Assembly (NCBI RefSeq): GCF_000146285.1
Contig: NZ_GL385912.1
Coordinates: forward strand, 544,076-608,075
Reading direction: 5' to 3'
Origin: Mobiluncus curtisii subsp. curtisii ATCC 35241
GTDB lineage: Bacteria; Actinomycetota; Actinomycetes; Actinomycetales; Actinomycetaceae
DNA: 64,000 nt
Shown: in pieces, positions 1-64,000 of the stretch
Position numbering within the stretch: position 1 is the first letter of the stretch
Layout: each line of letters begins with the position of its first letter
Notes under the pieces: model-generated
Told to the model about the DNA's origin: nothing
Databases searched by the model: none
Seen by the model: the letters and a program-made list of their open reading frames with translations, nothing else
Program-made: the position numbers and the translations under genes

Positions 1-455
1 GGGTGGTGCTGGCGGCTGAACGCGGTTTCGGGGAGGCTGCCGCCCTGCTCTATACCGCCGGCATGTCCACCAACATCAACTGGTCCTCCATGGACATCAC
101 CTCCCCCACCAATGCATTCAACCCTGTGCGTCCCGGCGAGACGTTATCGCTGCACGTGTGGGCGATGCGTACCGAGGCGGTGGAACCCAACGCGGTGGAC
201 ATCGCTAACTTCTCTGCCGCGGTGTTGGTGATGATTGCCCTCCTGTTCTCGATTTTGGCTCGCACCATCACGAAACGGGTTCACGCCAGCCTGGCGGGCC
301 TGTCTGACCAGGCTCCCCAGGGCGGCACAGGCAAGTGGCGTAAGGTCAACGCTGGAACCCCCGTCCCCGCTACTGACACGGTGAATCGTCCCGAACCGAC
401 TATTGACGCTACGAACTTCACCGACCGTTTCCACACTGATAAAGGAAAGGAATAA
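1..455 (+). CDS. pstA: Phosphate ABC transporter permease PstA (C-terminal part)
   Basis: Only the last 150 or so codons lie in the window; the start is upstream of base 1. PstA is one of two membrane permeases that carry phosphate through the high-affinity Pst importer. The visible part has the end of the permease core (AAALLYTAG, then the periplasmic stretch with LSLHVW) and a last membrane helix (AAVLVMIALLFSILA), followed by a hydrophilic tail of about 60 residues that is longer than usual for PstA. The next gene, six bases downstream, is a clear pstB, which fixes the identity. Confidence 0.88.
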   Translation, partial: VVLAAERGFGEAAALLYTAGMSTNINWSSMDITSPTNAFNPVRPGETLSLHVWAMRTEAVEPNAVDIANFSAAVLVMIALLFSILARTITKRVHASLAGLSDQAPQGGTGKWRKVNAGTPVPATDTVNRPEPTIDATNFTDRFHTDKGKE

Positions 456-461
456 TCACTC

Positions 462-1265
462 ATGACTGCGCAAACCAACGTCCTGGCGTCCCCCTCGGCG
501 CCCAAAATTTCCACCACCGCCAAGTTTTCCGCGCGTGACCTGCACCTGCATTACGGCGATTTTGAGGCTCTCAAGGGAGTCAACATCGACATTCAACCCC
601 GCAAAATCACGGCTTTGATTGGCCCCTCCGGCTGCGGCAAGTCGACTTTCCTGAAAACCTTGAATCGAATGAATGACCTGGTCAAGGGCGTTAGCATCAC
701 CGGTCAGGTACTGCTGGACGGCGCGGATATTTTCAAGGATATGGACGCCCTCGCCCTGCGGAAGCGGGTGGGCATGGTGTTCCAGCAGCCCAATCCGTTC
801 CCCAAGTCGGTCTTTGACAACATCGCCTATGGGCCGCGTATCAACGGGATTCGCAATCACCGGGAGCTGAGCGAAATCGTGGAGCGTTCCCTGCGTCAAG
901 CCGCGATTTGGGACGAGCTAAAGGATCGCTTGCACAAGTCCGCCGTGGGGCTTTCCGGGGGTCAGCAGCAGCGCCTGTGCATCGCCCGCGCTTTGGCTAC
1001 CGAACCGGACGTCATCTTAATGGACGAACCGACCTCCGCTCTGGACCCGATTTCTACTTCCAAGATTGAGGAACTGGTCGTGGACCTGGCTCGGGATTAC
1101 ACCATCGTGATTGTGACCCACAATATGCAACAGGCTTCGCGTATCGCCGACAACACGGCGTTCTTCCTGCTGGGCGAACTGGTGGAGTACAACGATACGG
1201 AAACCCTGTTCAGCGTGCCGTCGGACCAGCGCACCGAGGACTACATCACGGGTCGGTTCAGCTGA
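462..1265 (+). CDS. pstB: Phosphate ABC transporter ATP-binding protein PstB
   Basis: 267-residue ATPase that powers phosphate import through PstC/PstA. Walker A (GPSGCGKST) is at residues 54-62, the signature LSGGQQQR and Walker [13 protein letters not shown] follow, and the H-loop histidine is in VTHNMQQ. The first 20 residues form a Ser/Thr/Ala-rich extension common in actinobacterial PstB. A purine-rich stretch (AAAGGAAAGG, 441-450) precedes the ATG. The gene follows pstA after 6 bp, so the two are co-transcribed. Confidence 0.97.
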
Positions 1266-1351
1266 CACTGTTTTCGCGTGCCCCGGCGGACTCCGCTGGT
1301 GCGCGACGGGGAAATACCGTTCTGAGTTATGGAACAGAAAGTAGGGAGTTA

Positions 1352-2017
1352 ATGCGATCCCGATTCGATCAACAACTCACGCAGCTCAGCGAAATGCTGG
1401 TGCAGACCGGAGAGCTGTGCGAACAGGCCATCAGTCAGACCATGGTGGCTCTGTCCAGTTCCAGCGATGAAATCGCCCGTGAAGTCATCCGGGCTGATGC
1501 CCACATCGATCAGATGGAACGGGACATTGAGCACTTGTGTCTGAAATTGCTGTTGCAGCAGCAGCCCGTGGCGGGGGATTTACGCCAGGTTTCCGCCGCC
1601 CTCAAAATGATTACCGACATGGAACGTATCGGCGATCAGGCAGCGGATATTGCGGAAATCGTGAAGTCTACGGATATGTCCCTGGTGCGAGGATTCCCCA
1701 AGATACCTCAGATGGCGGCGAAAACTGCCGCGATGGTCCATGATGCGGTCCAGTCTTTTGTCGACCGCGATTTGGCTTTGGCTACTGCCACCCAAGCGGC
1801 GGATGACGCGGTAGACCGGATGTTTGCTGAGGTCGCCACCGAGATGATTGATTTCATTGTGCATGCCGATGCCGCGGACGCTCAAAAGGCTATCGACGTC
1901 ATCATGATTGCCAAATATCTGGAACGTATCGGGGATCACGCCACGAACCTCGCCGAGTGGGTGGATTTCTCGATTACGGGGGTACACGATGTCAGCTTCG
2001 ACACAAAATCCGCCTGA
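1352..2017 (+). CDS. phoU: Phosphate signalling complex protein PhoU
   Basis: 221-residue cytoplasmic all-helical protein that links the Pst transporter to the phosphate sensor kinase and keeps the regulon off when phosphate is sufficient. The two repeated PhoU three-helix units each carry the metal-binding type motif, seen as KMITDMERIGDQAADIAE and AKYLERIGDHATNLAEW. A good ribosome-binding site (AGGGAG) sits just before the ATG. The gene lies 86 bp after pstB, and its end overlaps the response-regulator start by 29 bp, so translation is probably coupled. Confidence 0.96.
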   Translation: MRSRFDQQLTQLSEMLVQTGELCEQAISQTMVALSSSSDEIAREVIRADAHIDQMERDIEHLCLKLLLQQQPVAGDLRQVSAALKMITDMERIGDQAADIAEIVKSTDMSLVRGFPKIPQMAAKTAAMVHDAVQSFVDRDLALATATQAADDAVDRMFAEVATEMIDFIVHADAADAQKAIDVIMIAKYLERIGDHATNLAEWVDFSITGVHDVSFDTKSA

Positions 2018-2729
2018 ATCGGGCGGTCCTTGGAATAATGGAAGTGTGATTTATTTTGTCGAGGATGACCTGAACATTCGAGATTTGGTCGTTTACACCC
2101 TCGGTTCCACCGGGTTTACCGCTCGGGGTTTCGCTGATTATCGGGAATTTCGCGAAGCGATGACGGAGCTGCTCCCGGAAATGATTTTGCTGGACATTAT
2201 GCTGCCGGGCGTTGATGGTATCCAGATTTTGCGTCGAATTCGGGCTAACCCGGAAACCGAGGACATTCCGGTCATCATGGTTACGGCAAAAGGCGCCGAG
2301 TTTGACAAGGTCAAGTCCTTGGACTTGGGGGCTGACGACTACATCACCAAGCCGTTTGGCATGATGGAGCTGGTGTCACGAGTCCGGGCAGTGCTGCGCC
2401 GCGTGGCTCGTCCCGCTGATTCTACTGTTGGGGACGAGGAAATCCTCACCATCGGCTCTATTGACCTGAACCTGCCCCGCCACACGGTCGCGGTTGCGGG
2501 TCGGGAGGTGAAACTGACGCTAAAGGAATACCAGCTGTTAGAGGAGCTGATGAGCCAGCCGGGGATTTTGTTTTCCCGCAACAGACTGCTGGATTCAATC
2601 TGGGGATACAGTTTCCATGGCGGGACGCGCACGGTCGATGTGCATATTCGCACGCTGCGCAAGAAACTCGGTCCGGCTGCGAAACATATTGAAACCGTGC
2701 GTGGCGTCGGCTACAAGATTTCCGAATGA
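1989..2729 (+). CDS. PhoB/RegX3-like response regulator
   Basis: OmpR/PhoB-family transcription factor of 246 residues. The receiver domain (about 20-135) has the acidic pair EDD, the phospho-acceptor Asp69 in LLDIMLPG, and the switch Lys in YITKPF. The winged-helix domain (about 150-245) has LTLKEYQLLEEL and TVDVHIRTLRKKL. I chose the ATG at 1989, inside the end of phoU and preceded by a GGGGG tract. A GTG at 2046, directly before the receiver domain, is a real alternative. The neighbouring phoU and kinase genes make phosphate starvation the likely signal. Confidence 0.93.
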   Translation: MSASTQNPPESGGPWNNGSVIYFVEDDLNIRDLVVYTLGSTGFTARGFADYREFREAMTELLPEMILLDIMLPGVDGIQILRRIRANPETEDIPVIMVTAKGAEFDKVKSLDLGADDYITKPFGMMELVSRVRAVLRRVARPADSTVGDEEILTIGSIDLNLPRHTVAVAGREVKLTLKEYQLLEELMSQPGILFSRNRLLDSIWGYSFHGGTRTVDVHIRTLRKKLGPAAKHIETVRGVGYKISE

Positions 2730-2771
2730 GTGCGTTGTTAGCGTAACCGCCATCGAATCAAGGGAGATTAT

Positions 2772-4325
2772 ATGCGACGCAAGATTTTGGGGGCTATCTC
2801 AGGTATTTCTGCCCTAGCTCTGGTGCTTGCTTATGCCGGTTCCGTTTTGTTCTTTTACCAGGTCAATCGTGCCAACATTTTGAACGCCCTGACCGAAGAG
2901 GGCAACCTGTTGGCGCTGAGCCTGGAGCATCATCCCGACGGTATGCAGACCCGGATGCTGACCGACTTTCACCGGCAGACCCCGGGGGTTCGCTTGACGT
3001 TGGTGGCCAGTGATGGTGAAGTTCTCTATGATTCCGAAGTCCCTGCCGCTCAGATGTCTAACCACGCGAACCGACCCGAGATCGTCTCGGCTTTGAGACG
3101 CCAGGCTGCCGGGTTGGGTTCCGATATCGAGGTACGTGATTCTGATACTCTCGGCGAGGATATGTGCTATTACGCGCGGGCTATTCCGTCGGGCAAAATC
3201 GTTCGCGTGGCGCGTCCTGTCCGCACGTTTTATGCCACGGTCCTGTCTGGGCTGCCGATTTTGGGCGGCATCGCCCTTGGTGTATTCGGGCTGTCTTTCC
3301 TCATTGCGCGACGTCAGGCCCGCCTGATTGTCGCGCCGCTGGAACAGATTGACCTGAACCACCCGCTCTCGGGCACCCCTTATGACCGCGACCGGCTGCC
3401 CAAGGTCAGCAAAAACGGGGTGTTCGGGAACTCCAGCGTTTTCGGTGGCGGAGGGATTTTCGGTTCGGGAGCCTGCACCGACACGCCCGCGGACGAGGAT
3501 CCGAATCAGCCTGAGTCTGCGGAGCCTCCCCTGCCCTCCGATGCGCTCCAAGCCTACGGTAAGGACCACGGAACGGTCCCGATTTACCCCGAGTTTTTGC
3601 CGCTGCTGCAACGTCTGGAACATCAGAATCGGGATAAGGAAGCCGCCGCGCGTTCCCGCCGCGAGTTTTCCGCTAACGTGTCTCACGAGTTGAAAACCCC
3701 GCTGACCTCTATCTCTGGATATGCCGAGATTATTCGTAATGGTTTGGTGAGAGACGAGGATATTCCAGGTTTTGCCGAGCGCATTCACCAGGAGTCCTCC
3801 CGACTGTTAGACCTGATTGGCGACATTATGGAGCTGTCCCGGCTGGACGAGGGTGGTCTGCCGGCAGAAGCGGGGGAGGTCGATTTGTTTGGTTTGTGCC
3901 GTACGGTGGTGGAGCGGCTGCAGGCTCGCGCCGCGGCCTTCGATGTGAAGCTGACCTTGTCCGGCTCACGCACGACGCTCATCGGGGTGGAGCCGCTCCT
4001 GGGTGAGATGGTGTACAACCTGGTGGACAACGCGATTAAGTACAATCGCGAGGGCGGTGAGGTGAACGTTTGGGCAGGGACGCACCTGGGCAGGCCCCAG
4101 CTGGTCGTGACCGACACGGGTATCGGGATTCCTCTCGAGGATCAGGAGCGCGTGTTTGAGCGGTTTTATCGGGTGGATAAGTCGCATTCGCGACAGACCG
4201 GGGGTACCGGTTTGGGGCTATCTATCGTCAAGCACGCCGCTAGCCTGCATTCGGCAGAGATTACGGTGAACTCGACTCCGGGTCAGGGCACGCGCATCGA
4301 AGTGACTTTCCCGGACGCGGCTTGA
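2772..4325 (+). CDS. PhoR/SenX3-like sensor histidine kinase
   Basis: 517-residue membrane kinase that should phosphorylate the regulator encoded just upstream. Transmembrane helices lie at about residues 8-28 and 156-178, with an extracytoplasmic sensing region between them. A Gly/Pro-rich linker (about 205-270) replaces the usual PAS domain. The phospho-accepting His305 is in the HisKA motif SANVSHELKTPL. The ATPase domain has the N box (NLVDNAIKYN, from about 416), DTGIGIP and GGTGLGLSIVKH. A ribosome-binding site (AAGGGAG) precedes the ATG. It closes the phosphate-sensing cluster. Confidence 0.93.
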   Translation: MRRKILGAISGISALALVLAYAGSVLFFYQVNRANILNALTEEGNLLALSLEHHPDGMQTRMLTDFHRQTPGVRLTLVASDGEVLYDSEVPAAQMSNHANRPEIVSALRRQAAGLGSDIEVRDSDTLGEDMCYYARAIPSGKIVRVARPVRTFYATVLSGLPILGGIALGVFGLSFLIARRQARLIVAPLEQIDLNHPLSGTPYDRDRLPKVSKNGVFGNSSVFGGGGIFGSGACTDTPADEDPNQPESAEPPLPSDALQAYGKDHGTVPIYPEFLPLLQRLEHQNRDKEAAARSRREFSANVSHELKTPLTSISGYAEIIRNGLVRDEDIPGFAERIHQESSRLLDLIGDIMELSRLDEGGLPAEAGEVDLFGLCRTVVERLQARAAAFDVKLTLSGSRTTLIGVEPLLGEMVYNLVDNAIKYNREGGEVNVWAGTHLGRPQLVVTDTGIGIPLEDQERVFERFYRVDKSHSRQTGGTGLGLSIVKHAASLHSAEITVNSTPGQGTRIEVTFPDAA

Positions 4326-4559
4326 ATTTAGCGCCACTCAACGACACCAAGCGCGCGCGGATTCGGGGGAGTGACGCGTAGCTGTAGCCGCCTATGGGCT
4401 CGTGTCATGGATAGAAATCAGGTTAAGCCGTGAACTAGTTTTTCAAACTGTGATTTCATATAATGAAAAATGTTTAATTTTTGAAAATAAGCTCCGAGGT
4501 CACGTTGTAAAACATTCCATCTTTGAATGTGTCGTGATCACCGGGGAGGGGATAATTCC
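4326..4559 (+). promoter_or_regulatory. AT-rich upstream region of the surface-protein gene
   Basis: Non-coding gap of 234 bp. A perfect TATAAT lies at 4459-4464 within an AT-rich tract, a plausible -10 box, but no good -35 is seen at the normal distance. A strong ribosome-binding site (GGGGAGGGG, about 4542-4550) sits just before the ATG at 4560. No gene was seen here. Confidence 0.45.
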
Positions 4560-7500
4560 ATGAATGTTCACTTTAAGCAAGCTGTTGCAGGGATAATTGC
4601 GCTGGGACTGGTACTTCCAGGGGCGATGATTTTATCTTCGCCGGGGGAAGCTAGCGCCGCCGAACACAGCACCTATGCAGACTCTCTGAGCGCCGAACCG
4701 GTAAAGCTTTCAGGCAGCGAAACTGCTGCGGATGTCATCAAGAACCCCGCGCAGCCAGATATTTACACCCTACGTAGCGACTATGAAATTACAAAAGATG
4801 GACATAATATCATCAACTACCAACCCTACGTAGCCACCGTGGGAGCAGCCGCTACCTCAGAGGAACAGAACAAAGTCGACAAGACCATTAAGCTGCCACA
4901 GTTTGCTGGCTATAACAAGCCTACGGATAATGCTAATGATCCAATCAATAACTACCACATCGACTACCAACGAGTCGTAGATGCAGCCCAAGCTGGGAGC
5001 ACCACTGGTGACACCGAATATGGAAAAGTACACCAGGCGAAAAAAGAGTATATATACAAAGGTCTGCCTGGAACCATCACGATAAAGCACGTGTTTCAGG
5101 AATTACGAAAAATTAATGAATACAGTAGAAAGCCGGGAACTAACACCGACATTATCACTACGCAAACCGGACAAGTTGGTGACAAGCCTCTCATCAAGCC
5201 CTTACCAGCTGCTGAAATAGCTGGTTTTGTACCCGAAAATAAAGAGATGAGGGTTTTAATCACGCAACGTGGTCGCAACGTGGAAATGCGTTACAACCGC
5301 GCCTACTATGCGGTCACATTTGACACCCAGGATGGGACGGCGGTGCCCACTCGCACCCTGTATTACGGACAAGAAATTCCTGCCATCAAGAGCACTGATA
5401 TCCCCACCAGAATTGGAGCTAAGTTCTTAGGCTGGAAGCCATCTGTCGATTTGCACGGCACTTTGAATGGGACAGAAACTACATTTAGGTCTAATGAAAT
5501 CATTAAAGACAGCGCCGGTACCCCTCTCAAAGATCTAAACGCCAAACTAATCATGCCGGCTCACCATATAAAGTTCACGGCAGTTTGGGAGGAGGATCCT
5601 ACGGCAGATTATGCGATTCAATTTTGGACGGAAAAAGCTGATCATGCTGATAACGCTCCGCTCTTACAAAAGTATGAATTCGTGGGCACTCACGTGTACC
5701 GGAACAAGGCCACAGGTTACCGTCCGAATCTGGAGGAAGAGCCCATCAAGGGAGTGGAATTCCCCGATTTGGATAAAAAACGTTTAGTTAAAATCTGGAA
5801 CGGAGATAAGTTCCTGTCTGGTCGGTTCCTGTATTTCAATAAATTCTATAAATACAATAAAACTTTAACTGATAGCGAAAATGCTGATCCAGATACTCCC
5901 AGTGAGGTAAAGCCTGTTTCCGCTACCGGCAAGACCGTCTATAACATCTATTTCGACCGACAGGTCTATGAAGTGTACTTTACGAAATCTAACGTCAGTA
6001 GTATGGATTCTTTCTTTCCTACAATATGGCGGTATAATAAACAATCAGGTGAACCAGAACAAGTAGGTGGGCCAGGACACCCCTACCACTTCAAAGCCAG
6101 ATTTAACCAGCGCATGTTAGATTGGCCGAACGATGCCCTCCAAACCAAGGGGTTCGATGAGGGTAAGCAAAGCTTCGGGTGGGGGCCGAACTTCTTAGAA
6201 CCGAATTGGATATACCGCGACACGCCTCCTTACCGGCTATCAGCTGATGACTTCTTAGACATGGAGGAATACACTAAATACTCCGGCTACACCAGCCAAA
6301 TTGATGCCGGCGACGGTACCACCATCCCGGTTAATCTGGCGGCAAATCCACAAACTTTCACCACGCTCTCTTTTGGTATCGTGCAAGCAGGTGATAACGG
6401 TAACCCGTCGACACCTCACCACATGGACTTTTGGATGGATGGCTTTGACATAAATCCAGACTGGCAACCTGGCATGGATCCGAAAGAAAAATATAATAAA
6501 ATTATTGACTACGACCTTTATAGATCTAAAGCCGATACAAACAGTTCCAGCTATAGTCATAAGGCTCCGGTAGTCCAAGGCTTTACCCCTTACGATATAA
6601 ACCCCGGGACGGGCATCGCGTCGGAGGATTCGAGACCACTGACGGAAAACGATTTTGATGAGCTGAACGAGGCGCGGGGCGAGATAACGCCATACCCCAA
6701 AGAAGAAATAACAGACATTTTTGGTAATACCGACAACAAGGGTAAAATGCACTTTATAAAAGCATTCTTTAGTAACGCCGATGAGTTTGGCGACCCACTA
6801 GAGGGTGACGAATTTGAAGAAAATGGCTATATTCGTTTTTACTACAAACGCAATCAGTATAAATTGCGTTTCAATAATGACCCCGCCACCATCAAAGCTG
6901 ACAGCGAATATAATGCAAGCAATCAGAAAGATATCTTTTATCAAAAACCTTTACAGGATTTGAATCTGGATAACGTTGATACTTTGTTAGACATGGGTCT
7001 AACGGATCTTTTAGAACGGGATAGCCACGGAGACTATCAAGTTAAACGACCCGCCGGACTCGCGCCCAATATGGTATTCAAAGGCTGGTCCCTGGACCCT
7101 GCCGGACGGAAAATGGTTTCGGACAGCAAAGAAACCATGCCTGCTCACAACCTGGTCCTCTACGCCAAGTGGGAGGAACCTGACTATAAGTGGAAAGTCA
7201 CTTTTGACCCGGCAGGCGGCACTTTGCCACCCGTTGACGCCGCACAGCTCGCGACAGAGCAAAAAACCATCCGGGAGATGACTGGCACCCATGTGGGTAA
7301 GGTCACCTATCCCCAGAAAACTGCTGCCGCATCGGGAGCTACCCCAGATGACAAGCAGGTATTCACCGTGCTGCATCGCCAGAAACTGGTAGAGCCTACC
7401 AAGCCCACGCGGGACGACTATTCTTTCCTAGGATGGGAAGTATTGCACTACAAGAAAGATGCTCACGGCAGATACACCGATGAGATTGATAATTCCTATC

Positions 7501-9092
7501 GTCAGAGGTATATCGTCCCTGAGCTGTATTCTTTCGGAAATGAAGTGGTGGATTCCCTTTACCTCAGGGCGATTTGGGTAAAGAACGACTTTGAAAAGGT
7601 TAAGGTGTATCACCACTTCTTAGATAGCCAATACCGCACCGACCCGAGTGTTCCAGATAATCCTAAAATCATCGTTTTAGAGCAGGAACGTGCCGGACAA
7701 TATACGATGGCACTCGCTACTCAACAAAACGAGAAATGGCTCCTTGCCCAACATGACGAACTGCTGAAGACCAAAGACCAGCAACTTAAGGCACTCTACA
7801 CCGAATACAACGACCGTTTAGGCTTCGAAAACACAGGTTTCCAAACGTTTAGGGTGCAGCCAAAACAGATTATCGAAAATGGTCATCCCGTACCTAATCC
7901 CGAATATAAGAACAACGAATTTCACTTTTTCTATGTTCCTTTCCGGACCCGTAACTACAAAGTTAACTATGTGGACGAAAGAGCCCAGGCGGAATTGCGG
8001 ACAGCCACCACGGAGGCTCAGAAACAAGCCATTATTAACAAATACCGCCTCATCGACCAGGAACAGGTCTCTAGCCAAGCACGCCACTATGATGCGCGAA
8101 ACTACAAGCCGATCAAAGGGTGGAAGCTCACCTCAGCGCCGCAACAGCAGCTCTTTTACGATGTAGAGGAAAGTACCAATAAATTCCTAGGTATCAACGG
8201 CACCGGCTCTGATGAAATCACTTTCTTTTACCGGGATGTCCGAATCATCGAGGTACCCCAGGGAGGCGTGACTCCTCCCGGATATGTGCGGGTCACGTTT
8301 AAGGCCAGTGAGGGCGGCTCCTTTGGCTCGGATGCCGCAGGGCACCCCATCACGGAACTGCATTACGATGTCCTCAAGGGTACTAAATCAAGCCAGCTTC
8401 CTGTTCCGCAGGAATTGGGAGGCGGTACTCGCAATGCCGACAAATACTATATCACCCCGGATGCGGGCAGGAATTTTGTAAACTGGGACAAAGACCCGCT
8501 TTCTCCGGTCATCACGCTTGATGACAGCTCTCATGTCTTTACTGCGCAATTCTCGGCTCCGGCGCCGACTCCGCCTGCGCCGACTCCGGGTCCAACCACA
8601 CCACCCGCGCCGACGCCTAACCCGACCACGCCCGCGCCGACGCCTAACCCGACCACGCCTGTGCCGACACCCAATCCGACTACGCCGACTACTCCGCCGA
8701 CGCCTGGTCCGACCACGCCCGCGCCTAGCCCGGCTACGCCGACTCCGGGAGGGACACCCTCGACTCCGGTTTCACCGGCGCCCAGCACGCCAAGCACTCC
8801 GGCTACCCCAAAGCCGAGCCAGCCGAGTGAACCGAGCCAGCCGGAAACGCCGGCACCGCCGCGTTCACCTGAAAATTTCGGGAAACCGGCTACACCTGCG
8901 CTCCCCGGTAAGAGCCTTACCCCCTCTCTACCGCCGTCTGCGCCCATCAGTCCCGACCAGCAGCACAAGTCGAATCCGGCTAAGCTTGCGGCGACTGGAG
9001 CGAACTCGCTGCTCTATCTCTATGCGGCGATTTTGTTCACCGTAACCGGTGGCTTGATGGTCAGGATTAACAGAAGACGGGTTCGGGATTAA
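4560..9092 (+). CDS. Large wall-anchored surface protein with InlB B-type repeats
   Basis: 1510-residue secreted protein, probably an adhesin. A signal peptide covers about residues 1-34 (hydrophobic core ending ASAAEH). The body contains several copies of the InlB-B/Listeria-Bacteroides repeat pattern: a strand such as VTFDTQDG, VTFDPAGG or VTFKASEGG, then a conserved FLGW/FKGW, then MPAH and TAVW/YAKW. A Pro/Thr-rich wall-spanning region lies at about 1333-1450. The C-terminus has the sorting signal LAATG (1476-1480), a hydrophobic helix and an Arg-rich tail. LAxTG is the signal type handled by class E sortases in actinobacteria. The DNA is visibly more AT-rich than its neighbours. I start at the ATG with the strong ribosome-binding site rather than 33 bp upstream. 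Confidence 0.9.
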   Translation: MNVHFKQAVAGIIALGLVLPGAMILSSPGEASAAEHSTYADSLSAEPVKLSGSETAADVIKNPAQPDIYTLRSDYEITKDGHNIINYQPYVATVGAAATSEEQNKVDKTIKLPQFAGYNKPTDNANDPINNYHIDYQRVVDAAQAGSTTGDTEYGKVHQAKKEYIYKGLPGTITIKHVFQELRKINEYSRKPGTNTDIITTQTGQVGDKPLIKPLPAAEIAGFVPENKEMRVLITQRGRNVEMRYNRAYYAVTFDTQDGTAVPTRTLYYGQEIPAIKSTDIPTRIGAKFLGWKPSVDLHGTLNGTETTFRSNEIIKDSAGTPLKDLNAKLIMPAHHIKFTAVWEEDPTADYAIQFWTEKADHADNAPLLQKYEFVGTHVYRNKATGYRPNLEEEPIKGVEFPDLDKKRLVKIWNGDKFLSGRFLYFNKFYKYNKTLTDSENADPDTPSEVKPVSATGKTVYNIYFDRQVYEVYFTKSNVSSMDSFFPTIWRYNKQSGEPEQVGGPGHPYHFKARFNQRMLDWPNDALQTKGFDEGKQSFGWGPNFLEPNWIYRDTPPYRLSADDFLDMEEYTKYSGYTSQIDAGDGTTIPVNLAANPQTFTTLSFGIVQAGDNGNPSTPHHMDFWMDGFDINPDWQPGMDPKEKYNKIIDYDLYRSKADTNSSSYSHKAPVVQGFTPYDINPGTGIASEDSRPLTENDFDELNEARGEITPYPKEEITDIFGNTDNKGKMHFIKAFFSNADEFGDPLEGDEFEENGYIRFYYKRNQYKLRFNNDPATIKADSEYNASNQKDIFYQKPLQDLNLDNVDTLLDMGLTDLLERDSHGDYQVKRPAGLAPNMVFKGWSLDPAGRKMVSDSKETMPAHNLVLYAKWEEPDYKWKVTFDPAGGTLPPVDAAQLATEQKTIREMTGTHVGKVTYPQKTAAASGATPDDKQVFTVLHRQKLVEPTKPTRDDYSFLGWEVLHYKKDAHGRYTDEIDNSYRQRYIVPELYSFGNEVVDSLYLRAIWVKNDFEKVKVYHHFLDSQYRTDPSVPDNPKIIVLEQERAGQYTMALATQQNEKWLLAQHDELLKTKDQQLKALYTEYNDRLGFENTGFQTFRVQPKQIIENGHPVPNPEYKNNEFHFFYVPFRTRNYKVNYVDERAQAELRTATTEAQKQAIINKYRLIDQEQVSSQARHYDARNYKPIKGWKLTSAPQQQLFYDVEESTNKFLGINGTGSDEITFFYRDVRIIEVPQGGVTPPGYVRVTFKASEGGSFGSDAAGHPITELHYDVLKGTKSSQLPVPQELGGGTRNADKYYITPDAGRNFVNWDKDPLSPVITLDDSSHVFTAQFSAPAPTPPAPTPGPTTPPAPTPNPTTPAPTPNPTTPVPTPNPTTPTTPPTPGPTTPAPSPATPTPGGTPSTPVSPAPSTPSTPATPKPSQPSEPSQPETPAPPRSPENFGKPATPALPGKSLTPSLPPSAPISPDQQHKSNPAKLAATGANSLLYLYAAILFTVTGGLMVRINRRRVRD

Positions 9093-9101
9093 AACGAACC
9101 T

Positions 9102-9136
9102 CGGCGGGGCACCGTATATACGGTGCCCCGCCGTCT
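9102..9136 (+). terminator. Rho-independent terminator after the surface-protein gene
   Basis: Near-perfect palindrome with arms CGGCGGGGCACCGTA and TACGGTGCCCCGCCG, followed by TCTTT, starting 10 bp after the stop codon. Confidence 0.9.
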
Positions 9137-9263
9137 TTAATCGTCATAATGCACCGCAAGCCTACACGCTTGCGACATTGCCCGACTTTCGCGCTAAATA
9201 TAACCCAGTTACACTGTTAATTTGCTGTCCTAGCCCAGGTTATATATACTGTTTAGGCACTTC

Positions 9264-9336
9264 GGGGCATTGGCGCAGTTGGTAGCGCGCTTCCATGGCA
9301 TGGAAGAGGTCAGGGGTTCGAATCCCCTATGCTCCA
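9264..9336 (+). tRNA. tRNA-Ala (anticodon GGC)
   Basis: A 73-base cloverleaf can be drawn: acceptor GGGGCAT with ATGCTCC, D arm GCGC...GCGC, anticodon stem CTTCC/GGAAG with loop ATGGCAT (anticodon GGC, reading GCC), and T arm AGGGG-TTCGAAT-CCCCT. The discriminator base is A, and a complete CCA is not encoded. The accessory island begins on its 3' side. Confidence 0.96.
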
Positions 9337-9344
9337 CATTACGA

Positions 9345-9376
9345 AGTCGCGGAAACCTTTGGTTTTCGCGACTTTT
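9345..9376 (+). terminator. Terminator after tRNA-Ala
   Basis: Hairpin with arms AGTCGCGGAAACC and GGTTTTCGCGACT (one G-T pair) followed by TTT, eight bases after the tRNA. Confidence 0.8.
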
Positions 9377-9379
9377 GCA

Positions 9380-9670
9380 TTTTACAGTCGTGAGTTTTTG
9401 GGCGTGCTGAAAGCTGACACCTAGCAGGGTGCCGATGTCTCGATAGGACAGCCCAAGGGCGTAAAGGTCGGATGACGCTTCTTACGCCACGTTGGTGGCT
9501 TTGGCTCGCGTTTTTGAAGCTTTGCGCTGCAGTTCGATTGCTGGGGCGGAAACCGAGGTAAACGCCGGGTCTGGAATCACGTTTACTGCGGTGGTTTGCG
9601 GGTTTTCCTCCACTTCGGGGAACAGGGTCAGTGCGTCTTGAACCTGCGCGGGAATCTGGGTAAAGGACAA
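9380..9670 (-). pseudogene. Remnant of a small HTH protein (HicB-like antitoxin type), with in-frame stop
   Basis: On the minus strand an ORF starting MSFTQIPAQVQDALTLFP runs to a TAA at about 9482. The same frame then continues with a typical C-terminal helix-turn-helix (SYRDIGTLLGVSFQHAQKL), so a stop codon has split the gene. The frame runs on without a stop into the terminator/tRNA region, so the original 3' end is lost. Upstream in the same frame lies another stop (TAG near 9684). The HTH resembles those ending actinobacterial HicB-type antitoxins; no toxin partner is seen. The assignment is tentative, but decay is clear. Confidence 0.5.
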
Positions 9671-9898
9671 ATTGCAGGGATGCTATGCCATGCGGGGCAG
9701 GGTGTCGTTGCCGTGGTAGCCGTCGTTGCGCCGGTCGGAGAATAGCGGGGTAGGCTCGGTATCAGACAAGTGCTAGGTCTTAGCGGTTTCGTAATTAAGG
9801 CTTGACGACAGGCAGAAAATTATGAAACAATCGGGATGCCAGCGAGAAGAGGGTCAGGGATTCTTTTCCACTATGTGGATAGCTGGCAACAATCTTTT
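9671..9898. other. Intergenic stretch between antitoxin remnant and DUF3800 gene
   Basis: About 230 bp with broken reading frames only. It probably holds the decayed 5' part of the HTH pseudogene. I see no intact gene, RNA or convincing promoter. Confidence 0.4.
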
Positions 9899-10549
9899 TT
9901 ACACTCCCCACGGGTGCCGAACACAGTCGGACGGAATCCGGGCACACACCTCAAAATCCTGCAAGTTTCTCTTGGACATGCGGCGTTGCAATCCCCAAAG
10001 CATATAGTCCGCAATCTGTAATCCCGAGGATGATGCGGAGTCCCAGTAGCAAGGTGTTATTTCTTGGGGCATCTGGTTAGAAATATCCAGCAGAGCCGTC
10101 TCGGCTGCGGTTTTCTCGGATTTCGTGCCGAAGGTCGCGAGCACCAGGTACAGGTGGTCGTTTTTGTCGAAAGCTGTTTGGCACAACCCGCGGACGTGTT
10201 CATACAATGCTAGTTTGTATAGCCGCATTTTCCCGGCCTGCTGCACGTAACTATACGCCCTGGATTTGTACAGGAATGTCGCGTGGAAGACTGGGGGTTG
10301 TTGGCTTAGTAACGCGAATACCTGGGCGCGTGTGTTCATGGAGTCGTTTTTTGCGTGGAAACCACGGGGCAGTGATATACCTTGGTCTTCCAGGGAGGCA
10401 CGCAATACCAGCATATTCCACAGGATGTCAGCGTGCTCGTCTTTGAAGGTGGCGGAGCCGATTCCGAAATAGGGGCTGTCGCTTTCTGTTTGCGGTTCCC
10501 GGAAATCCAGGGTGCCGGTTTCATCTATGTAGACGAAGTAATCTGCCAT
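9899..10549 (-). CDS. DUF3800 domain protein
   Basis: 216 residues from the ATG at 10549; the longer ORF upstream reads through the neighbouring phage gene on the other strand and is not credible. The N-terminus has the family's acidic strand (YFVYIDETGTLDF, Asp9-Glu10), and the C-terminus has the hallmark GLQIADYMLW (about 176-185). DUF3800 proteins have a predicted RNase-H-like fold and are common in prophages and defence-rich regions; their function is not established. Its start codon faces the truncated phage toxin gene with only 12 bp between, so it appears to have been joined to that gene by a rearrangement. A fragment of a second DUF3800 gene lies at 16053-16262. Confidence 0.8.
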   Translation of the reverse strand: MADYFVYIDETGTLDFREPQTESDSPYFGIGSATFKDEHADILWNMLVLRASLEDQGISLPRGFHAKNDSMNTRAQVFALLSQQPPVFHATFLYKSRAYSYVQQAGKMRLYKLALYEHVRGLCQTAFDKNDHLYLVLATFGTKSEKTAAETALLDISNQMPQEITPCYWDSASSSGLQIADYMLWGLQRRMSKRNLQDFEVCARIPSDCVRHPWGV

Positions 10550-10561
10550 AGCGGTAATTCT

Positions 10562-11266
10562 ATGGCATGCTGGACGTCGAACCGGTATCACGATGATTGC
10601 GACTGTGTTCCAGTGCCGGTGGTTGGCCGCTGGGTGGTTGATGATTCCATTCGCGGAGCGCATTGGGAGGGACAGAACCCCGGATACGACTTCGAGGAAC
10701 TCTACGAGAAAGAATACTTGCCCTATCATCATGCTGGGGACACCCCTGAGGACGTGATGAAACGCCGCCGCGCTGTACAGCGTCAAGCGAAGCAAACTGA
10801 GAAACGCAATACCCGCAAAGCCTCACTTGATGGTACTTTGCAAAGGGAAAAGTGGGACGCATACCGGTCTTGGGTTGAGAACCAAGCGAGGCTGAAAGGA
10901 ATAGTCATTGACGGAGAGGCATTCAAGCTCCCGCCAAAGAACTGGGAAGAACCACCGGACGATTGGCCGCAAGACTTACCACTACTTCGGGCGTTGGAGT
11001 GGAATCATATACTTTTCAGCAATGTCAAAGGTGGAGGGCACCTTCAGGGGTACGGTTGGATTAAAGACCGCACGGAATTCGATAAGGAATGGACTCCAGA
11101 GGTAATAGCAGACAAATTGCGTAAATTACTTCCGCTAGTGCCCTATGAAAAGGTTGAACGCACAAGTAAGTTTGTGGTGACAGATTCAGGTATCAATTAT
11201 GCCATCGGAATTTCAGAATCACACGGTATAATAAGAGTAACGACTTTCTATCGGATGGAGGACTAA
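10562..11266 (+). pseudogene. 5'-truncated phage MuF-type capsid protein with C-terminal EndoU-like toxin domain
   Basis: The surviving 234 codons begin inside the C-terminal part of a phage minor-capsid (MuF-like) protein: NRYHDDCDCVPVP resembles the HxxCxC end of that family. After a charged helix (60-120) and a Pro-rich linker (about 123-141) comes a domain matching the bacterial EndoU ribonuclease pattern: EWNHILFSNVKGGGHLQGYG with His149 and His160, Lys168 before RTEF, and a final strand IRVTTFYR with Thr227/228 and Tyr230. EndoU enzymes cut RNA with two His, a Lys and a late Thr/Tyr. The 5' part is missing at a junction next to the DUF3800 start. The next gene begins 1 bp after the stop and is the likely immunity gene. 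The function is inferred from motifs only. Confidence 0.68.
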
Positions 11267-11267
11267 A

Positions 11268-11531
11268 ATGGATGAGGGCGAAGAGGAAATACGTTTGGTT
11301 CTCCAGCATATGCACCAGCAAAAGGTCATTACTGATCAAGAGTTCAAGGATATGAATTCATTCATCGATGAGGATGGGACTCTTGGCGCACTGGCAGGCA
11401 TAAGCGCTGTGGTACAGAATGACCCAAATGGCATTCCCTCAGAACTGCTTGACGAAATCCTCGCCCTCGAACCAGTGTTTGAAGAGGGCTATTATGAAGA
11501 AATGCTAGATGCGTTGCAGGAACGCGTCTAA
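11268..11531 (+). CDS. Probable immunity protein for the EndoU-like toxin (copy 1)
   Basis: 87-residue acidic protein starting one base after the toxin-domain stop codon, with no recognised domain. Its position directly behind a polymorphic-toxin C-terminus, its small size and its acidity fit an immunity protein. A second copy at 17366-17638 shares about 65 of 87 residues by eye. Differences concentrate in residues 15-36, while the first 14 residues and most of 37-82 are nearly identical. That second copy is also preceded by a scar of the toxin 3' end, which strengthens the toxin-immunity pairing. A GGATGGAGG stretch inside the toxin end supplies the ribosome-binding site. Confidence 0.65.
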   Translation: MDEGEEEIRLVLQHMHQQKVITDQEFKDMNSFIDEDGTLGALAGISAVVQNDPNGIPSELLDEILALEPVFEEGYYEEMLDALQERV

Positions 11532-11551
11532 CCAAACAAAACCCATCAGCA

Positions 11552-11584
11552 ACCGTCTTGGCTATACGCCAGGGCGGTTTTCTT
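11552..11584 (+). terminator. Terminator after immunity gene copy 1
   Basis: Eleven-base-pair hairpin (ACCGTCTTGGC / GCCAGGGCGGT, two G-U pairs) with a five-base loop, followed by TTTTCTT. A terminator inside a phage structural operon suggests that the toxin-immunity pair behaves as a separate unit. Confidence 0.8.
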
Positions 11585-11714
11585 ATGCCCACTATCCCGG
11601 GGCATACCGTGACTACCCAACCAGCCCCCTAGGGTGCGTGTTGTTACACCAGGCGACACGAAAGGTTTGGGGTTTTCTGGTGGCCAATAACTACTCCGAA
11701 AGGGAGGCCTAACT

Positions 11715-12209
11715 ATGCCCGAAACAAACACCAACGCTGAGCAGCCCCAGGCGGCTGCAGCATCTGCCGATGTTCCGGCCGCGGATTCTGTACCGAAGGA
11801 GTCGCGTACTTTCACTCAGGAGGAAGTCAACGCTTTCCTCGCTGAGGACCGTCGGAAGACCGCGAAGAAGTATGAGGGATTCGATGCTTTGAAAGCGAAG
11901 TTGGCTCAGTACGAATCCTCTAAGACTGACGCTGAGAAGCTTCAGGAAAAGGTAGCTGAGCTCGAGCGGGCGAATCGTGATGCGGTTCGCGCGAAGGTCG
12001 CGTCTCAGTATGGGATGCCTATCGAACTGGTTACTGGTGAAACTGAGGAAGAATGCGTGGCTCAGGGTGAAGCGTTCAAGAAAGTTCTTGCTGACGCGAA
12101 GCCTGCTGGTCCGTCCTCGAAGGTTTTGGGTAACCCCACGAAGGGGGCACCTGCTTTGAACTCTGACGTGTTGGAAAACGCGCTGAGGGCAAAGCTTGGA
12201 ATCGCGTAA
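11715..12209 (+). CDS. Phage scaffolding protein
   Basis: 164-residue, highly charged, Ala/Lys/Glu-rich protein with a long predicted coiled coil (about 30-95, including KLQEKVAELERANRDAVRAKVA) and a short conserved C-terminal helix. This composition, and its place between a MuF-like gene and a major capsid gene, is the standard arrangement for the internal scaffold of tailed-phage heads. A strong ribosome-binding site (AAAGGGAGG) precedes the ATG. The gene looks intact, but its capsid partner is broken, so it is part of a defective prophage. Confidence 0.8.
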   Translation: MPETNTNAEQPQAAAASADVPAADSVPKESRTFTQEEVNAFLAEDRRKTAKKYEGFDALKAKLAQYESSKTDAEKLQEKVAELERANRDAVRAKVASQYGMPIELVTGETEEECVAQGEAFKKVLADAKPAGPSSKVLGNPTKGAPALNSDVLENALRAKLGIA

Positions 12210-12233
12210 TTTCAGCCTCTACAAGACAAGGAG

Positions 12234-12624
12234 ATGACTATGGCTGAGCAAACTAAAGCAACAATGACTAACGAGTTCGCAGGTTTCCTGCGTCCTGACC
12301 AAGCCCAACCGATTTTCGATGAGGCTATGAAGACTTCCGTGGTGCAGTCTTTGGCTCGTCAAATCCCGGTTGGGGTTAACGGTGTGGAGATTCCGGTGAC
12401 TACCGGGAAACCGGAAGCGGGCTGGGTCGCTGAGGCTGGATTGAAGCCCTCGACTTCTACCGCTATTGGGATTAAGACCATGAAACCGCACAAGCTGGCT
12501 GCGAAGACTGTGGTCTCTGCTGAGGTAGTCCGTGCTAACCCTGGTGGTTATGTGGACATTTACAAGAAACAGATTGGTGAAGCGTTCGCTTTAGCTTTCG
12601 ACAAGGCTGCCCTGTTCGGTGGGG
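12234..12624 (+). pseudogene. Phage major capsid protein, truncated by IS insertion
   Basis: The first 130 codons or so match the start of an HK97-fold major capsid protein: IPVGVNGVEIPVTTGKPEAGWVAEAG, then KPHKLAAKTVVSAEVVRANPGGYVDIYKKQIGEAFALAFDKAALFG. The reading frame then enters the inverted repeat of the IS element at 12625 and ends in IS sequence at 12692. The normal protein is about 300 residues, so more than half is missing. No later head or tail genes follow. An ATG at 12240 (MAEQTK) is an equally good start, placed after the ribosome-binding site AAGGAGATG. Confidence 0.85.
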
Positions 12625-12699
12625 TGAAGCGTCCCAGGTTTTGTTCCGCTTCTTATACGGGTGCTAGTTGTTTAGCATGGGTTTGGTTGTAGCGGGTTA

Positions 12700-13500
12700 T
12701 CACCTCCTGGGGGGTGTATAGTTCAGGGATTCGTGAAGGCGGGTATTGTTCCACCAGTGAACCCAGTTCATGGTGGCGAACTCGACCTCGGACAGGGTTT
12801 CCCAGGTTTGCGAATAGATAAATTCGGTCTTATATAAACCATTTACGGTCTCTGCCAGGGCGTTATCGTAGGAGTCTCCCACGGTTTCGGTAGAAGGTTT
12901 TATACCGTAATCAGTGAGTTTGTTGTTATAGGCAATGGAGGTGTACTGGCTACCGTGATCGCAATGATGCACCAGGCCTGCAAGATTGTCTCTTGCTAGG
13001 GCTATGGCCTGCTCGAGTGCTTGCAGGGGCAGTACCTCGGTTTTCATTGATGACCTGGTAGCCCACCCCACAATCTTGCGTGAATACACATCGGTTACGA
13101 ACGCTGTATAAACAAAACCAGAAAGAGTACGAACGTAGGTAATATCTGCTACCCACAACCTGTTAGGTCTATCTGTTCTAAACTGGCGATTAACTAGATT
13201 AGGGCGTGCATCAGGGACCTTAGAAGGACGGGTAGTAACTGGTCTACGTCCCCTACTCGCCCCGCAAATCCCGGCCAGACGCATCAACCTGCCAGTCTGT
13301 TCCCGCCCGATAGCAAACCCCGCCCGGCGCATAGCACGCCAGATTTTACGAATCCCATAAACACGGTAATTCTGGTCGAAAATCTTTACGATTTCCTCGA
13401 TTAACAAGGCATCTCTCAATTGCCTAGCACACACTTTTCGGGTCTTTGCCGCCCGGTAACCACGTGGCGTGAGGAAGCCCCCAACCGTGTGTTCTCTCAT
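12700..13500 (-). CDS. IS3-family transposase OrfB (DDE catalytic part)
   Basis: 266 residues with an HTH_21-type region (YRVYGIRKIWRAMRRAGF) followed by an rve integrase core. The three catalytic acidic residues are visible in VADITYV, HHCDHGSQY and NALAETVNGLYK. The ORF starts at an ATG that overlaps the orfA stop (ATGA). The working transposase is probably an OrfAB fusion made by -1 frameshifting: the -1 frame upstream of the ATG reads FIDQYRDCFSVERICRVM, which is the normal family sequence. Confidence 0.95.
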   Translation of the reverse strand: MREHTVGGFLTPRGYRAAKTRKVCARQLRDALLIEEIVKIFDQNYRVYGIRKIWRAMRRAGFAIGREQTGRLMRLAGICGASRGRRPVTTRPSKVPDARPNLVNRQFRTDRPNRLWVADITYVRTLSGFVYTAFVTDVYSRKIVGWATRSSMKTEVLPLQALEQAIALARDNLAGLVHHCDHGSQYTSIAYNNKLTDYGIKPSTETVGDSYDNALAETVNGLYKTEFIYSQTWETLSEVEFATMNWVHWWNNTRLHESLNYTPPRR

Positions 13501-13874
13501 AACCCGGCAAATACGCTCGACCGAGAAACAATCACGATACTGGTCAATAAACGCAATAATTTCATCCCGGGGTGGTCGAGTTCTTTGGCGAAAAAAGCCG
13601 ATGCGAGCTTCAAAATCTCGTTAGTACGTTTAAGCTCCGCGTTTTCTTTACGCAACCGCCTTATCTCGGCAGACTCCTCCCGACTAACCCCAGGTCTTTC
13701 TCCCCGGTCTATCTCGGCTTGAACAACCCAGCGACGCAATGATTCACGACTCACACCAAGCTTTAACCCGGTATCACTAATAATCGCTGCTCTCGAACCA
13801 GGATCATCCCGAAGCCGGTCAAACACCAACCCAACAGCACAATCCCTAAACTCCCGCAAATACTTCCAAGGCAT
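13497..13874 (-). CDS. IS3-family transposase OrfA (HTH part)
   Basis: 125 residues: a helix-turn-helix (LKLGVSRESLRRWVVQAE) that binds the element's ends, and a leucine-zipper-like helix (EIRRLRKENAELKRTNEILKLASAFF) typical of IS3 OrfA. The last 25 or so residues (after HPGMKLL) do not look like family sequence, because the conserved frame switches to -1 there. This supports programmed frameshifting into orfB. Confidence 0.93.
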   Translation of the reverse strand: MPWKYLREFRDCAVGLVFDRLRDDPGSRAAIISDTGLKLGVSRESLRRWVVQAEIDRGERPGVSREESAEIRRLRKENAELKRTNEILKLASAFFAKELDHPGMKLLRLLTSIVIVSRSSVFAGL

Positions 13875-14037
13875 AAAACAACCCTCACAAAAAACCTAGG
13901 AACAAAACCCAGGACGCTTCAGTTTTGAGAGGTTTGAGTTTGTTTGAATATCGTAGCGACTAGACATCATAGTTCTGCTGAAGTCAACACCGCTTTAGCA
14001 GGGATTTTTATGGTTTTTGCTTCTAATCATAAAGAGA

Positions 14038-15261
14038 TTATTCGCGGAACTCGGGATGGTAAAAACTCAGCAAAATTGCCGCAGCTATCAGGACTGTGCA
14101 ACATGTCATTGGTAGCCACGGAGAGAGTCCGTAAAGTGCGGTGGAGGCTATCGGTGCCACTACATAGGCTGCACCATTGTTAGCATTAATCAACCCGACC
14201 AGTCCACCTTGTTCTTCGGGCTTCATTTGCAAAGTAGGCGCCGTGTTGTAGCCAGGCATCGCCAGGCCTAGACCAAAGCCTGTCAAGATGCTGGCCACGA
14301 TGAACAGTCCAAGATTTAGTGGATAAACCAAGAGCAGTAACCCGAGAAGAACGATTATTAATCCTCTTCTAAAGAGTTTTTTAGCACCCCAGTTTAACCT
14401 TGGAGCCACCAAGGCCTGCGCCAGTATCATCACCACACCCATTATTGACATGCACAAAGCGGTGAGCCCTGCTGTGGCGCCGGCCGCTAGCTTCAAAACG
14501 TCCTGCAGTAAAAAGCCGAAAAGTGTAGCCACGGTAGAAAAAGCGGTAAACATTAGGAAACCGCAAGCCAGGAACACGAATACTCTTGAATCAAAATAGG
14601 AAACTTTTGCCGGTTGAGCGACTTTTTCTTCGCCACCTGCGGGTTTGAATGTTAGCAGCAAAACGGCAACGCCTAAAAGCATGACCAGAGGCATCACCAG
14701 CAAGGGCATCATGAAACCTCCTATAGCTGCAAGGCTGCCGCCCAATAAGGCTCCAAGAATAGACGAGAATCCTTGTGCAGCGCCCAAGACTCCCAGACCT
14801 TTGACCCGTTGCGTCTCATTGTAGGTATGAGTCACAACGTAGGTTTGCGCGGCTGGGGAAACTGATGCGATGGCACCGCCGTACAGCACTCCCCTAGTTA
14901 TGACTACTCCCAGAATCAACGCTATGCCGGTGAGCAGACCCTTAAATCCTAGCCACACCACCATAGCGAATCCGCCTAGAGCCAGGATTCCGGCAAGCAT
15001 GCCAATAAGCAAGATACGCCGAGATCCCCATCGCAATGAGACCCGTCCCCACCTGGTGGAGGTAAGAGAAAACATTATGGCAGCTAACGAAATGGTGGCG
15101 CCAATGTGCCATTCCTTCAACCCGATCTCGCGCGATAGCGGAGCCAGAATTGGATTAAGAATCATCTGCCCCATATATGCCAGTAACACCGTCAAAAACA
15201 AGGGAAACAGTCCCGCTATTTTTGATTCGACTTTCTCGTTTCGTTCATTAGTGGCGCACAT
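14038..15261 (-). CDS. MFS efflux transporter
   Basis: 407-residue membrane protein of the major facilitator superfamily with about 12 hydrophobic segments. The loop after helix 2 has the MFS signature-like STRWGRVSLRWGSRR. I start at the ATG at 15261, seven bases after AAAGGA; a longer reading adds ten residues with no ribosome-binding site. It is divergent from a TetR-family gene, with one perfect palindrome between them. That is the classical layout of a drug-efflux pump controlled by its own repressor. The substrate cannot be read from the sequence. It lies in the block between two IS ends, so it may be acquired cargo. Confidence 0.87.
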   Translation of the reverse strand: MCATNERNEKVESKIAGLFPLFLTVLLAYMGQMILNPILAPLSREIGLKEWHIGATISLAAIMFSLTSTRWGRVSLRWGSRRILLIGMLAGILALGGFAMVVWLGFKGLLTGIALILGVVITRGVLYGGAIASVSPAAQTYVVTHTYNETQRVKGLGVLGAAQGFSSILGALLGGSLAAIGGFMMPLLVMPLVMLLGVAVLLLTFKPAGGEEKVAQPAKVSYFDSRVFVFLACGFLMFTAFSTVATLFGFLLQDVLKLAAGATAGLTALCMSIMGVVMILAQALVAPRLNWGAKKLFRRGLIIVLLGLLLLVYPLNLGLFIVASILTGFGLGLAMPGYNTAPTLQMKPEEQGGLVGLINANNGAAYVVAPIASTALYGLSPWLPMTCCTVLIAAAILLSFYHPEFRE

Positions 15262-15301
15262 TAAAACATCCTTTCCAAAGTGAGCTACCAATCAAGCTGA
15301 A

Positions 15302-15330
15302 ACAATACTAGAACAATGTTCTAGTATTGT
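15302..15330. promoter_or_regulatory. TetR-type operator, perfect palindrome
   Basis: 29-bp perfect inverted repeat: ACAATACTAGAACA, one central A, TGTTCTAGTATTGT. It lies between the divergent efflux-pump and TetR-family genes (start codons at 15261 and 15355), where a TetR dimer would block both promoters. Confidence 0.88.
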
Positions 15331-15354
15331 CGAGGTTGAGGGTATGCTGTTTTC

Positions 15355-16056
15355 GTGGGAAATAAAGACAAACGGGTAAACACGGGTAGACGCGCCTGGC
15401 TGACGCAAGAAAAGATCATGTACACCGCAATGGAACTGACCCGAGAGTGCGGTCTAGAAAAATGGTCGATTCGCGACCTTGCACAGCGTCTGGGAGTAGT
15501 TCCCTCTGTCATCTACCACCATTACCAAAACCGTGACGCCATTACCGCTTCTGTAATAGGCGAAATCACTAGCACCATCGAGCTACCGGACGAGCAGCTG
15601 GAATGGAAAGATTGGTTCATCTCCCTAGCAAAAAATGTCAGGCCCGTCTTTCTTGAATTCCCCGGAGTCACCGACAAACTGATGTATGGACATATGAACG
15701 ACGCGTTGATACCAATCTTGGAGGTGGCTTACGAAAAACTACGGGATGCTGGTTTTAGCAAGTACATTCACATCGCATACTCAATTATCATCAACACGAT
15801 GCTGTGGAGCATTACTGCTCGCAACTTGCGCAGCCCAACCAAGCAGGAACAGCGCCACGACCTAGACCAAATGATTACCCAACTTCAGCCCCTAGCTGCC
15901 TGCTCCACAACGCTGGCTGACATCATTCAAGGCTACTTAATTCCGCTAGCCAACCCGAAAAACGAAGACCGCATGAGTCAGGAATACTTTGAAATCATCA
16001 TAGAAGTCGTACTCGCCGGTTTAGAGATAGCGATCTTGCCTCGCGAAAACGCCTAA
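15355..16056 (+). CDS. TetR-family transcriptional repressor
   Basis: 233 residues with an N-terminal TetR HTH (ECGLEKWSIRDLAQRLGVVPSVIYHHYQNRDAI, about residues 30-64) and a helical ligand-binding domain. It starts at a GTG preceded by GAGGTTGAGGGT. The C-terminal part (from KDWFISLAKNVRPVFLEFPG) resembles the ligand domain of actinobacterial TetR regulators. It is divergent from the MFS gene and almost certainly represses the pump and itself through the palindrome at 15302-15330. Confidence 0.9.
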   Translation: MGNKDKRVNTGRRAWLTQEKIMYTAMELTRECGLEKWSIRDLAQRLGVVPSVIYHHYQNRDAITASVIGEITSTIELPDEQLEWKDWFISLAKNVRPVFLEFPGVTDKLMYGHMNDALIPILEVAYEKLRDAGFSKYIHIAYSIIINTMLWSITARNLRSPTKQEQRHDLDQMITQLQPLAACSTTLADIIQGYLIPLANPKNEDRMSQEYFEIIIEVVLAGLEIAILPRENA

Positions 16057-16262
16057 CGAACCCGTGAACAAGAGAAATCATCAAACAGGACGAATTGTGC
16101 ACGAGGATGCGGCTCTTGACGTACGTGAAAATTTCGCTGCCATATGTAAAGCATCAGGTCGGCAGCCTGTAGACCCATCTGTTCGGAAGATGATATAAAA
16201 TCCAAGGGGTCTGAAATGGCTGCTAATTTAGAACTTTGGTATCCGCCGGTACCATATACTTT
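16053..16262 (-). pseudogene. C-terminal fragment of a second DUF3800 gene
   Basis: About 68 codons on the minus strand contain the DUF3800 C-terminal hallmark (SSEQMGLQAADLMLYIWQRN) and a natural stop. Upstream the frame runs into the alpha/beta-hydrolase gene in another frame, so the N-terminal two thirds are gone. The fragment parallels the intact gene at 9899-10549 and suggests that an ancestral DUF3800 segment was present twice in the island. Confidence 0.72.
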
Positions 16263-16905
16263 ATTTCTCTCCATCTGTTTCTTGAGCAGTCCCGGCACGC
16301 TGCAGATATTCGGCAAATAGTTGAGGATGCGTAGCATGCCACTGATGCCCCACTCCCGGAACGACTGCAAAGCGAGCCCCAGGAATAAGCCGAGCAATTT
16401 TACGCGACGCCGGCAGGTTCGCTTTATCTCTGCTACCGCAAACCACAGTTACCGGCATCCGCAAAGCTGGCAGCTGCGCAGTGAGATCTAAATATTTCAA
16501 GCTATCGAGCACCCCGAAAAGGTCAGCTTTACTCAGCTGCGGTGGGCAGACCCATTTCGGGGGCAGCAGTCGCATCAGCACGCGCTGCAGGCTCATCAAC
16601 AGTTTGGGCAGCTTGGCTTGCGGAGCCGAAATAAACAACGAAACGACCTTTTCAGGGTGAGTGATGGCGATTTGTAAAGCTATCACTGCACCTAGTGAGA
16701 GCCCGACCAGGTGCACAGGTTCCGTGAACGTATCAGCAATCTCGTTGCTGATACCCTCTAGTGACCAGTCAGTCATCGGAGATTTCACCTTTAAAACCTC
16801 GGGAGCTGCGCACTCGGTTTGCGCCAGCTGCTTGACTACCGGATTCCACACCTCACTGGTCTCACCCAACCCGTGCAAGAATACAACTTTGGGAATATCA
16901 CTCAT
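16261..16905 (-). CDS. Alpha/beta-fold hydrolase
   Basis: 214 residues. The oxyanion region is VVFLHGLGETSEVW, the nucleophile elbow GLSLGA holds the catalytic Ser, the acid is probably Asp in CGSRDKAN, and the histidine is in GVGHQWH. The size fits small esterase/lipase-like hydrolases; the substrate is unknown. Its ATG overlaps the stop of the upstream small membrane protein by 4 bp (ATGA), so the two are translated together. It is cargo between the MFS/TetR pair and the IS-end scar. Confidence 0.85.
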   Translation of the reverse strand: MSDIPKVVFLHGLGETSEVWNPVVKQLAQTECAAPEVLKVKSPMTDWSLEGISNEIADTFTEPVHLVGLSLGAVIALQIAITHPEKVVSLFISAPQAKLPKLLMSLQRVLMRLLPPKWVCPPQLSKADLFGVLDSLKYLDLTAQLPALRMPVTVVCGSRDKANLPASRKIARLIPGARFAVVPGVGHQWHATHPQLFAEYLQRAGTAQETDGEK

Positions 16906-17087
16906 TTACGCACCGCGAGAACCCCTATAATCAGGCTGGTTATCAGGAAACCGGCGACATTTCCGATAGCGGTAACCGGTGAAATCACATGAGTGACTCC
17001 GAGAACAGCAAAACAGAGAGCTGCCAGCAACAGTCCAACTGTCGACAACAGTAGCCAGTGGCGTGTTCGCACATTTTTCTTTTCCAT
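16902..17087 (-). CDS. Small two-helix membrane protein
   Basis: 61 residues from the ATG at 17087, chosen because GGGGGAGGAC lies just upstream; an ORF ten codons longer lacks such a site. After a basic N-terminus (MEKKNVRTRH) two hydrophobic helices follow (about 13-33 and 37-58). I do not recognise a family. It overlaps the hydrolase gene by 4 bp and probably shares its function or regulation. Confidence 0.65.
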   Translation of the reverse strand: MEKKNVRTRHWLLLSTVGLLLAALCFAVLGVTHVISPVTAIGNVAGFLITSLIIGVLAVRK

Positions 17088-17117
17088 AAAAGCGTCCTCC
17101 CCCGGAAGCGTTTTCAC

Positions 17118-17295
17118 TGATTATCCCATAAACGGGTCAGAGCGTTTCCCCACCATGAAACATTTGAGGGAAAAATACCCGCACTTTACTCAAACCAGGT
17201 TCTAACTGTCTTTCGGTGCCTCGTAGGATTCCTGGCGGTATGTCTTTCCCAAGGAGATTAAATACGGTCACATGAACCACATAAACAAGGCTATG
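17118..17295. other. Degenerate stretch upstream of the IS-end scar
   Basis: Only short broken frames are visible, for example one reading DSWRYVFPKEIKYGHMNHINKAM that runs into the scar and stops at 17330. No intact gene or RNA is seen. It is probably decayed mobile-element or phage sequence. Confidence 0.4.
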
Positions 17296-17314
17296 CAAAA
17301 CCTGGGACGCTTCA
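17296..17314. repeat. Solitary IS3-family end (19-bp scar)
   Basis: CAAAACCTGGGACGCTTCA is identical to the reverse complement of the outer 19 bases of the left end of the IS at 12625. No transposase flanks it. The adjoining sequence on the outer side is the 3' scar of a toxin gene, so an IS copy once interrupted that gene. Confidence 0.7.
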
Positions 17315-17316
17315 AC

Positions 17317-17365
17317 AACGCGGTAAAATAAGGGTGACTACTTTCTACAGATGGGAGGGCTACAC
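17317..17365 (+). pseudogene. 3'-end scar of a second EndoU-like toxin gene
   Basis: About 15 codons read GKIRVTTFYRWEGY, matching the last strand of the first toxin (IIRVTTFYRMED), and lie directly before the second immunity gene. Everything upstream is replaced by the IS-end scar. In this copy the toxin frame lacks the stop before the immunity ATG and reads on to a TAG inside it. Confidence 0.65.
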
Positions 17366-17638
17366 ATGGATGAAGGCGAAGAGGAAATACGTTTAGTTCT
17401 CCAGCATCTGCTTGACCACAAGATAATCAGCGAAAAAGAGTTTACGGGCATGTGTACCGCCATTAAGTATGACGGAACTTTGACTGCTCTGGCTGGTATA
17501 AGCGCCGCGGTACAGAATGACCCGAATGCCATTCCCTCAGAACTGCTTGACGAAATCCTCGCCCTCGAACCAGTGTTTGACGAGGGATATTATGAAGAAA
17601 TGCTAGATGCGCTAGCCGACCGAACGGCTATGCCCTAA
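17366..17638 (+). CDS. Probable immunity protein (copy 2, orphan)
   Basis: 90-residue paralogue of the protein at 11268-11531. The first 14 residues (MDEGEEEIRLVLQH) and most of the last 50 are the same, whereas residues 15-36 differ strongly (LLDHKIISEKEFTGM against MHQQKVITDQEFKDM). A ribosome-binding site (GGGAGGG) precedes the ATG. Its toxin is reduced to a 3' scar, so it is an orphan that could still protect against a related toxin. The gene is intact and converges on the phosphatase gene with an 11-bp overlap, which marks the right edge of the island. Confidence 0.68.
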   Translation: MDEGEEEIRLVLQHLLDHKIISEKEFTGMCTAIKYDGTLTALAGISAAVQNDPNAIPSELLDEILALEPVFDEGYYEEMLDALADRTAMP

Positions 17639-18263
17639 CCGCGGTGTCCGACACGCCCACGTTATAGGAATCAATCCGCCAGTACGGCTCGCGATGCTCG
17701 GACTGAATCACCGCCCAATGGCAGTTATCCAAGCCGTGCAGCCCATACCACTGGGCAGGGTCGTGCCCCAGCAAACTCACGATTCCCTGCGAAGTGGCAG
17801 ACCCGTGAGAGACAAACAAAATCGTTTCACCATCAGCGATTTTGTCAGCCCAGTCGCGGTAAGCCTGGGACACGCGCAGCCCGACCTCGTGACGCAGCTC
17901 TACTTTCGTAGCCTCCGGGTCGGGATCGCCAAAATCACGCCACGAGGTGAAGTCGTCAGGCCAGCCTGCCTTAATCTCCGTAGCGTTGAGCCCTTCCCAA
18001 TCTCCAAAAGACCGTTCCATCAGGCGTTCGTCAACCTCGATGGACAAACCGAGCCGATCTGCCAGTGCGTGAGCGGTGTCGAGGGCGCGACCCAAAGGTG
18101 AGGAAACCACCCTTGTGAAGGGAAACCGAGCCAACCCGGCTGCGGCTTCTCGAGCCTGTGCAATGCCCGTCTCGTTGAGAGGGATGTCAATCTGTCCCTG
18201 AATCCGTTGCAGCTTGTTGTAATCGGTTTGCCCATGCCGCCACATCACCAAAGTTTTCGGCAT
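17628..18263 (-). CDS. Histidine phosphatase family protein (phosphoglycerate-mutase-like)
   Basis: 211 residues of the two-His phosphatase family: the catalytic RHG is at 9-11 (MWRHGQTDYN), the second core His is in LFVSHGSATSQG, and ERSFGDWEG carries the conserved acidic loop. In actinobacteria a member of this family commonly follows rsfS. The exact substrate is not predictable; many such proteins are not true glycolytic mutases. The first core gene after the island. Confidence 0.9.
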   Translation of the reverse strand: MPKTLVMWRHGQTDYNKLQRIQGQIDIPLNETGIAQAREAAAGLARFPFTRVVSSPLGRALDTAHALADRLGLSIEVDERLMERSFGDWEGLNATEIKAGWPDDFTSWRDFGDPDPEATKVELRHEVGLRVSQAYRDWADKIADGETILFVSHGSATSQGIVSLLGHDPAQWYGLHGLDNCHWAVIQSEHREPYWRIDSYNVGVSDTAVRA

Positions 18264-18311
18264 CGCCCTGTCCTCCTGTTCGGTCGGCGCATAAGTCCCT
18301 GACCCACGTGT

Positions 18312-18773
18312 TTAGGAAAAATCCTCGCCAATGAGGTCCAGCGGCGAGATCGGTTGAGGCATCTGCGGGGTGGCACTGGAAGGTGCCGGACCGTCACTCT
18401 GCGTGACCGGCACTTCTGAATCAGGTACCTCAATCAGGGGCGCGTCCGCCCACAAACGTTCCAGCGCATAAAACTGCCGGTCGTCCTCTTGCTGGACATG
18501 CACCACCAGCAGCCCGTAATCGAGCAACACCCAATGAGCCTGTTCCAGCCCCTCCCGGCGGAGCAACTTTAAACCAGCTTTCGTCATCGCTTCGTCAACA
18601 GCATCAACAATCGCCCGCACCTGACGGTCGCTATTGCCCGTAGCCAACACAAACATGTCGGTCAGCACCAAGCGCTCAGAGACATCCAGAGCGATGACCT
18701 CCGTGGCTTTCTTTGATTTTGCGGCTTGACCTGCTGCTATGGCGAGTTCGATGGACTTAGCGTCAGCACTCAT
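18312..18773 (-). CDS. rsfS: Ribosomal silencing factor RsfS
   Basis: 153 residues. The RsfS core (ELAIAAGQAAKSKKATEVIALDVSERLVLTDMFVLATGNSDRQVRAIVDAVDEAM, then HWVLLDYGLLVVHVQQEDDRQFYALERLW) is complete. RsfS binds ribosomal protein L14 and blocks joining of the subunits during starvation. A C-terminal tail of about 40 residues rich in Pro and Ser is extra. Its start overlaps the end of the upstream large membrane protein by 4 bp, and nadD lies further upstream, the usual nadD-rsfS neighbourhood. Confidence 0.95.
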   Translation of the reverse strand: MSADAKSIELAIAAGQAAKSKKATEVIALDVSERLVLTDMFVLATGNSDRQVRAIVDAVDEAMTKAGLKLLRREGLEQAHWVLLDYGLLVVHVQQEDDRQFYALERLWADAPLIEVPDSEVPVTQSDGPAPSSATPQMPQPISPLDLIGEDFS

Positions 18774-21109
18774 ACAGAAAAAATCCTCATTTCAGTGGTG
18801 GAATCGGGTAAAGAAGTCTGTCCCGGCGAGACTGCGGGAGGGTCTGGTGCTGTTGCGCTCAGCGTAACTCCCGGTTCTAGCGTTGTTCCCGAAGCGGTTG
18901 TAACCGCAGCGTTCTTGTCCAGAGCAAAGATGAGCATGGCGACAACCAGGACGGTCACCAACACGACCAACGCCCAGCGCGCTGCTTGCCCCAGCATCAG
19001 CAAAGTTTCGCCCCAACGCCCGGACTTGCGAATCAAACGTTCGGTTAAGGATTCCTCGAACTCGAACTCTTCCCAGTCGATGTTTTCCAGTTCTTCATCA
19101 GTGATGTCATCGCCGAGTTCCTTACGCAAAACCTCCACGTCGGCCTCATGGAACTTCTTTTCAGCTTCTTTAAGTTCCTCAAGCTGCCGAGCCTCTGCCT
19201 GTTCCAGGCTCTCACGGCGAGCCGAGCGGGTTTCTTGCGGATTCCACAAGTGAGGCATTCCAGGACGAGTAGGCATTCCGGGGCGGCCGTAAGGCATGGG
19301 TGGCATCCCATAACCGGGCATTCCCGGCATCCCAGGCATACCCGGCATTCCTGGCATACCGGGCATTCCCGGCATCCCAGGGCGACCGTAAGGGTTCGGA
19401 CGCCCCCACATGCCATAGGGAGAACCCGGCTGTCCCGGCATTTGCCCTGGTTGTCCCGGCTGACCAGGCATTCCGGGGCGGTTCGACATTCCCGGCTGGT
19501 TCGGCATTTGTCCCGGTTGGTGTGCCGTTCGCGGATTACCGGACGGACCTGCCGAAGTGTGGACCAGCATCTGTCCGGGTTGCCGTGGTTGGTTCGACTG
19601 ACCAGCTTGACCGGGTGCCGGTTGGGATTGACCGGATACTTGTCCGGGTTGCGACGATTGATTCGGCTGACCGGGCTGTTTAGGTTGGCTGAGTTGATTC
19701 GGCTGCCCCTGATTTGGCTGATCCGGCTGGGTGGGCTGCACTGGCTGAACAGGTTGTTTAGGTTGACTGGGCTGATTCGACTGCCCCGGCAGGGAGGGCT
19801 GCTCCGGCTGCACCGGTTTACCTGGCAGAGTGGTCGGCACCGGTCGCCCCGGCATTTGCCCCGGCTGAGCCGGCTGGCTAGGACGCCCTGGATGCCCAGT
19901 TTGACCGGGCACCGGCTTGGCTTGACCGGGCATCCGATTCGGTTGCGGCGATTGATTTGGATGACCAGTTTGACCGAGCGCCTGTTTAGGCTGCTGCCTC
20001 AGCTGGGCAGGCTGACCTGGCTGAACAGGTTGTTTAGGTTGACTGGGCTGATTCTGCTGTCCCTGATTAGGCTGACCCGATTGGGCGGGCTGCTCTGACT
20101 TCCCAGGCTGCCCTGGCCGCACCGGTTTACCTGGCTGAGTGGTCGGCACCGGTTGACCCGGCATTTGCCCCGGCTGACCCGGCTGGCTAGGACGCCCTGG
20201 ATGCCCAGCTTGACCGGGCACCGGTCTGGCTTGACCGGGCGCCTGCCTGGGCATTTGTTTGGGTTGCCCTGGCTGAGCCGGCTTACCCGGCTGGTGAGTC
20301 TGTCCCGGTTGCTTCGGTTGCCCTGCCGACAGGGGCGGACGGGCTGCAGAGCCCGGTGTCATTCCCGGAACCGCAGGGTTAACTCGCTGCTGTCCAGCCA
20401 ACCCCGACTGCGCGGGAACTGCCTGCGGAGAAGTCGGCTGCTGACGCGGTGTGGAACCCAGCTGACCGGCGCGTGGCACCGGAGGAGTCGACCGTGTACC
20501 AGGCGTCGTGGCTGGTGCTGCTGCTGGAGATGGCACCCCACCAGGTCCTGTAGTCCGCGGACGTTGCGGAGTCGCACCACTTCCAGAAGCCCCTGGCTGG
20601 TGCGGAGTGGAACTGGTCGGAGCGGACGAGGGCGGACGGGACGGGCTGCTCGGAACGGGAGGGTTCGCCCCTGTCTTGAGCAGCTTCGCCGAACCTGTCG
20701 AGTTCGGTGCCACTGTGGGAATCATACCCGTGGTAGAAGGGGGCACCGGAGTCCCCGGAGTAGGCAACTGACGAACCGGGGTGTCCGCAGGACGATTTCC
20801 CACAGGAACCGCCGGCTTTTCCGGCACCACTGGAGTCGTGCCATGCACGAGTGGGCGCTTCACTCCAGCGACTCGTGGTCCCGCAGCACTCACTGCTTGG
20901 GCTTTACCAACGACCGGAATCATGCCGGTCAACGCACCGTCCTTGTCAACAGCACGCACAGCTTGGGCAGTGTTGGGGACTTGCAGAGCAGGACCGGTCG
21001 GACCGGCACCGGGCAGCACTTGTCCAGGCCTAGGGGCACTGGCTCCCAAGCCTGGAAGATTAATCGACTGCACCGGCACGGGGCGCGGTCTTGGCTTGCC
21101 CTCGCTCAC
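18770..21109 (-). CDS. Large Pro/Gln/Gly-rich membrane-anchored protein of unknown function
   Basis: 779 residues. The first 590 or so are low-complexity, built of short repeats such as [18 protein letters not shown] and a run of MPG triplets. Then comes a charged, probably helical domain ([23 protein letters not shown] and an acidic [15 protein letters not shown]), one transmembrane helix (about 705-727, [19 protein letters not shown]) and a short tail outside. There is no signal peptide, so the long disordered part probably lies in the cytoplasm. No known domain is recognised. It sits between nadD and rsfS with 4-bp overlaps on both sides, so it is part of that operon. Confidence 0.82.
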
Positions 21110-21885
21110 ATTCCCCCTCTCGACAAGGTCATTACGGATTCCTCTGGTGAAGCTGCATCATTGACAGCCACCGCCGTCAAAGCCGCCTTGGGGACAGCGT
21201 AAGACGCCTCCCCCGAATCTGACTGCAGTCGCGCATCATCAGCATAGAGTCCGTATTTAGCAATATATTGAACGACACCGTCGGGCACTAAGTACCACAC
21301 CGGTTGGTGCGATTTTACCCGATTCCGACAGTCGGTTGAGCTGATTGCCATGGCAGGAACCTCAACCAGAGAGACATGCTGTGCCGGAAGGTTGACCGGG
21401 TTAAAGGAATGCCCCGGTCGAGTAACCCCTATGAAATGCGCCAGCTCGAAAAGCTGGTCGATATCTTTCCAGCGCATGATGTCAGAAATGGCGTCAGCCC
21501 CGGTGATAAAGAATAGTTCCACGTCACCTAAAGCGGCTTTCAAGTCGGTCAACGTGTCAATCGTATAGGTCGTGGTAGCTCGGTCTATATCCACACGAGA
21601 CACCGAAAATCGCGGGTTAGAAGCGGTCGCAATCACTGCCATCAGGTAGCGGTGCTCCGCTTCCGTGACTGGGCATCCCAGCTTAAATGGCTGTCTAAAA
21701 GTGGGCACAAAAATGACCTCATCCAGACCGAAAACCGCCTGGACCTCGGAAGCTGCCACCAGGTGACCGTGGTGAATCGGGTCAAAAGTGCCACCCATCA
21801 CCCCAATACGACGCCGACGCTGGTTTAACTTGACCGAATTCTCGGAATCCAACGCCCAAACGCATCTGTGCGTGCGAGACTCCAT
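21106..21885 (-). CDS. nadD: Nicotinate-nucleotide adenylyltransferase NadD
   Basis: 259 residues. NadD makes nicotinate adenine dinucleotide from NaMN and ATP in NAD synthesis. The nucleotidyltransferase motif [12 protein letters not shown] is at about residues 31-42, and the ISSTDCRNR motif (family ISSTxIR) is near the C-terminus. The start with AGAAAGG five bases upstream gives a 30-residue N-terminal extension; an internal start is possible. The last 40 or so residues after the enzyme core are extra. Confidence 0.93.
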
Positions 21886-22021
21886 GACGGCCTTTCTTGA
21901 TCATTTGGTGCTCCAAAATGAGCGCAAAACTTCCTTTATGAAATTATACCCGTCCAGACCTGAGTGGTTCCTGAAAATGGCAAGGAAATCTGTAACCGGG
22001 ACTGACACGTGCATTCTGCGC

Positions 22022-23563
22022 TTAGTCAGCCTCCCCAGGATCATTCCACAGACCCGATTCACGTTCGGCGTCCAATTCCTCACGAGCACGTTTCTTGGCG
22101 TCCATCCAAGCGTGATAGTCGATACGACGCTGCTGGTTGGTGCGGCGAGTGTTTTCGTAGAGTCGCGAGTCCGTGCCGCGCGCGCCCAGCAGCTCAGCCC
22201 CGGCTTGCAGAGTCGGCTCCCAGTCAAAGACCACACCTGTATCGGGGTCCCCGATGACGACGGTGTCTCCCGCTTGTGCTCCGGCTTTCAGCAGGTCGTC
22301 CTCGACTCCCAAGTTTGCCAGGCGGTCAGCCAGGTATCCTACCGCTTCATCATTGGTGAAGTCGGTTTGTTTGACCCAGCGTTCCACCTGTTCGCCACGG
22401 ACCGAGAATCCCGGCGTGCCCTCAATAGTGGTCGTCTCAATAGTGTAGGTCTTGGCGGGGCGAGCCGATTTCGGCTGCGGACGCAGCACGGGGCGCTCGG
22501 GGTCATTCTCTGGCAAGTGGGAACGGTATTCCTGGACCATTTCAGCCAGCCCAAAAGCGAGTTCTTTCAAGCCTTCGTGAGTGGTCGCCGAAACCTCAAA
22601 GACCGGCCAGCCAAGTTTCGCAAGCTCCGTTTCCATCAGGGCTGCCATATCTCGCCCGTCCGGGACATCAATTTTGTTGAGGATAATGGCGCGTTGGCGC
22701 TCCATCAGGGGTGGTAGGAAGTCTCTGCCGGGTCGATACCGGTCCAGGGAACTGGCGTAATGCGCCAGTTCGCGCTCCAAAGTCTTAATGTCTGCCAGTG
22801 GTTCACGTTCCGGATCCCACGCCGCCAAGTCCACCACGTGCGCAATCACGCAGCAACGTTCGATGTGACGCAAGAAATCCAGTCCCAGTCCCTTGCCTTG
22901 GGCAGCACCGGGAATCAATCCGGGCACGTCCGCCACGGTGTAGCGTGCCGCCGGATTATCCACCACTGCCAGGTTCGGCACCAGGGTCGTGAATGGATAA
23001 TCCGCAATCTTGGGACGCGCCGCGCTCATAGCAGCGATGAGGGAAGATTTTCCCGCCGAAGGGTATCCCACCAGCGCCACGTCTGCCATCGACTTGAGTT
23101 CCAAAATGACGGTGCGTTCTTCACCGGGTTCCCCCAACAGGGCAAAGCCCGGCGCCTTGCGTTTCGCGGATGCCAGACCGTAGTTGCCCATGCCCCCGAC
23201 TCCGCCACGAGCGATGACCAGTTGCGCCTCCGGGGAGTCTAAATCTGCCAAAAACTCGCCATCCTCGCTGGTGACGACCGTGCCTTGGGGAACGTCCAGG
23301 AACAAATCCTCACCGCGACGTCCATCACGGTAATCGCCCATCCCCGCTTGACCATTCTCTGCTTTCACGTGCGGGCGATGATGGAAAGGCAGCAGGGTCG
23401 TCTCTTGCGGGTTGACACGCAAAATGACGGATCCTCCGTGACCGCCAGTCCCGCCATCCGGTCCCGCCAACGGCTTGTACTTTTCGCGACGAATGGACGC
23501 GCAGCCGTTGCCACCAGTTCCGGCTTGGGCAAAAATTTTTACGTAGTCCACAAAGCTGACCAT
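22022..23563 (-). CDS. obgE: GTPase Obg
   Basis: 513 residues. The glycine-rich Obg fold at the N-terminus ([30 protein letters not shown]) is followed by the GTPase domain ([11 protein letters not shown] for G1, DVPGLIPGA for G3, NKID for G4) and a C-terminal OCT domain (about 345-430), with a further 80 charged residues. Obg is an essential GTPase involved in ribosome assembly and stress responses. It follows rplU-rpmA, the usual arrangement. Confidence 0.97.
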
Positions 23564-23583
23564 TTGGGCTGCTGACCTCCTCC

Positions 23584-23638
23584 GGCTCTCTCAGAGAGCC
23601 ATCGTTACGTTAAACAGCAAGAGGGCTCGAACGAGCCC
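23584..23638 (-). promoter_or_regulatory. Two hairpins between rpmA and obgE
   Basis: GGGCTCG/CGAGCCC (23623-23638) and GGCTCTC/GAGAGCC (23584-23600) can form stem-loops in the rpmA-obgE spacer. The run of T after the first is interrupted (TCTTGCTGTTT in minus-strand sense), so it could attenuate rather than stop transcription into obgE. Confidence 0.5.
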
Positions 23639-23665
23639 CCTCACAACAGTAGTCACTACCAACAT

Positions 23666-23926
23666 TTAGGCGTTGGCAACTTCCTTAATGCTCACGATGC
23701 GGCGATCGCGATGACGACCGAACTCCACTTCGCCGGTCTTAAGGGCGAACAGTGTGTCGTCCTTGCCGATGCCCACGTTGAAGCCGGGGTGGTAGTGGGT
23801 GCCGCGCTGGCGTACCAAAATTTCACCAGCGTTGACCAGCTGACCGCCGAAACGCTTGACGCCTAGGCGCTGTGCGTTCGAATCGCGACCGTTGTGGGAG
23901 GAACCGAGACCTTTCTTATGTGCCAT
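23666..23926 (-). CDS. rpmA: 50S ribosomal protein L27
   Basis: 86 residues, the normal length. It opens [29 protein letters not shown], with the conserved N-terminus that reaches towards the peptidyl-transferase centre. It has no N-terminal extension needing cleavage as in Firmicutes. It is directly downstream of rplU with an 11-bp gap. Confidence 0.98.
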
Positions 23927-23937
23927 TGTTACACCCC

Positions 23938-24246
23938 TTACTTAATGGAAGTTATCTTAATGCGGGTCAACGGCTGACGGTGACCTTGACGCTTCCGATA
24001 ACCAGTCTTGTTCTTAAACTTGACAATGGAAATCTTGGGACCCTTGGCAGCACCCAACACTTCTGCGCTGACCTTTACCTTAGCCACGTCGGCAGCCTGG
24101 GACGTCACTTTGGCGCCGTCAACCAACAGAATCGCAGGCAGCTCAATCGTCTCTCCCACTGCCTTATCTACCTTTTCTACCAGCAGCTCTTCACCGACAG
24201 AGACTTTCTCCTGTCGACCGCCGGCCTTAACGATTGCATATACCAC
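23938..24246 (-). CDS. rplU: 50S ribosomal protein L21
   Basis: 102 residues using the GTG at 24246, where the family normally begins ([17 protein letters not shown]). The open frame reaches 21 codons further upstream, but that part has no L21 similarity. The C-terminal [15 protein letters not shown] motif is complete. First gene of the rplU-rpmA-obgE group. Confidence 0.96.
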
Positions 24247-24321
24247 GTCGAAACTCGCTTTTCTGAATGTATTTCGTTCAATTGTGCCCTCACTATGCGC
24301 AAGAAGCACCGAAGTTCTAAA

Positions 24322-25755
24322 TTAGCGGATTTCACCTGGTTTTGCAAAATCAAGTTTCATCCACCGGTCTTGGCGGATGCGCCAACCCAAGGTTGCCATT
24401 CTTGCCAGGAAAAACACCCCGCAATAACATCCCCACAGCCACGCCAATCCCAGGATTCCGTCAGGTGCGAAACGCCACACCAACACCAGAGCCGGGATAT
24501 AGACAACCAGGTTAATCAGACCCGCGAGAGCCAGGTACCAAGTGTCGTTAGCACCAATCAAGACCCCGTCGAACACAAAAACTACCCCCGCGAGCGGCTG
24601 GAAGAACGCCGATACTAGCAACGCCAGTGCGGCGGCAGCCAGAACTTCGGAGTCGTTAGAAAAGACCCGCGGCCAGAGCGGAGCCAGAACCGCAATAATC
24701 ACCCCCAACACGACACCCAAACCTAATCCCCACAGTGTCACCCGGTGAATCAGGTCGCGCACTGCCCGGCGGTCGGCACGCCCCAGCTCGAAACCAATCA
24801 GTGCCTGCACGGCGATAGCCAGAGAATCATGCAGGTTCGCCCCCAAACTCCAGGTGTTCGCGGCAATCTGACGCCCCGCGATGGCAACTTCCCCTTGAGA
24901 CGCCGCCACCCACAGGGTGCCGAGAACAACAATCTGTATGGTGAGGGTGCGAATCATCAGGGGCACGCCCCCGGTCAGAGCCGCGAAGATTGCTCGGAAC
25001 TCGGGATGCAGCGCGACTTTGGCGCGCCGGGCTCCGACCATAATTTTCAGCGCAAACGCTGCCCCCATGCCGATACCGGCGAGAGAAGTGCCAATCCCTG
25101 CCCCGGTGACACCCAGCTTGAAACCGTAGATAAACGTGGCGTTGCAAGCCACGTTAGCGATAGCCCCGCTCACGGAAATCACCAGGGGAATCTTGGCGTC
25201 CAGCATCCCGCGCATCGCGCCGGTTCCTGCCAGTACCAGCATCATTCCCAGCATCGAGGGAGCCGCCGCGCGCAGATACGCCGCTCCCTGGATATTAACC
25301 GGCTCGGCAGCTCCAAATAACGAAACAATCGGCAACGCCCCGACCCACAGGACTGCTGCCAACACCGCTCCCACCAGCAGCCCCAACCAGGCACCATCCA
25401 CCCCGGTCTTGACCGCGCCACGGCGATTCCCTGCACCCAGCTGACGGGACGCCACCGCGGTCGTGGTATAGACCAAGAAAATACAAATCCCTACCAAAAA
25501 CACGTTGACCGACGAGCCGAGGGTCAATCCTGCCAGCTCAGTGGTACCCACGTGCCCAATCATGGCAGAATCCGCCATCACCATGAGTGGTTCAGCCAGC
25601 AGCGATCCCAAGGAGGGCACAGCGAGGGACAAAATCCGGCGGTTCAGGGGCTGGTTCTCCGCTTCAGCGGTCGCATTCTCCGGTTCAACAGCTTGGTTTT
25701 CCAGTTCAGCAGGTTCGTTCGCGGACGGCACGGTGTCCCCCGGTTTCATGTTCAC
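24322..25755 (-). CDS. MATE family efflux transporter (DinF-like)
   Basis: 477-residue membrane protein with about 12 helices and the MATE hallmarks: AVPSLGSLLAEPLMVMADSAMIGHVGTTELAGLTLG in the first half and the second-half repeat after GAGIGTSLAG. It exports cationic drugs or metabolites using ion gradients. The first 38 residues form an acidic Glu/Asn/Pro-rich extension. The GTG start overlaps the rseP stop by 4 bp (GTGA); an ATG two codons later is the alternative. It occupies the place where ispG often lies after rseP. Confidence 0.92.
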   Translation of the reverse strand: MNMKPGDTVPSANEPAELENQAVEPENATAEAENQPLNRRILSLAVPSLGSLLAEPLMVMADSAMIGHVGTTELAGLTLGSSVNVFLVGICIFLVYTTTAVASRQLGAGNRRGAVKTGVDGAWLGLLVGAVLAAVLWVGALPIVSLFGAAEPVNIQGAAYLRAAAPSMLGMMLVLAGTGAMRGMLDAKIPLVISVSGAIANVACNATFIYGFKLGVTGAGIGTSLAGIGMGAAFALKIMVGARRAKVALHPEFRAIFAALTGGVPLMIRTLTIQIVVLGTLWVAASQGEVAIAGRQIAANTWSLGANLHDSLAIAVQALIGFELGRADRRAVRDLIHRVTLWGLGLGVVLGVIIAVLAPLWPRVFSNDSEVLAAAALALLVSAFFQPLAGVVFVFDGVLIGANDTWYLALAGLINLVVYIPALVLVWRFAPDGILGLAWLWGCYCGVFFLARMATLGWRIRQDRWMKLDFAKPGEIR

Positions 25756-26960
25756 AGTACCGGTTTCAAAATATCGGCAACAATCAGCAACACCGTCATC
25801 GCGATGAAAGCGATAACCACCGTAGCGGTCACGGGCAGCATTGCTGCCAAATCGACCGGACCGCCATCATTCAGACCCCGCGCCCGGCGCACCCGCTTGC
25901 GGATTCCTTCATAAATCGCACCCACGGCTTGCCCGCCATCGAGGGGCATCAGCGGAATCAGGTTGAACATGAACAGGGTCATGTTCAACGAGCCGAACAA
26001 CAGCAGGAAAGACCGCAGCTTTTCCAGGAAACCGTAGCCGACAGAATCACTGGCAGCGATAGAACCCGCGACCTGCCCCATGCCGACGATTCCCATCAGC
26101 GAGTTCGGGTCGCGTGGCTGGTTCGGTTGAAACAGTCCGATAGTGGTCTGCCACAGTTTCACGGGCAAAGCCAGCAGGATTTTCGCGGTGCCTTTCCCGG
26201 TCTCCCACTGGTAGTTAGCGACTTCTCCCCAGGTGGCATAGTGGCGTTCGGTGGCAGCAATGACACCGATGACGGCACGTTTTTGCCCGTCCATAGCTTT
26301 GGGAGTCACCTGGATAGTCTGGGTTTTGCCGTCACGCCGAACCGTGAGAGTGGCAGGTTTCCCCGGCTGACTCACCGCTACTTGACTGATAACTTCGTCC
26401 CAGGTCTTTGCAGGTTTACCGTTCCATCCCGTGATAATGTCTCCGGGCATCACCCCCGCCGCGGCAGCGGGAGAATTCGGAGAAACCGTGGCGACTTCGC
26501 GAGTGGGCAGCTCATAGCCAATTGCGCTTAACGCCACCAGCACGCACAGGAAACTCAACGCCAAATTCACCAAAGTGCCGCTGACCATCACAATCAGACG
26601 CTGCCAGATGGGCTTGGCATAAAACGCCCGGTGTTCCTGACCGGGAGGGATTTCTTCGTTCGAGGCGAGACGGGCTTCTTCCGCCGCAGTCAATTCACCT
26701 TTGCGGTTTATCGTGCGCCGCCCCGGATGCCCCGGCGCGTACATCCCCACCATTTTCACGTAGCCACCCAGCAGCACCCACTTCATTCCGACTTCGGTTT
26801 CACCGATTTGGCGCGAAAATATCTTTGGTCCGAACCCTATGAAATACTGGGTACACAGGATGTCGAAACGTTTTGCGGGAATCAGGTGACCCAGCTCGTG
26901 CAGGGCAATCGACACCAGCAAACCCAGCACGAGGGCAATGATTCCAGTTAAATAATCCAT
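25752..26960 (-). CDS. rseP: M50 site-2 protease RseP-like
   Basis: 402 residues from the ATG at 26960; a longer frame overlaps dxr and adds no family sequence. It is an intramembrane zinc protease: HELGH near residues 23-27 in the first helix, a PDZ domain (about 165-250, GVMPGDIITGWNGKPAKTWDEV), and the second metal-binding motif NLIPLMPLDGGQAVGA near the C-terminus. This family cuts membrane anti-sigma factors and leftover signal peptides. It follows dxr, as in many actinobacteria. Confidence 0.93.
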   Translation of the reverse strand: MDYLTGIIALVLGLLVSIALHELGHLIPAKRFDILCTQYFIGFGPKIFSRQIGETEVGMKWVLLGGYVKMVGMYAPGHPGRRTINRKGELTAAEEARLASNEEIPPGQEHRAFYAKPIWQRLIVMVSGTLVNLALSFLCVLVALSAIGYELPTREVATVSPNSPAAAAGVMPGDIITGWNGKPAKTWDEVISQVAVSQPGKPATLTVRRDGKTQTIQVTPKAMDGQKRAVIGVIAATERHYATWGEVANYQWETGKGTAKILLALPVKLWQTTIGLFQPNQPRDPNSLMGIVGMGQVAGSIAASDSVGYGFLEKLRSFLLLFGSLNMTLFMFNLIPLMPLDGGQAVGAIYEGIRKRVRRARGLNDGGPVDLAAMLPVTATVVIAFIAMTVLLIVADILKPVL

Positions 26961-26985
26961 AGCAGTGACGGTTCCCGTAGCGTGT

Positions 26986-28200
26986 CTAGCGGTTCTCGAT
27001 GAGCGCAACAGCTCGCTGTTTGGCCCAATCCAAGATGTGCTCCAACGCGGACAGGTCCGGGTCGGACACTCCGCGGTGTTCGCTCACGACCTGCTGCACC
27101 ACGTCATAGATGCCCAGGAAAGGCAGACGTCCGTCCAAGAAAGCATTAACGGCAATTTCATCCGCACTAGCCAGGACCGCGGGGTGGGTATCAGAAGCAG
27201 AGATAGCGTATCGAGCCAAGCTGACCGCCGGGAAAATTGATTCGTTGAGGGGCTCGAACTGCCAGGTAGCGGCACTGCTCCAGTCACAAGCGGGGGCTAC
27301 CTCACGCAACCGGGCGGGTGCGGACAGACCCAAGGCAATCGGAATGCGCATATCGGGCGGGGAGGCCTGGAGCAGGGTCGCGCCGTCCCGGAACTGTACC
27401 ATAGAATGCACAATCGATCCGGGATGCACCACGACGTCGATGTCTTTCGGTTCAATGTCGAACAGCAGCGAAGCCTCGATAACTTCCAGCCCCTTGTTAA
27501 ACATGGTGGCTGAATTGACGGTCACGAGCGGACCCATGTCCCAAGTCGGATGGTTCAGGGCTTGCTCTACCGTAACGTGTTCCAGTTCCGCGCGGGTTTT
27601 CGCGCGGAACGGACCGCCACTGGCAGTCAAGATGAGCCGTTCCACTTCGCTGTAGCCGGTGACGGTTGGCGAGCACAAGCCGCGTTCGTGCTTGCCGGAG
27701 CGGAGTGCTTGCCAAATCGCGCTGTGTTCGGAATCAACCGGCACGATTTGCCCCGGTCGCCGCAAAGCGTCCCGCACCAGGGAACCGCCAATGACCAGGG
27801 ATTCTTTGTTTGCCAACGCCAACCGTGCCCCGGAATCTAACGCCCGCAGGGTCGCGTGCAAACCGGAAATTCCCGCGATAGCGTTCAACACGATGCCCTG
27901 AGGCACAAATCCAGCCGCCGCTTCGACTCCAGCAGGACCGGTCAGCAGGTTATGGCTGGCACGCGGCTTGCCCAGCTGGATTTCTGCCTCCCGGATTGCC
28001 TCATCCAGTTCCCCCACGGAGCCGTTCGCGACTGCCACCATGGGGACTTCAAATTCGACGGCTTGCCGCGCCAACACATCCAGATGCCGCCCGGAGGCAG
28101 CCAAACCTTGCACCCGAAAATGTCCGGGATGAGCGCGAACGATGTCCAGAGCCTGAGTTCCAATCGAGCCGGTAGAACCCAAAATTACGATGTCTTGCAC
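26986..28200 (-). CDS. dxr: 1-deoxy-D-xylulose 5-phosphate reductoisomerase
   Basis: 404 residues. It catalyses the NADPH-dependent step to MEP in isoprenoid synthesis. The NADPH site GSTGSIGTQALDI is at the N-terminus (residues 8-20). ALANKESLVIGG and PVDSEHSAIWQAL are family motifs, and metal-binding acidic residues are present. It starts at a GTG (VQDIVILGSTG), as the family alignment requires. Confidence 0.97.
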   Translation of the reverse strand: MQDIVILGSTGSIGTQALDIVRAHPGHFRVQGLAASGRHLDVLARQAVEFEVPMVAVANGSVGELDEAIREAEIQLGKPRASHNLLTGPAGVEAAAGFVPQGIVLNAIAGISGLHATLRALDSGARLALANKESLVIGGSLVRDALRRPGQIVPVDSEHSAIWQALRSGKHERGLCSPTVTGYSEVERLILTASGGPFRAKTRAELEHVTVEQALNHPTWDMGPLVTVNSATMFNKGLEVIEASLLFDIEPKDIDVVVHPGSIVHSMVQFRDGATLLQASPPDMRIPIALGLSAPARLREVAPACDWSSAATWQFEPLNESIFPAVSLARYAISASDTHPAVLASADEIAVNAFLDGRLPFLGIYDVVQQVVSEHRGVSDPDLSALEHILDWAKQRAVALIENR

Positions 28201-28303
28201 CAGTTCATTCTAACGGCAAGTTTAGTTTTCGCTCATTTATAGCGACCCGGAACCCCGCCAGGGGACGGACGAAGCCGCCCCAACGCCCTTGTGAAAGGCA
28301 AAA

Positions 28304-28861
28304 TCACTCGACTGCCAGCAACACTTCCACCGCGCGAGCCAGGTACGCGTCAACGGGACCTTCCAGGTATGCCCTGGTTCCTTTCGCCTCCGCAAACACC
28401 GAGTCCCGGATTTCTTTGCTGGTCAGAGGCTTATTTTCATCGAAATATGCGACCAGGCGATCCAGCAGCGCGTCCACGTCCTCAATGCGGTAGCCGCGCT
28501 GGCGACCCTGGGGATGAGCAAAACGTTTCCCCACTGGACGCAACAGTCGCGGATAGAGGGTCGTGGCCTGTTCCGCCACCAACGACATCCATGCCTTTTG
28601 CCCGTTCACCGCAATATGGTCAGCCCGCGCCCGCGCCACAAAGGCAGATTCCAGCCGGTCCATCGCCGCGTCTACTTCGACAAAGTTGTATCCCCCGCGC
28701 ACCACGTTGAATCCCTGGGCGCGCACCTGTGCCGCCCCGAAATTTGCTGGTCCACCATTGCCTTCGTATGCCGAACGTGCCTTCGCCAAGAACTTGTCGA
28801 CCTGGTTGCGGTCGTAACCCTTGCCGAGGAGTTTAGCGGTGCGAAACGTCGTGTCGCTCAC
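28304..28861 (-). CDS. DivIVA-domain-like protein
   Basis: 185 residues from a GTG at 28861 with AGAAAGGG upstream; the longer frame overlaps rlmN without similarity. Three short repeats of the DivIVA N-terminal type are visible: GYDRNQVDKFLAKA, GYNFVEVDAAMDRLESA and GYRIEDVDALLDRLVAYF. Such proteins are found next to rlmN in actinobacteria. They may interact with the polar-growth machinery, but the role is unproven. No long coiled coil follows, unlike true DivIVA/Wag31. Confidence 0.82.
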   Translation of the reverse strand: MSDTTFRTAKLLGKGYDRNQVDKFLAKARSAYEGNGGPANFGAAQVRAQGFNVVRGGYNFVEVDAAMDRLESAFVARARADHIAVNGQKAWMSLVAEQATTLYPRLLRPVGKRFAHPQGRQRGYRIEDVDALLDRLVAYFDENKPLTSKEIRDSVFAEAKGTRAYLEGPVDAYLARAVEVLLAVE

Positions 28862-28926
28862 GTTCCGGCCCTTTCTTTGTCTCTCCATGCTCTCAACAGT
28901 CTGTCCACGCACTTTCGGAGTGTTCC

Positions 28927-30099
28927 CTAGGCTGCGGGAGACTGCTTCGCTTTCGCCGCGAGCTGCCCGCAAGCTCCGTCAATATCCGAGCCACGGGTAT
29001 CTCGTAGCGTAGTGCTGATTCCAGCTTGCCGTAAAATCTCCATGAATTCGTCCATGACACGCGGCAGAGACGCATCCCAGATGCTCCCAGGGGTGGGATT
29101 GAGCGGAATCGGGTTCACATGCGCCCAGGTTTTACCCCGTTCATTGAGTTTATCCGCTAGTAGCTGCGCTCGCCACGGGTGGTCGTTCATGTCCCTAATC
29201 AGGGCATATTCAATAGAAACACGTCGACCGGTGGCTTGAAAATACGCATAAGCGGTGTCCAACAGTTCGTCGACTTGGTAGCGCCGGTTCATGGGTATCA
29301 GTTCGTTACGCAGCTCATCATCGGGGGCGTGCAGGGATACCGCCAAAGTGACCGGCAGCCCTTCCTGGGTCAGCTTGCGTATTCCGGGCACCAAACCGAC
29401 GGTGGAAACGACCAGGTTACGCGCCGAGATGCCAAAGCCTTGCGGGACTTCCGCAGTGAGGGTTCGAATCGTGTGCAGCAGGGATTTGTAGTTGGCGAGC
29501 GGCTCGCCCATCCCCATAAACACCAGGTTAGACAGCCGGGCGGGGCTGCCGAGTTCTCCGTCTTGGGCTGCCCTAGCTGCGAGCCGGACTTGTTCCAAGA
29601 TTTCTGCCGCCGACAGGTTTCGGGTCAAACCCAGTTGACCGGTCGCACAAAATGGACAGCCCATACCGCAACCGACCTGAGAGGATACGCACAAGGTGAC
29701 GCGCTTCGGGTAGCGCATCAGGACGGATTCCACTTGGGCGCCGTCGAACAGCCGCCACAGGGTCTTGCGGGTCCATCCCTTATCCGCGACCTGAGTCACG
29801 ACCGGGGTAATGAGCTCGGGCAACAGGTCCCGAGCACGTTCCCGGTCAGCGGGAGCGAGGTCTGTCATTTGGGCGGGGTCAGCTTCAAAACGTCCAAAAT
29901 AGTGGCGCGCCACCTGGTCAGCACGAAACGGGCGCATTCCTGCCGCGACTACCGCTTCACGACGCTGCTGAGGATCAAAGTCCGCGAAATGCTGCGGGGC
30001 GCGACCACGAGCATGAGCTCGAAAGCTGAGTTCTGCCGTAGCTCCCGCGTGCGTAGCCCCGACCGGAGGTTGGTGGTGGGGCAGAACCTGTCTTTCCAT
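28927..30099 (-). CDS. rlmN: 23S rRNA (adenine-2503-C2) methyltransferase RlmN
   Basis: 390 residues, a radical-SAM enzyme. The cluster motif [12 protein letters not shown] gives CxxxCxx[13 protein letters not shown], the conserved Cys in the C-terminal [10 protein letters not shown], and [12 protein letters not shown] are present. It methylates A2503 of 23S rRNA and also some tRNAs. The start ATG has only a weak ribosome-binding site. The N-terminal 30 residues are an unusual His/Ala-rich extension. Confidence 0.96.
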
Positions 30100-30142
30100 A
30101 AGTCTAAGTTTAACGGTTTTTCCGAGAACGTCCGGGTGGGGT

Positions 30143-31174
30143 TTAGGACAGCACCGGACCTTGTTGGGAAAAAATGGCGAATTTCAACACGATATACGCC
30201 ACCGGCGCTGCCATCAGGATGGAATCCATCCGATCCAGCAGACCGCCGTGCCCCGGCAAGAGGTGACCCATATCTTTAATGCCCAGTTCCCTCTTCATCA
30301 GTGACTCACTCAAGTCCCCGATAGTCCCCACCACAGCCATCAAAACGCCCAAGATAATCCCGTAAAACCACGGAATTCCCATCCAGAACGTGCCCGCTAC
30401 GGACACGGTGACAGCAAATAAGACCGAACCGGCAAACCCTTCCCACGTCTTGCGCGGAGAAATAGACGGTGACATATGGTGACGCCCCAGGAAACGCCCA
30501 CATAAATAGCCGCCGGTGTCTGAACCTAAAGTGACGGACAGGACAAACACCGCCGTCGCGGGAGCCCCGCACTCCACCGCCAGCAAAGCCAGGAAGGACC
30601 CCAGGAAAGGAATATACGCCACGGTCAGAGTACTGAGAGTAACGTTCTTGAGGGCATCTTCACCGCGGTAGGGACCCGCTAACTGCCACAGCAGGGCAGC
30701 CGCCATCGTCAGCAGAGTCGCGGTCAACATGGCTTCCAGACCGACTTGCCAGGCACAGATATAAATACCAATCCCGCCGATGACGACGATGGGCATCCCC
30801 AAATGCCGGTCGGTAAACCGGATGGCGTGGCGAAACTCAATCAGACATGCCACAATCGTCACCACGCACAAGGCTGCGAACAGCGGTTTCACCAGGAACA
30901 GGGTCAGTCCGTAAGCCGCCAGCAGACCCGCCCCCACCCCGGTGGCAGCCGCGAGATTACGACCACCCTTCCGAGATTTGTTTCGCGCAGACGTCACCGG
31001 TTGGGGCTTCACTTTTAGGAAGGGAACGCCCCAGCCCCGTTTACGGCGTTGCTTTGCCACGCGATTTTCGCGGCGACTGGGTCGGGTCACCGGATGCACC
31101 CCAGTTTCCGGGGTCGCCGGCGACACCGATGCTTCGGAAAATCGCGGCGGCTGGAAATTTTCGGTATCAACCAT
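30143..31174 (-). CDS. cdsA: Phosphatidate cytidylyltransferase
   Basis: 343 residues with about eight membrane helices. The family signature near the C-terminus is complete ([25 protein letters not shown]). It makes CDP-diacylglycerol, the precursor of most phospholipids. The first 80 or so residues form a hydrophilic, Arg/Lys/Pro-rich cytoplasmic extension, typical of actinobacterial CdsA. It follows frr, the standard order. Confidence 0.95.
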
Positions 31175-31211
31175 GCTCTTGCAGCCCCAGGTAATGACGG
31201 GTCGACGGCGC

Positions 31212-31769
31212 CTAAATAGTCATCAACTCTGATTCTTTGGCAGCCAGCAGCTGATCAATTTCATCAGTGAACTTTTTCGTGATGGAATCAAGTTCCTTTT
31301 CTCCGCGTTTGATTTCGTCCTCGCCGAGTTCCTTATTCTTTAGCATAGCTTCGAATTCGTCCTTGGCTTTGCGGCGCAGTGAACGCACGGACTGGCGTCC
31401 TTCCTCGGCTTTGGTCTTGGCAATCTTAACGTATTCTTTACGCCGTTCCTCCGTCAGGGCGGGCAGGACGATACGGATGGTTTTACCGTCATCAGTGGGG
31501 TTCACGCCCAAGTCTGCTTCCGCAATGGCACGAATGATGTCTTGCGAGGCTGACTTGTCAAAAGGCTGAACTATGACGGTACGAGCCTCGGGAATGTTAA
31601 AGGAAGCCAACTGCTTTAACGGGGTGGGGGCGCCATAGTAGTCGACCATAATGCCGTCAAACATAGCAGTATTGGCACGACCGGTACGAATGGAAGCGAA
31701 TTCGTCTTGGGTGGCGCTCAGTGCCTTTGTCATCATGGTCTTGGCAGATTTGAGGGTGTCTTCAATCAC
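31212..31769 (-). CDS. frr: Ribosome recycling factor
   Basis: 185 residues, the normal length. It opens at a GTG with AAAGGAG upstream. The conserved ASIRTGRANTAMFDGIMVDYYGAPTPLKQLAS and RRKAKDEFEAM are present. It releases ribosomes from mRNA after termination together with EF-G. It is in the usual pyrH-frr-cdsA order. Confidence 0.98.
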   Translation of the reverse strand: MIEDTLKSAKTMMTKALSATQDEFASIRTGRANTAMFDGIMVDYYGAPTPLKQLASFNIPEARTVIVQPFDKSASQDIIRAIAEADLGVNPTDDGKTIRIVLPALTEERRKEYVKIAKTKAEEGRQSVRSLRRKAKDEFEAMLKNKELGEDEIKRGEKELDSITKKFTDEIDQLLAAKESELMTI

Positions 31770-31830
31770 GAGTTTCTCCTTTTATTCTTTGCTTTCTCCA
31801 CAGGTTCCCCGGTGGGTTTCGTTATCTCAA

Positions 31831-32568
31831 TTACTTTTCGCTGTATAGCACAGTGCCGATTTCATCGCCCAGCAATGCCCTAGTAACGTTGCCTGGCTGG
31901 GACATGCCAAACACGCGCATCTTCAGTTTGTTTTCGGAGCACAGGGAAAAAGCAGCCGCATCTACGACCTTTAAACCGTCGCGCAGCGCTTTCTCGTAGC
32001 TAACCTCGTCAAGCTTTACAGCCTCCGGGTTCTGGCGCGGATCGTCAGTGTAGACCCCGTCCACCCCGTTCTTGCCCACCAGCAGTTCCTGACAATGTGT
32101 CTCCAGGGCACGCTGGGCACTAACGGTGTCGGTAGAGAAATACGGCATCCCCGCACCCGCTCCGAACACGACCACGCGCCCTTTTTCGAGGTGACGAATG
32201 GCACGTAACGGCACATAAGGTTCAGCGACCTGGGTCATCGTGATGGCAGACTGAACCCTGGTGCGCACCCCGGCTTGTTCCAGGAAATCTTGCAGAGCCA
32301 GGGCGTTCATCACGGTACCCAACATCCCCATGTAATCCGCTCGTGCGCGATCTAAACCGTGCTGGCTCAGCTCCGCGCCACGAAAGAAGTTTCCGCCACC
32401 AACCACAATGGCAACCTGTATTCCCTGAGTCACCGCCGCAGCGACCTGCTGAGCGATATTGGAAACGACATCGGGGTCCAACCCCACTTGCCCGCCACCA
32501 AAGACTTCACCGGAAAGTTTCATCAAAACCCGGCGTTTACCGGGGGCTACAGAGCCGTTGTCGCTCAT
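31831..32568 (-). CDS. pyrH: UMP kinase
   Basis: 245 residues. The amino-acid-kinase fold motifs are visible: [44 protein letters not shown] and [11 protein letters not shown]-like [17 protein letters not shown]. It makes UDP from UMP and is a hexamer regulated by GTP and UTP in many bacteria. A good ribosome-binding site (GGGAGAAGA) precedes the ATG. Confidence 0.98.
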
Positions 32569-32603
32569 CTATCTTCTCCCTTGAAAGACCAACATCCTTA
32601 GTC

Positions 32604-32609
32604 ATTATA
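32604..32609 (-). promoter_or_regulatory. Candidate -10 box of the pyrH promoter
   Basis: A perfect TATAAT (minus strand) 35 bp before the pyrH start, just after the tsf terminator hairpin. No clear -35 is seen, so this is moderate evidence that pyrH can be transcribed on its own. Confidence 0.5.
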
Positions 32610-32610
32610 C

Positions 32611-32648
32611 GCAAATGCCCCAAAGCCTTCATCGACCCTGGGGCATTT
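32611..32648 (-). terminator. Hairpin after tsf
   Basis: AAATGCCCC and GGGGCATTT arms in the tsf-pyrH spacer. No long T run follows, so it is probably a partial terminator or attenuator. Confidence 0.6.
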
Positions 32649-32683
32649 ACCTAGTTTAGATGGGTTTCACGAACCCTTCGGGC

Positions 32684-33523
32684 TTACTCGCCAGCCTGCA
32701 AACGCGCGAAAGCGGTGACCTTGCCCTTGGAAGCTTCCACAATCTTGCCGACCGTGGTCTTGGGATCCTTCGCAAAGGGCTGTTCCAGCAGCACGCAGTC
32801 CTTGTAAAAGCCTTTCATCCGACCTTCCACAATCTTTGCCACAGCAGCTTCCGGCTTGCCTTCAGCCTTGGTGGTTTCAGTCAGAGTGGCGCGTTCCTTT
32901 TCGACTTCCTCGGCAGGAACATCCTCGCAGCTCAGGTACTCCGGGCTGTAGGCAGCGATGTGCATCGCGACATCGTGAGCGACTTCGGCACCAGCCTTGT
33001 CGGTAGCCACCATGACGCCAACGGTCGGGGGCAAATCCTGGGAAGAACGGTGCAGGTAGACATCGACGGCTTCGCCTTCAACCTGGCGCACGTTGCCGAC
33101 TTCCAGTTTCTCACCGATAATCGCCGCAACCGCCTCAATGGTGTCCTTTACCGTGCCATCAGCAGACTTGGCAGCCAGGAGTTCCTCTACGGTAGCCGCA
33201 CCGGATGCAGCAGCAGCTTCCAGTACCTTGTCTGCCATCGCGATGAATTTGTCGGTCTTGACCACGAAGTCGGTTTCGGCGTTGACCTCAACCATGGTGC
33301 CGCGCTGACCAGCCTCGGTGTCGGTGACCTTGGCAGCAATCAGACCGGCTCCGGCGGAGCGACCTTCGCGCTTAGTCAGGGACTTCAGACCCTTGACGCG
33401 GATGATTTTCAGGGCTTCCTCACGGTCGCCGTTTGCTTCTTCCAGGGCTTTCTTAACGTCAGCTAAGCCCGCACCGGTTTCTTCGCGCAAGTCCTTGAGG
33501 TCTTGCATGTTATATTTAGCCAA
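32684..33523 (-). CDS. tsf: Elongation factor Ts
   Basis: 279 residues from a TTG at 33523: GGAGGA lies five bases upstream, and the family begins at this point (AKYNMQDLKDLREETGAGLADVKKALEEA). The open frame reaches ten codons further upstream without similarity. TDFVVKTDKF and the C-terminal KDCVLLEQPFAKD are conserved. It recycles EF-Tu by nucleotide exchange. It follows rpsB. Confidence 0.96.
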   Translation of the reverse strand: MAKYNMQDLKDLREETGAGLADVKKALEEANGDREEALKIIRVKGLKSLTKREGRSAGAGLIAAKVTDTEAGQRGTMVEVNAETDFVVKTDKFIAMADKVLEAAAASGAATVEELLAAKSADGTVKDTIEAVAAIIGEKLEVGNVRQVEGEAVDVYLHRSSQDLPPTVGVMVATDKAGAEVAHDVAMHIAAYSPEYLSCEDVPAEEVEKERATLTETTKAEGKPEAAVAKIVEGRMKGFYKDCVLLEQPFAKDPKTTVGKIVEASKGKVTAFARLQAGE

Positions 33524-33631
33524 TTTTTCCTCCAGTTTCAGAGCAAGTTTCATGCACCGGGAACTTCTATATTCCCGATAATCCTTTTGAGTGAGCGTCG
33601 GAGTGTTATCTCCCCGCTCAGCTGCAGCCGA

Positions 33632-34477
33632 TTACTCGGCTTTTGCGTCGGTAGCTTCGCTCGCAGCGGGTGCAGTTTCCGCCGGCTTATCCGCGGCAGG
33701 AGCCTTCGCGTCATCGCCTGCCAGAAGCTCGCGTTCCCACTCCGCCATCGGTTCGGCACTTTCCGGGTTCTCGCCCAGCTGTTTCTTGGAACGAGCCAGC
33801 AGACCCTCTGCACAAGCGTCAGCAATCACCTTGGTCAGCAAATCGACTGCGCGAATCGCGTCGTCGTTGCCAGGGATGCCGTAATCTACCTCGTCAGGGT
33901 CACAGTTCGTGTCCAGAATGGCAACGACCGGAATCCCAAGCTTTTGGGCTTCCGCAATCGCCAAGTGTTCCTTCTTGGTGTCAACCACCCAGATAGCCGA
34001 AGGGGTTTTCGCCATGTCGCGGATGCCGCCCAGGGTCTTGGCGAGCTTGTCCTTTTCACGGCGCATCATCAACAGTTCCTTCTTCGTCAATCCCGAAGCG
34101 GAAGTGTCCTCAAAGTCGTACTGTTCCAGTTCCTTCAGTCGCTGCAAGCGCTTGTGCACCGTCGAGAAGTTGGTCAGCATCCCGCCCAGCCAACGTTCGT
34201 TCACGAAAGGCATCCCCACGCGGGTAGCCTGTTCCTGAATGGACTCTTGAGCCTGCTTCTTGGTGCCCACGAACAGCAGCGTGCCGCCGTGCGCCACGGT
34301 TTCCTTTACGAATTCGTAAGCAATATCAATGTCAGCAATGGTTTGCTGCAAATCGAGAATGTAAATGCCGGAACGGTCGGTCAAAATAAACCGCTTCATC
34401 TTGGGGTTCCAGCGACGGGTTTGGTGCCCGAAGTGCACGCCGCTTTCCAAAAGCTGGCGCATGGTAACGACTGCCAT
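33632..34477 (-). CDS. rpsB: 30S ribosomal protein S2
   Basis: 281 residues. The start [27 protein letters not shown] is fully conserved, and [19 protein letters not shown] ends the core. The last 45 or so residues are an Ala/Glu-rich tail common in actinobacteria. AGAAGGA precedes the ATG. First gene of the rpsB-tsf-pyrH-frr-cdsA block. Confidence 0.98.
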
Positions 34478-34844
34478 GTGGCGTCCTTCTTTCAGTTATG
34501 GGACACAGCTGTCCCGGCGCACGAGCGCTCCGGAGACGTCTACGTCCAGTTTCGGTTAATGCCTGGTGTTCGCTCGCCTTCCCCACCCCATAGGGACCTG
34601 GAGGATTGCGCTCATCACGGCTACGCTGGCAGTAACACCGGCAACGCCGCGATTGCGAACACGCGAAGTCAGCTGCATGGGCAGCTGCGAGGGTTAACTT
34701 TACCAAAACTTCCTCCAGAAAAGCTAATTCGGCGCGACCTGACGCGGTTTTGTGGTTTTTCCACAAGCGGGGTCAAATCGGGGTTTTCCACAGGTCAAAG
34801 TTTGTTCTCTGGTGCGGGCGTTTCTTTCACGTCACACTGCAGTC
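34478..34844. promoter_or_regulatory. Divergent intergenic region rpsB / M23 peptidase, with two DnaA-box-like sites
   Basis: 367 bp without a gene. It holds a small hairpin near rpsB (GGGACA/TGTCCC, 34500-34515) that may belong to the rpsB leader. Two direct copies of TTTTCCACA (34757-34765 and 34784-34792) match the DnaA-box consensus TTWTNCACA; the first also sits in the palindrome TGTGG-TTTTT-CCACA. I could not place convincing -35/-10 pairs. Confidence 0.45.
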
Positions 34845-35411
34845 ATGAGAAAAGTTTTTATCGCCTTCTGCTGTTGCCTGACCTTGAGTCTGGTGGGAGG
34901 CTCTGCTTCACCTGCCGCCGGAATCACCACCGCCCCAAACTTACCTGGGGTCACCAGCCCAGCCTCGTTAACGACCTTTTCACCAGGGAAAACGCCAGGT
35001 CTGCGGGATTTCCTCTATTGGCCCACCGGTCACCCTACCGCAGTACCGCGCAAGTTTGACCCGCCCGCCCAGAAATGGTTGGCAGGGCACCGCGGTATCG
35101 ATTTGCGGGTCAGCCCCGGTGAGACTGTCTTTGCCGCGACTGACGCGACGGTACTCTATGCCGGTAATCTGGCGGGACGTCCCGTGATTTCACTCGAAGA
35201 CACGACGGGGCGGCGCTATACCTACGAGCCGGTAGAACCCGCGGTCGCAGTCGGGGATGAAGTGACTCGCGGTCAGGCCATTGGGACGGCACTGGGAGGG
35301 CACTGTTCCCCTGGGGACTGTCTACATTTCGGGGTCAAGGACGGCCCAGACGGCTACGTGGATCCGCTGCGTCTGTTGGGGGGAAGGATTCGCCTGTACC
35401 CAGTGAGCTAG
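34845..35411 (+). CDS. Secreted M23 family peptidase
   Basis: 188 residues from the ATG at 34845, where a signal peptide begins (RKVFIAFCCCLTLSLVGGSASPAAG). The mature part is a single M23/LytM domain: GHRGIDLRV carries the first His and Asp of the zinc site, and GDCLHFGVK carries the last His. M23 enzymes cut peptidoglycan cross-bridges. In this short form the position before LHFG is Cys rather than His, as seen in many actinobacterial homologues of reduced activity. The ribosome-binding site is weak. The gene converges on the lipoprotein gene. Confidence 0.85.
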   Translation: MRKVFIAFCCCLTLSLVGGSASPAAGITTAPNLPGVTSPASLTTFSPGKTPGLRDFLYWPTGHPTAVPRKFDPPAQKWLAGHRGIDLRVSPGETVFAATDATVLYAGNLAGRPVISLEDTTGRRYTYEPVEPAVAVGDEVTRGQAIGTALGGHCSPGDCLHFGVKDGPDGYVDPLRLLGGRIRLYPVS

Positions 35412-35443
35412 GTGAGTCGGGGAACACGCCGCGGCGCTACCGC

Positions 35444-36175
35444 TCACTCACCAGTATCGGAATACTTGGCGGGAGCTTTATAGATGCCGGTAATCACGTT
35501 GTTTCCGTGAATATACTCGACCCGGTACTGGGATACGGTGTTCGAAGGGGGATCGTAGTTCAGGACTTCGCCCTTCTCAGAGCGCGCGATAATCGGCGGT
35601 TCCGCATTGCGAGCCACAACCCAAAAAATGGATTGATTCTGTTTGGACTTTCCCGCGGAGACATCGAGGATTTCCGTGCGTGGCACCCCGGTCTCTACGT
35701 GAGAATACTTCCGGGTGAAGTCAACGGACCACTGCGACATCTCCTGACACTTCGTGCACGCATCGGTGTAAACCTGGTTTACGAAATGCGCATCTTTCGA
35801 CGCAAAGCTGTAATACATCGCATAGGTAAAGTACTTCACCACGGTGGCAGCACCGTCCACGGAGAACTCGTGGAAGAATTTCGGCTCATCAAACGGCGCC
35901 ACTTTCATCATCTGATCTGCAGGAATCTCTTTGAGTTCAGCGGGGGAAGGGTTATCTTTCACCGTCGCGGTATAACTCGGCGCTGGCTCTCCTGAAACCG
36001 GGTCTTTAGTCGTGTTCGGAGCCGCAGGCTCGACCAAGGGAATATCCGCGGTCATCATCTCGCGCGCAGTTCTCTCGGATCCGGAAGCAGTAACCGCCGT
36101 ACCGCATCCCGTTAACACTGCGGCGGAGCACAGCATCATCAGCGATGCTTGCAAAATCCGCAGTTTTCCGACCAT
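35444..36175 (-). CDS. DUF6318 family lipoprotein
   Basis: 243 residues with a lipoprotein signal peptide (lipobox LTGC, Cys about 24). After a Thr/Pro-rich spacer the domain contains FHEFSVDGAATVVKYFTYAMYYSFASKDAHFVNQVYTDACTKCQEM, with a CxxC, and matches my memory of the actinobacterial DUF6318 family. It resides on the outer face of the membrane; the function is unknown. GGGAGGAG precedes the ATG. Confidence 0.8.
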   Translation of the reverse strand: MVGKLRILQASLMMLCSAAVLTGCGTAVTASGSERTAREMMTADIPLVEPAAPNTTKDPVSGEPAPSYTATVKDNPSPAELKEIPADQMMKVAPFDEPKFFHEFSVDGAATVVKYFTYAMYYSFASKDAHFVNQVYTDACTKCQEMSQWSVDFTRKYSHVETGVPRTEILDVSAGKSKQNQSIFWVVARNAEPPIIARSEKGEVLNYDPPSNTVSQYRVEYIHGNNVITGIYKAPAKYSDTGE

Positions 36176-36527
36176 GACGCTCCTCCCGAGACACCATTAC
36201 CTTGCTTTTCATGATTCATTGTATGTGGTTTAGGAGGAAATTCATAGAGTCAATCCAGCTTTTTCTCAGTTTTGTAAAGACATTCCAGGGACACTATCTT
36301 CCCAGCTCACAGGCTTGCTTTTTTCTAGCCTTTAGAAATTTTTTGGGGAAACATTTAAATTAGGACTTTAGGCCCGCAGATGCGCCTGCAGATACACTGT
36401 CTCTTTCCGGTCACTACGTGCCTTCTCAGTAAATCCCCTTGCTCAAGCCCCACCTTGAGACACAGTCTCCCCAAATAGATTCACAAGATTGATAACTTTC
36501 GACGCCCCATCGAGACATAATCTGGGA
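36176..36527. other. Intergenic region holding the left copy of the xerC-end repeat
   Basis: 352 bp. The first part contains the upstream region of the DUF6318 gene (a TACAAT resembling a -10 box lies about 50 bp upstream). The 35-bp repeat at 36363-36397 follows, and then about 130 bp with no recognisable gene up to the lipoprotein stop. Confidence 0.6.
36363..36397. repeat. Direct repeat of the xerC 3' end, left copy (att-like)
   Basis: 35 bases identical, except for one, to 38208-38242, in the same orientation. The right copy contains the last codons and stop of xerC. This left copy has no gene body, so it appears to be a duplication created when the 1.8-kb cassette entered. Confidence 0.8.
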
Positions 36528-37052
36528 CTAATCGTCCTTCTCCGCAGCGTCAGCGGAGTCATTGATTCTAAGTACCCCCGTTTTCGGGCAAGTTATTGTC
36601 TCTTGATTTACTACATCCCGGCACGCTTTCAAGACATCCACAGCTCCTCCGAATCGAACCCGATCTCCTATTGCCAGAACACTGCCCCAAGGAAGCTTCA
36701 CGCTCTGACCCGACAGGGTGGTACCGTAAGGAAAAGACACCGGCAACAATTCATTGTCAGAGCTATCCCTCAACATGACGCATCCTGCGTCGTCCTGTTC
36801 CAGAGTACCTTGAAATAGCTGATCGTAACCTCCCGGATATTCAAAGGCATTTGCTACCAGCCTCATTCCGTCCTGCACAGTTTCCACATAGCAATGCTCG
36901 ATATCAGTCGGCAAAGAATCGCCAGTGACAGCGGCTTGCGGTTTACTTGACATAGAATTATCGATTTCAGGCTGCGTTGCTACGCTCTGACATCCAGCCA
37001 AGTAAAGTGCAGCTGCAAATATAAGCAAAAGAATCAGTAAATTTTTATTCAT
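36528..37052 (-). CDS. Small lipoprotein of unknown function in the protease cassette
   Basis: 174 residues with a lipoprotein signal (KNLLILLLIFAAALYLAGC, Cys about 21) and a polar mature part with the possible compact-barrel segment WGSVLAIGDRVRFGGAVDV. Four Cys residues in the mature part (as in EHCY, AGCVM, KACRD, TCPK) could form disulfides. I do not recognise the family. Its start overlaps the serine-protease stop by 4 bp, so the two are co-translated; it may be a partner or inhibitor of the protease. Base composition is AT-rich compared with the core genes around. Confidence 0.8.
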   Translation of the reverse strand: MNKNLLILLLIFAAALYLAGCQSVATQPEIDNSMSSKPQAAVTGDSLPTDIEHCYVETVQDGMRLVANAFEYPGGYDQLFQGTLEQDDAGCVMLRDSSDNELLPVSFPYGTTLSGQSVKLPWGSVLAIGDRVRFGGAVDVLKACRDVVNQETITCPKTGVLRINDSADAAEKDD

Positions 37053-38140
37053 TTCTTTTTTACTCTAACCCCCAGCACAGATTCGGCAATTTGAATAGGC
37101 GTAAACACGTCCCTCTCTACACTTCCGAATTTAATATGCCCACTGTGGACGCCATAAGCAATAGAGGATGAAAACCAAGGTCCGCCACTGTCTCCACCCC
37201 TCGCCTTTCTTCCACTCATAGCCGTAAGATTACAAATTCCATTAGAAGAGCATGTTCTGATATCCCAAACAGTTTCATCACAGAATCTCGTCCCCGAGCC
37301 TCTGCCATTTAGGCACAGATTTTGCCCCACTGTGGGATACGCGGTCTGTGTGACATTTACCAAATGACTCGGAAGGGTGTAGAACTGCGGAGCGGTCCAG
37401 GCGGAAGTCGAGAACCAGGATACGTCTCCATATTGACCTTGATGTTTACCCCTCAGCTTTAATGATACGCCACCGTAGGACTGCGGTTCATTTGCGCAAT
37501 GACCAGCCGTTAATAAACCATTAGGATATCCATTTGAAGATACACTAAATGCCGTTGTGCAGCTTGTGAGATATCCGCCACCATACAGAGCATCATACCC
37601 CGATTCTGTGGAATCCGTATAGTCGTATTGTATCTTGAATGGGGATTTCACGTTGGCAGATAATTTTTTATCTTTGAGAAGATTAGAAACCTTATTTATT
37701 GAAGAAACCGGAACTTCAATATGGATAACAGCATTGGGCACATCTGTATATGCAGATACCGAGCCACCAAGTTCCTCCCGAAGATTATAAAAGACCTCCT
37801 CCTGTTTGCCCATAATCTCATCTTCAGAGAAACCCACACCTCCACTAACTCTCAAATTTGGAATCAAATTTGCCATTTTCAGAACCTTGTCCGGAACATC
37901 ATTCTTAAAATGAATCTCTGCTTTGCAACCACCGATACGAGACCACGAATAATTGTCAGAGTAATTTAGCCTAGAAAAGTTATCTACTTTATTTACCTCA
38001 GCTTGCCACTCTAATGCAATACCGGCATCATTTACACAAGGGCTGGTAAGCTCCTCAGCTGTGGAACTTGGAACTCCCCACAAGGATAATCCAATAAGAA
38101 TTACTGGAATACACGCCTGGTACCTCAATTTAGCGAACAT
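37049..38140 (-). CDS. Secreted S1 family serine protease (streptogrisin/alpha-lytic type)
   Basis: 363 residues: a signal peptide (about 1-28), a pro-region (about 30-165), and a chymotrypsin-fold domain. The catalytic His is in LLTAGHC, the Asp is probably in YGDVSWF, and the Ser is in ARGGDSGGPWF. Six or more Cys fit disulfide pairing of the secreted domain. A pro-region followed by this domain is the pattern of alpha-lytic protease and streptogrisins. AAAGGGGA precedes the ATG. It forms an operon with the lipoprotein inside the repeat-bounded cassette; its DNA is AT-rich, suggesting transfer. Confidence 0.9.
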   Translation of the reverse strand: MFAKLRYQACIPVILIGLSLWGVPSSTAEELTSPCVNDAGIALEWQAEVNKVDNFSRLNYSDNYSWSRIGGCKAEIHFKNDVPDKVLKMANLIPNLRVSGGVGFSEDEIMGKQEEVFYNLREELGGSVSAYTDVPNAVIHIEVPVSSINKVSNLLKDKKLSANVKSPFKIQYDYTDSTESGYDALYGGGYLTSCTTAFSVSSNGYPNGLLTAGHCANEPQSYGGVSLKLRGKHQGQYGDVSWFSTSAWTAPQFYTLPSHLVNVTQTAYPTVGQNLCLNGRGSGTRFCDETVWDIRTCSSNGICNLTAMSGRKARGGDSGGPWFSSSIAYGVHSGHIKFGSVERDVFTPIQIAESVLGVRVKKK

Positions 38141-38207
38141 AGCATTCCCCTTTGAAAACTAAATCGACCGTGAGATTAAATTATCTCTCAGCTTTCGGAT
38201 AATCAAG

Positions 38208-38242
38208 GGACTTTAGGCCCGCGGATGCGCCTGCAGATACAC
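38208..38242. repeat. Direct repeat of the xerC 3' end, right copy (att-like)
   Basis: Partner of 36363-36397 (34 of 35 bases identical). It covers the last ten codons and the stop of xerC, which stays intact, as with elements that integrate at the 3' end of a gene. Confidence 0.8.
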
Positions 38243-39184
38243 CGCACGGAGCTTATCCATCGAGAGGTGTGTATAGCGCTGGGTCGTGGCTAAGCTGGCG
38301 TGACCCAGAATCTCCTGGACACTGCGCAAATCCGCCCCTCCATCCAACAGGTGCGTGGCAGCGGTGTGACGTAGCCCGTGCGGTCCCAAGTCCGGTACCC
38401 CTGCCTGCGCCGTCAGTCGATGCAGCATTCCGCGGACGATCCGCGTATCCAGCATTCCGCCTTTTGCCCCTAAAAATACCCGGTTCAGCGCAGGCTTTTC
38501 CGGATTCACCAGGGCGGGGCGTCCCTTTTCCAGGTACTCTTCTAGCGCCAGACCCGCAGGAATGCCGTAGGGCACGACTCGCTGTTTGTCGCCCTTTCCC
38601 GTCACCCGGACAGTGCGTTGGCTTTTATTAATGTTGCCCAGTTCTAACCCGGTCAGCTCGCTGACCCGAATGCCGGTGGCATAAAGCAGCTCTAAGGCTG
38701 CCCAGTCACGCAGTTTCACCGGATTGGGAGCGGTAGAGGCTTCAGGATAAGCGGCGGCACGTGCCGTTTCCAAGAGGTGTGCCGCGTCCGTGGCAGACAA
38801 AACCGTGGGCAGGGCGTTATCCGGCCGCGAAGCCCGCAAGTTTTGCCCAGCATCGCCCGGGACTATGCCGCGGACCTGCGCCCACGAGGCAAAAGTGCGA
38901 AAGGACGCCACTCGACGAGCCAGCGTGGCGCGGCTCATCCCCGCGCGGCTCATTGCTCCCAGCCACGCCCGAATCCGGGCAGGATTAGCCAAATCTGCAC
39001 GCAGTTGCTGCGCCGCGGGACCATCCCCGGAATCGGAGTCCACCAGGAAAGTCATTAATTCTCGCAAATCCGTGAGATACGCCCGCACGGTTTGCGGGGA
39101 AAGCCCCCGGTTTACGCTCAGCCATTGCCCAAAATCTGCGGTAATTTCTCGGGCAAAGACCGCTGCTGGGTTATTTTCACTCAC
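38213..39184 (-). CDS. xerC: Tyrosine recombinase XerC
   Basis: 323 residues with a SAM-like core-binding domain (about 10-100) and a catalytic domain. Active residues are visible: Arg in ELLYATGIRVSELTGL, Lys in TGKGDKQRVVP, HGLRHTAATHLL (His-x-x-Arg), His in LGHASL and Tyr in TTQRYTHLS. It resolves chromosome dimers at dif. It lies after dprA as usual. The AT-rich protease cassette adjoins its 3' end, which is duplicated on the far side of the cassette. Confidence 0.96.
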   Translation of the reverse strand: MSENNPAAVFAREITADFGQWLSVNRGLSPQTVRAYLTDLRELMTFLVDSDSGDGPAAQQLRADLANPARIRAWLGAMSRAGMSRATLARRVASFRTFASWAQVRGIVPGDAGQNLRASRPDNALPTVLSATDAAHLLETARAAAYPEASTAPNPVKLRDWAALELLYATGIRVSELTGLELGNINKSQRTVRVTGKGDKQRVVPYGIPAGLALEEYLEKGRPALVNPEKPALNRVFLGAKGGMLDTRIVRGMLHRLTAQAGVPDLGPHGLRHTAATHLLDGGADLRSVQEILGHASLATTQRYTHLSMDKLRAVYLQAHPRA

Positions 39185-39193
39185 CTCTTGATT

Positions 39194-40582
39194 CTACCGG
39201 GCGGTTGCTTTCGACCTCAGGCGATATCTCCCTTTTCGGGTTTCAACCTTGCCATCCAGTTCCATCAACCCCAGCTCACTTTGCACCGTACGAGTACCCA
39301 AACCGGCGGCACGCGACACCTGCTCCAAGGACTTCCAAGCCGTTTTCGATAAAACATCAATGACTTTTACGCCGTCACTGCTCAATCCAGCAAAAAGCGA
39401 GGGCGCCGGGATTTGTCCGGTCGAGTCGCGCTGAGGCGAAGCCGATACCACCCCGGAGATGCCCTTTCCTGCTGATCCCCCGACTCCAAACAAACTTTGT
39501 CCCGCCACATTCAGCGGAAACATGAGTTCCATGATTTCCGCCGCGTTCGTCACTAGGGCAGCGCCTTCCCGAATCAGTCGATGGCATCCGACGGAGGCGG
39601 TGGAAGTGACCGCTCCGGGCACCGCGGCAACCTGACGTCCCTGTTCCGCACCATGGTTGGCGGTGGACATCGCCCCGGAACGCTCCCCCGCCTCAACCAC
39701 CACTACAACTTGAGACAAGGCTGAGATGATGCGGTTACGAGTCAAAAACAGGTGTTTAGCAGGTCGCTGGGAGGGCGGGGCTTCGCTGACAATCGCCCCC
39801 GTTTGTTGGATTTGGGAAAACAGTTGCGCATTCATGGCAGGATAGAGATTCCCCAGCCCTCCAGCCTGCACGCTGATGGTCTTACCGCTCGAAGCGAGAG
39901 CCCCTCGATGCGCAGCAGCGTCAATCCCATAAGCTCCCCCACTGATGACCCAGATGCCACACTCTGACAGTTCATACGCGATTTCTTGGGCTATATCGGT
40001 TCCATAGTGAGTCGCGCAACGTGCCCCGACCAGCGCCACTGCACCCTCAGATGCCAGCGCTTGCAAAGCCTGGGGATTACCCCGCACCCACAACGCCAGT
40101 GGCGCCACAGCGCCCAGACTATCGACTATCCCGGGCCAAGCCGCGTCGCCAGGCACCACCAGTGCGCCGCCGTCCCGGCTCAGCAGCTGATATTCCATCT
40201 CCAGGTTTAGCTCACGCAGTCGCAAAGCCCAGCCTTCGATTTGCGCCACCGACGCGGGCAACTGAACCGGTTGAAACACAGTGCGAATCATCATGTCGTC
40301 AATTTCCGGCAGCTTTGCCGCCAGAAATTTCACGCGTTCCAGGGCTTCCCTGACCCCAAAATGCTCGATGACCTGACCCACGACAGGCTCTCCCGGTTGG
40401 GCAATAGCGGTCCATGCCGCACGAGCCTGGCGATCTTCTGGGCTGAGCGGCTTCGCGACAGGGTCTCCACGCGACGGTAACGACAACATTTCGTTCGAGT
40501 GTGACAGTTCTTCCAAGACCACATCCGGCGGCGACTTCGGGGCATTCAAGGGCACGTCCTCAGTTAGGCTTAACGTTTTCAT
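39194..40582 (-). CDS. dprA: DNA-processing protein DprA
   Basis: 462 residues, longer than usual owing to about 80 extra N-terminal residues. The Rossmann-type core has ALVGARCATHYGTDIA, GGAYGIDAAAHRGAL, NRIISALSQVVVVVEAGERSG and VPGAVTSTASVGCHRLIREGAAL. A C-terminal winged helix follows (SLEQVSRAAGLGTRTVQSELGLMELDGKVETRKGRYRL). DprA loads RecA on incoming single-stranded DNA during transformation. It is co-oriented with comM and yraN, the usual group. Confidence 0.96.
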   Translation of the reverse strand: MKTLSLTEDVPLNAPKSPPDVVLEELSHSNEMLSLPSRGDPVAKPLSPEDRQARAAWTAIAQPGEPVVGQVIEHFGVREALERVKFLAAKLPEIDDMMIRTVFQPVQLPASVAQIEGWALRLRELNLEMEYQLLSRDGGALVVPGDAAWPGIVDSLGAVAPLALWVRGNPQALQALASEGAVALVGARCATHYGTDIAQEIAYELSECGIWVISGGAYGIDAAAHRGALASSGKTISVQAGGLGNLYPAMNAQLFSQIQQTGAIVSEAPPSQRPAKHLFLTRNRIISALSQVVVVVEAGERSGAMSTANHGAEQGRQVAAVPGAVTSTASVGCHRLIREGAALVTNAAEIMELMFPLNVAGQSLFGVGGSAGKGISGVVSASPQRDSTGQIPAPSLFAGLSSDGVKVIDVLSKTAWKSLEQVSRAAGLGTRTVQSELGLMELDGKVETRKGRYRLRSKATAR

Positions 40583-40594
40583 AACTTCCCCCCT

Positions 40595-42160
40595 TTAGGG
40601 CAGACTGAATCCTTCGTTTTGGCGCCGTAGCGTCATGGCAGTTCCCAGTTCGGGCAACCCCGGAACAGTTTTTCCGCTCAAATCGGCAACGGTCCACGCC
40701 AGGCGCAAGACCCTTTGAGCTCCCCGCATGGACAGGCGCCCCTGTTCCACCACGGTGTCGACCCGCCCAATCAGCTCCCGAGTGAAACCACCCTCGGGCT
40801 GTCGCAAAAATGGTCCCGGAATTTCCCGATTCAAATCCCATCCTCGCCCCTTCCACCGTTCCCGCTGCACGTCACGAGCACGTTGCACACGGGCGGCGAC
40901 CACCGTGGTGGTATCAGCGGGTTTCGCTCCCGCGAGCGAGCCTCGCCCCGGAGATTCCACCTGGATTTGGATGTCCATCCGGTCCAACAGCGGTCCGCTC
41001 AATCGTTCCAGATATCGTTTGCGTGAATAGGGTGTGCAGGTACAGGTGGCACGCCGACTACCGGCGTTACCGCAGGGGCAGGGATTAGCCGCCATAATCA
41101 GTTGGAATCGAGCCGGATATTGGGCTGCACCCGCCGCCCGATGCAGCGTAATCTCCCCGTTTTCCAACGGTTCTCGGAGGGAATCCAAGACCCGCGCCCC
41201 GAACTCGGGAGCCTCGTCCAAGAACAACACTCCCCGGTGGGCCAGGGAGGCGGCGCCGGGACGCGGCACTCCCGAGCCTCCTCCCACCATCGCTGCCAGC
41301 GTCGCCGAATGATGCGGGGCTTGAAAGGGAGGCTGACGAATTAATCCGTCCAGCGGAGACAACGTTCCGGCGAGGGAATGCAAGGCGGTGACTTCTACGG
41401 ACTGTTCCAGTTCCAGGGTCGGGAGGATTCCAGGCAGCCGCGATGCCAGCATGGTTTTTCCCGAGCCCGGAGTGCCAATCATCAACAGATGATGACCTCC
41501 CGCGGCCGCCACTTCCATCGCCTGACAGGCAGCGGCTTGTCCGCGAATATCCGAAAAATCCCCGCCCAGACTGCAGGCAGGAGCCGGGGTGGTGTCCCCC
41601 TCCGCTGCCTCCGCCGGTTCTTCCGGCGGGGGCAGCGGCATCATCAAGTCTCCCCCCAATAACTCGATGACTTGCCCCAGGTGATGCACCCCGACCACGT
41701 CCACCCCAGGAACCAGGGAAGCTTCAGCAAGGTTCGCTTGTGGCACCAAAATCTTTGTTTTTCCGGTCTTCATGGCGCCGATGACACTGGGTAAAATACC
41801 CCGGATTCCAATCACACGACCATCCAACCCCAGCTCTCCCAACATGATGCATTGCCCAGCTCGGCTGTGGGAAATGACCCCCATCGCAGCTAAAACGCTG
41901 ACTGCCATCGCCAGGTCGTAGCCAGAGCCGGTCTTTGGCAGTGATGCCGGGGAGAGATTCAACACAATCCGCGTTCCCGGCCATTCATACAGGCAGCTGG
42001 TCACCGCAGCGCGCACCCGGTCTTTGGCCTCGCGCACCGCCGTATCCGGCAGCCCGACCAAACTGTAGGCGGTCATTCCATCGGAGATATGCGCCTCGAC
42101 CCGCACCGGACGTGCTTGCATCCCTACCAAGCAAATCGACCAAGCAAATCCTGAACTCAT
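40595..42160 (-). CDS. YifB/ComM family Mg-chelatase-like AAA ATPase
   Basis: 521 residues. The N-terminal ChlI-type domain (VEAHISDGMTAYSLVGLPDTAVREAKDRVRAAV) is followed by the AAA core with Walker A (IGTPGSGKTMLASRLPGILP), Walker B (GVLFLDEAPEF), and the family FQLIMAANPCPCGNAGS. ComM is a branch-migration helicase that helps to integrate transforming DNA. Its start overlaps the yraN stop by 4 bp. Confidence 0.95.
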   Translation of the reverse strand: MSSGFAWSICLVGMQARPVRVEAHISDGMTAYSLVGLPDTAVREAKDRVRAAVTSCLYEWPGTRIVLNLSPASLPKTGSGYDLAMAVSVLAAMGVISHSRAGQCIMLGELGLDGRVIGIRGILPSVIGAMKTGKTKILVPQANLAEASLVPGVDVVGVHHLGQVIELLGGDLMMPLPPPEEPAEAAEGDTTPAPACSLGGDFSDIRGQAAACQAMEVAAAGGHHLLMIGTPGSGKTMLASRLPGILPTLELEQSVEVTALHSLAGTLSPLDGLIRQPPFQAPHHSATLAAMVGGGSGVPRPGAASLAHRGVLFLDEAPEFGARVLDSLREPLENGEITLHRAAGAAQYPARFQLIMAANPCPCGNAGSRRATCTCTPYSRKRYLERLSGPLLDRMDIQIQVESPGRGSLAGAKPADTTTVVAARVQRARDVQRERWKGRGWDLNREIPGPFLRQPEGGFTRELIGRVDTVVEQGRLSMRGAQRVLRLAWTVADLSGKTVPGLPELGTAMTLRRQNEGFSLP

Positions 42161-42648
42161 TTCAACCCCTGGAGATGTTTCACCACGGGTTCACCGTGTC
42201 CGTCCCAATCCACGCTGCATAAATCCAGGCTGACCGCTCGATGGACTGGGACAATATCCCGTTGCGCCAACCATGCCCCCATAACCCGGCGCATCCGCGC
42301 CAGCTTTTTCATGGTGATGGCCTCAATAGGCAACCCGTGCCGATGATTGGAACGAGTCTTAACCTCCACGAACCCCAGAACTCCCTCGGGGCTGAGGGCG
42401 ACTATGTCGACTTCCCCAGCACGACATCGCCAATTCCGATCCACAATTACATATCCCGCAGCTTTGAGCGACTCTGCAGCCACTTCTTCTCCAGCCATGC
42501 CCAGCTGACGATTGTGTAAGTTGTTCCGTGGCGGTGAGACAATTTGCCCCACTGTCCGCAGTGCGGAGTCACCGACTGTATCGTGGCATCGAGGGTTCGT
42601 CTCGGTACAGGCTTTATGACTGGTTTCAACGGTATTTGCGTAGCTCAT
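42157..42648 (-). CDS. YraN family (UPF0102) nuclease-like protein
   Basis: 163 residues from the ATG at 42648; a start at 42693 is possible and would add 15 residues. After 45 unrelated residues comes the PD-(D/E)xK-like core: LGMAGEEVAAESLKAAGYVIVDRNWRCRAGEVDIVALSPEGVLGFVEVKTR. It is found next to comM and rnhB in many bacteria; its DNA-related function is not proven. Confidence 0.9.
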   Translation of the reverse strand: MSYANTVETSHKACTETNPRCHDTVGDSALRTVGQIVSPPRNNLHNRQLGMAGEEVAAESLKAAGYVIVDRNWRCRAGEVDIVALSPEGVLGFVEVKTRSNHRHGLPIEAITMKKLARMRRVMGAWLAQRDIVPVHRAVSLDLCSVDWDGHGEPVVKHLQGLK

Positions 42649-42700
42649 GAACTCAGCCTTGCGCGCGCGACCGCCCTGACCAAGCCCAAACATTTTTACC

Positions 42701-42723
42701 TGTGGAAAACCGACTTATCCACA
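42701..42723. promoter_or_regulatory. Pair of DnaA-box-like sites upstream of yraN
   Basis: TGTGGAAAA (inverted TTTTCCACA) and TTATCCACA lie five bases apart, facing each other. The second is the perfect strong DnaA box. They precede the yraN-comM-dprA-xerC run. Confidence 0.5.
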
Positions 42724-42787
42724 GCCCTATAAATGGCGAAAATCCGCCAATCAACCGGTTTTAACGAATTTATTGACGAAATCGAAG

Positions 42788-43099
42788 CTAGGGAATTTCG
42801 ATTTCAGGCTTGGTGAGTTCCTCAACGTTGACGTCTTTGAAAGTAAGCACCCGCACGTTTTGCACGAAGCGCGAGGAGCGATAGACGTCCCAAACCCAGG
42901 CGTCCTCCAAAGTAATCTCAAAGAATACGTCCCCTCCGGCATTATTGTGCGTGGTGACGTCTACCTTGTTCGCCAGATAAAAGCGCCGGTCGGTTTCCAC
43001 CACATAGCTAAACAGGGAAATCACATCGCGATATTCTCGGTATAAATCCAGTTCCAGCCCATTTTCATAGGACTCAATATCGTCGTTGTTGACCATCAC
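42788..43099 (-). CDS. DUF2469 family protein
   Basis: 103 residues. The opening (NNDDIESYENGLELDLYREYRDVISLFSYVVETDRRFYLAN) is the strongly conserved actinobacterial DUF2469 sequence. Unknown function. It lies between rnhB and yraN, its standard place. Confidence 0.93.
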   Translation of the reverse strand: MMVNNDDIESYENGLELDLYREYRDVISLFSYVVETDRRFYLANKVDVTTHNNAGGDVFFEITLEDAWVWDVYRSSRFVQNVRVLTFKDVNVEELTKPEIEIP

Positions 43100-43122
43100 G
43101 TAACCTTTCGTATTCCTCTACC

Positions 43123-43890
43123 CTACCGGAGCTTCCAAGTTTTGCGATGCCAGACACTCGCACCCAATTCAGCCAGACCTGCTTTGTGAGCAGGAGTCCC
43201 GTATCCGACGTTCCGGGCCCAACCATATCCGGGGTCATGCAAGCTGCGCATGAAGGCATCCCGATACACTTTAGCCAGTACCGCGGCGGCAGCGATTACA
43301 GCTGCTTTCCCATCCCCTTTCACCAGGGTTTCCACGCTGACTTCGGGGGAACTCACCAGGTTTCCCGCCTCGGCAAACAGGTCAGGTTGCCGCGGTGAGG
43401 CGAGATAGTCGAAGTTTCCGTCCAGCAGCAGTCTCTGGGGCAGGTGTCCCCTGGCATCCAGCTCGTTTAAAGCACGCCATCCAGCCAGACGCAACGCGGG
43501 CATAATCCCTAATTCGTCGATTTCCGTATTCGAAGCCTGACCGATAGCAAAATCCCTGACCCACGCCTGAATGGGGTCTTGCAGCGCTACCCGACGCCGG
43601 GCGGTGAGCTGCTTAGAATCGTTCAATCCGACAGGAAAGCCCTGGGGGAAATCCGGATTGTCTAGGCTGCGTTGATCCAGCACTGCCACCCCCACGCACA
43701 CCGGACCTGCTAACGCGCCACGACCGACCTCGTCCATCCCGCCTATCAACGGTAGACGTCCTTCGTGACCGTCGCTCCCGCACTGTGCCAACTCTGCCAG
43801 AGCCGCAGTCTCCCAAGATAAATCGACCACCGCGGTAGCCTCATTGCGTGGGGGGCGGCGCTTCGTCGGCTTCGGAACTGAATTCATCAT
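43123..43890 (-). CDS. rnhB: Ribonuclease HII
   Basis: 255 residues. The catalytic motif GGMDEVGRGALAGPV (Asp-Glu) and the later GDGKAAVIAAAAVLAKVYRD (Lys and Asp) are complete. It removes ribonucleotides from DNA. The ORF overlaps the end of lepB by 50 bp; a start at the second Met or further inside is possible, because the first 40 residues are unlike the family. Confidence 0.95.
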   Translation of the reverse strand: MMNSVPKPTKRRPPRNEATAVVDLSWETAALAELAQCGSDGHEGRLPLIGGMDEVGRGALAGPVCVGVAVLDQRSLDNPDFPQGFPVGLNDSKQLTARRRVALQDPIQAWVRDFAIGQASNTEIDELGIMPALRLAGWRALNELDARGHLPQRLLLDGNFDYLASPRQPDLFAEAGNLVSSPEVSVETLVKGDGKAAVIAAAAVLAKVYRDAFMRSLHDPGYGWARNVGYGTPAHKAGLAELGASVWHRKTWKLR

Positions 43891-45175
43891 TCGGGGTGGC
43901 AGGCTTGGGAATGTTATAAAAAGCGCAGCTGGGAGTGATGAATTTCATACGTTCGACCGGCCAAACGACGACGAAAGCGCGACCCACCACGTTCGATTCA
44001 GAGACAAATCCATGCGAAGGTTTGTCTTGGTGCCAGCGGGAATCAGCAGAATGAGGTCGATTGTCCCCCATGACCCACAGCGAATTTTTCGGCACGACAA
44101 CAGAAAATTCTATATCTGAAGAGACTCCGGTTCGGGGGATATAGTCCTCATCAATAGCTTTGCCGTTAATGGTCATCAGACCATCCTCGTCGCAGCAAGA
44201 GACATCATCGCCAGGGATTCCAATCACGCGTTTGATCAGATAACCTTGAGAGTCTTCCGGCAGCAGACCCACGAAAATCCCGAAATTCTTCACCTTGGTC
44301 GCAATCTGGAACGGAGTACGGTCAGGAGGGCGTTTACGCAGCTGCTCCGCGGCAGTTTGGCTCCATCCTTCCACGTCTTCAAAGACCACAATATCGCCAC
44401 GGTTAATGTCTCCGTGCCGGGCAGAGAATTTGTTGACCAGCACAGAATCGTTAATCATCAAGGTCTTTTCCATAGACTGCGAGGGAATGTAAAACGGCTG
44501 CAACAGGAACAGTCGTACCAGCGAGCTGATTGCCAGAGCCGTAATTACCACCGCGATAAACTCAAAATACCAGGGCAGGTCCAGAGCTAAATGTGGACGC
44601 TCGAGACCGTCGAGATTGCCCCGCACCCCCGGTGGCAAGGCATTCATGCCCCGGAATCCAGGCATCCCGGCGCCGCGTCCCGACTTGAACTCGCCGTCCT
44701 CATCATCAAGTTTGAAGTCGGTTTCGTCCTCCGCCAAGGCGCCATCTTTCCCTGAAACGTCAGGGATTTCCTCATTATCAAACATCATACCTGGAAAAGG
44801 TATAGAACCGTACGGAGGGTAAGGCATTCCCGGATACGGTTCCATTCCCAGGGGCGAGAAACCCGGCGGCATTTGCGTTGGCGGCATCCCATTGGGGTCC
44901 ATACCAGGAAATTCCGCCCCATCTGGAAATGCGGGCTGCGGGGGGTAGCCTCCCGGAAAAGCCTCCGGAGGAAAAGGCATTCTCATGCCGTCTGGCGCGT
45001 ATGGCGCTCCTTCACCGGGCATTGGTCCACCGGGGAAACCTTCATAGCCAGGAGGAAAAGACTCTGACATGGTCCCAGCTCCAGCAAATTGCGGGTTCGT
45101 GTTGAAGCCATCCGGAGACGTGCCCGAGGACGGGGCGTCTCGATTGGCGTTCTCAGGCTGCTGGGGCTTCGTCAT
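43841..45175 (-). CDS. lepB: Signal peptidase I with a long low-complexity N-terminus
   Basis: 444 residues, against about 200-290 for usual actinobacterial forms. The catalytic part begins with a membrane helix (FEFIAVVITALAISSLVRLFLL, about 205-227), then FYIPSQSMEKTL with the catalytic Ser, GDIVVFEDVEGW, LIKRVIGIPGDDV with the catalytic Lys, and MGDNRPHSADSRWH. The first 200 residues are Pro/Gly/Met-rich (GFPGGPMPGEGAPY, FPGMDPNGMPP) and cytoplasmic, similar in style to the low-complexity part of the 18770-21109 protein. It lies between rplS and rnhB as usual. Confidence 0.94.
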   Translation of the reverse strand: MTKPQQPENANRDAPSSGTSPDGFNTNPQFAGAGTMSESFPPGYEGFPGGPMPGEGAPYAPDGMRMPFPPEAFPGGYPPQPAFPDGAEFPGMDPNGMPPTQMPPGFSPLGMEPYPGMPYPPYGSIPFPGMMFDNEEIPDVSGKDGALAEDETDFKLDDEDGEFKSGRGAGMPGFRGMNALPPGVRGNLDGLERPHLALDLPWYFEFIAVVITALAISSLVRLFLLQPFYIPSQSMEKTLMINDSVLVNKFSARHGDINRGDIVVFEDVEGWSQTAAEQLRKRPPDRTPFQIATKVKNFGIFVGLLPEDSQGYLIKRVIGIPGDDVSCCDEDGLMTINGKAIDEDYIPRTGVSSDIEFSVVVPKNSLWVMGDNRPHSADSRWHQDKPSHGFVSESNVVGRAFVVVWPVERMKFITPSCAFYNIPKPATPNDEFSSEADEAPPPTQ

Positions 45176-45199
45176 AGTAAAAAAGAATAGCCTAAAAGG

Positions 45200-45240
45200 C
45201 TAAAGGAAACCCAAACATTTCCGGTTTGGGCTTCCTTTAG
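45200..45240 (-). terminator. Terminator after rplS
   Basis: Strong hairpin: CTAAAGGAA-CCCAAAC arms with a short loop and the matching GGTTTGGG-TTCCTTTAG. In the minus-strand direction a pyrimidine/T-rich stretch follows, ending about 25 bp before the lepB start. Confidence 0.82.
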
Positions 45241-45342
45241 GATGAATTTTTAGGGCAGCACTCGGCTTGTCTTTCGACTGTCCGGCTGATCTCACGAATC
45301 TCGTATTATCCCAGCGCGGCGACTGCCACAAATCATTGCAAG

Positions 45343-45690
45343 TTACCGCTTTTCGGCAACCTTAGCAGCCTTGCCGTGGCGATTACGCAGGTAGTACAGC
45401 TTGGCACGACGCACATCACCGCGGGTCACGACCTCAATCTTGTCCACAGTCGGGGCGTGCAGCGGGAAGGTACGTTCCACACCGGTTCCGAACGACAGCT
45501 TTCGGACAGTGAAAGTTTCGCCCACTCCACCGCCGTGGCGAGCGATAACTACGCCCTGAAAGATCTGAATACGGGAACGGTTCCCTTCGATAACCTTTAC
45601 GTGAACCTTTACGGTGTCTCCCGGACGAAACTCCGGAGTATCCTCACGCATGGCGGCTTTGCCAATTTCCTCAACCAGAGGCTTCTGCAT
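45343..45690 (-). CDS. rplS: 50S ribosomal protein L19
   Basis: 115 residues, normal length. [82 protein letters not shown] is conserved throughout. AAGGAGA precedes the ATG. The unusual structured leader at 45708-45792 lies just upstream. Confidence 0.98.
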
Positions 45691-45707
45691 TATTTCTCCT
45701 TGACGCT

Positions 45708-45792
45708 CCTGCCACAGGTCAAAAACGTCTCACTGCGGGCACCTTCAGTGCCGATGGTGTTTCACTTCGCTATCGGGTCCCCCTGTGGCAGG
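45708..45792 (-). ncRNA. Structured leader upstream of rplS (candidate autoregulatory element)
   Basis: An 11-bp perfect inverted repeat (CCTGCCACAGG / CCTGTGGCAGG) encloses two further hairpins: GGCAC/GTGCC and GATGGTG/CGCTATC (with G-U pairs). Together they could fold as a three-way junction of 85 bases, ending 17 bases before the rplS start codon. Ribosomal-protein genes often have such leaders. I did not compute a fold. Confidence 0.6.
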
Positions 45793-45921
45793 TTGCCCGC
45801 GAAGCCGTACCATTTTGCCACAAATCAGGACAGAAACGCCACTTTTGCCCTTCCGGACGCTACGCAGCGCTTCTCAATGTGCTTATCCGTCGCTGGTTTG
45901 CGCATCACACGCCCTCGCGAC

Positions 45922-45940
45922 ACGTCCGACGATCGGACGT
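45922..45940 (-). terminator. Hairpin after trmD-GNAT gene
   Basis: ACGTCCGA/TCGGACGT with a 3-base loop directly behind the stop codon. No T run follows, so it may be a weak terminator or an RNA-end stabiliser. Confidence 0.5.
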
Positions 45941-45943
45941 CTC

Positions 45944-47419
45944 TCAGGCATTGTCGCGGTCGAAAACTCGGCGCATCACCACATCCTGGTTTTGCACGTC
46001 TCCCACCGTAAATGTCCGTTTGCCGATACGCCGAAACCCATGATGCTTATAGAATTTTTGGGCACGCTTGTTATAAATCGAAGTCCCCAGGCACACCCCC
46101 GGCGCATCGCTGGTACTAGCCAAATCCTGCACCGCCACTTCCAGCAGCGCCCCGGACAATCCGGTGGAATGCAGGGCTTCGCGCACGTAACACTTTGACA
46201 GGTAAGCGTCTCCGGCGACGATTCCCGCCTGGTCAACTTCTGACTCGCCCAGCCCCACTTTTGCGTAAGTGTATCCCACCAGTTCACCGCCCAGTTCTGC
46301 CACCCAGTAGCGGTTTTCTTGAGGTGCATTCAGACGCGCCTTCACCGCCGTGGTGTCGAACTCAACGGCTACGAACTGGGCAATTGCATCGTTGCTGAGG
46401 TATGCCGGGCACGCCAAAGGAAATGTCTCCGATCCCAAAGCGGACAACGCCAGCGCTTCCTCCCGGTTCGGCTGACGAATCCGCAAGGGCACCAGCAGTA
46501 AATCCGCGGTATCCTTCTGCGCACCACCGATGCCTCGCGTCTCGCACAGCCGGGACAGTCCGATAGCTTCTAAATCCTGTGGGGACACGTAAAGCCACCC
46601 TAGCGAAGCGAGCTTTTCTCGCCCGCGCTTGCTTAACAGTCCGACATCCAGACTTGCCAGCAGATCCGGACGCCGCGAGCAGGTCTTTTCAATGGCTCGT
46701 TCGCGACGCCAGGCTTCGATTGCCGCGTGGTTTCCGCCTTTCAGCACCTCGGGAACAGCCAGGTCACGCCAGATTTCGGGACGCGTATAGCAGGGGTATT
46801 CCAACAGCCCCGTTCCCTCGTATGATTCCTCAACCAAAGATTCCGGGTTGCCCACCATGCCGTCAAGGAGCCGCCCAACTGCCTCAATCAGTGCCACAGC
46901 AGCGATTTCCCCACCGTTGAGCACATAATCCCCCAAGGAATATTCAAACACTTCCAGGTCGGGATACAGTTGCGAGTCAGTGTAGTGCGAAGCGACTCGC
47001 GAGTCGATACCTTCGTAACGCCCACAAGCGATAATGACATTGTCTGCGTGCGCGGCAATCTCCCGAACTTTCGCCTGGGTCAGTGGAATTCCAGAGGGCG
47101 TGGGGATAGCCAGGATAGTTTTCGGGTTCACAAGGTCAGTCGGGCGGTTTTCCGGGTCACTTCCCGCGGACTGGTCTCGCAGCCTGTCCCGCGCCGCGTC
47201 AATGGCTTTGCCCCAAATGTCAGCACGCATTACCATGCCGGCACCCCCGCCGTACGGGGTGTCATCGACGGAACGATGCGGGTCATCAGTGAAATCGCGC
47301 AGATTGGTGACGTCCCAGCTCAGCACCCCGTTTTGCGCCGCTTTGCCCAACAGCGACAGACCGAGCACCTCAAAAAACTCGGGAAAAATCGTCAGAATCT
47401 GAAAACGCATCGTCCTCAC
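45944..47419 (-). CDS. trmD: tRNA (guanine-37-N1) methyltransferase TrmD fused to a GNAT acetyltransferase
   Basis: 491 residues, about twice the usual TrmD. Residues 1-275 are a full TrmD: ILTIFPEFF, DDTPYGGGAGMVMRAD, IIACGRYEGIDSRV, LGDYVLNGGEIAAVALIEAVGRLLDGMVGN and the C-terminal domain with RRPDLL. From about 310 a GNAT domain follows: LPLRIRQPNREEALALSALGSETFPLACP, YWVAELGGELVGYTYAKVG, LSKCYVREALHSTGLSGALL (acetyl-CoA loop, modified) and NKRAQKFYKHHGFRRIGKRTFTVG. TrmD methylates G37 to prevent frameshifting; the GNAT substrate is unknown. No stop or frameshift separates the parts. Confidence 0.93.
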   Translation of the reverse strand: MRTMRFQILTIFPEFFEVLGLSLLGKAAQNGVLSWDVTNLRDFTDDPHRSVDDTPYGGGAGMVMRADIWGKAIDAARDRLRDQSAGSDPENRPTDLVNPKTILAIPTPSGIPLTQAKVREIAAHADNVIIACGRYEGIDSRVASHYTDSQLYPDLEVFEYSLGDYVLNGGEIAAVALIEAVGRLLDGMVGNPESLVEESYEGTGLLEYPCYTRPEIWRDLAVPEVLKGGNHAAIEAWRRERAIEKTCSRRPDLLASLDVGLLSKRGREKLASLGWLYVSPQDLEAIGLSRLCETRGIGGAQKDTADLLLVPLRIRQPNREEALALSALGSETFPLACPAYLSNDAIAQFVAVEFDTTAVKARLNAPQENRYWVAELGGELVGYTYAKVGLGESEVDQAGIVAGDAYLSKCYVREALHSTGLSGALLEVAVQDLASTSDAPGVCLGTSIYNKRAQKFYKHHGFRRIGKRTFTVGDVQNQDVVMRRVFDRDNA

Positions 47420-47468
47420 CCTTATTCAGAAAGTCTCTCCCGGCACCCCCGGGAAACGTCAAACCGCC

Positions 47469-48047
47469 CTAGTGCGAGGGGAATAGCCCTCCGGGCGGAT
47501 CCATGGTGACCAACCCATTGTCCAAATCGACATCGGGGACGATTTCATAAACAAAAGGCACCAGGATTTTTTCCCCCTGCGCGGTGGTGACTTCCAGCAA
47601 GTCTTGGGCAGGCGCCAGCAGCAGGTCACTGATGGTGCCGAGCGTTTCTCCTGCCAGGTTCATCGCCCGCAGCCCCACCAGTTCGTGACGGTAAAAGCCG
47701 TCATCGCCCTCAGTAGTTTCCGGGTAGTCAGCCGTCTCCGGGTCAGCAGTGGTGTCTGAGGTGTCTCCGGGGTCGGTGCACAAGGGTGGGGCATCGGTCT
47801 CTATGTACAGTTTTGTCCCGCTGAGGGTCTCGGCGTCGTTACGGTCGGGAATTTCCTGAAAGGACACCACGAAGTGTTTACCGCTCATCCGTGCTTGGTC
47901 TACTGTCAGCGCAGCGGGACTGTTTCGGTTGGTTAACAAGACAGTGCCGGGGGCAAATCGAGAACGCGGGTCGTCCGTGCGCAGGGCGACTCGGACTTCA
48001 CCGCGGACGCCACTGGCGCGCCCGATAATTCCCACCGTGAGTTTCAC
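47469..48047 (-). CDS. rimM: 16S rRNA processing protein RimM
   Basis: 192 residues. The N-terminal domain (TVGIIGRASGVRGEVRVALRTDDPRSRF) and the PRC barrel (GFYRHELVGLRAMNLAGETLGTISDLLLAPAQDLLEV) are both present. Between them an acidic insert of about 30 residues rich in Asp, Thr and Pro (105-125) is unusual. It helps assemble the 30S head with S19. Confidence 0.95.
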   Translation of the reverse strand: MKLTVGIIGRASGVRGEVRVALRTDDPRSRFAPGTVLLTNRNSPAALTVDQARMSGKHFVVSFQEIPDRNDAETLSGTKLYIETDAPPLCTDPGDTSDTTADPETADYPETTEGDDGFYRHELVGLRAMNLAGETLGTISDLLLAPAQDLLEVTTAQGEKILVPFVYEIVPDVDLDNGLVTMDPPGGLFPSH

Positions 48048-48126
48048 CGCTGACCCCTTTCCGGTCTGATAAGTGCGTTAAAAAGTTTGACCCCTGCTAT
48101 CGGCAGGGGTCAAACCAAATGACTAT

Positions 48127-48372
48127 TTAGCGCCGATCTTGATCGATAACATCGACACGGACGCTGCCCTGGGTAGACAGTGCGGACGCCACCGAACGCA
48201 GCGCTTTCGCGGTGCGACCGTTACGACCAATGACTCGACCCAAATCCGAAGGGGCAACGTGTACTTCCAGGAGCTTGCCGCGACGCAAAGACTTTTCGCT
48301 CACACGCACGGCCTCTGGCTCGTCGACGATGCCGCTAACCAGGTGTTCCAAAGAATCTGCAAGCATCGACAT
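48127..48372 (-). CDS. khpA: KH-domain RNA-binding protein KhpA
   Basis: 81 residues with one KH domain; the GxxG loop is in DLGRVIGRNGRTAKALR. KhpA binds many RNAs, often as partner of KhpB/Jag. It is encoded between rpsP and rimM, as usual. Its ATG overlaps the rpsP stop region by one base. Confidence 0.95.
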   Translation of the reverse strand: MSMLADSLEHLVSGIVDEPEAVRVSEKSLRRGKLLEVHVAPSDLGRVIGRNGRTAKALRSVASALSTQGSVRVDVIDQDRR

Positions 48373-48881
48373 TATTCTGCTGCTTCCTCAGTCTTTTCTT
48401 CTGCCGGAGCGTCCTCAGCCTTTTCTTCGGCAGGGGCTTCAGCAGCATCTTCCGCAGCTTCGGCTTCGGCAGCCTTCGCGGCTTCTTCAGCTTCCTTCTT
48501 TGCCTTGGCTTCGGCTTCAGCCTTCTTTGCCTTGGCCTTTTCGGCAGCGTCATCAGCAGCCTTCACAGCTGCCTCTACGTCAGCGCCGGCATCCTTAACC
48601 TGAATCCGGTTCTCAACGACCTTGGCACCCTTAAATTGCGCCCAGTCGCCGGACAACACCAGGAAACGGTGCACCGCATCGGAGGGCTGAGCCCCTACAC
48701 CCAGCCAGTACTGGATGCGTTCCGAGTTCAGTTCAATCAAAGACGGCTGCTGGTTGGGGTCGTATTTGCCGACCTCCTCGATAACACGACCGTCGCGCTT
48801 CTTGCGGCTGTCGACCACGACCACTCGATAGATGGGGTGGTGAATTTTACCAATTCGCTTCAAACGAATACGTACTGCCAC
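48372..48881 (-). CDS. rpsP: 30S ribosomal protein S16 with a long C-terminal tail
   Basis: 169 residues; the core (1-85) is standard ([52 protein letters not shown]). Residues 100-169 form an Ala/Lys/Glu-rich, probably helical or disordered tail, ending acidic. Tails of this kind occur on actinobacterial S16 but this one is long. First gene of the rpsP-khpA-rimM-trmD-rplS group. Confidence 0.97.
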
Positions 48882-49064
48882 TGTTGTGACTCTCCTTGTA
48901 ACTCATGTCGCGAGCCTACAAAACCCCAGGTAGGGAAACACTAAAGCCTTGTTCTGCTCAAAATCCGAGGCTATGGTCACGAGAGGGCGGCAACCAAAGC
49001 CCAGTACAACGTTTCATTATGCCCGATTTATCCCGATTTACGCAATTCAATAGCCAGGTTAAAT

Positions 49065-49787
49065 TTAGTCAAAAATGACCTGCCAATTGGGATTGCGATG
49101 CGCCTCCAAACACATCTCTACTTGTTCAGGGGTGGTCTTGCCCAGGGACATTTCCGGCAGCTCATCCAGTCCGAACCAGCCAATCTCAGTAGTTTCGAGA
49201 TTTTCCGCAAAGGCTCCTCCCAACAGGCTACATTCTACGAAAAAGGTGTAAACATGAAATATACCTTTACTAGGATTATGTTTGCGCTTGTCAATTACCG
49301 CTAACAGCCTGCCGGTTTTTACCTGCATCCCGGATTCTTCATAAGCCTCCTTGATGGTGTTTTCCCGGACGCTCAAACCCTCATCAATCCAACCTCCCGG
49401 CAGGGACCACCGCCCATCCAGACCTTCGTGTACCAGCAAAATCTTGTCTCCGTCTGCGCCGGGACGTCCCGTGCCGTCACCAAAAATGACAGCCCGCGAA
49501 TCTACTTTCGGTGTTCGGTAGCCGTAATCCTCCAGCAGTACTTCCCGAGCTTGTTCGGGATTGTTGCCCGTCAAGCGCGCCAAGAGTTCCGTTGCCAGTT
49601 CCCGAGTTTGGATTGCCCGGTCTCGGTCATAGTCATCATGGCCATAGAACTCTCCAGACTGACCGATGGCCTGCAGCTCCAAAATGAGGTCTACGACATC
49701 TTTATTCACGGTATCCACTAGCCTTTCCTCACCATCATCAGTTTCAATACCAGCAAGTCCTATAACGGAATGACGGGAAGAATCCAT
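49065..49787 (-). CDS. Nudix hydrolase with an N-terminal helper domain
   Basis: 240 residues. After 25 unclear residues comes the small helical domain that often precedes this Nudix group (VDLILELQAIGQSGEFYGHDDYDRDRA). The Nudix box is at about 136-158 (GGWIDEGLSVRENTIKEAYEESG): the usual REUxEE reads KEAYEES, so the Arg is Lys. Substrates of such proteins are nucleoside diphosphate derivatives; the exact one is unclear. It overlaps the NifX-like gene by 28 bp from an ATG with AAGGGGAAC upstream; GTG starts at 49718 or 49709 are alternatives. Confidence 0.88.
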   Translation of the reverse strand: MDSSRHSVIGLAGIETDDGEERLVDTVNKDVVDLILELQAIGQSGEFYGHDDYDRDRAIQTRELATELLARLTGNNPEQAREVLLEDYGYRTPKVDSRAVIFGDGTGRPGADGDKILLVHEGLDGRWSLPGGWIDEGLSVRENTIKEAYEESGMQVKTGRLLAVIDKRKHNPSKGIFHVYTFFVECSLLGGAFAENLETTEIGWFGLDELPEMSLGKTTPEQVEMCLEAHRNPNWQVIFD

Positions 49788-50188
49788 TTGTTCCCCTTGG
49801 GGGCTGAATCGGGGACCGTGGTATTTCCGCGATCAACCGCACGGACCCGTTTCGCGGCATCTGTAGCGGCGTGACGTGCGTCGCCAGTCGCGGATAGCGG
49901 CAGAACGCCAAGTTTCATCATGGTCTTGACCATCGGCGGTCCCATGTGTCCGCTGACCACTGCCACAATGTCATGGTCCCGCATGAAACCCACTATTTGC
50001 GCGTGCAGACTGCCGTGAGGTCCTTGCTCATGCAAGATGTCCCAACCGACTTCAAATTCTTGCCAGGCTGTAATCTCGTCAGTGGCGTCGACGGTTGCTA
50101 CCGCCATAGTTCGGGCTCTCCCCAGACCACCACCGACCTCGTCACCCATCACATTGATTGCTATATTCAGGTTTTTCTTCTCACTCAT
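49760..50188 (-). CDS. NifX/NifB-family iron-molybdenum-cluster-binding-like protein
   Basis: 142 residues of the dinitrogenase iron-molybdenum cofactor domain family: IAINVMGDEVGGGLGRARTMAVATVD, then IVGFMRDHDIVAVVSGHMGPPMVKTMMKLGVLPL. Members outside nitrogen fixers are small proteins of unclear role. It overlaps the Nudix gene. A TATACT resembling a -10 box lies near the start, in the 190-bp spacer to the divergent gene. Confidence 0.88.
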   Translation of the reverse strand: MSEKKNLNIAINVMGDEVGGGLGRARTMAVATVDATDEITAWQEFEVGWDILHEQGPHGSLHAQIVGFMRDHDIVAVVSGHMGPPMVKTMMKLGVLPLSATGDARHAATDAAKRVRAVDRGNTTVPDSAPKGNKWILPVIPL

Positions 50189-50377
50189 TATTTATCCGAA
50201 TTTCAGTATATTTATTCCTTGGCAAAGCTAGGAGCCTAAACAGGTGGTACCCTCCAGCGCCACTTTGCCTCTTTTCTCGGGTTTAATCCTATGCCAGGTC
50301 CGCTCGCGGTGCCGGACAAATCCCGAACACCAATTGCTCGGATGACTCGTGCGGTTCCCCCGACTAGTATGATCCCT

Positions 50378-51103
50378 ATGAACAAAACCCCAACTATTTT
50401 GGCAACCTCCGGTGGATACAAAAACGGAGAACGAATCTTTACCGAGTTCAACCACCTGGTGATGTATTCCCTCGAGCTGTCCGGCACCACCCGTTCCAAA
50501 CCGAAACTGGGCTACCTGGACACCGCTGCCGGCGACCAGCATTATCGCTTAGCACAACGTTATGAAGCGGCTCGCCTGGCGGGGGTGGAACTAAACCCGC
50601 TGCAACTATTCGTCATGCCCAACGTGGAAGACATCGAAGGCTACCTCATGGAACAGGATGCGGTCTGGGTCGACGGGGGTTCGGTGGCAAACCTGCTGGC
50701 AGTGTGGCGGGTTCACGATTTAGACCAGATTTTCCGGCGAGTCTGGGAGGCTGGCATCGTCCTGGCAGGGGTGTCTGCCGGTTCTATCTGTTGGCACCGA
50801 GGTGGCACCACGGATTCTTTCGGGCCTGAACTTCGCGCCGTCACGAACGGTCTGGGTCTGATTCCCTACGACAACGGCGTGCATTACGATGTCGAAAAGC
50901 GCCGCCGCCCCACGGTGCATCGTCTGGTCGCCGAGGGTATCTTGGGGAAAACCTATTGCACCGATAACAATGTGGGTTTGGTCTACCGCGGCACTGAACT
51001 GGCAGAAGCGGTCAGCGAAGTGCCGGGCAAGTCAGCCTGGGTCGTCACCAAAGATAACGGCGAAGTCATAGAGGAACGCCTCGAAACCCGTTTCCTGGGA
51101 TAA
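50378..51103 (+). CDS. Peptidase E-like (type 1 glutamine-amidotransferase-like, S51) protein
   Basis: 241 residues from the ATG at 50378; longer frames lack a ribosome-binding site. ILATSGGYKNG, GYLDTAAGDQHY, VWVDGGSVANLLAVWRVHDLDQIFRRVWEAGIVLAGVSAGSICW (nucleophile Ser in GVSAGS) and a later His (DNGVHYDVE) match the S51 family, which cuts dipeptides starting with Asp. No Shine-Dalgarno sequence is seen; a TAGTAT motif ends seven bases before the ATG, so the mRNA may be leaderless. Confidence 0.87.
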   Translation: MNKTPTILATSGGYKNGERIFTEFNHLVMYSLELSGTTRSKPKLGYLDTAAGDQHYRLAQRYEAARLAGVELNPLQLFVMPNVEDIEGYLMEQDAVWVDGGSVANLLAVWRVHDLDQIFRRVWEAGIVLAGVSAGSICWHRGGTTDSFGPELRAVTNGLGLIPYDNGVHYDVEKRRRPTVHRLVAEGILGKTYCTDNNVGLVYRGTELAEAVSEVPGKSAWVVTKDNGEVIEERLETRFLG

Positions 51104-51112
51104 TTTCAAACT

Positions 51113-52918
51113 CTAGTCTTGCTGCCAGGACGCCCACAGTGAGGCATATTTACCGCCGGCTGCAACGAGTTCATCGTGCGTACCCAATTCCACGATTCTC
51201 CCGTCCATCATGACTGCCACTCGGTCGGCATCGTGGGCGGTATAAAGCCGGTGAGCGATAGCGATAACGCTGCGTCCTGCCAGCACTCGCGACAATGACT
51301 GTTCCAGAGAACGGGCTGCAGAGGGATCCATCAGGGAAGTTGCCTCGTCCAGCACCAAAGTGTGCGGGTTCAACAGCACGATTCGCGCCAGGGCGAGCTG
51401 CTGGACCTGCGCCGGATTCAGCTTGATTCCAGCGCCGCCGACTTCCGCATATAGCCCGATTTTTTCTGTTTCTGCCTGCGATTTTCCCTCCGGACCGGAT
51501 GATGCGCCAGGGGTCTGGCTCCCGGTACCGTCCAGTCCATTAACCCAGTCCACACCCACCGCGTCGAGTACCGCCCACAATTCCTCATCACTTGCGTCGG
51601 GTCGCGCCAAACGCAGGTTGGAGGCAATAGTTCCGGTAAACACGTGCTGTTCTTGCGTGACCAAAGCGACTTGCTGATGCAGCTCGCTTTCGGGCAAGTC
51701 CACCAGCCGCACTCCCCCAACTGTCACGGACCCGCTGGTGGGCGGGTGAATGCCCGCCAGCATACGCCCAAAAGTGGACTTGCCGGCACCCGATGGTCCG
51801 ACAATCGCCAACGTTTCACCACTGCGAAGTTCCAGAGACACTTCGTGCAGCACATTATGCCCCGCGTGGTAGGCGTAGCAAACGTCCCGGGCCACTATCG
51901 CGGGCGCACCGGCGGGCGCGTGGGCACTGGCTTCCCGGTCCGGCTCGACTTGTGCGACACCAAAAATTCGCGCCAGCGAAGTGTAAGCTTCCATGGAAAC
52001 GTCTACCCAAAAAGTCGCCTCCCACACCGGTCCACGCACCTGATAGGCATAGAGCGCAATCGTAGAAACAGCCCCGATAGTCAAGGCTCCGCTGGGCACC
52101 AACCAGGCTCCCAGCAACACGATAACTATCAAGGGAGACAGCGTGGCGCACACAATTCCCAAGAACAACCAGGAACGCATCCAGGTACTGTAGCGCTCCT
52201 GACGCCAGATTTCGCGAATAATGACATCGAGCTGAGCAATCCGTTTCCCCGACAGCCCCAGAGCGTCCACCGTATCCGCCTGATCCAGAGTTTCCGCTAC
52301 CGAACCGGACAAATCCGCCCAAGACCGGGCTGAGGACCGATAGGCGGGAACGGTCCGCGGTAAATACCACGCCATCAGCGGCCACACCCCTAGCGGTCCA
52401 ATGAGCAGCACAAATGCCAATTGCGGGGAGGCCAGAAACGCCGCCACAAACGTCACCACCAACGTTGTGGTAATCATCAGAATCGCCGCGATACCCTGGC
52501 GAATCATGAATTGCAGGCGTTCAACGTCTCGCGTGGTGCGCCCCACCAAGTCCCCGGTGCCCGCACTTTCCACGGTCGACAGCGGCAGGTGAATGACAGA
52601 ATCGACCAGACCATCACGCAGGTGGGCAAAAATCCGTTCGCCCATCACCCGGGCGCGATATTCTGCCAAGAACGAACATATCGCCGCCACCGCGACCACT
52701 ACCAGGGCAATCACTATTTGTTGACCGACCCAGTCGCGGCTGGCTGCCCCGGCTTGAATACGATCAATGACGCGCCCCAGCAGCCACGGGAGGGTCACTC
52801 CCGCCAGGGACGACAACAGCTGCAACCCCACAACTGACCCAATTGCGCCTCGATAGTCGTGAATCAGGTCTTTGACCCCACGCACCACCCGTTTTCTGCT
52901 GGCCAAGGGCAGTTTCAT
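51113..52918 (-). CDS. ABC exporter half-transporter with intact Walker motifs but degenerate signature
   Basis: 601 residues: six membrane helices (about 1-320) and a nucleotide-binding domain. Walker A GPSGAGKST lies at about 370-378, the Q-loop in LVTQEQHVF, Walker B TLVLDEATSLMD and H-loop IAIAHRLYTAHDAD are intact. The signature LSGGQ is replaced by LNPAQ (in KLNPAQVQQLALAR, near 498), with an unusual Gly/Ser/Pro-rich insert before it. Its start overlaps the stop of the neighbouring half-transporter (ATGA), so the two should form a heterodimer. The exported substrate is unknown. Confidence 0.93.
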   Translation of the reverse strand: MKLPLASRKRVVRGVKDLIHDYRGAIGSVVGLQLLSSLAGVTLPWLLGRVIDRIQAGAASRDWVGQQIVIALVVVAVAAICSFLAEYRARVMGERIFAHLRDGLVDSVIHLPLSTVESAGTGDLVGRTTRDVERLQFMIRQGIAAILMITTTLVVTFVAAFLASPQLAFVLLIGPLGVWPLMAWYLPRTVPAYRSSARSWADLSGSVAETLDQADTVDALGLSGKRIAQLDVIIREIWRQERYSTWMRSWLFLGIVCATLSPLIVIVLLGAWLVPSGALTIGAVSTIALYAYQVRGPVWEATFWVDVSMEAYTSLARIFGVAQVEPDREASAHAPAGAPAIVARDVCYAYHAGHNVLHEVSLELRSGETLAIVGPSGAGKSTFGRMLAGIHPPTSGSVTVGGVRLVDLPESELHQQVALVTQEQHVFTGTIASNLRLARPDASDEELWAVLDAVGVDWVNGLDGTGSQTPGASSGPEGKSQAETEKIGLYAEVGGAGIKLNPAQVQQLALARIVLLNPHTLVLDEATSLMDPSAARSLEQSLSRVLAGRSVIAIAHRLYTAHDADRVAVMMDGRIVELGTHDELVAAGGKYASLWASWQQD

Positions 52919-54915
52919 GACGGCTCACCACCACTGAGCACCGAGCGGTTGATGATAGCCAGGTACGAAGCGACTGCGGGATCCCCCGACCGAGCTCTTT
53001 CCCGAAGTTCCCGGTGCGAGCCACGGACGATTTCCCGCCCCGCCTCGTCGAGCACAATGACTTCATCACAATGCTCCAGCACCAGCACTGACACCGAGAC
53101 AATGACGGTGGTTTTCCCGTGCCGCGCTTGTGCCAAACGCTGAGCTACCCGCGATTCCGTGTGCGAATCGACCGCGGAAGTCGGCTCAATAGTCACCAGC
53201 ACCGCCGGATCTGCAGCTACCGCGCGAGCTAAGGCGACGCGTTGGCGCTGACCACCGGACAGAGTGCGCCCTTTTTCTGCCACTGCCCCGTCCAGACCGC
53301 CATTCACAGATTCCACCACATCATCGGCATCTGCCACGTGCAGCGCTGCCAACCATCGCGAATCGTGCTCATCATCTTCGGGAAAGATGAGCGAGTCCTC
53401 CTGCCGGGTCGCGTTTTCGATGACGTCACGCCATACGAGTTCGCGCACCCCCTTTTCGCGAGGTAACGGCGAGTTGACCCCTCGCACCTGATCCCGCAAA
53501 GTTCCGGCAAAAAGCTGCGGGTCGGTGTCTGACAGTAGGATGGCGCTGCGCACGAGGTCGAGGGGGAACGTCCTCACGTCGGTTCCATCAATCAAAAGGG
53601 TCGGTTGCGCGCTGTCTTCTTGGCGTGCCAACCGCCGGGCGGTCGCCGCGCTGGTGTCCGGATTGGCGCAGACCAGACCGGTAATCAAACCCGGCTTCAC
53701 CGTCACCTCACTAACTGTGTCGGTGAGATAGGACAAGGCAAAATCCTTTTCCTGCCACTGCGCTGGCGATGAGGCAGTTTGGGGCGATGTATCTCCGGAA
53801 ACATCCACCAAATCCTCGCTCACCAGGGAGGCAACGCCTTGAATTCGCGCGAGTTTGCGAACCCCGACCCAAGCTCTGGTGAATTCTTCCAACGACCGGG
53901 TGGCGACCACGATGGGGTTGCGCAAAAATTGTGAGAACCCAAAGAAAGCAACCAAACTGCCTACTGACAGTTCATTGTGAAAGTACAGAATCGCCCCGAT
54001 ACCCACCACCAGAGCGGTAAACAGCATGGGTATGACCGAACGCAACACGCCCAGCAACGCCGCGGGCAGGGCAACCCGAATCCCCGCGTCACGCACCCGA
54101 GACGATTGTTTCTGGTAGTGACTTCCGAACACGTCCTCACCGCCGATGCCGCGCAGGACCCGCAGCCCCGCCACCGCATCAGCCGAGATTTCCGTCAGTT
54201 TGCCCTGCTCATCGCGGTTCTCGGTTTGTCGCCGCTGCAGCGGTTTGCTCAACAGTCCTATCAGCAGCGATACGATGGGTAACCCGATTAGTACCATCCA
54301 AGCCAGCGGCGGTGAAGTGCGAAACATAATGACCAGAATCATGACGGCAGAGAGAATAGCGCCCACCATTTCGGGGAACCACAGTGCCGCACGGCCAATC
54401 CGGTCCACATCTGTCAGCATCGAAGTGACTACATCACCAGATTCCAGTTCCCGGTTCACAGCGCGCCCATCTAGGGCTAACTTTCGACCGGCTACCCGCG
54501 CGGGAGTCGCCACCGCGGTCATCTGGACTGCAATCTCCGTGAGCTGTCCCGCCATTTGGGTCACCGCCACGCCCAGGATAACCAGGCCGAGAACCACCAA
54601 CCGAGTCCAGATTTCCCTGGTCAAGCCATGTTCTAGACCTGTATCCAGCACCTTTCCCAGTGCCCAAGGCACACTGACCGACAGCGCATAGTTCAGTCCT
54701 GCCACCAGGGAACCAAGCGTGAGCACGCCGAACATAGAACCAACGAGTTTGCGGGCATAGCGGTGAGGATTAGCGGGGTAAACGTCAGGTTCGCCCTGGG
54801 GGCTGCCCAGCGGCCAGCGCCATGTGCGAGGGGTTCTCAGCAAGGGCGGCAACGCGACGTGTTCTTCGGCAGCATGACGCTGCAAAATAACGCGTGCGCG
54901 GGCAGTATCTTCCAT
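52915..54915 (-). CDS. ABC exporter half-transporter with degenerate Walker A/B but intact signature
   Basis: 666 residues with six membrane helices (about 55-330) and a nucleotide-binding domain. The Walker A position reads GLVCANPDTSAA (near 411), lacking the GKS/T. Walker B reads LVTIEPTSAVD with Ile in place of the Asp, and the H-loop His is Ser (VIVSVSVLVLEHCD). The signature LSGGQRQR (near 550) is perfect. So it cannot bind ATP normally itself but can complete the partner's site. It begins directly after the stop of the HTH-MNT-HEPN gene with no gap. Confidence 0.93.
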   Translation of the reverse strand: MEDTARARVILQRHAAEEHVALPPLLRTPRTWRWPLGSPQGEPDVYPANPHRYARKLVGSMFGVLTLGSLVAGLNYALSVSVPWALGKVLDTGLEHGLTREIWTRLVVLGLVILGVAVTQMAGQLTEIAVQMTAVATPARVAGRKLALDGRAVNRELESGDVVTSMLTDVDRIGRAALWFPEMVGAILSAVMILVIMFRTSPPLAWMVLIGLPIVSLLIGLLSKPLQRRQTENRDEQGKLTEISADAVAGLRVLRGIGGEDVFGSHYQKQSSRVRDAGIRVALPAALLGVLRSVIPMLFTALVVGIGAILYFHNELSVGSLVAFFGFSQFLRNPIVVATRSLEEFTRAWVGVRKLARIQGVASLVSEDLVDVSGDTSPQTASSPAQWQEKDFALSYLTDTVSEVTVKPGLITGLVCANPDTSAATARRLARQEDSAQPTLLIDGTDVRTFPLDLVRSAILLSDTDPQLFAGTLRDQVRGVNSPLPREKGVRELVWRDVIENATRQEDSLIFPEDDEHDSRWLAALHVADADDVVESVNGGLDGAVAEKGRTLSGGQRQRVALARAVAADPAVLVTIEPTSAVDSHTESRVAQRLAQARHGKTTVIVSVSVLVLEHCDEVIVLDEAGREIVRGSHRELRERARSGDPAVASYLAIINRSVLSGGEPS

Positions 54916-55896
54916 TTACGCAGTCTCTTCGGTGCCGCTGCCAGGGTACGTAATTGAGCTCAGGGCATCGAGAATTTTGGGGAAATCCTGGTGCAAGGTG
55001 GTCCAGGCAATGCTGGCGTCTAATTCGTCTACAGTTTGCATCAACCGGTATCGCAGCTCGCAGAGGATTGCCCACGGGATTTCCGGGTTGACTTCCTTTA
55101 CATCGGAATGAATTTTTGCTGCCGATTCCACCAGTACCGAGATAGAGTGATACGCCGCGAAACGTGACTGCACCCCCGCCGGGGTCTTGGCAAAATACGC
55201 CTTTGGGTCACCGGTGGCGATGCCCATGCCTACGTCCAAAGTCCGAGACATGTCATCCACACGCCACCGGGCAGCCGAGACATCGTAAGGGAAGAAAGAC
55301 TTGTGGAATCCCCACTTTTGAAAATAGGGATATTCTTCAATCTCACGAGGCGAAAAAACATTCCCGGACCGGTATAAATCCACCAGTAAAGGCTCGAACT
55401 TAGTTTTTTCATCAAGCCGCGTAACTTCGCGAGGAACTCGGTCGACCTTGGCATTGCCCAATCCGGTATCAATAGACAGGTAGACCGTGGTGCTCAGCTC
55501 GTTCTCGAGTTCATTTTGCAAGCCAACCAAATCCAGCATTCCTAGGGGATTCGTGGTGCTAACCAAGAAATCAATCGGGGTAAACGCATCATCTTGACCG
55601 GTAGAGACAGGTCCAAACAAGAAAATCTCATCATAGCCGTGCCGCGAAAAAATCCCGCGCACCACATGGCGTTTCATGCCCATCAGGGTGTGTGCCGGGA
55701 CGCTTACCGCTTTAGCCAAAGCGGTTTCCTCGGCTTCAGAAATACGCCGCTTATGGTTTTCAAAAGCGCTGATATGGGATTGTGGAACTCCGGACATGCC
55801 TGCCAGCTCCGCCTGAGTCAAGCCCAGCACGTTGCGGCGCAGCCGCAAAAAAGCGCCGGGTCGGAAATCGCGTAGCGCCATAAATTTCTGTTCCAT
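54916..55896 (-). CDS. Single-chain HTH-MNT-HEPN protein with degenerate catalytic motifs
   Basis: 326 residues in three parts. An Xre-type HTH is at about 16-70 (RNVLGLTQAELAGMSGVPQSHISAFENHKRRIS). An MNT nucleotidyltransferase-like domain follows (80-152: LFGPVSTGQDDAFTPIDFLV, then LGMLDLVGLQNELENEL). A HepT-like HEPN domain ends the protein (208-313: WRVDDMSRTL...VNPEIPWAILCELRYRLMQTVDELDASIAWTTLHQDFPKILDAL). In active pairs MNT has GSxxRGxxxxxSDxD and HEPN has RNxxxHxY. Here the MNT reads GPVSTG...TPID (Ser and first Asp lost), and the HEPN reads R282-Y-R-L-M-Q287 (His lost, Tyr lost). It abuts the ABC exporter genes and is probably a regulator. The domain reading is by eye. Confidence 0.8.
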   Translation of the reverse strand: MEQKFMALRDFRPGAFLRLRRNVLGLTQAELAGMSGVPQSHISAFENHKRRISEAEETALAKAVSVPAHTLMGMKRHVVRGIFSRHGYDEIFLFGPVSTGQDDAFTPIDFLVSTTNPLGMLDLVGLQNELENELSTTVYLSIDTGLGNAKVDRVPREVTRLDEKTKFEPLLVDLYRSGNVFSPREIEEYPYFQKWGFHKSFFPYDVSAARWRVDDMSRTLDVGMGIATGDPKAYFAKTPAGVQSRFAAYHSISVLVESAAKIHSDVKEVNPEIPWAILCELRYRLMQTVDELDASIAWTTLHQDFPKILDALSSITYPGSGTEETA

Positions 55897-55902
55897 GCGA
55901 TA

Positions 55903-55923
55903 ATTATACTCCTGAGGTGTATA
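55903..55923 (-). promoter_or_regulatory. Leaderless promoter and probable operator of the HTH-MNT-HEPN gene
   Basis: A perfect TATAAT ends six bases before the ATG, the spacing expected if transcription begins at the start codon. Overlapping it is the quasi-palindrome TATACACC-TCA-GGAGTATA (7 of 8 pairs, minus-strand reading), a likely site for the protein's own HTH. Confidence 0.65.
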
Positions 55924-55977
55924 TAAGGGAATAGTTTTGTTAGCGGAAAAACACCGCTAACGTGTGCCCTCGAGAAA

Positions 55978-56739
55978 TCAGAGATAACGTGCCAGGAAAT
56001 CGCGGGTTCGTTCCCGTTGCGGATGTTGGAACAGCTGTTCCGGAGCGCCTTGTTCCGCGATGACACCGTCAGCCATGAACACCACGTTCTTGCTGACAGT
56101 ACGGGCAAACGCCATCTCATGCGTCACCACCAGCATCGTCATGCCTTCCTGAGCCAGCTGTTTCATCACCGCAATGACTTCGCCGACCATTTCCGGATCC
56201 AGAGCTGAAGTCGGTTCGTCAAACAACAGCACCTCCGGATCCATCGCCAGGGCACGAGAAATCGCCACCCGCTGCTTTTGCCCACCGGACAACTGCCGCG
56301 GTTTCGCGTTTAAGAACGGACTCATCCCGACTTTATCCAGGTAGTGCAACGCTTTTTCTCGCGACTCCTCCCGAGAACGACCCAAGACTTTCATCTGACC
56401 AATCATGCAGTTCTTAAGCACCGTCATGTTGTTGAACAGGTTGAAAGATTGAAACACCATCCCCACTTTGGATCGATACTTCGCCTTTTTCATGGAATGG
56501 TCGAGGATGTCCGTCCCGTGGTACAGAATCTCGCCCGAAGTGGGAGTTTCCAACAAGTTGATGCAGCGCAGCAAAGTCGATTTCCCAGAACCTGACGCTC
56601 CGATAATGGATGCCACGTCACCAGGACGCACCGAAAAATTAATATCTTTGAGCACCTCGTGAGTGCCAAAAGACTTCGAGAGGTGGCGTACCGTGATGAT
56701 TTCGTCACTGGTGTTGTCAGTCGTGTTCACTTCACTCAT
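55978..56739 (-). CDS. Amino-acid (probably lysine) ABC transporter ATP-binding protein
   Basis: 253 residues, polar-amino-acid (HisP/GlnQ) type. Walker [14 protein letters not shown], signature [15 protein letters not shown]-like ([16 protein letters not shown]), Walker [20 protein letters not shown] and H-loop VVTHEMAFA are complete. Its start overlaps the permease stop by 4 bp. Last gene of the lysine-riboswitch operon, so it should power lysine uptake. Confidence 0.95.
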
Positions 56740-57647
56740 GAGTGCTGTCCTCCCTCGGTACCTGCTGGTTTACCTGTTGCTGGTTTCTTGGCAGGCTTGA
56801 CTTTTCGTGCCTGACGTTTGGCAGGGTCACGGAAAGTGTAGTTTCCAGCAGCCATCACCAGCTGATCTTCGTTCATTAACTCGTAATCGCGCTGTTCCTG
56901 TCCCTCCGCACCGGGCAAGAGTTCGTAGGCATCGTCTCCGTCAATCTTCTTTTCCAGCTTCCGCAACAGGAAGGAGGACAGCAGAGTCAACGTCAAATAT
57001 CCCACCATCTCGATAGTAGCGGAAGGGAAGTACTTGAAAACAGCACCCGACACCATCTTGTGCACCGAGAAAAACTCCGAGAAACCGATGATAAACATGA
57101 CCGAAGTGTCTTTGATGTTGATGATGAAATTGTTGCCGATTTGTGGCAGCAAGTTCCGCAACGCCTGGGGCAAGATGACATAGAGCATGGTCTGGAAGTG
57201 AGTCATGCCTATCGCCCTGGCTCCTTCGGTTTGTCCCGGATCCACGCTGATGATGCCACCGCGCACGGATTCGGCGATGTAAGCACCGGTATTGATGGAA
57301 ACAACAAAAATCGAGACGCCCCACATGGATTGGAACTGCAACGCATTATTCGTGAAGTAGGGCAGACCGTAGTAAATGAATACCGCCTGCAAAATCATCG
57401 GGGTACCCCGGAATACTTCCACATAGACGCGGATGATTCCCCGAATAATCGCCAAAACAACTCGCTTGAGCAAGGGATCGGTAGAAGGGTGGGGAATCGT
57501 ATTCAAGATTCCGCAGGCAAACCCAATCACGCAGCCCAGTAAGGTGGCGATAATCGCCAGCAGTACCGTGTTGACGATACCCGTCAAGTACACGCCACCG
57601 TACTTATTCAGCAGGGTTACTATGTCCTGCCACAGTGTCCACAGCAT
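56736..57647 (-). CDS. Amino-acid (probably lysine) ABC transporter permease
   Basis: 303 residues with about five helices of the HisM/GlnP type. The EAA loop is [38 protein letters not shown], and the [13 protein letters not shown] motif is present. The C-terminal 90 residues form a charged Lys/Pro/Ala-rich cytoplasmic tail, which is unusually long. It is co-transcribed with the binding protein upstream. Confidence 0.94.
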
Positions 57648-57681
57648 TTTCTCTCCTGACGTGTTTCAGTACCGCGGGGGA

Positions 57682-58545
57682 TTAATCCTCTTGGGGCTGA
57701 ATCTTCACCGCGTCTGCCATCAGGGCATCGAAGTCTTTGGCAGTCTTGCCCGACAGAGCTTTGTTGATGGCGTTCTTTAGGGCAGTGTTGCCTTTTTTGA
57801 CGGAGATACCGATGTTAACGTCCTCATCCGAAACTTGGAAGTCATCACCGTCATCAGGGAAGTCCAGAATCTTCATATCCGGGTATGCCGCGATAGCACC
57901 TTGACCGGTGGGCATATCGGTAACCACGTAATCGACTTTGCCGGTTTCCAAAGCCACCAGCATCGCAGGCGCAGATTCTGCGGGGGCTTGCCGCTTGGCA
58001 TCTTTAATTTGGGGAATCAAGGTGTCGTACCAAACAGTGCCAGTTTGGCTGGTGGTCCGACCTCCCGCGAGGTCAGCTAAACCTTTCGCGTTGGCAAACT
58101 TGGAATTCGCTTTGGTCAGCACGACGATGCGGGCGTACAGGTACGGTCCGGCAAAGTCCACAGTTTCTTCGCGCTCTTTAGTCATGGACTGACCCGCAAT
58201 CGCGGCGTCGATTTCACCGGATTGCACCGCTGGAATCAGGGAATCCCACTCCAGCTGTTTAATTTCGAGTTTCCAGCCGTTGGCGTCTGCAATCTGTTTG
58301 GCAGTCATCACGTCGTAGCCATTAGCGTACAAAGCGGAATCTTTGATGGGCACCGCATCGTTGGATTTATCGGGTTGTGCCCAGTTATAGGGAGCGTAAG
58401 CAGCTTCCATACCGACGGTGAATACTCCGTCTTCCAAACCGGGAATTGCGGTGTCTCCACCAGATGCAGCTGGGGAACCAGCTCCACAGGCGGCGAGGGA
58501 AAAGGCCGCAGCTAACAGTGCTGCACCACTCAGTATCTTGTTCAT
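57682..58545 (-). CDS. Amino-acid (probably lysine) substrate-binding lipoprotein
   Basis: 287 residues from the ATG at 58545 (AAAGGA upstream). A lipoprotein signal (ALLAAAFSLAACG, Cys about 20) is followed by the family-3 solute-binding fold: FTVGMEAAYAPYNWAQ, VMTAKQIADANGWKLEIKQLEWDSLIPAVQSGEIDAAIAGQSMTKEREETVDFAGPYL. The lysine riboswitch in its leader indicates lysine as substrate. First gene of the transporter operon. Confidence 0.94.
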   Translation of the reverse strand: MNKILSGAALLAAAFSLAACGAGSPAASGGDTAIPGLEDGVFTVGMEAAYAPYNWAQPDKSNDAVPIKDSALYANGYDVMTAKQIADANGWKLEIKQLEWDSLIPAVQSGEIDAAIAGQSMTKEREETVDFAGPYLYARIVVLTKANSKFANAKGLADLAGGRTTSQTGTVWYDTLIPQIKDAKRQAPAESAPAMLVALETGKVDYVVTDMPTGQGAIAAYPDMKILDFPDDGDDFQVSDEDVNIGISVKKGNTALKNAINKALSGKTAKDFDALMADAVKIQPQED

Positions 58546-58598
58546 CATTAGTCCTTTCAATCGTTGCAAACAACTTTCGAAAGCTCGAACATGACACC

Positions 58599-58627
58599 AA
58601 AAATGGGGTCATGCTCCATGACCCCAT
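58599..58627 (-). terminator. Expression-platform terminator of the lysine riboswitch
   Basis: Perfect hairpin ATGGGGTCATG-GAG-CATGACCCCAT followed by TTTT, between the aptamer and the binding-protein gene. Its 3' arm (CATGAC) can instead pair with the GTCATG of aptamer helix P1, which explains ligand-dependent termination. Confidence 0.92.
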
Positions 58628-58645
58628 ACATTTGCGCGTATGCGT

Positions 58646-58817
58646 CATGACAGCTCTCCGCGATAGCGACAGTCGAACGGATATTTTCCGTTCGCCCGGA
58701 TGTGAATCTTTGGGAACGATTCACATCCTCGGCAACCTCCCCTTTCGCTTCCGGGCATCCCTATGGGATTTCCCCGCCCTGTCGGAAGTTAATGATGTTG
58801 GTTGCGCCTCCGTCATG
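58646..58817 (-). ncRNA. Lysine riboswitch (L-box) aptamer
   Basis: On the minus strand the order GGAGGCGC, AAGCGAAAGGGG, GGTTGCCGAG, a GATGTGAATC/GATTCACATC hairpin, CCGGGCG, and CTGTCGC...GCGGAGAGC matches the lysine-riboswitch consensus. Outer helix P1 pairs CATGAC (58817-58812) with GTCATG (58651-58646). The length, 172 bases, fits the class. A terminator follows, so lysine should switch the downstream ABC transporter off. Confidence 0.9.
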
Positions 58818-58831
58818 CTTTATCGCTCTCC

Positions 58832-58860
58832 AGTCTAAGGCTCCGGAGCGAAAGGTGCAA
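58832..58860 (-). promoter_or_regulatory. Promoter of the lysine-transporter operon
   Basis: TTGCAC and TAGACT are separated by 17 bases, ending just before the start of the riboswitch aptamer (predicted transcription start near 58824). Confidence 0.8.
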
Positions 58861-59018
58861 AAAAGTTAGTAAAATTCGAAGTTCCGCTACCGTTAGCGTC
58901 TCTCTCAGGCTCGATTGAGCGGTTCGGCGTCCTCGACCGATGCACAAGTTCGGTGCGACCGGTCGCCGGTAGGTTACTGCCGGGTGATGTTGAGTTTATC
59001 TGTTGAACACCTTTCGGT

Positions 59019-59024
59019 GATAAT
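59019..59024 (+). promoter_or_regulatory. -10 box of a leaderless promoter before the CadD-like gene
   Basis: GATAAT ends six bases before the GTG start codon (59031), as expected for a leaderless message. No good -35 or ribosome-binding site is seen. Confidence 0.5.
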
Positions 59025-59030
59025 TGACAC

Positions 59031-59651
59031 GTGAACGCTTCCCTGATTCTTTCCACTCTCGCCCAAGCATTGGTGCTCTTTGCGGTCACTAACATCGACC
59101 ACTTGATACTGCTGACTTTATGGTTTGTCCACGGTCATCAGCGCCCCGGCACAACGTTGCGTATCTGCGCAGGTCAATACCTCGGTTTCAGCGCTATTTT
59201 GGCAGCCACCGTGATCCTGAATCTGATATCCGGTTTCGTCATTCCCGAAGCTCAGTTGCATCTGTTGGGTCTGATACCGCTGATTCTGGGAGTTAAAGCT
59301 GGCATTGGGGAAATTTTGGAACGCCGGGAGTCGAACGATTCCAGGGACGCACAGTCAGCCGAATCAAGGCTGGAAGGCAAACCTGTCAGTGTTGGCGCGG
59401 TCGCCCTGGTCACCATCGCGAACGGAGGCGACGAAATCGGTGTTTATCTGCCGGTTTTTGCCTTGTCGGCCTGGTGGCAAGTCGCTATGTTCTGCGCGGT
59501 GTTTCTGGTGCTGGCTGGTGCGCTGTTGGCTCTGGCGTGGTTCATTACCGGACGTTTAGGGCTCGCGGAGGTTCTGGAACGATTCGAGGCGGTGCTCTTT
59601 CCGAGTGTGCTTATCCTGCTCGGGGTGCTCATCCTCGCCGGATGGCTCTAG
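59031..59651 (+). CDS. Cadmium-resistance transporter family protein (CadD-like)
   Basis: 206 residues from a GTG. About six membrane helices: FAVTNIDHLILLTLWFV, QYLGFSAILAATVILNLISGF, HLLGLIPLILGVKAGI, VGAVALVTIANGGDEIGVYLPVF and two more. The DEIGVYLPVF and ANGGDN-type motif match the CadD family. CadD proteins export cadmium; other members have unknown substrates. It is divergent from the lysine-transport operon. Confidence 0.85.
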   Translation: MNASLILSTLAQALVLFAVTNIDHLILLTLWFVHGHQRPGTTLRICAGQYLGFSAILAATVILNLISGFVIPEAQLHLLGLIPLILGVKAGIGEILERRESNDSRDAQSAESRLEGKPVSVGAVALVTIANGGDEIGVYLPVFALSAWWQVAMFCAVFLVLAGALLALAWFITGRLGLAEVLERFEAVLFPSVLILLGVLILAGWL

Positions 59652-59712
59652 GCGGCACATGTTTATCCGTCCAGCTTTGTGTCCCCAGCGCAAACCACTT
59701 CCAGCACCTCTT

Positions 59713-59721
59713 TTATCCACA
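59713..59721 (+). promoter_or_regulatory. Isolated DnaA-box-like site
   Basis: A perfect TTATCCACA in the 180-bp spacer between the CadD-like gene and the nitroreductase. Isolated and so only suggestive. No other feature was recognised in this spacer. Confidence 0.3.
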
Positions 59722-59832
59722 GAGATGCGGAAGCAAATGTTTCTGCCGCTGGACAATGCCATAAAAATTGAAAAGGTGCAAACGAATCGATGGCGCCAAC
59801 TGATAGTGGAATCGTGTGACAGCTTGATTCCA

Positions 59833-60549
59833 TCATACGTGGCGCGGCTCGGCAAGCGTCAGCGGCGGATGTTCAGCGCGATACGCGTTTACGGGGGCAT
59901 CCGGATCGGGGTAACCCATCGCTAACCCGGTGATTAGCCCGTAATCTTTGGGGATATGAAACTCCTTATCAACTGGCTTCCGCCAGGTTGCGAGAGTTCC
60001 AATCGCGACGGTGCCGAGCCCCCGATTTGCAGCTGCCAGCATGAGGGTAGACAGCATCAGCCCGGTATCTTGAGCGGAAAAGGGCAGTAACGCACGGTGT
60101 ACGAACACGAAGATTCCCACCGGGGCCTGGAACATTTCGAGGTTTTGGCGCAGCTGCTGGACTCTGCCGGTTTCGTCCCCGCGTTCAATCCCCAGGTGTG
60201 TATAGTAGCGTTTTCCGTTCGCTACCTGACGTTGTCGCAGCTCAGGAGGGTATTTGCCCCAGGTTTTAAAGTCGGCTTGGGGCAATTTTCCCTCCCATAG
60301 CGCTCGCAGGTAAGCACCGAGTCGACCGCGCAGCATTCCTAATCCAGTTTCCGCATGACTGGCATAGTCCGCGCGGATGCGTTCCAGACGCTCCCCCGTA
60401 GCTACTGCCAACACGTATCCGCGTGTATTTGACCAGGAGGCACAGTGGCGGGCGTCATTCAAAACGGCTTGTAAAACCTCAGGCTCGACGGGCTTATCAA
60501 GATAAGCCCGCACACTGTAGCGAGCTTGCAGCAGTTCAGAAAAATCCAC
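59833..60549 (-). CDS. Nitroreductase family flavoprotein
   Basis: 238 residues. The family opening LLQARYSVRAYLDKPVEPEVLQAVLNDARHCASWSNTRGYVLAVATG, and later AQDTGLMLSTLMLAAANRGLGTVAIGTLA, show an FMN-binding nitroreductase fold. The C-terminal LAMGYPDPDAPVN is typical. It reduces nitro or quinone compounds; the physiological substrate is unknown. An iron-box-like site upstream suggests iron control. Confidence 0.92.
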   Translation of the reverse strand: MDFSELLQARYSVRAYLDKPVEPEVLQAVLNDARHCASWSNTRGYVLAVATGERLERIRADYASHAETGLGMLRGRLGAYLRALWEGKLPQADFKTWGKYPPELRQRQVANGKRYYTHLGIERGDETGRVQQLRQNLEMFQAPVGIFVFVHRALLPFSAQDTGLMLSTLMLAAANRGLGTVAIGTLATWRKPVDKEFHIPKDYGLITGLAMGYPDPDAPVNAYRAEHPPLTLAEPRHV

Positions 60550-60584
60550 GTTTGGTAGTCTATCCAGAAAACTACACCAGCTCT

Positions 60585-60603
60585 ATAGATAAGGCTTACC
60601 TAA
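60585..60603 (-). promoter_or_regulatory. DtxR/IdeR-type iron-box-like site upstream of the nitroreductase
   Basis: TTAGGTAAGCCTTATCTAT matches the 19-bp DtxR consensus TTAGGTTAGCCTAACCTAA at 15 of 19 positions, 36 bp before the start codon. Confidence 0.5.
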
Positions 60604-60614
60604 GTATGTTTTAC

Positions 60615-61406
60615 TCAGAGTCCCAACCATGCCCCCTGGGGTCTGTTGGCGTAAATCTCACGATAGAAATCTTGGCGTTCCAACTTCGCAGCAGCAGCCT
60701 CATCCAACAGAACCTTAACATTGTTGTGCAACTGCAGAGCTGAACCCGTACAAGAGATAGAAACCGGACCTTCCACCATGTCCCGAACCGCGGCAGCCTT
60801 ATTCGCACCAGTAGCCAGAAGCACAATTTTTCGGGCTCGCAAAATGGTGCCAACGCCCTGCGTTAACGCGTGAGTAGGAACCTTGTCGATGTCGCCGGAA
60901 AAGAACCGGGCATTATCGCGGCGAGTTTGGGCAGTCAGCACCGCGGGATGCGTCAAGGAATTCAGAGACGTACCCGGCTCATTGAAGGCAATATGACCAT
61001 CCACCCCGATACCCAATATCTGTATATCAATTCCTCCGGCGTCTACAATGGCTTGTTCGTAGCGACGACACTCCTCTAACAAGTCAGCAGCCAAGCCGTC
61101 CTCCCCATATACCTGATTAGGGTCTATATCTGTGATGCTAGCAAACTCGCGGCGAATAAAATTGTGATAAGCCTCGGGATGATCTTGAGGCAGCCCCACA
61201 TACTCATCTAGCTGGAAAGCCTTAGCGTGACGCAGGGATAAACTTCCCGTCTGCACTCGAAGCGACAGCTCCTGATAAATCGGCAGCGGACTAGAACCAG
61301 TCGCCACCCCCAGTACCGCAGCAGGATTGTCCGCATAAACCTCGCAGATTGCCTCCGCCGCAACGACTGCCAATTCCGCCGCGGTTGGTTTAATGATGAT
61401 TTCCAT
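60615..61406 (-). CDS. nagB: Glucosamine-6-phosphate deaminase
   Basis: 263 residues. LGVATGSSPLPIYQEL, FQLDEYVGLPQDHPEAYHNFIRREFA, ILGIGVDGHIAFNEPGTSLNS and VLLDEAAA are conserved. It converts GlcN-6-P to fructose-6-P and ammonia. GGAAGG precedes the ATG. It is 52 bp after nagA, so they form the amino-sugar operon. Confidence 0.97.
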   Translation of the reverse strand: MEIIIKPTAAELAVVAAEAICEVYADNPAAVLGVATGSSPLPIYQELSLRVQTGSLSLRHAKAFQLDEYVGLPQDHPEAYHNFIRREFASITDIDPNQVYGEDGLAADLLEECRRYEQAIVDAGGIDIQILGIGVDGHIAFNEPGTSLNSLTHPAVLTAQTRRDNARFFSGDIDKVPTHALTQGVGTILRARKIVLLATGANKAAAVRDMVEGPVSISCTGSALQLHNNVKVLLDEAAAAKLERQDFYREIYANRPQGAWLGL

Positions 61407-61458
61407 AATGATTACCTTCCGTTGCTCCCCGCTATCCCGCTAAGTCTCCCATGACGTC

Positions 61459-62580
61459 TCACCGCACCTGCTGACCACGGCGAAACACCTGCTGCACCTG
61501 CAGAGAGCTCGACTCAACCACCAAATCCGCATAGGCTCCCGGCGCCACTATCCCGATGTCCGTCCTGCCCAACACCGCCGCAGGTCGAGCCGTGGCAGCA
61601 TGCAGCGCCAACCAAATATCCACTCCTGCGGTATAGGTCGCAAAACGAACTGCCCGCGACATAGTCAGGGTTGAGCCAGCAATAGATCCGTTCGATTTCA
61701 ACCGCGCCACCGCGTCACGCACTTCTACCTCCAGGGGTCCCAGCAGGTAATCCCCGTCAGGTGCGCCCGCGGCCGCCATCGCATCAGTAACCAATACCGT
61801 GTCGCGCCCTTTGGCAGCAAACACAAATTGCACGGTGGCAGCATGGGAATGCACCCCATCAGCGATGAGCTCTACCGGTAATCCCGGTGTTTCCAAAGCC
61901 GCCACAATCGGACCGGGCTGGCGATGATGAATCGGCCTCATCGCGTTAAACAAGTGGGTGACATTTTGTGCGCCACTGGCGAGGGCAACTTTCATCATGT
62001 CATAGTCAGCGTTCATATGCCCAGGGGCAGCAATAATTCCCTGCGACACCAACCAGCGCACGGCTTGTAACCCGCCACGACGCTCGATAGCGAGAGTGAC
62101 CATCTTAACCGGACCGGCTTGGCAGAGGCGCTGTACTTCGTCCAAAGCCGGGTCGCGCAGCAGCTGGGGGTCATGGGCGCCCTTGTATTCCTCTGCCATC
62201 CACGGCCCCTCCAGGTGAACACCCAAAATTTCGCCGGCATCATAGAGCGGAGTCAACTCCCGAATCTGGGATTCCAAGTGGTCCAAAGTGTCCGTGACCA
62301 GGCTCGCCATGATAGAGGTCGTGCCCTCATAAAGGTGGGTAGCAATGACGGTACGGGCTGCCGCAACTCCGTTCGTGAAAGCCTCTCCCCCGCCACCGTG
62401 CGAATGAATGTCTACGAATCCAGGAGCAAGGATTGCCGACCCAAAGTCTACGTCAGCCCGGACTTGCGCGACCGCCGGTCCGCTGAAAACCTCCACGATA
62501 CGGTCATTTTCCACCCGCACTGCACCGGGTCCCAACACTTGGTTGCCATCGAATAGCGTGTCTGCGCGGTAAATCGTCAT
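61459..62580 (-). CDS. nagA: N-acetylglucosamine-6-phosphate deacetylase
   Basis: 373 residues, amidohydrolase fold. APGFVDIHSHGGGGEAF holds the HxH; GVHLEGPWMAEEYKGAHDP (catalytic/metal Glu), PGHMNADYDMMKVALASGAQNVTHLFNAM (His), LIADGVHSH and LVTDAMAAAG (Asp) complete the site. It deacetylates GlcNAc-6-P for NagB. GAGGAAAG precedes the ATG. Confidence 0.97.
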   Translation of the reverse strand: MTIYRADTLFDGNQVLGPGAVRVENDRIVEVFSGPAVAQVRADVDFGSAILAPGFVDIHSHGGGGEAFTNGVAAARTVIATHLYEGTTSIMASLVTDTLDHLESQIRELTPLYDAGEILGVHLEGPWMAEEYKGAHDPQLLRDPALDEVQRLCQAGPVKMVTLAIERRGGLQAVRWLVSQGIIAAPGHMNADYDMMKVALASGAQNVTHLFNAMRPIHHRQPGPIVAALETPGLPVELIADGVHSHAATVQFVFAAKGRDTVLVTDAMAAAGAPDGDYLLGPLEVEVRDAVARLKSNGSIAGSTLTMSRAVRFATYTAGVDIWLALHAATARPAAVLGRTDIGIVAPGAYADLVVESSSLQVQQVFRRGQQVR

Positions 62581-62937
62581 GTTGTTCCACTTTCCTCTCA
62601 GTTTGTCCTCATGGTGAGCTATGCTCTGTCTCGCCTGCCTTCCCTACGAATCAGGACAGGCAGCGACCCCAGCCACAACTGACTGAACCACCGCGGCAAT
62701 GACGTCAGAGCGTCGCATCGGCTCTCCCAGAGGATATTCACCAACGTTACCTAGGGCATAATCTTCATGTCCACCTCTTGCAACACATGGACGTGGTGAG
62801 TACGGAAGAACAGATTTAATCCTGAACTTTCAGACCACACAATCAATAATCGACATTTTTGCAACATCGCAGCACCTCATGTTGGATTCAAGCGCACGGG
62901 ATACTCCCGCAGGGTCCAGGGAGGGCATAATTAAGCT
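62581..62937. other. nagA-ACT intergenic region with a coding remnant
   Basis: 357 bp without an intact gene. A minus-strand frame at about 62644-62790 reads GGHEDYALGNVGEYPLGEPMRRSDVIAAVVQSVV and ends at a stop, looking like the C-terminus of a lost protein. I cannot identify the family. On the plus side a CATAAT ends six bases before the ACT-gene ATG, a possible leaderless promoter, although GGGAGGG further upstream could be a ribosome-binding site. Confidence 0.45.
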
Positions 62938-63207
62938 ATGAAAGCAATCATGACTGTAACCGGGCTTGATCACACCGGGATTATCGCGGCGGTGGCGACT
63001 GCCTGCGCTGCCCAGAAAGCCAATATCACCAACGTATCCCAGACGCTGATGGGGTCGTACTTTACGATGATTATGCAGCTGGAACTGGATGACATCCCCA
63101 CCTCTTTGACTAATTTGCAAGAGGCCATGCACACGGTGGAACAGGCTCAAAACTTGGAAATCCGGGTGCAAGCCGAGGCCATCTTTAACGCGATGCACAC
63201 CCTGTAA
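62938..63207 (+). CDS. ACT domain protein (UPF0237, GcvR-like)
   Basis: 89 residues forming one ACT domain: MTVTGLDHTGIIAAVATACAAQKANITNVSQTLMGSYFTMIMQLEL. Such small proteins are regularly encoded before a PFL-family (UPF0210) gene, as here. The ligand is presumably an amino acid or related molecule; the function is unknown. Confidence 0.92.
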   Translation: MKAIMTVTGLDHTGIIAAVATACAAQKANITNVSQTLMGSYFTMIMQLELDDIPTSLTNLQEAMHTVEQAQNLEIRVQAEAIFNAMHTL

Positions 63208-63289
63208 TTGCTACCATCCCACCCCGAATCCCGTACCTGCCCCGGAAGATGACCGGGAACCCTTCTGACCCCCTATTGGAGCAAAACAA

Positions 63290-64000
63290 ATGAGCTTAGA
63301 CACCGAGCGACAAATCATGGAAACCATCCAGATGATTTCCGAGGACAAACTGGACGTGCGCACCGTCACGATGGGGCTGTCGCTGCTGGATTGCGCCGAT
63401 TCTGACGTGCAGCGCGCCTGTGCCCGTATCGAGGATCGCATCGTACAAGCCGCATCGCGCCTGGTGGCAACCGCTGGAGAGGTGTCGCGGGAGTTCGGGG
63501 TGCCGATTATCAACAAGCGGATTTCAGTCACGCCGATTTCCCTGGTGGCAGCCGCTTGCCGTACCTCGAATCCGCTGCCTTTTGCCCAAGCGTTGGATCG
63601 CGCCGGCAAAGCCGTCGGGGTCGACTTTGTGGGCGGGTATTCCGCGTTGGTGGATGCCGGTGCGACGCAGAGTGACCTGGCGCTGATTGATTCCATCCCC
63701 GAGGCTCTGGCCAGCACGGACATCGTGTGTTCGTCGGTCAATATCGGTTCTACCCGCACGGGTATCAATATGTCGGCAGCGCGGCGGATGGGTCAGGTGG
63801 TCGTGGATACGGCACAAGCGACCGGCGCGGCTGACGGGATTGGGGCGGCAAAGTTGGTCGTGTTCGCCAATGCGGTGGGTGACAATCCGTTCATGGCAGG
63901 GGCGTTCCACGGGGTCAGCCAGCCCGATACGGTCATTTCCGTAGGGATTTCGGGACCGGGAGTGGTGCAGCGCGCCTTGCAGACGGTGCGGGGGCGCCCT
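63290..64000 (+). CDS. PFL family protein (UPF0210), N-terminal part
   Basis: The reading frame opens at the ATG at 63290 (TTGGAG upstream) and remains open to the window edge, giving 237 residues of a protein usually near 450. It reads [52 protein letters not shown] and [18 protein letters not shown], which are conserved in UPF0210. The family was once noted for similarity to pyruvate formate-lyase-like proteins; its function is not known. It pairs with the ACT gene 82 bp upstream. Confidence 0.92.

Follow-up and report, generated by a model that had tools for sequence, protein, structure and literature searches.

The window analysed here is a stretch of 64,000 nucleotides from Mobiluncus curtisii subsp. 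curtisii ATCC 35241. Between xerC and a DUF6318 lipoprotein gene, it contains an insert with genes for a secreted serine protease and a second lipoprotein, bordered on both sides by the 3' end of xerC in direct orientation (Table 1).

Table 1 Features of the xerC locus. Positions are counted from the first nucleotide of the window.
Feature	Position	Strand	Remarks
DUF6318 lipoprotein gene, outside insert	35444..36175	-	follows xerC natively in all four Mobiluncus species examined
Distal copy of xerC 3'-end block (att-like)	36363..36397	-	HLRA-stop
Non-coding insert end, 130 bp, 3' of lipoprotein gene	36398..36527	.	no relatives or RNA family found; motif clustering not significant
Lipoprotein gene, 174 aa, lipobox LAGC	36528..37052	-	weak model, predicted as an OB-like beta barrel
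Secreted S1 serine protease (alpha-lytic/streptogrisin type), 363 aa	37049..38140	-	pro-region and catalytic domain; triad H214, D239, S318
AT-rich leader of the protease gene, 67 bp, forming the xerC-side insert end	38141..38207	.	Shine-Dalgarno-like AAAGGGGA
xerC-side block copy, genuine xerC end plus 5 nt	38208..38242	-	G at 38207 also agrees with empty site
xerC, intact, 323 aa, target gene	38213..39184	-	

The two copies of the block are 35 nt long, differ at one position and start 1845 bp apart; each covers the last ten codons of xerC, the stop and 5 nt. A scan of the whole genome (2.15 Mb, up to three mismatches) recovered the block at these two places only, with a chance expectation for such matches of about 4e-13, and the repeat pattern had no hit in the species-level genome collection, from which the window's own genome had been left out. 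With just two copies genome-wide, a dispersed intergenic element is rejected. The xerC-side copy retains the conserved HPRA ending; the proline codon lost from the distal copy is what is expected of a copy that is no longer under coding constraint. A direct repeat of the target gene end is thus present at both borders, and the gene itself is intact.

The copies enclose the protease and lipoprotein genes and no others. The two genes overlap by 4 bp (ATGA), and no integrase, excisionase or other mobility gene was found within the insert. Its G+C content is 45.2%, against 55.4% for the window, and GC3 of its two genes is 38.7% and 45.7%, against 61-69% in five neighbour genes. In all these respects the locus is as a preliminary description had presented it: a 35-bp xerC-end stretch recurring 1.85 kb away in the same orientation with one change, and between the copies only an AT-rich secreted protease gene and an overlapping lipoprotein gene, with no integrase. 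GTCTC/GAGAC motifs cluster in the left non-coding insert end and were considered as integrase arm sites; the cluster is striking by eye, but not unusual statistically, clusters as strong being found in 18% and 5% of window segments when any 5-mer or 6-mer is allowed. A structured RNA or terminator at the insert ends was likewise rejected (folding z 0.08, no Rfam match).

Family searches assign the protease to the trypsin family, and both profile and predicted-fold comparisons relate it to the alpha-lytic and streptogrisin proteases (2pfe, 1hpg, 2alp and relatives). Its catalytic triad is invariant across 17 sequences, and triad and fold together place it in this S1 family, with which it shares the pro-region and the catalytic domain; it differs in being paired with a downstream lipoprotein gene. 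The lipoprotein matched no named family. Structure prediction gave a weak model (mean pLDDT 63), with low-scoring similarity to OB-type barrels, and among solved structures none was convincingly related to it in sequence. Neither insert protein matched the phage and defence family libraries. From the families represented, the cargo operon probably acts at or outside the cell surface.

Such a protease is followed directly by a lipoprotein gene also in M. mulieris, M. porci and other genomes of the family, and the same pair occurs in Microbacterium, Nocardioides, Nocardiopsis, Leucobacter, a Clavibacter plasmid, Luteimonas and an Ardenticatenia assembly. Protease and lipoprotein thus form a recurring gene arrangement. 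Across Actinobacteria and in a few other phyla, the two genes often overlap by a few bp or lie almost side by side (window 36528-38140; L062, L063, L065, L162, L178, L186, L189, L192, L196).

The locus was compared in four Mobiluncus genomes, one per species: the window's species, its sister species (G001), M. mulieris and M. porci. XerC of the window's species and that of G001 are 94% identical. The G001 alignment consists of two blocks, window 30005-36397 and 38207-45997, which overlap by 36 nt, corresponding to one single copy of the repeat; the flanks match the window at 82-87% identity on both sides. G001 therefore has the empty site: its sequence runs through the locus uninterrupted, the block occurs once, and native sequence lies on either side. 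The DUF6318 lipoprotein gene follows xerC in G001, M. porci and M. mulieris, and no homologues of the insert genes were found at the xerC locus of these three. With this gene order shared by all three, absence of the insert is taken as ancestral. The insertion is a clean one, and its gain in the lineage of the window's species is the simplest reading. The preliminary description had proposed integration into the xerC 3' end with the gene kept whole, to be checked by looking for an empty xerC end in relatives; it would have been given up if insert-free relatives lacked a single clean copy, or if the repeat were widespread. The G001 site, which is insert-free and holds a single clean copy, and the absence of the insert from two more species support the proposal, and the repeat is not dispersed.

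The insertion can be read directly from this comparison; for its agent we infer site-specific recombination of the tyrosine-integrase type, by which the 1.8-kb insert would have entered the xerC 3' end. The insert would now be an integrase-less remnant, or else one integrated in trans, and is most likely static today; we give this whole reading about an even chance, and it is our best explanation of the locus. In this reading, a circular DNA would have brought its own version of the last ~35 bp of xerC and crossed over with the chromosomal one, so that each end of the insert has the block once and xerC stays intact. The missing integrase could mean either that a larger element has lost its integration genes and left this remnant, or that the enzyme was supplied in trans. 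Tyrosine integrases usually leave a long identity block in direct orientation, enter the 3' end of a conserved gene and restore that gene; the precise insertion at a gene 3' end, the long block of identity and the whole gene are accordingly read as the trace of such an enzyme. The differing base composition, the empty G001 site, the ancestral absence of the insert, the direct repeats and the proline codon lost from the distal copy alone were also counted for integration. Counted against it were the insert's lack of an integrase, the lack of any other element at the xerC end in 115 genomes, and the lack of a phage, plasmid or viral carrier.

A different origin of the repeat, as a target-site duplication of host sequence made when a transposase or the repair of a staggered break brought in the insert, appears unlikely. 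It would suit the resemblance of the two copies, which agree with each other at 34 of 35 positions and with the G001 site at 32 and 33 of 35, but any insertion after the species split would fit these figures too. Target duplications of transposons are usually far shorter than 35 bp. The insert carries no transposase gene, and no terminal inverted repeats were found at its ends, where the score was below the shuffled mean; this last result speaks against a transposon.

DNA downstream of xerC was scanned in 116 genomes of the family (76 + 40; mostly ~20 kb, less at contig ends), each genome's own xerC end serving as the query for a second copy. A second copy was present in the window's genome only (35/38 positions); the best match elsewhere reached 27 positions, and shuffled sequence up to 26. 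No other element or second copy was found at the xerC 3' end in the 115 other genomes within the stretch fetched, so that the other cargo which the preliminary description had proposed looking for at this position was not encountered. Over the stretches fetched from these genomes, the xerC end is not a hotspot.

Viral contigs, phages and plasmids yielded no copy of the block, no attP was found, and the insert DNA had no relatives in phages. Plasmids gave a single match, 71 bases long (query 1918-1988), which lies within the xerC-side block and xerC, outside the insert. One match from the phage collection, MT837442.1 (L161, labelled Bacteriophage sp.), was rejected as a phage source; its ORFs look chromosomal (MreB-, penicillin-binding-protein- and Ndk-like), and we take it to be a fragment of an actinobacterial chromosome. 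In the papers searched, no earlier report of the xerC 3' end as an attachment site was found. A minimal mobile cassette of 1.8 kb, in which the protease-lipoprotein operon with its att-like ends would be moved to the xerC 3' end as a new target by an integrase acting in trans, is graded as quite unlikely.

Five matches to the tyrosine-recombinase family were obtained in the window's genome: XerC, XerD, an intact protein of 439 aa (C1:754313) and two short remnants. The intact non-Xer recombinase and the two remnants, together with the near identity of both end copies, could be quoted for an insert that is mobile at present, through an integrase elsewhere in the genome or one brought by a visiting element. 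We consider present mobility very unlikely: the gene at C1:754313 lies near a tRNA-Trp gene and has a syntenic counterpart in G001, where the insert is absent, and no second copy of the cassette was found in the window's genome. The evidence links none of the genome's tyrosine recombinases to the xerC site.

XerC/D itself had been named as a possible mover in the preliminary description; it would act as it does on elements that integrate at dif. Apart from the location beside xerC nothing argues for this, and it is hardly credible. A probable dif site, CAATCCGATAATATATATTATGTCATTT, was located via its palindromic core. Each of the four Mobiluncus genomes has it once, M. mulieris with two base changes; in the window's genome it is at C1:230998 (L205). 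It lies away from xerC, and agrees with the repeat block at 12/28 positions, a level reached by half of random window segments. No dif-like site was found at the insert borders. Since the probable dif is elsewhere and unlike the repeat, action of XerC/D at dif-like sites is improbable.

AT-rich protease genes also occur at several unrelated Mobiluncus loci, as islets placed singly between housekeeping genes, several of them broken by a frameshift or a stop. In the window's genome they are found at C1:443802 (two reading frames) and C1:1670166 (a stop); M. mulieris has four and M. porci one. No long flanking repeat was found at these seven islets. Two of them could be compared with G001, in which one is replaced by 59 bp and the other by an aldehyde-dehydrogenase-like gene; a duplicated gene end is seen in neither case. 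As further insertions of the xerC-site element these islets were rejected, with no flanking repeats and no shared non-coding sequence. Their lack of repeats and of duplicated gene ends indicates that the route taken at xerC is not the general route of the protease cargo; it was also counted against integration, as pointing to cargo without a common site-specific route.

The same islets bear on the main rival, a serious one, capture of a short-homology circle without a recombinase: a circular (or tandem) fragment with ~35 bp of xerC sequence would have entered by one RecA-dependent or illegitimate crossover, which would leave the flanking repeat. Arrival of the genus's other protease islets by routes that leave no repeats is in keeping with such capture, as are the insert's lack of an integrase and the 115 genomes with no other element at the xerC site. 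On the other hand, 35 bp is short for homologous recombination, and homology limited to exactly the 3' end of a gene is what the circle of an integrative element carries. We regard capture as possible, although less probable than integration by a tyrosine integrase.

With integration by a tyrosine integrase as the preferred reading, the insert may be compared with known systems. Cis-mobilizable elements (CIMEs) have lost their integration and transfer genes and kept attL and attR (PMC5704250). The xerC insert is like them in that a gene end stands on either side as attL/attR-like copies, with neither integration nor transfer genes inside; it differs in that no integrase-bearing relative with the same att site was found in the 115 other family genomes, phages, plasmids or viral contigs, in holding two cargo genes only, and in that its mobilisation is hypothetical. 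The ssrA islands of Dehalococcoides have direct repeats of a gene 3' end as borders, and 15 of them are without an integration module (PMC3146451). Integrase-less islands bounded in this way correspond to the xerC insert, but they are arrayed next to integrase-bearing islands at one common hotspot, with a recombinase of the serine type, whereas at xerC there is one insert and no hotspot. IMEX, which use XerC/D and dif, similarly have no integrase of their own, and the insert lies near xerC; its target, however, is not dif and has no similarity to dif. The insert may thus be filed as similar to CIMEs and integrase-less ssrA islands, not as a proven member, because no integrase specific for the xerC end was found. 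Its features suggest a relic left by one site-specific integration, not a new kind of mobile system.

The value of the locus lies in a clean single insertion at a gene end that carries nothing but a surface-active gene pair. Should the insert prove mobile, few passenger units of this type would be smaller, and it would illustrate how secreted proteases are acquired by a vaginal bacterium. As a relic, it would be a tidy but unremarkable case of an integrated element worn down to its cargo.

Some minor observations were made at the other islets. The G001 gene that replaces one of them, presumably an aldehyde dehydrogenase as named from its sequence (L159 7539-9062), corresponds in position to a broken protease islet in the window's species (L059 7659-8797); the flanks are serine-acetyltransferase-like and undecaprenyl-diphosphate-synthase-like genes. 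The second islet is at L060 7632-9363, and the others are in L061-L065. In M. mulieris, a dispersed intergenic motif around TCATGAGGTGCCA occurs in both orientations (L061, L062, L063, L064).

Follow-up and report, generated by a model that had tools for sequence, protein, structure and literature searches.

A fused Xre-MNT-HEPN protein with two degenerate active sites as a candidate autoregulator ahead of an ABC exporter pair in Mobiluncus

Introduction

HepT/MntA toxin-antitoxin systems are encoded by two genes and recognized by two signature motifs, GSX10DXD in the nucleotidyltransferase (MNT) antitoxin MntA and RX4HXY in the HEPN toxin HepT; replacement of GS by AT or of DxD by ExE in MntA abolishes AMP transfer (PMC7641770). 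MNT and HEPN domains also occur in one chain, and in the passages that Anantharaman and colleagues devote to such proteins, HEPN fused to MNT is described as usually losing its RNase residues, a change that they term domestication; in the examples given there, the nucleotidyltransferase stays active and no helix-turn-helix (HTH) is described (PMC3710099). So far, the conversion of toxin-antitoxin modules into ordinary genes of the cell has been argued mostly in general terms.

Here, we describe a gene of Mobiluncus curtisii subsp. curtisii ATCC 35241, found in a 64,000-nucleotide stretch of contig NZ_GL385912.1 (the window, to which all coordinates without a contig label refer), in which an Xre HTH, an MNT domain, and a HEPN domain form a single protein. 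Like HepT/MntA, it has the same two domains with the antitoxin part first, a HepT-like match (PF01934) above cut-off, and an MntA fold; unlike HepT/MntA, it is one chain (326 amino acids here, 331 in a sister species) instead of two genes, lacks both signature motifs, and carries the HTH at its N terminus (PMC7641770). With the MNT-HEPN fusion enzymes that the same account of domestication treats (kanamycin nucleotidyltransferase, AadA, and the GlnE/GlnD type), it shares the single chain, the loss of HEPN RNase residues, and domestication, but those enzymes keep an active nucleotidyltransferase, whereas the Mobiluncus protein appears to have lost it and has a DNA-binding domain (PMC3710099). 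That an inactive HEPN domain can serve in regulation has a precedent in MtlR, the repressor of mannitol operons; in that account, however, MtlR belongs to a HEPN-only family and reportedly does not bind its operator (PMC3710099). Relative to what that source relates of MNT-HEPN fusions, loss of HEPN catalysis is already known, and what is new is an MNT that is apparently dead as well, together with a retained HTH and operator-like site (PMC3710099). Within a single genus and its relatives, the stages of such a conversion can be followed, from intact split pairs to a fused protein in which both sites are apparently dead but which has kept an operator-like site and come under renewed purifying selection.

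Results

The fused gene occupies positions 54,916 to 55,896 on the minus strand, with its start and stop confirmed. Residues 14 to 68 (55,693 to 55,857, minus strand) form an Xre-type HTH, matched above the Pfam cut-off by both HTH_31 (PF13560, 1.6e-7) and HTH_3 (PF01381, 6.8e-7). The MntA-like domain covers residues 76 to 165 approximately (55,402 to 55,671, minus strand); it falls below the Pfam threshold for NTP_transf_2 (PF01909) and is identified by the PADLOC MNT-type model PDC-S09 (4e-10), by structural matches, and by a tree that places it with split Xre-MNT genes, one of which (L046) matches NTP_transf_2 at 2.2e-10. A weak sequence match to PDB entry 1wot (0.005) lies in the same part. 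The HepT-like HEPN domain, residues 191 to 315 approximately (54,952 to 55,326, minus strand), includes the YFxxxGFxKS N-terminal extension of its subfamily and is supported by alignments and by PF01934 (residues 244 to 314, 9.4e-6, above the Pfam cut-off).

An AlphaFold2 model built from a 20-sequence alignment had a mean pLDDT of 82, with low confidence in the linker at residues 168 to 181, and a pTM of 0.49, so that the arrangement of the domains is not fixed by the prediction. Searching the PDB with this model, Foldseek returned the MNT antitoxins 8xeo, 8xeh, and 7bxo and Xre-type control-protein HTHs; the best E values were only 0.003 to 0.1, and the match probability was 1.00 for the MNT antitoxins and most HTH matches. 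Pfam, PADLOC, AlphaFold, and Foldseek thus agree with an earlier note on this DNA, made from the letters alone, that had read an Xre HTH, an MntA-like MNT, and a HepT-like HEPN in one polypeptide, and the structure prediction that it proposed as a check assigns MNT and HEPN folds to the middle and last parts.

That note had also claimed that both catalytic motifs are lost, and the alignments bear out its reading of the letters. In the MNT motif (55,570 to 55,614, minus strand), the serine is replaced by P96 and the first aspartate by P107, leaving G95 P96 ... P107 I108 D109 with only the second aspartate, D109, of the DxD pair retained. The HEPN motif RNx3HxY (55,030 to 55,053, minus strand) reads R282 Y283 R L M Q287 T V289, in which N, H, and Y have become Y283, Q287, and V289 and R282 is kept. 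The orthologue in a sister species of Mobiluncus (genome G003) has lost the same motifs: its MNT motif is likewise GPx10PxD, with the same residues, and its HEPN strip reads R Q R L V Q G A. Because the motif residues are replaced, there is a strong case that both enzyme sites of the fused protein are dead; since D109 is kept, residual nucleotide binding is possible.

To place the fusion among its relatives, we drew on samples of 213 genomes from the family, 396 from the order, 395 from the class, and 396 from the phylum, which partly overlap and amount to about 1,400 in all. The fused architecture was found again in the sister species, with both motifs lost, and nowhere else in the family sample or among the order-level matches listed; the class and phylum samples, for which strong matches only were reported, gave none either, although a very divergent fusion could escape these searches. 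The family search suggested in the earlier note thus yielded no fused homologue with intact sites, and the open-access text searched held no Xre-MNT-HEPN fusion. The relatives in the sampled actinobacterial genomes are separate Xre-MNT and HEPN genes, usually overlapping and in many pairs by 4 nt in different frames. Closest in sequence are split pairs of Actinomycetaceae (L046, L070, L071, and L072), which have the same HTH-MNT unit and the same HEPN subfamily with its N-terminal extension but differ in being separate, mostly overlapping genes with intact motifs (nearly so in L070). Among aligned split homologues, the Xre-MNT proteins retain GS and DxD, and the HEPN motif is intact or nearly so, reading SNKVIHLY in L003 and L070 and RTLAVHQD in L004; pairs from M. 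porci and G120 are among those whose motifs are intact. The L004 protein, encoded at 1411 to 2103 of L004 in genome G010, lacks the Asn and the Tyr (RTLAVHQDD) and is possibly another weakened toxin.

Trees of each half group the fused proteins with the same split pairs, those of genomes G120 and G027 (support, 0.99), on a long stem branch of about 1.1 to 1.2 substitutions per site. Since both halves cluster with the same split subfamily, we infer that it was a cognate antitoxin-toxin pair that fused. Given that so many split pairs overlap by 4 nt in different frames, one indel close to the junction would be enough.

The sister-species orthologue (L023:8041-9036) is 76% identical to the M. curtisii protein, and its surroundings match as well: the gene order is unchanged, amino-acid ABC genes lying upstream and the two exporter genes downstream. 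A sequencing or assembly frameshift was considered as the cause of the fusion and ruled out, because the same fused frame is present in both species at saturated synonymous divergence. Between the two sequences, the gene has a dN/dS of 0.083 (dN, 0.144; dS, about 1.75), with domain values of 0.063 for the HTH, 0.073 for the MNT, and about 0.05 for HEPN residues 191 to 280; dS being saturated, these ratios are approximate. The HTH region (residues 1 to 75) is 85% identical, and the only internal indel is a single codon. Together, these comparisons indicate that the fused frame is under purifying selection, which argues against a decaying remnant.

The two dead sites have fared differently. Residues surrounding the dead MNT site are the best kept of their domain (23/25 identical, against 49/65 in the rest of the domain) and, with the HTH, of the whole protein, whereas the former RNase-motif strip is the least conserved part (7/20 identical in residues 281 to 300). 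This difference points to continued use, at least structural, of the MNT pocket region but not of the RNase site. The contrast between a frozen pocket and a drifting HEPN motif gives a testable prediction about which part of the old module is still used.

Xre antitoxins commonly bind their own promoters. The fused gene has an Xre HTH and, as in autoregulatory repressors of this type, an inverted repeat over its own promoter: the 19-bp quasi-palindrome TATACACCTCAGGAGTATA (55,905 to 55,923, minus strand), a probable autogenous operator, overlaps, as the earlier note had seen, the -10 box TATAAT (55,903 to 55,908, minus strand; conserved in the sister species) and ends 8 nt before the ATG. Judging from the spacing of the -10 box, transcription would begin at the ATG or right beside it, and the transcript is therefore probably leaderless; no -35 element for this promoter passed the promoter scan. 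Taken alone, the palindrome is unremarkable (p = 0.12 within 48 nt), and the sister-species repeat, which keeps the outer arms TATAC/GTATA around a diverged center, is also weak by itself (5/9 pairs; P = 0.25). The register of the M. curtisii repeat, however, is common to the split homologues. The antitoxin genes of these pairs are preceded by GATACC-N8-GGTATC (G120), GATACC-N7-GGTATC (G027), TATATC-N7-GATATA (G002, Mobiluncus porci), and GATAACA-N4-TGTTATC (G047), in each case with the right arm within a TATCAT/TATAAT box and 7 to 8 nt from the start, as in the fused gene; the close relatives L046, L070, and L071 are among the pairs with an operator-like repeat over the -10 box at this distance. 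At this shared register, the M. curtisii repeat has a P of about 3e-4, an indicative value because the register was picked after the sequences had been seen, and the automatic repeat search chose another repeat for M. porci and several other relatives.

When up to 2 mismatches are allowed, the pattern TATACNCCTNAGGNGTATA of the palindrome is found at a single site in the M. curtisii genome, which argues for local control. The looser TATAC-N9-GTATA occurs at 3 sites in M. curtisii and 2 in the sister species. A wider regulon was considered and rejected: the extra sites lie inside a coding region (L152), in an intergenic region (L154), or before an apparent ilvD (L151), and none is common to both species. 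Farther upstream, in the interval that separates the fused gene from the amino-acid ABC operon, lies a perfect 8-bp inverted repeat, GTTAGCGG-TGTTTTT-CCGCTAAC (55,939 to 55,961), which is absent from the sister species and may be the terminator of that operon.

Downstream, the stop codon TAA of the fused gene, ending at 54,916, directly adjoins the ATG of the first ABC exporter gene at 54,915, confirming the gapless junction that had been read from the sequence; the spacing is also zero in the sister species, where the exporter gene starts with GTG. Exporter half 1 (52,915 to 54,915, minus strand; PF00664, 2.4e-28; PF00005, 8.3e-9) and half 2 (51,113 to 52,918, minus strand; PF00664, 1.7e-32; PF00005, 3.1e-21) overlap by 4 nt, and the zero spacing together with this overlap supports a single transcript. 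No exporter adjoins the split homologues of G120 and G027, and the Actinomycetaceae pairs show no exporter link where checked; the association thus appears to be lineage specific, seen in two genomes only. By eye, no conserved regulator could be recognized before the exporter in the upstream open reading frames of six homologues from other genera. The exporter halves themselves differ: half 1 has a degenerate Walker A in which the lysine motif is not recognizable (GLVCANPDTSAATA instead) and keeps LSGGQ; in half 2, Walker A is present and the signature is degenerate (LNPAQ). The exporter is predicted to be a strongly asymmetric heterodimer, with the asymmetry kept in the sister species.

Discussion

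We consider it probable that the fused gene is a domesticated, catalytically dead toxin-antitoxin module that acts as an autoregulatory repressor at the head of a three-gene unit with the ABC exporter pair. The earlier note had suggested a domesticated regulator, and this gains support from the sister orthologue with the same losses, purifying selection, intact split pairs among the relatives, and the operator-like repeats that these pairs have at the corresponding position. In this scheme, the genes for an Xre-MntA antitoxin and its cognate HepT toxin would have merged into one frame, both enzymatic sites would have been lost, and the fused protein would have settled under new constraint. Its HTH would bind the inverted repeat over the -10 box and block its own promoter, so that neither the fused gene nor the two exporter genes behind it would be transcribed. 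Oligomerization would be determined by the dead MNT-HEPN part, to which a ligand may bind and so lift the repression. We place moderate confidence in operator binding and in exporter control by the fused protein, and weak confidence in ligand sensing by its MNT-HEPN part.

A bolder version, in which a one-component sensor has been made wholly from a toxin-antitoxin pair, seems to us rather doubtful. The conserved dead pocket of the pseudo-enzymatic MNT-HEPN would bind a nucleotide or antibiotic-like ligand, the Xre domain would be released from the operator, and the ABC exporter would be turned on.

It is unlikely that the protein is a functional autorepressor of itself only, next to an exporter that has its own promoter. 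Conservation of the operator register in the family, with the exporter association confined to the two-genome Mobiluncus lineage, would fit such incidental adjacency, but in neither species is there any gap between the two genes, so that a promoter for the exporter would have to lie within coding sequence. The scan found no promoter-like match near the exporter start, although the same scan also misses the fused gene's own promoter.

A domain search of the M. curtisii genome found no other HepT-like or NTP_transf_2 gene, which rules out service as an antitoxin for another HEPN gene of its own. The related proposal that the dead fusion stands alone as an immunity protein, neutralizing incoming HEPN toxins by complex formation, has little to recommend it. 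Related intact pairs do exist in the genus (M. porci has two unlinked Xre-MNT/HEPN pairs with intact motifs and a third HEPN/MNT match), and MNT and HEPN domains are described as interacting tightly (PMC3710099). Against this, the fusion already has a HEPN partner in cis, the nearest Mobiluncus toxins are only about 30% identical, and both the operator register and the position before the exporter would be left unexplained.

Hardly to be expected is an active enzyme with altered nucleotidyltransferase activity, akin to antibiotic adenylyltransferases of the same layout: Foldseek also finds the two-domain MNT-HEPN enzymes AadA, AAD(9), and ANT, D109 is kept, and no other part of the MNT domain is as well conserved as the former active-site region, but prolines stand in place of both the GS serine and the first aspartate, and the GS-to-AT or DxD-to-ExE changes that abolish transfer in MntA argue against it (PMC7641770). 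Just as implausible is a pair fused by frameshift and drifting without function: two lost active sites, the long stem branch, and a relaxed C terminus (56% identity and a pN/pS of 0.33 over the last 46 residues) would suit it, but the frame has stayed open in two species, with no frameshift or stop despite saturated synonymous sites, and the low dN/dS, about 0.05 in HEPN residues 191 to 280, speaks for constraint.

The dS of 1.75 in the fused gene, against mostly 0.3 to 0.8 in flanking genes, is two- to fivefold that of most neighbors; a divergent allele may have replaced the gene, or it may be a mutational outlier. At 59,031 to 59,651, a membrane-protein gene has a pS of 0.061 between the two species, compared with 0.25 to 0.49 in other nearby genes, which suggests that it was recently exchanged between them.
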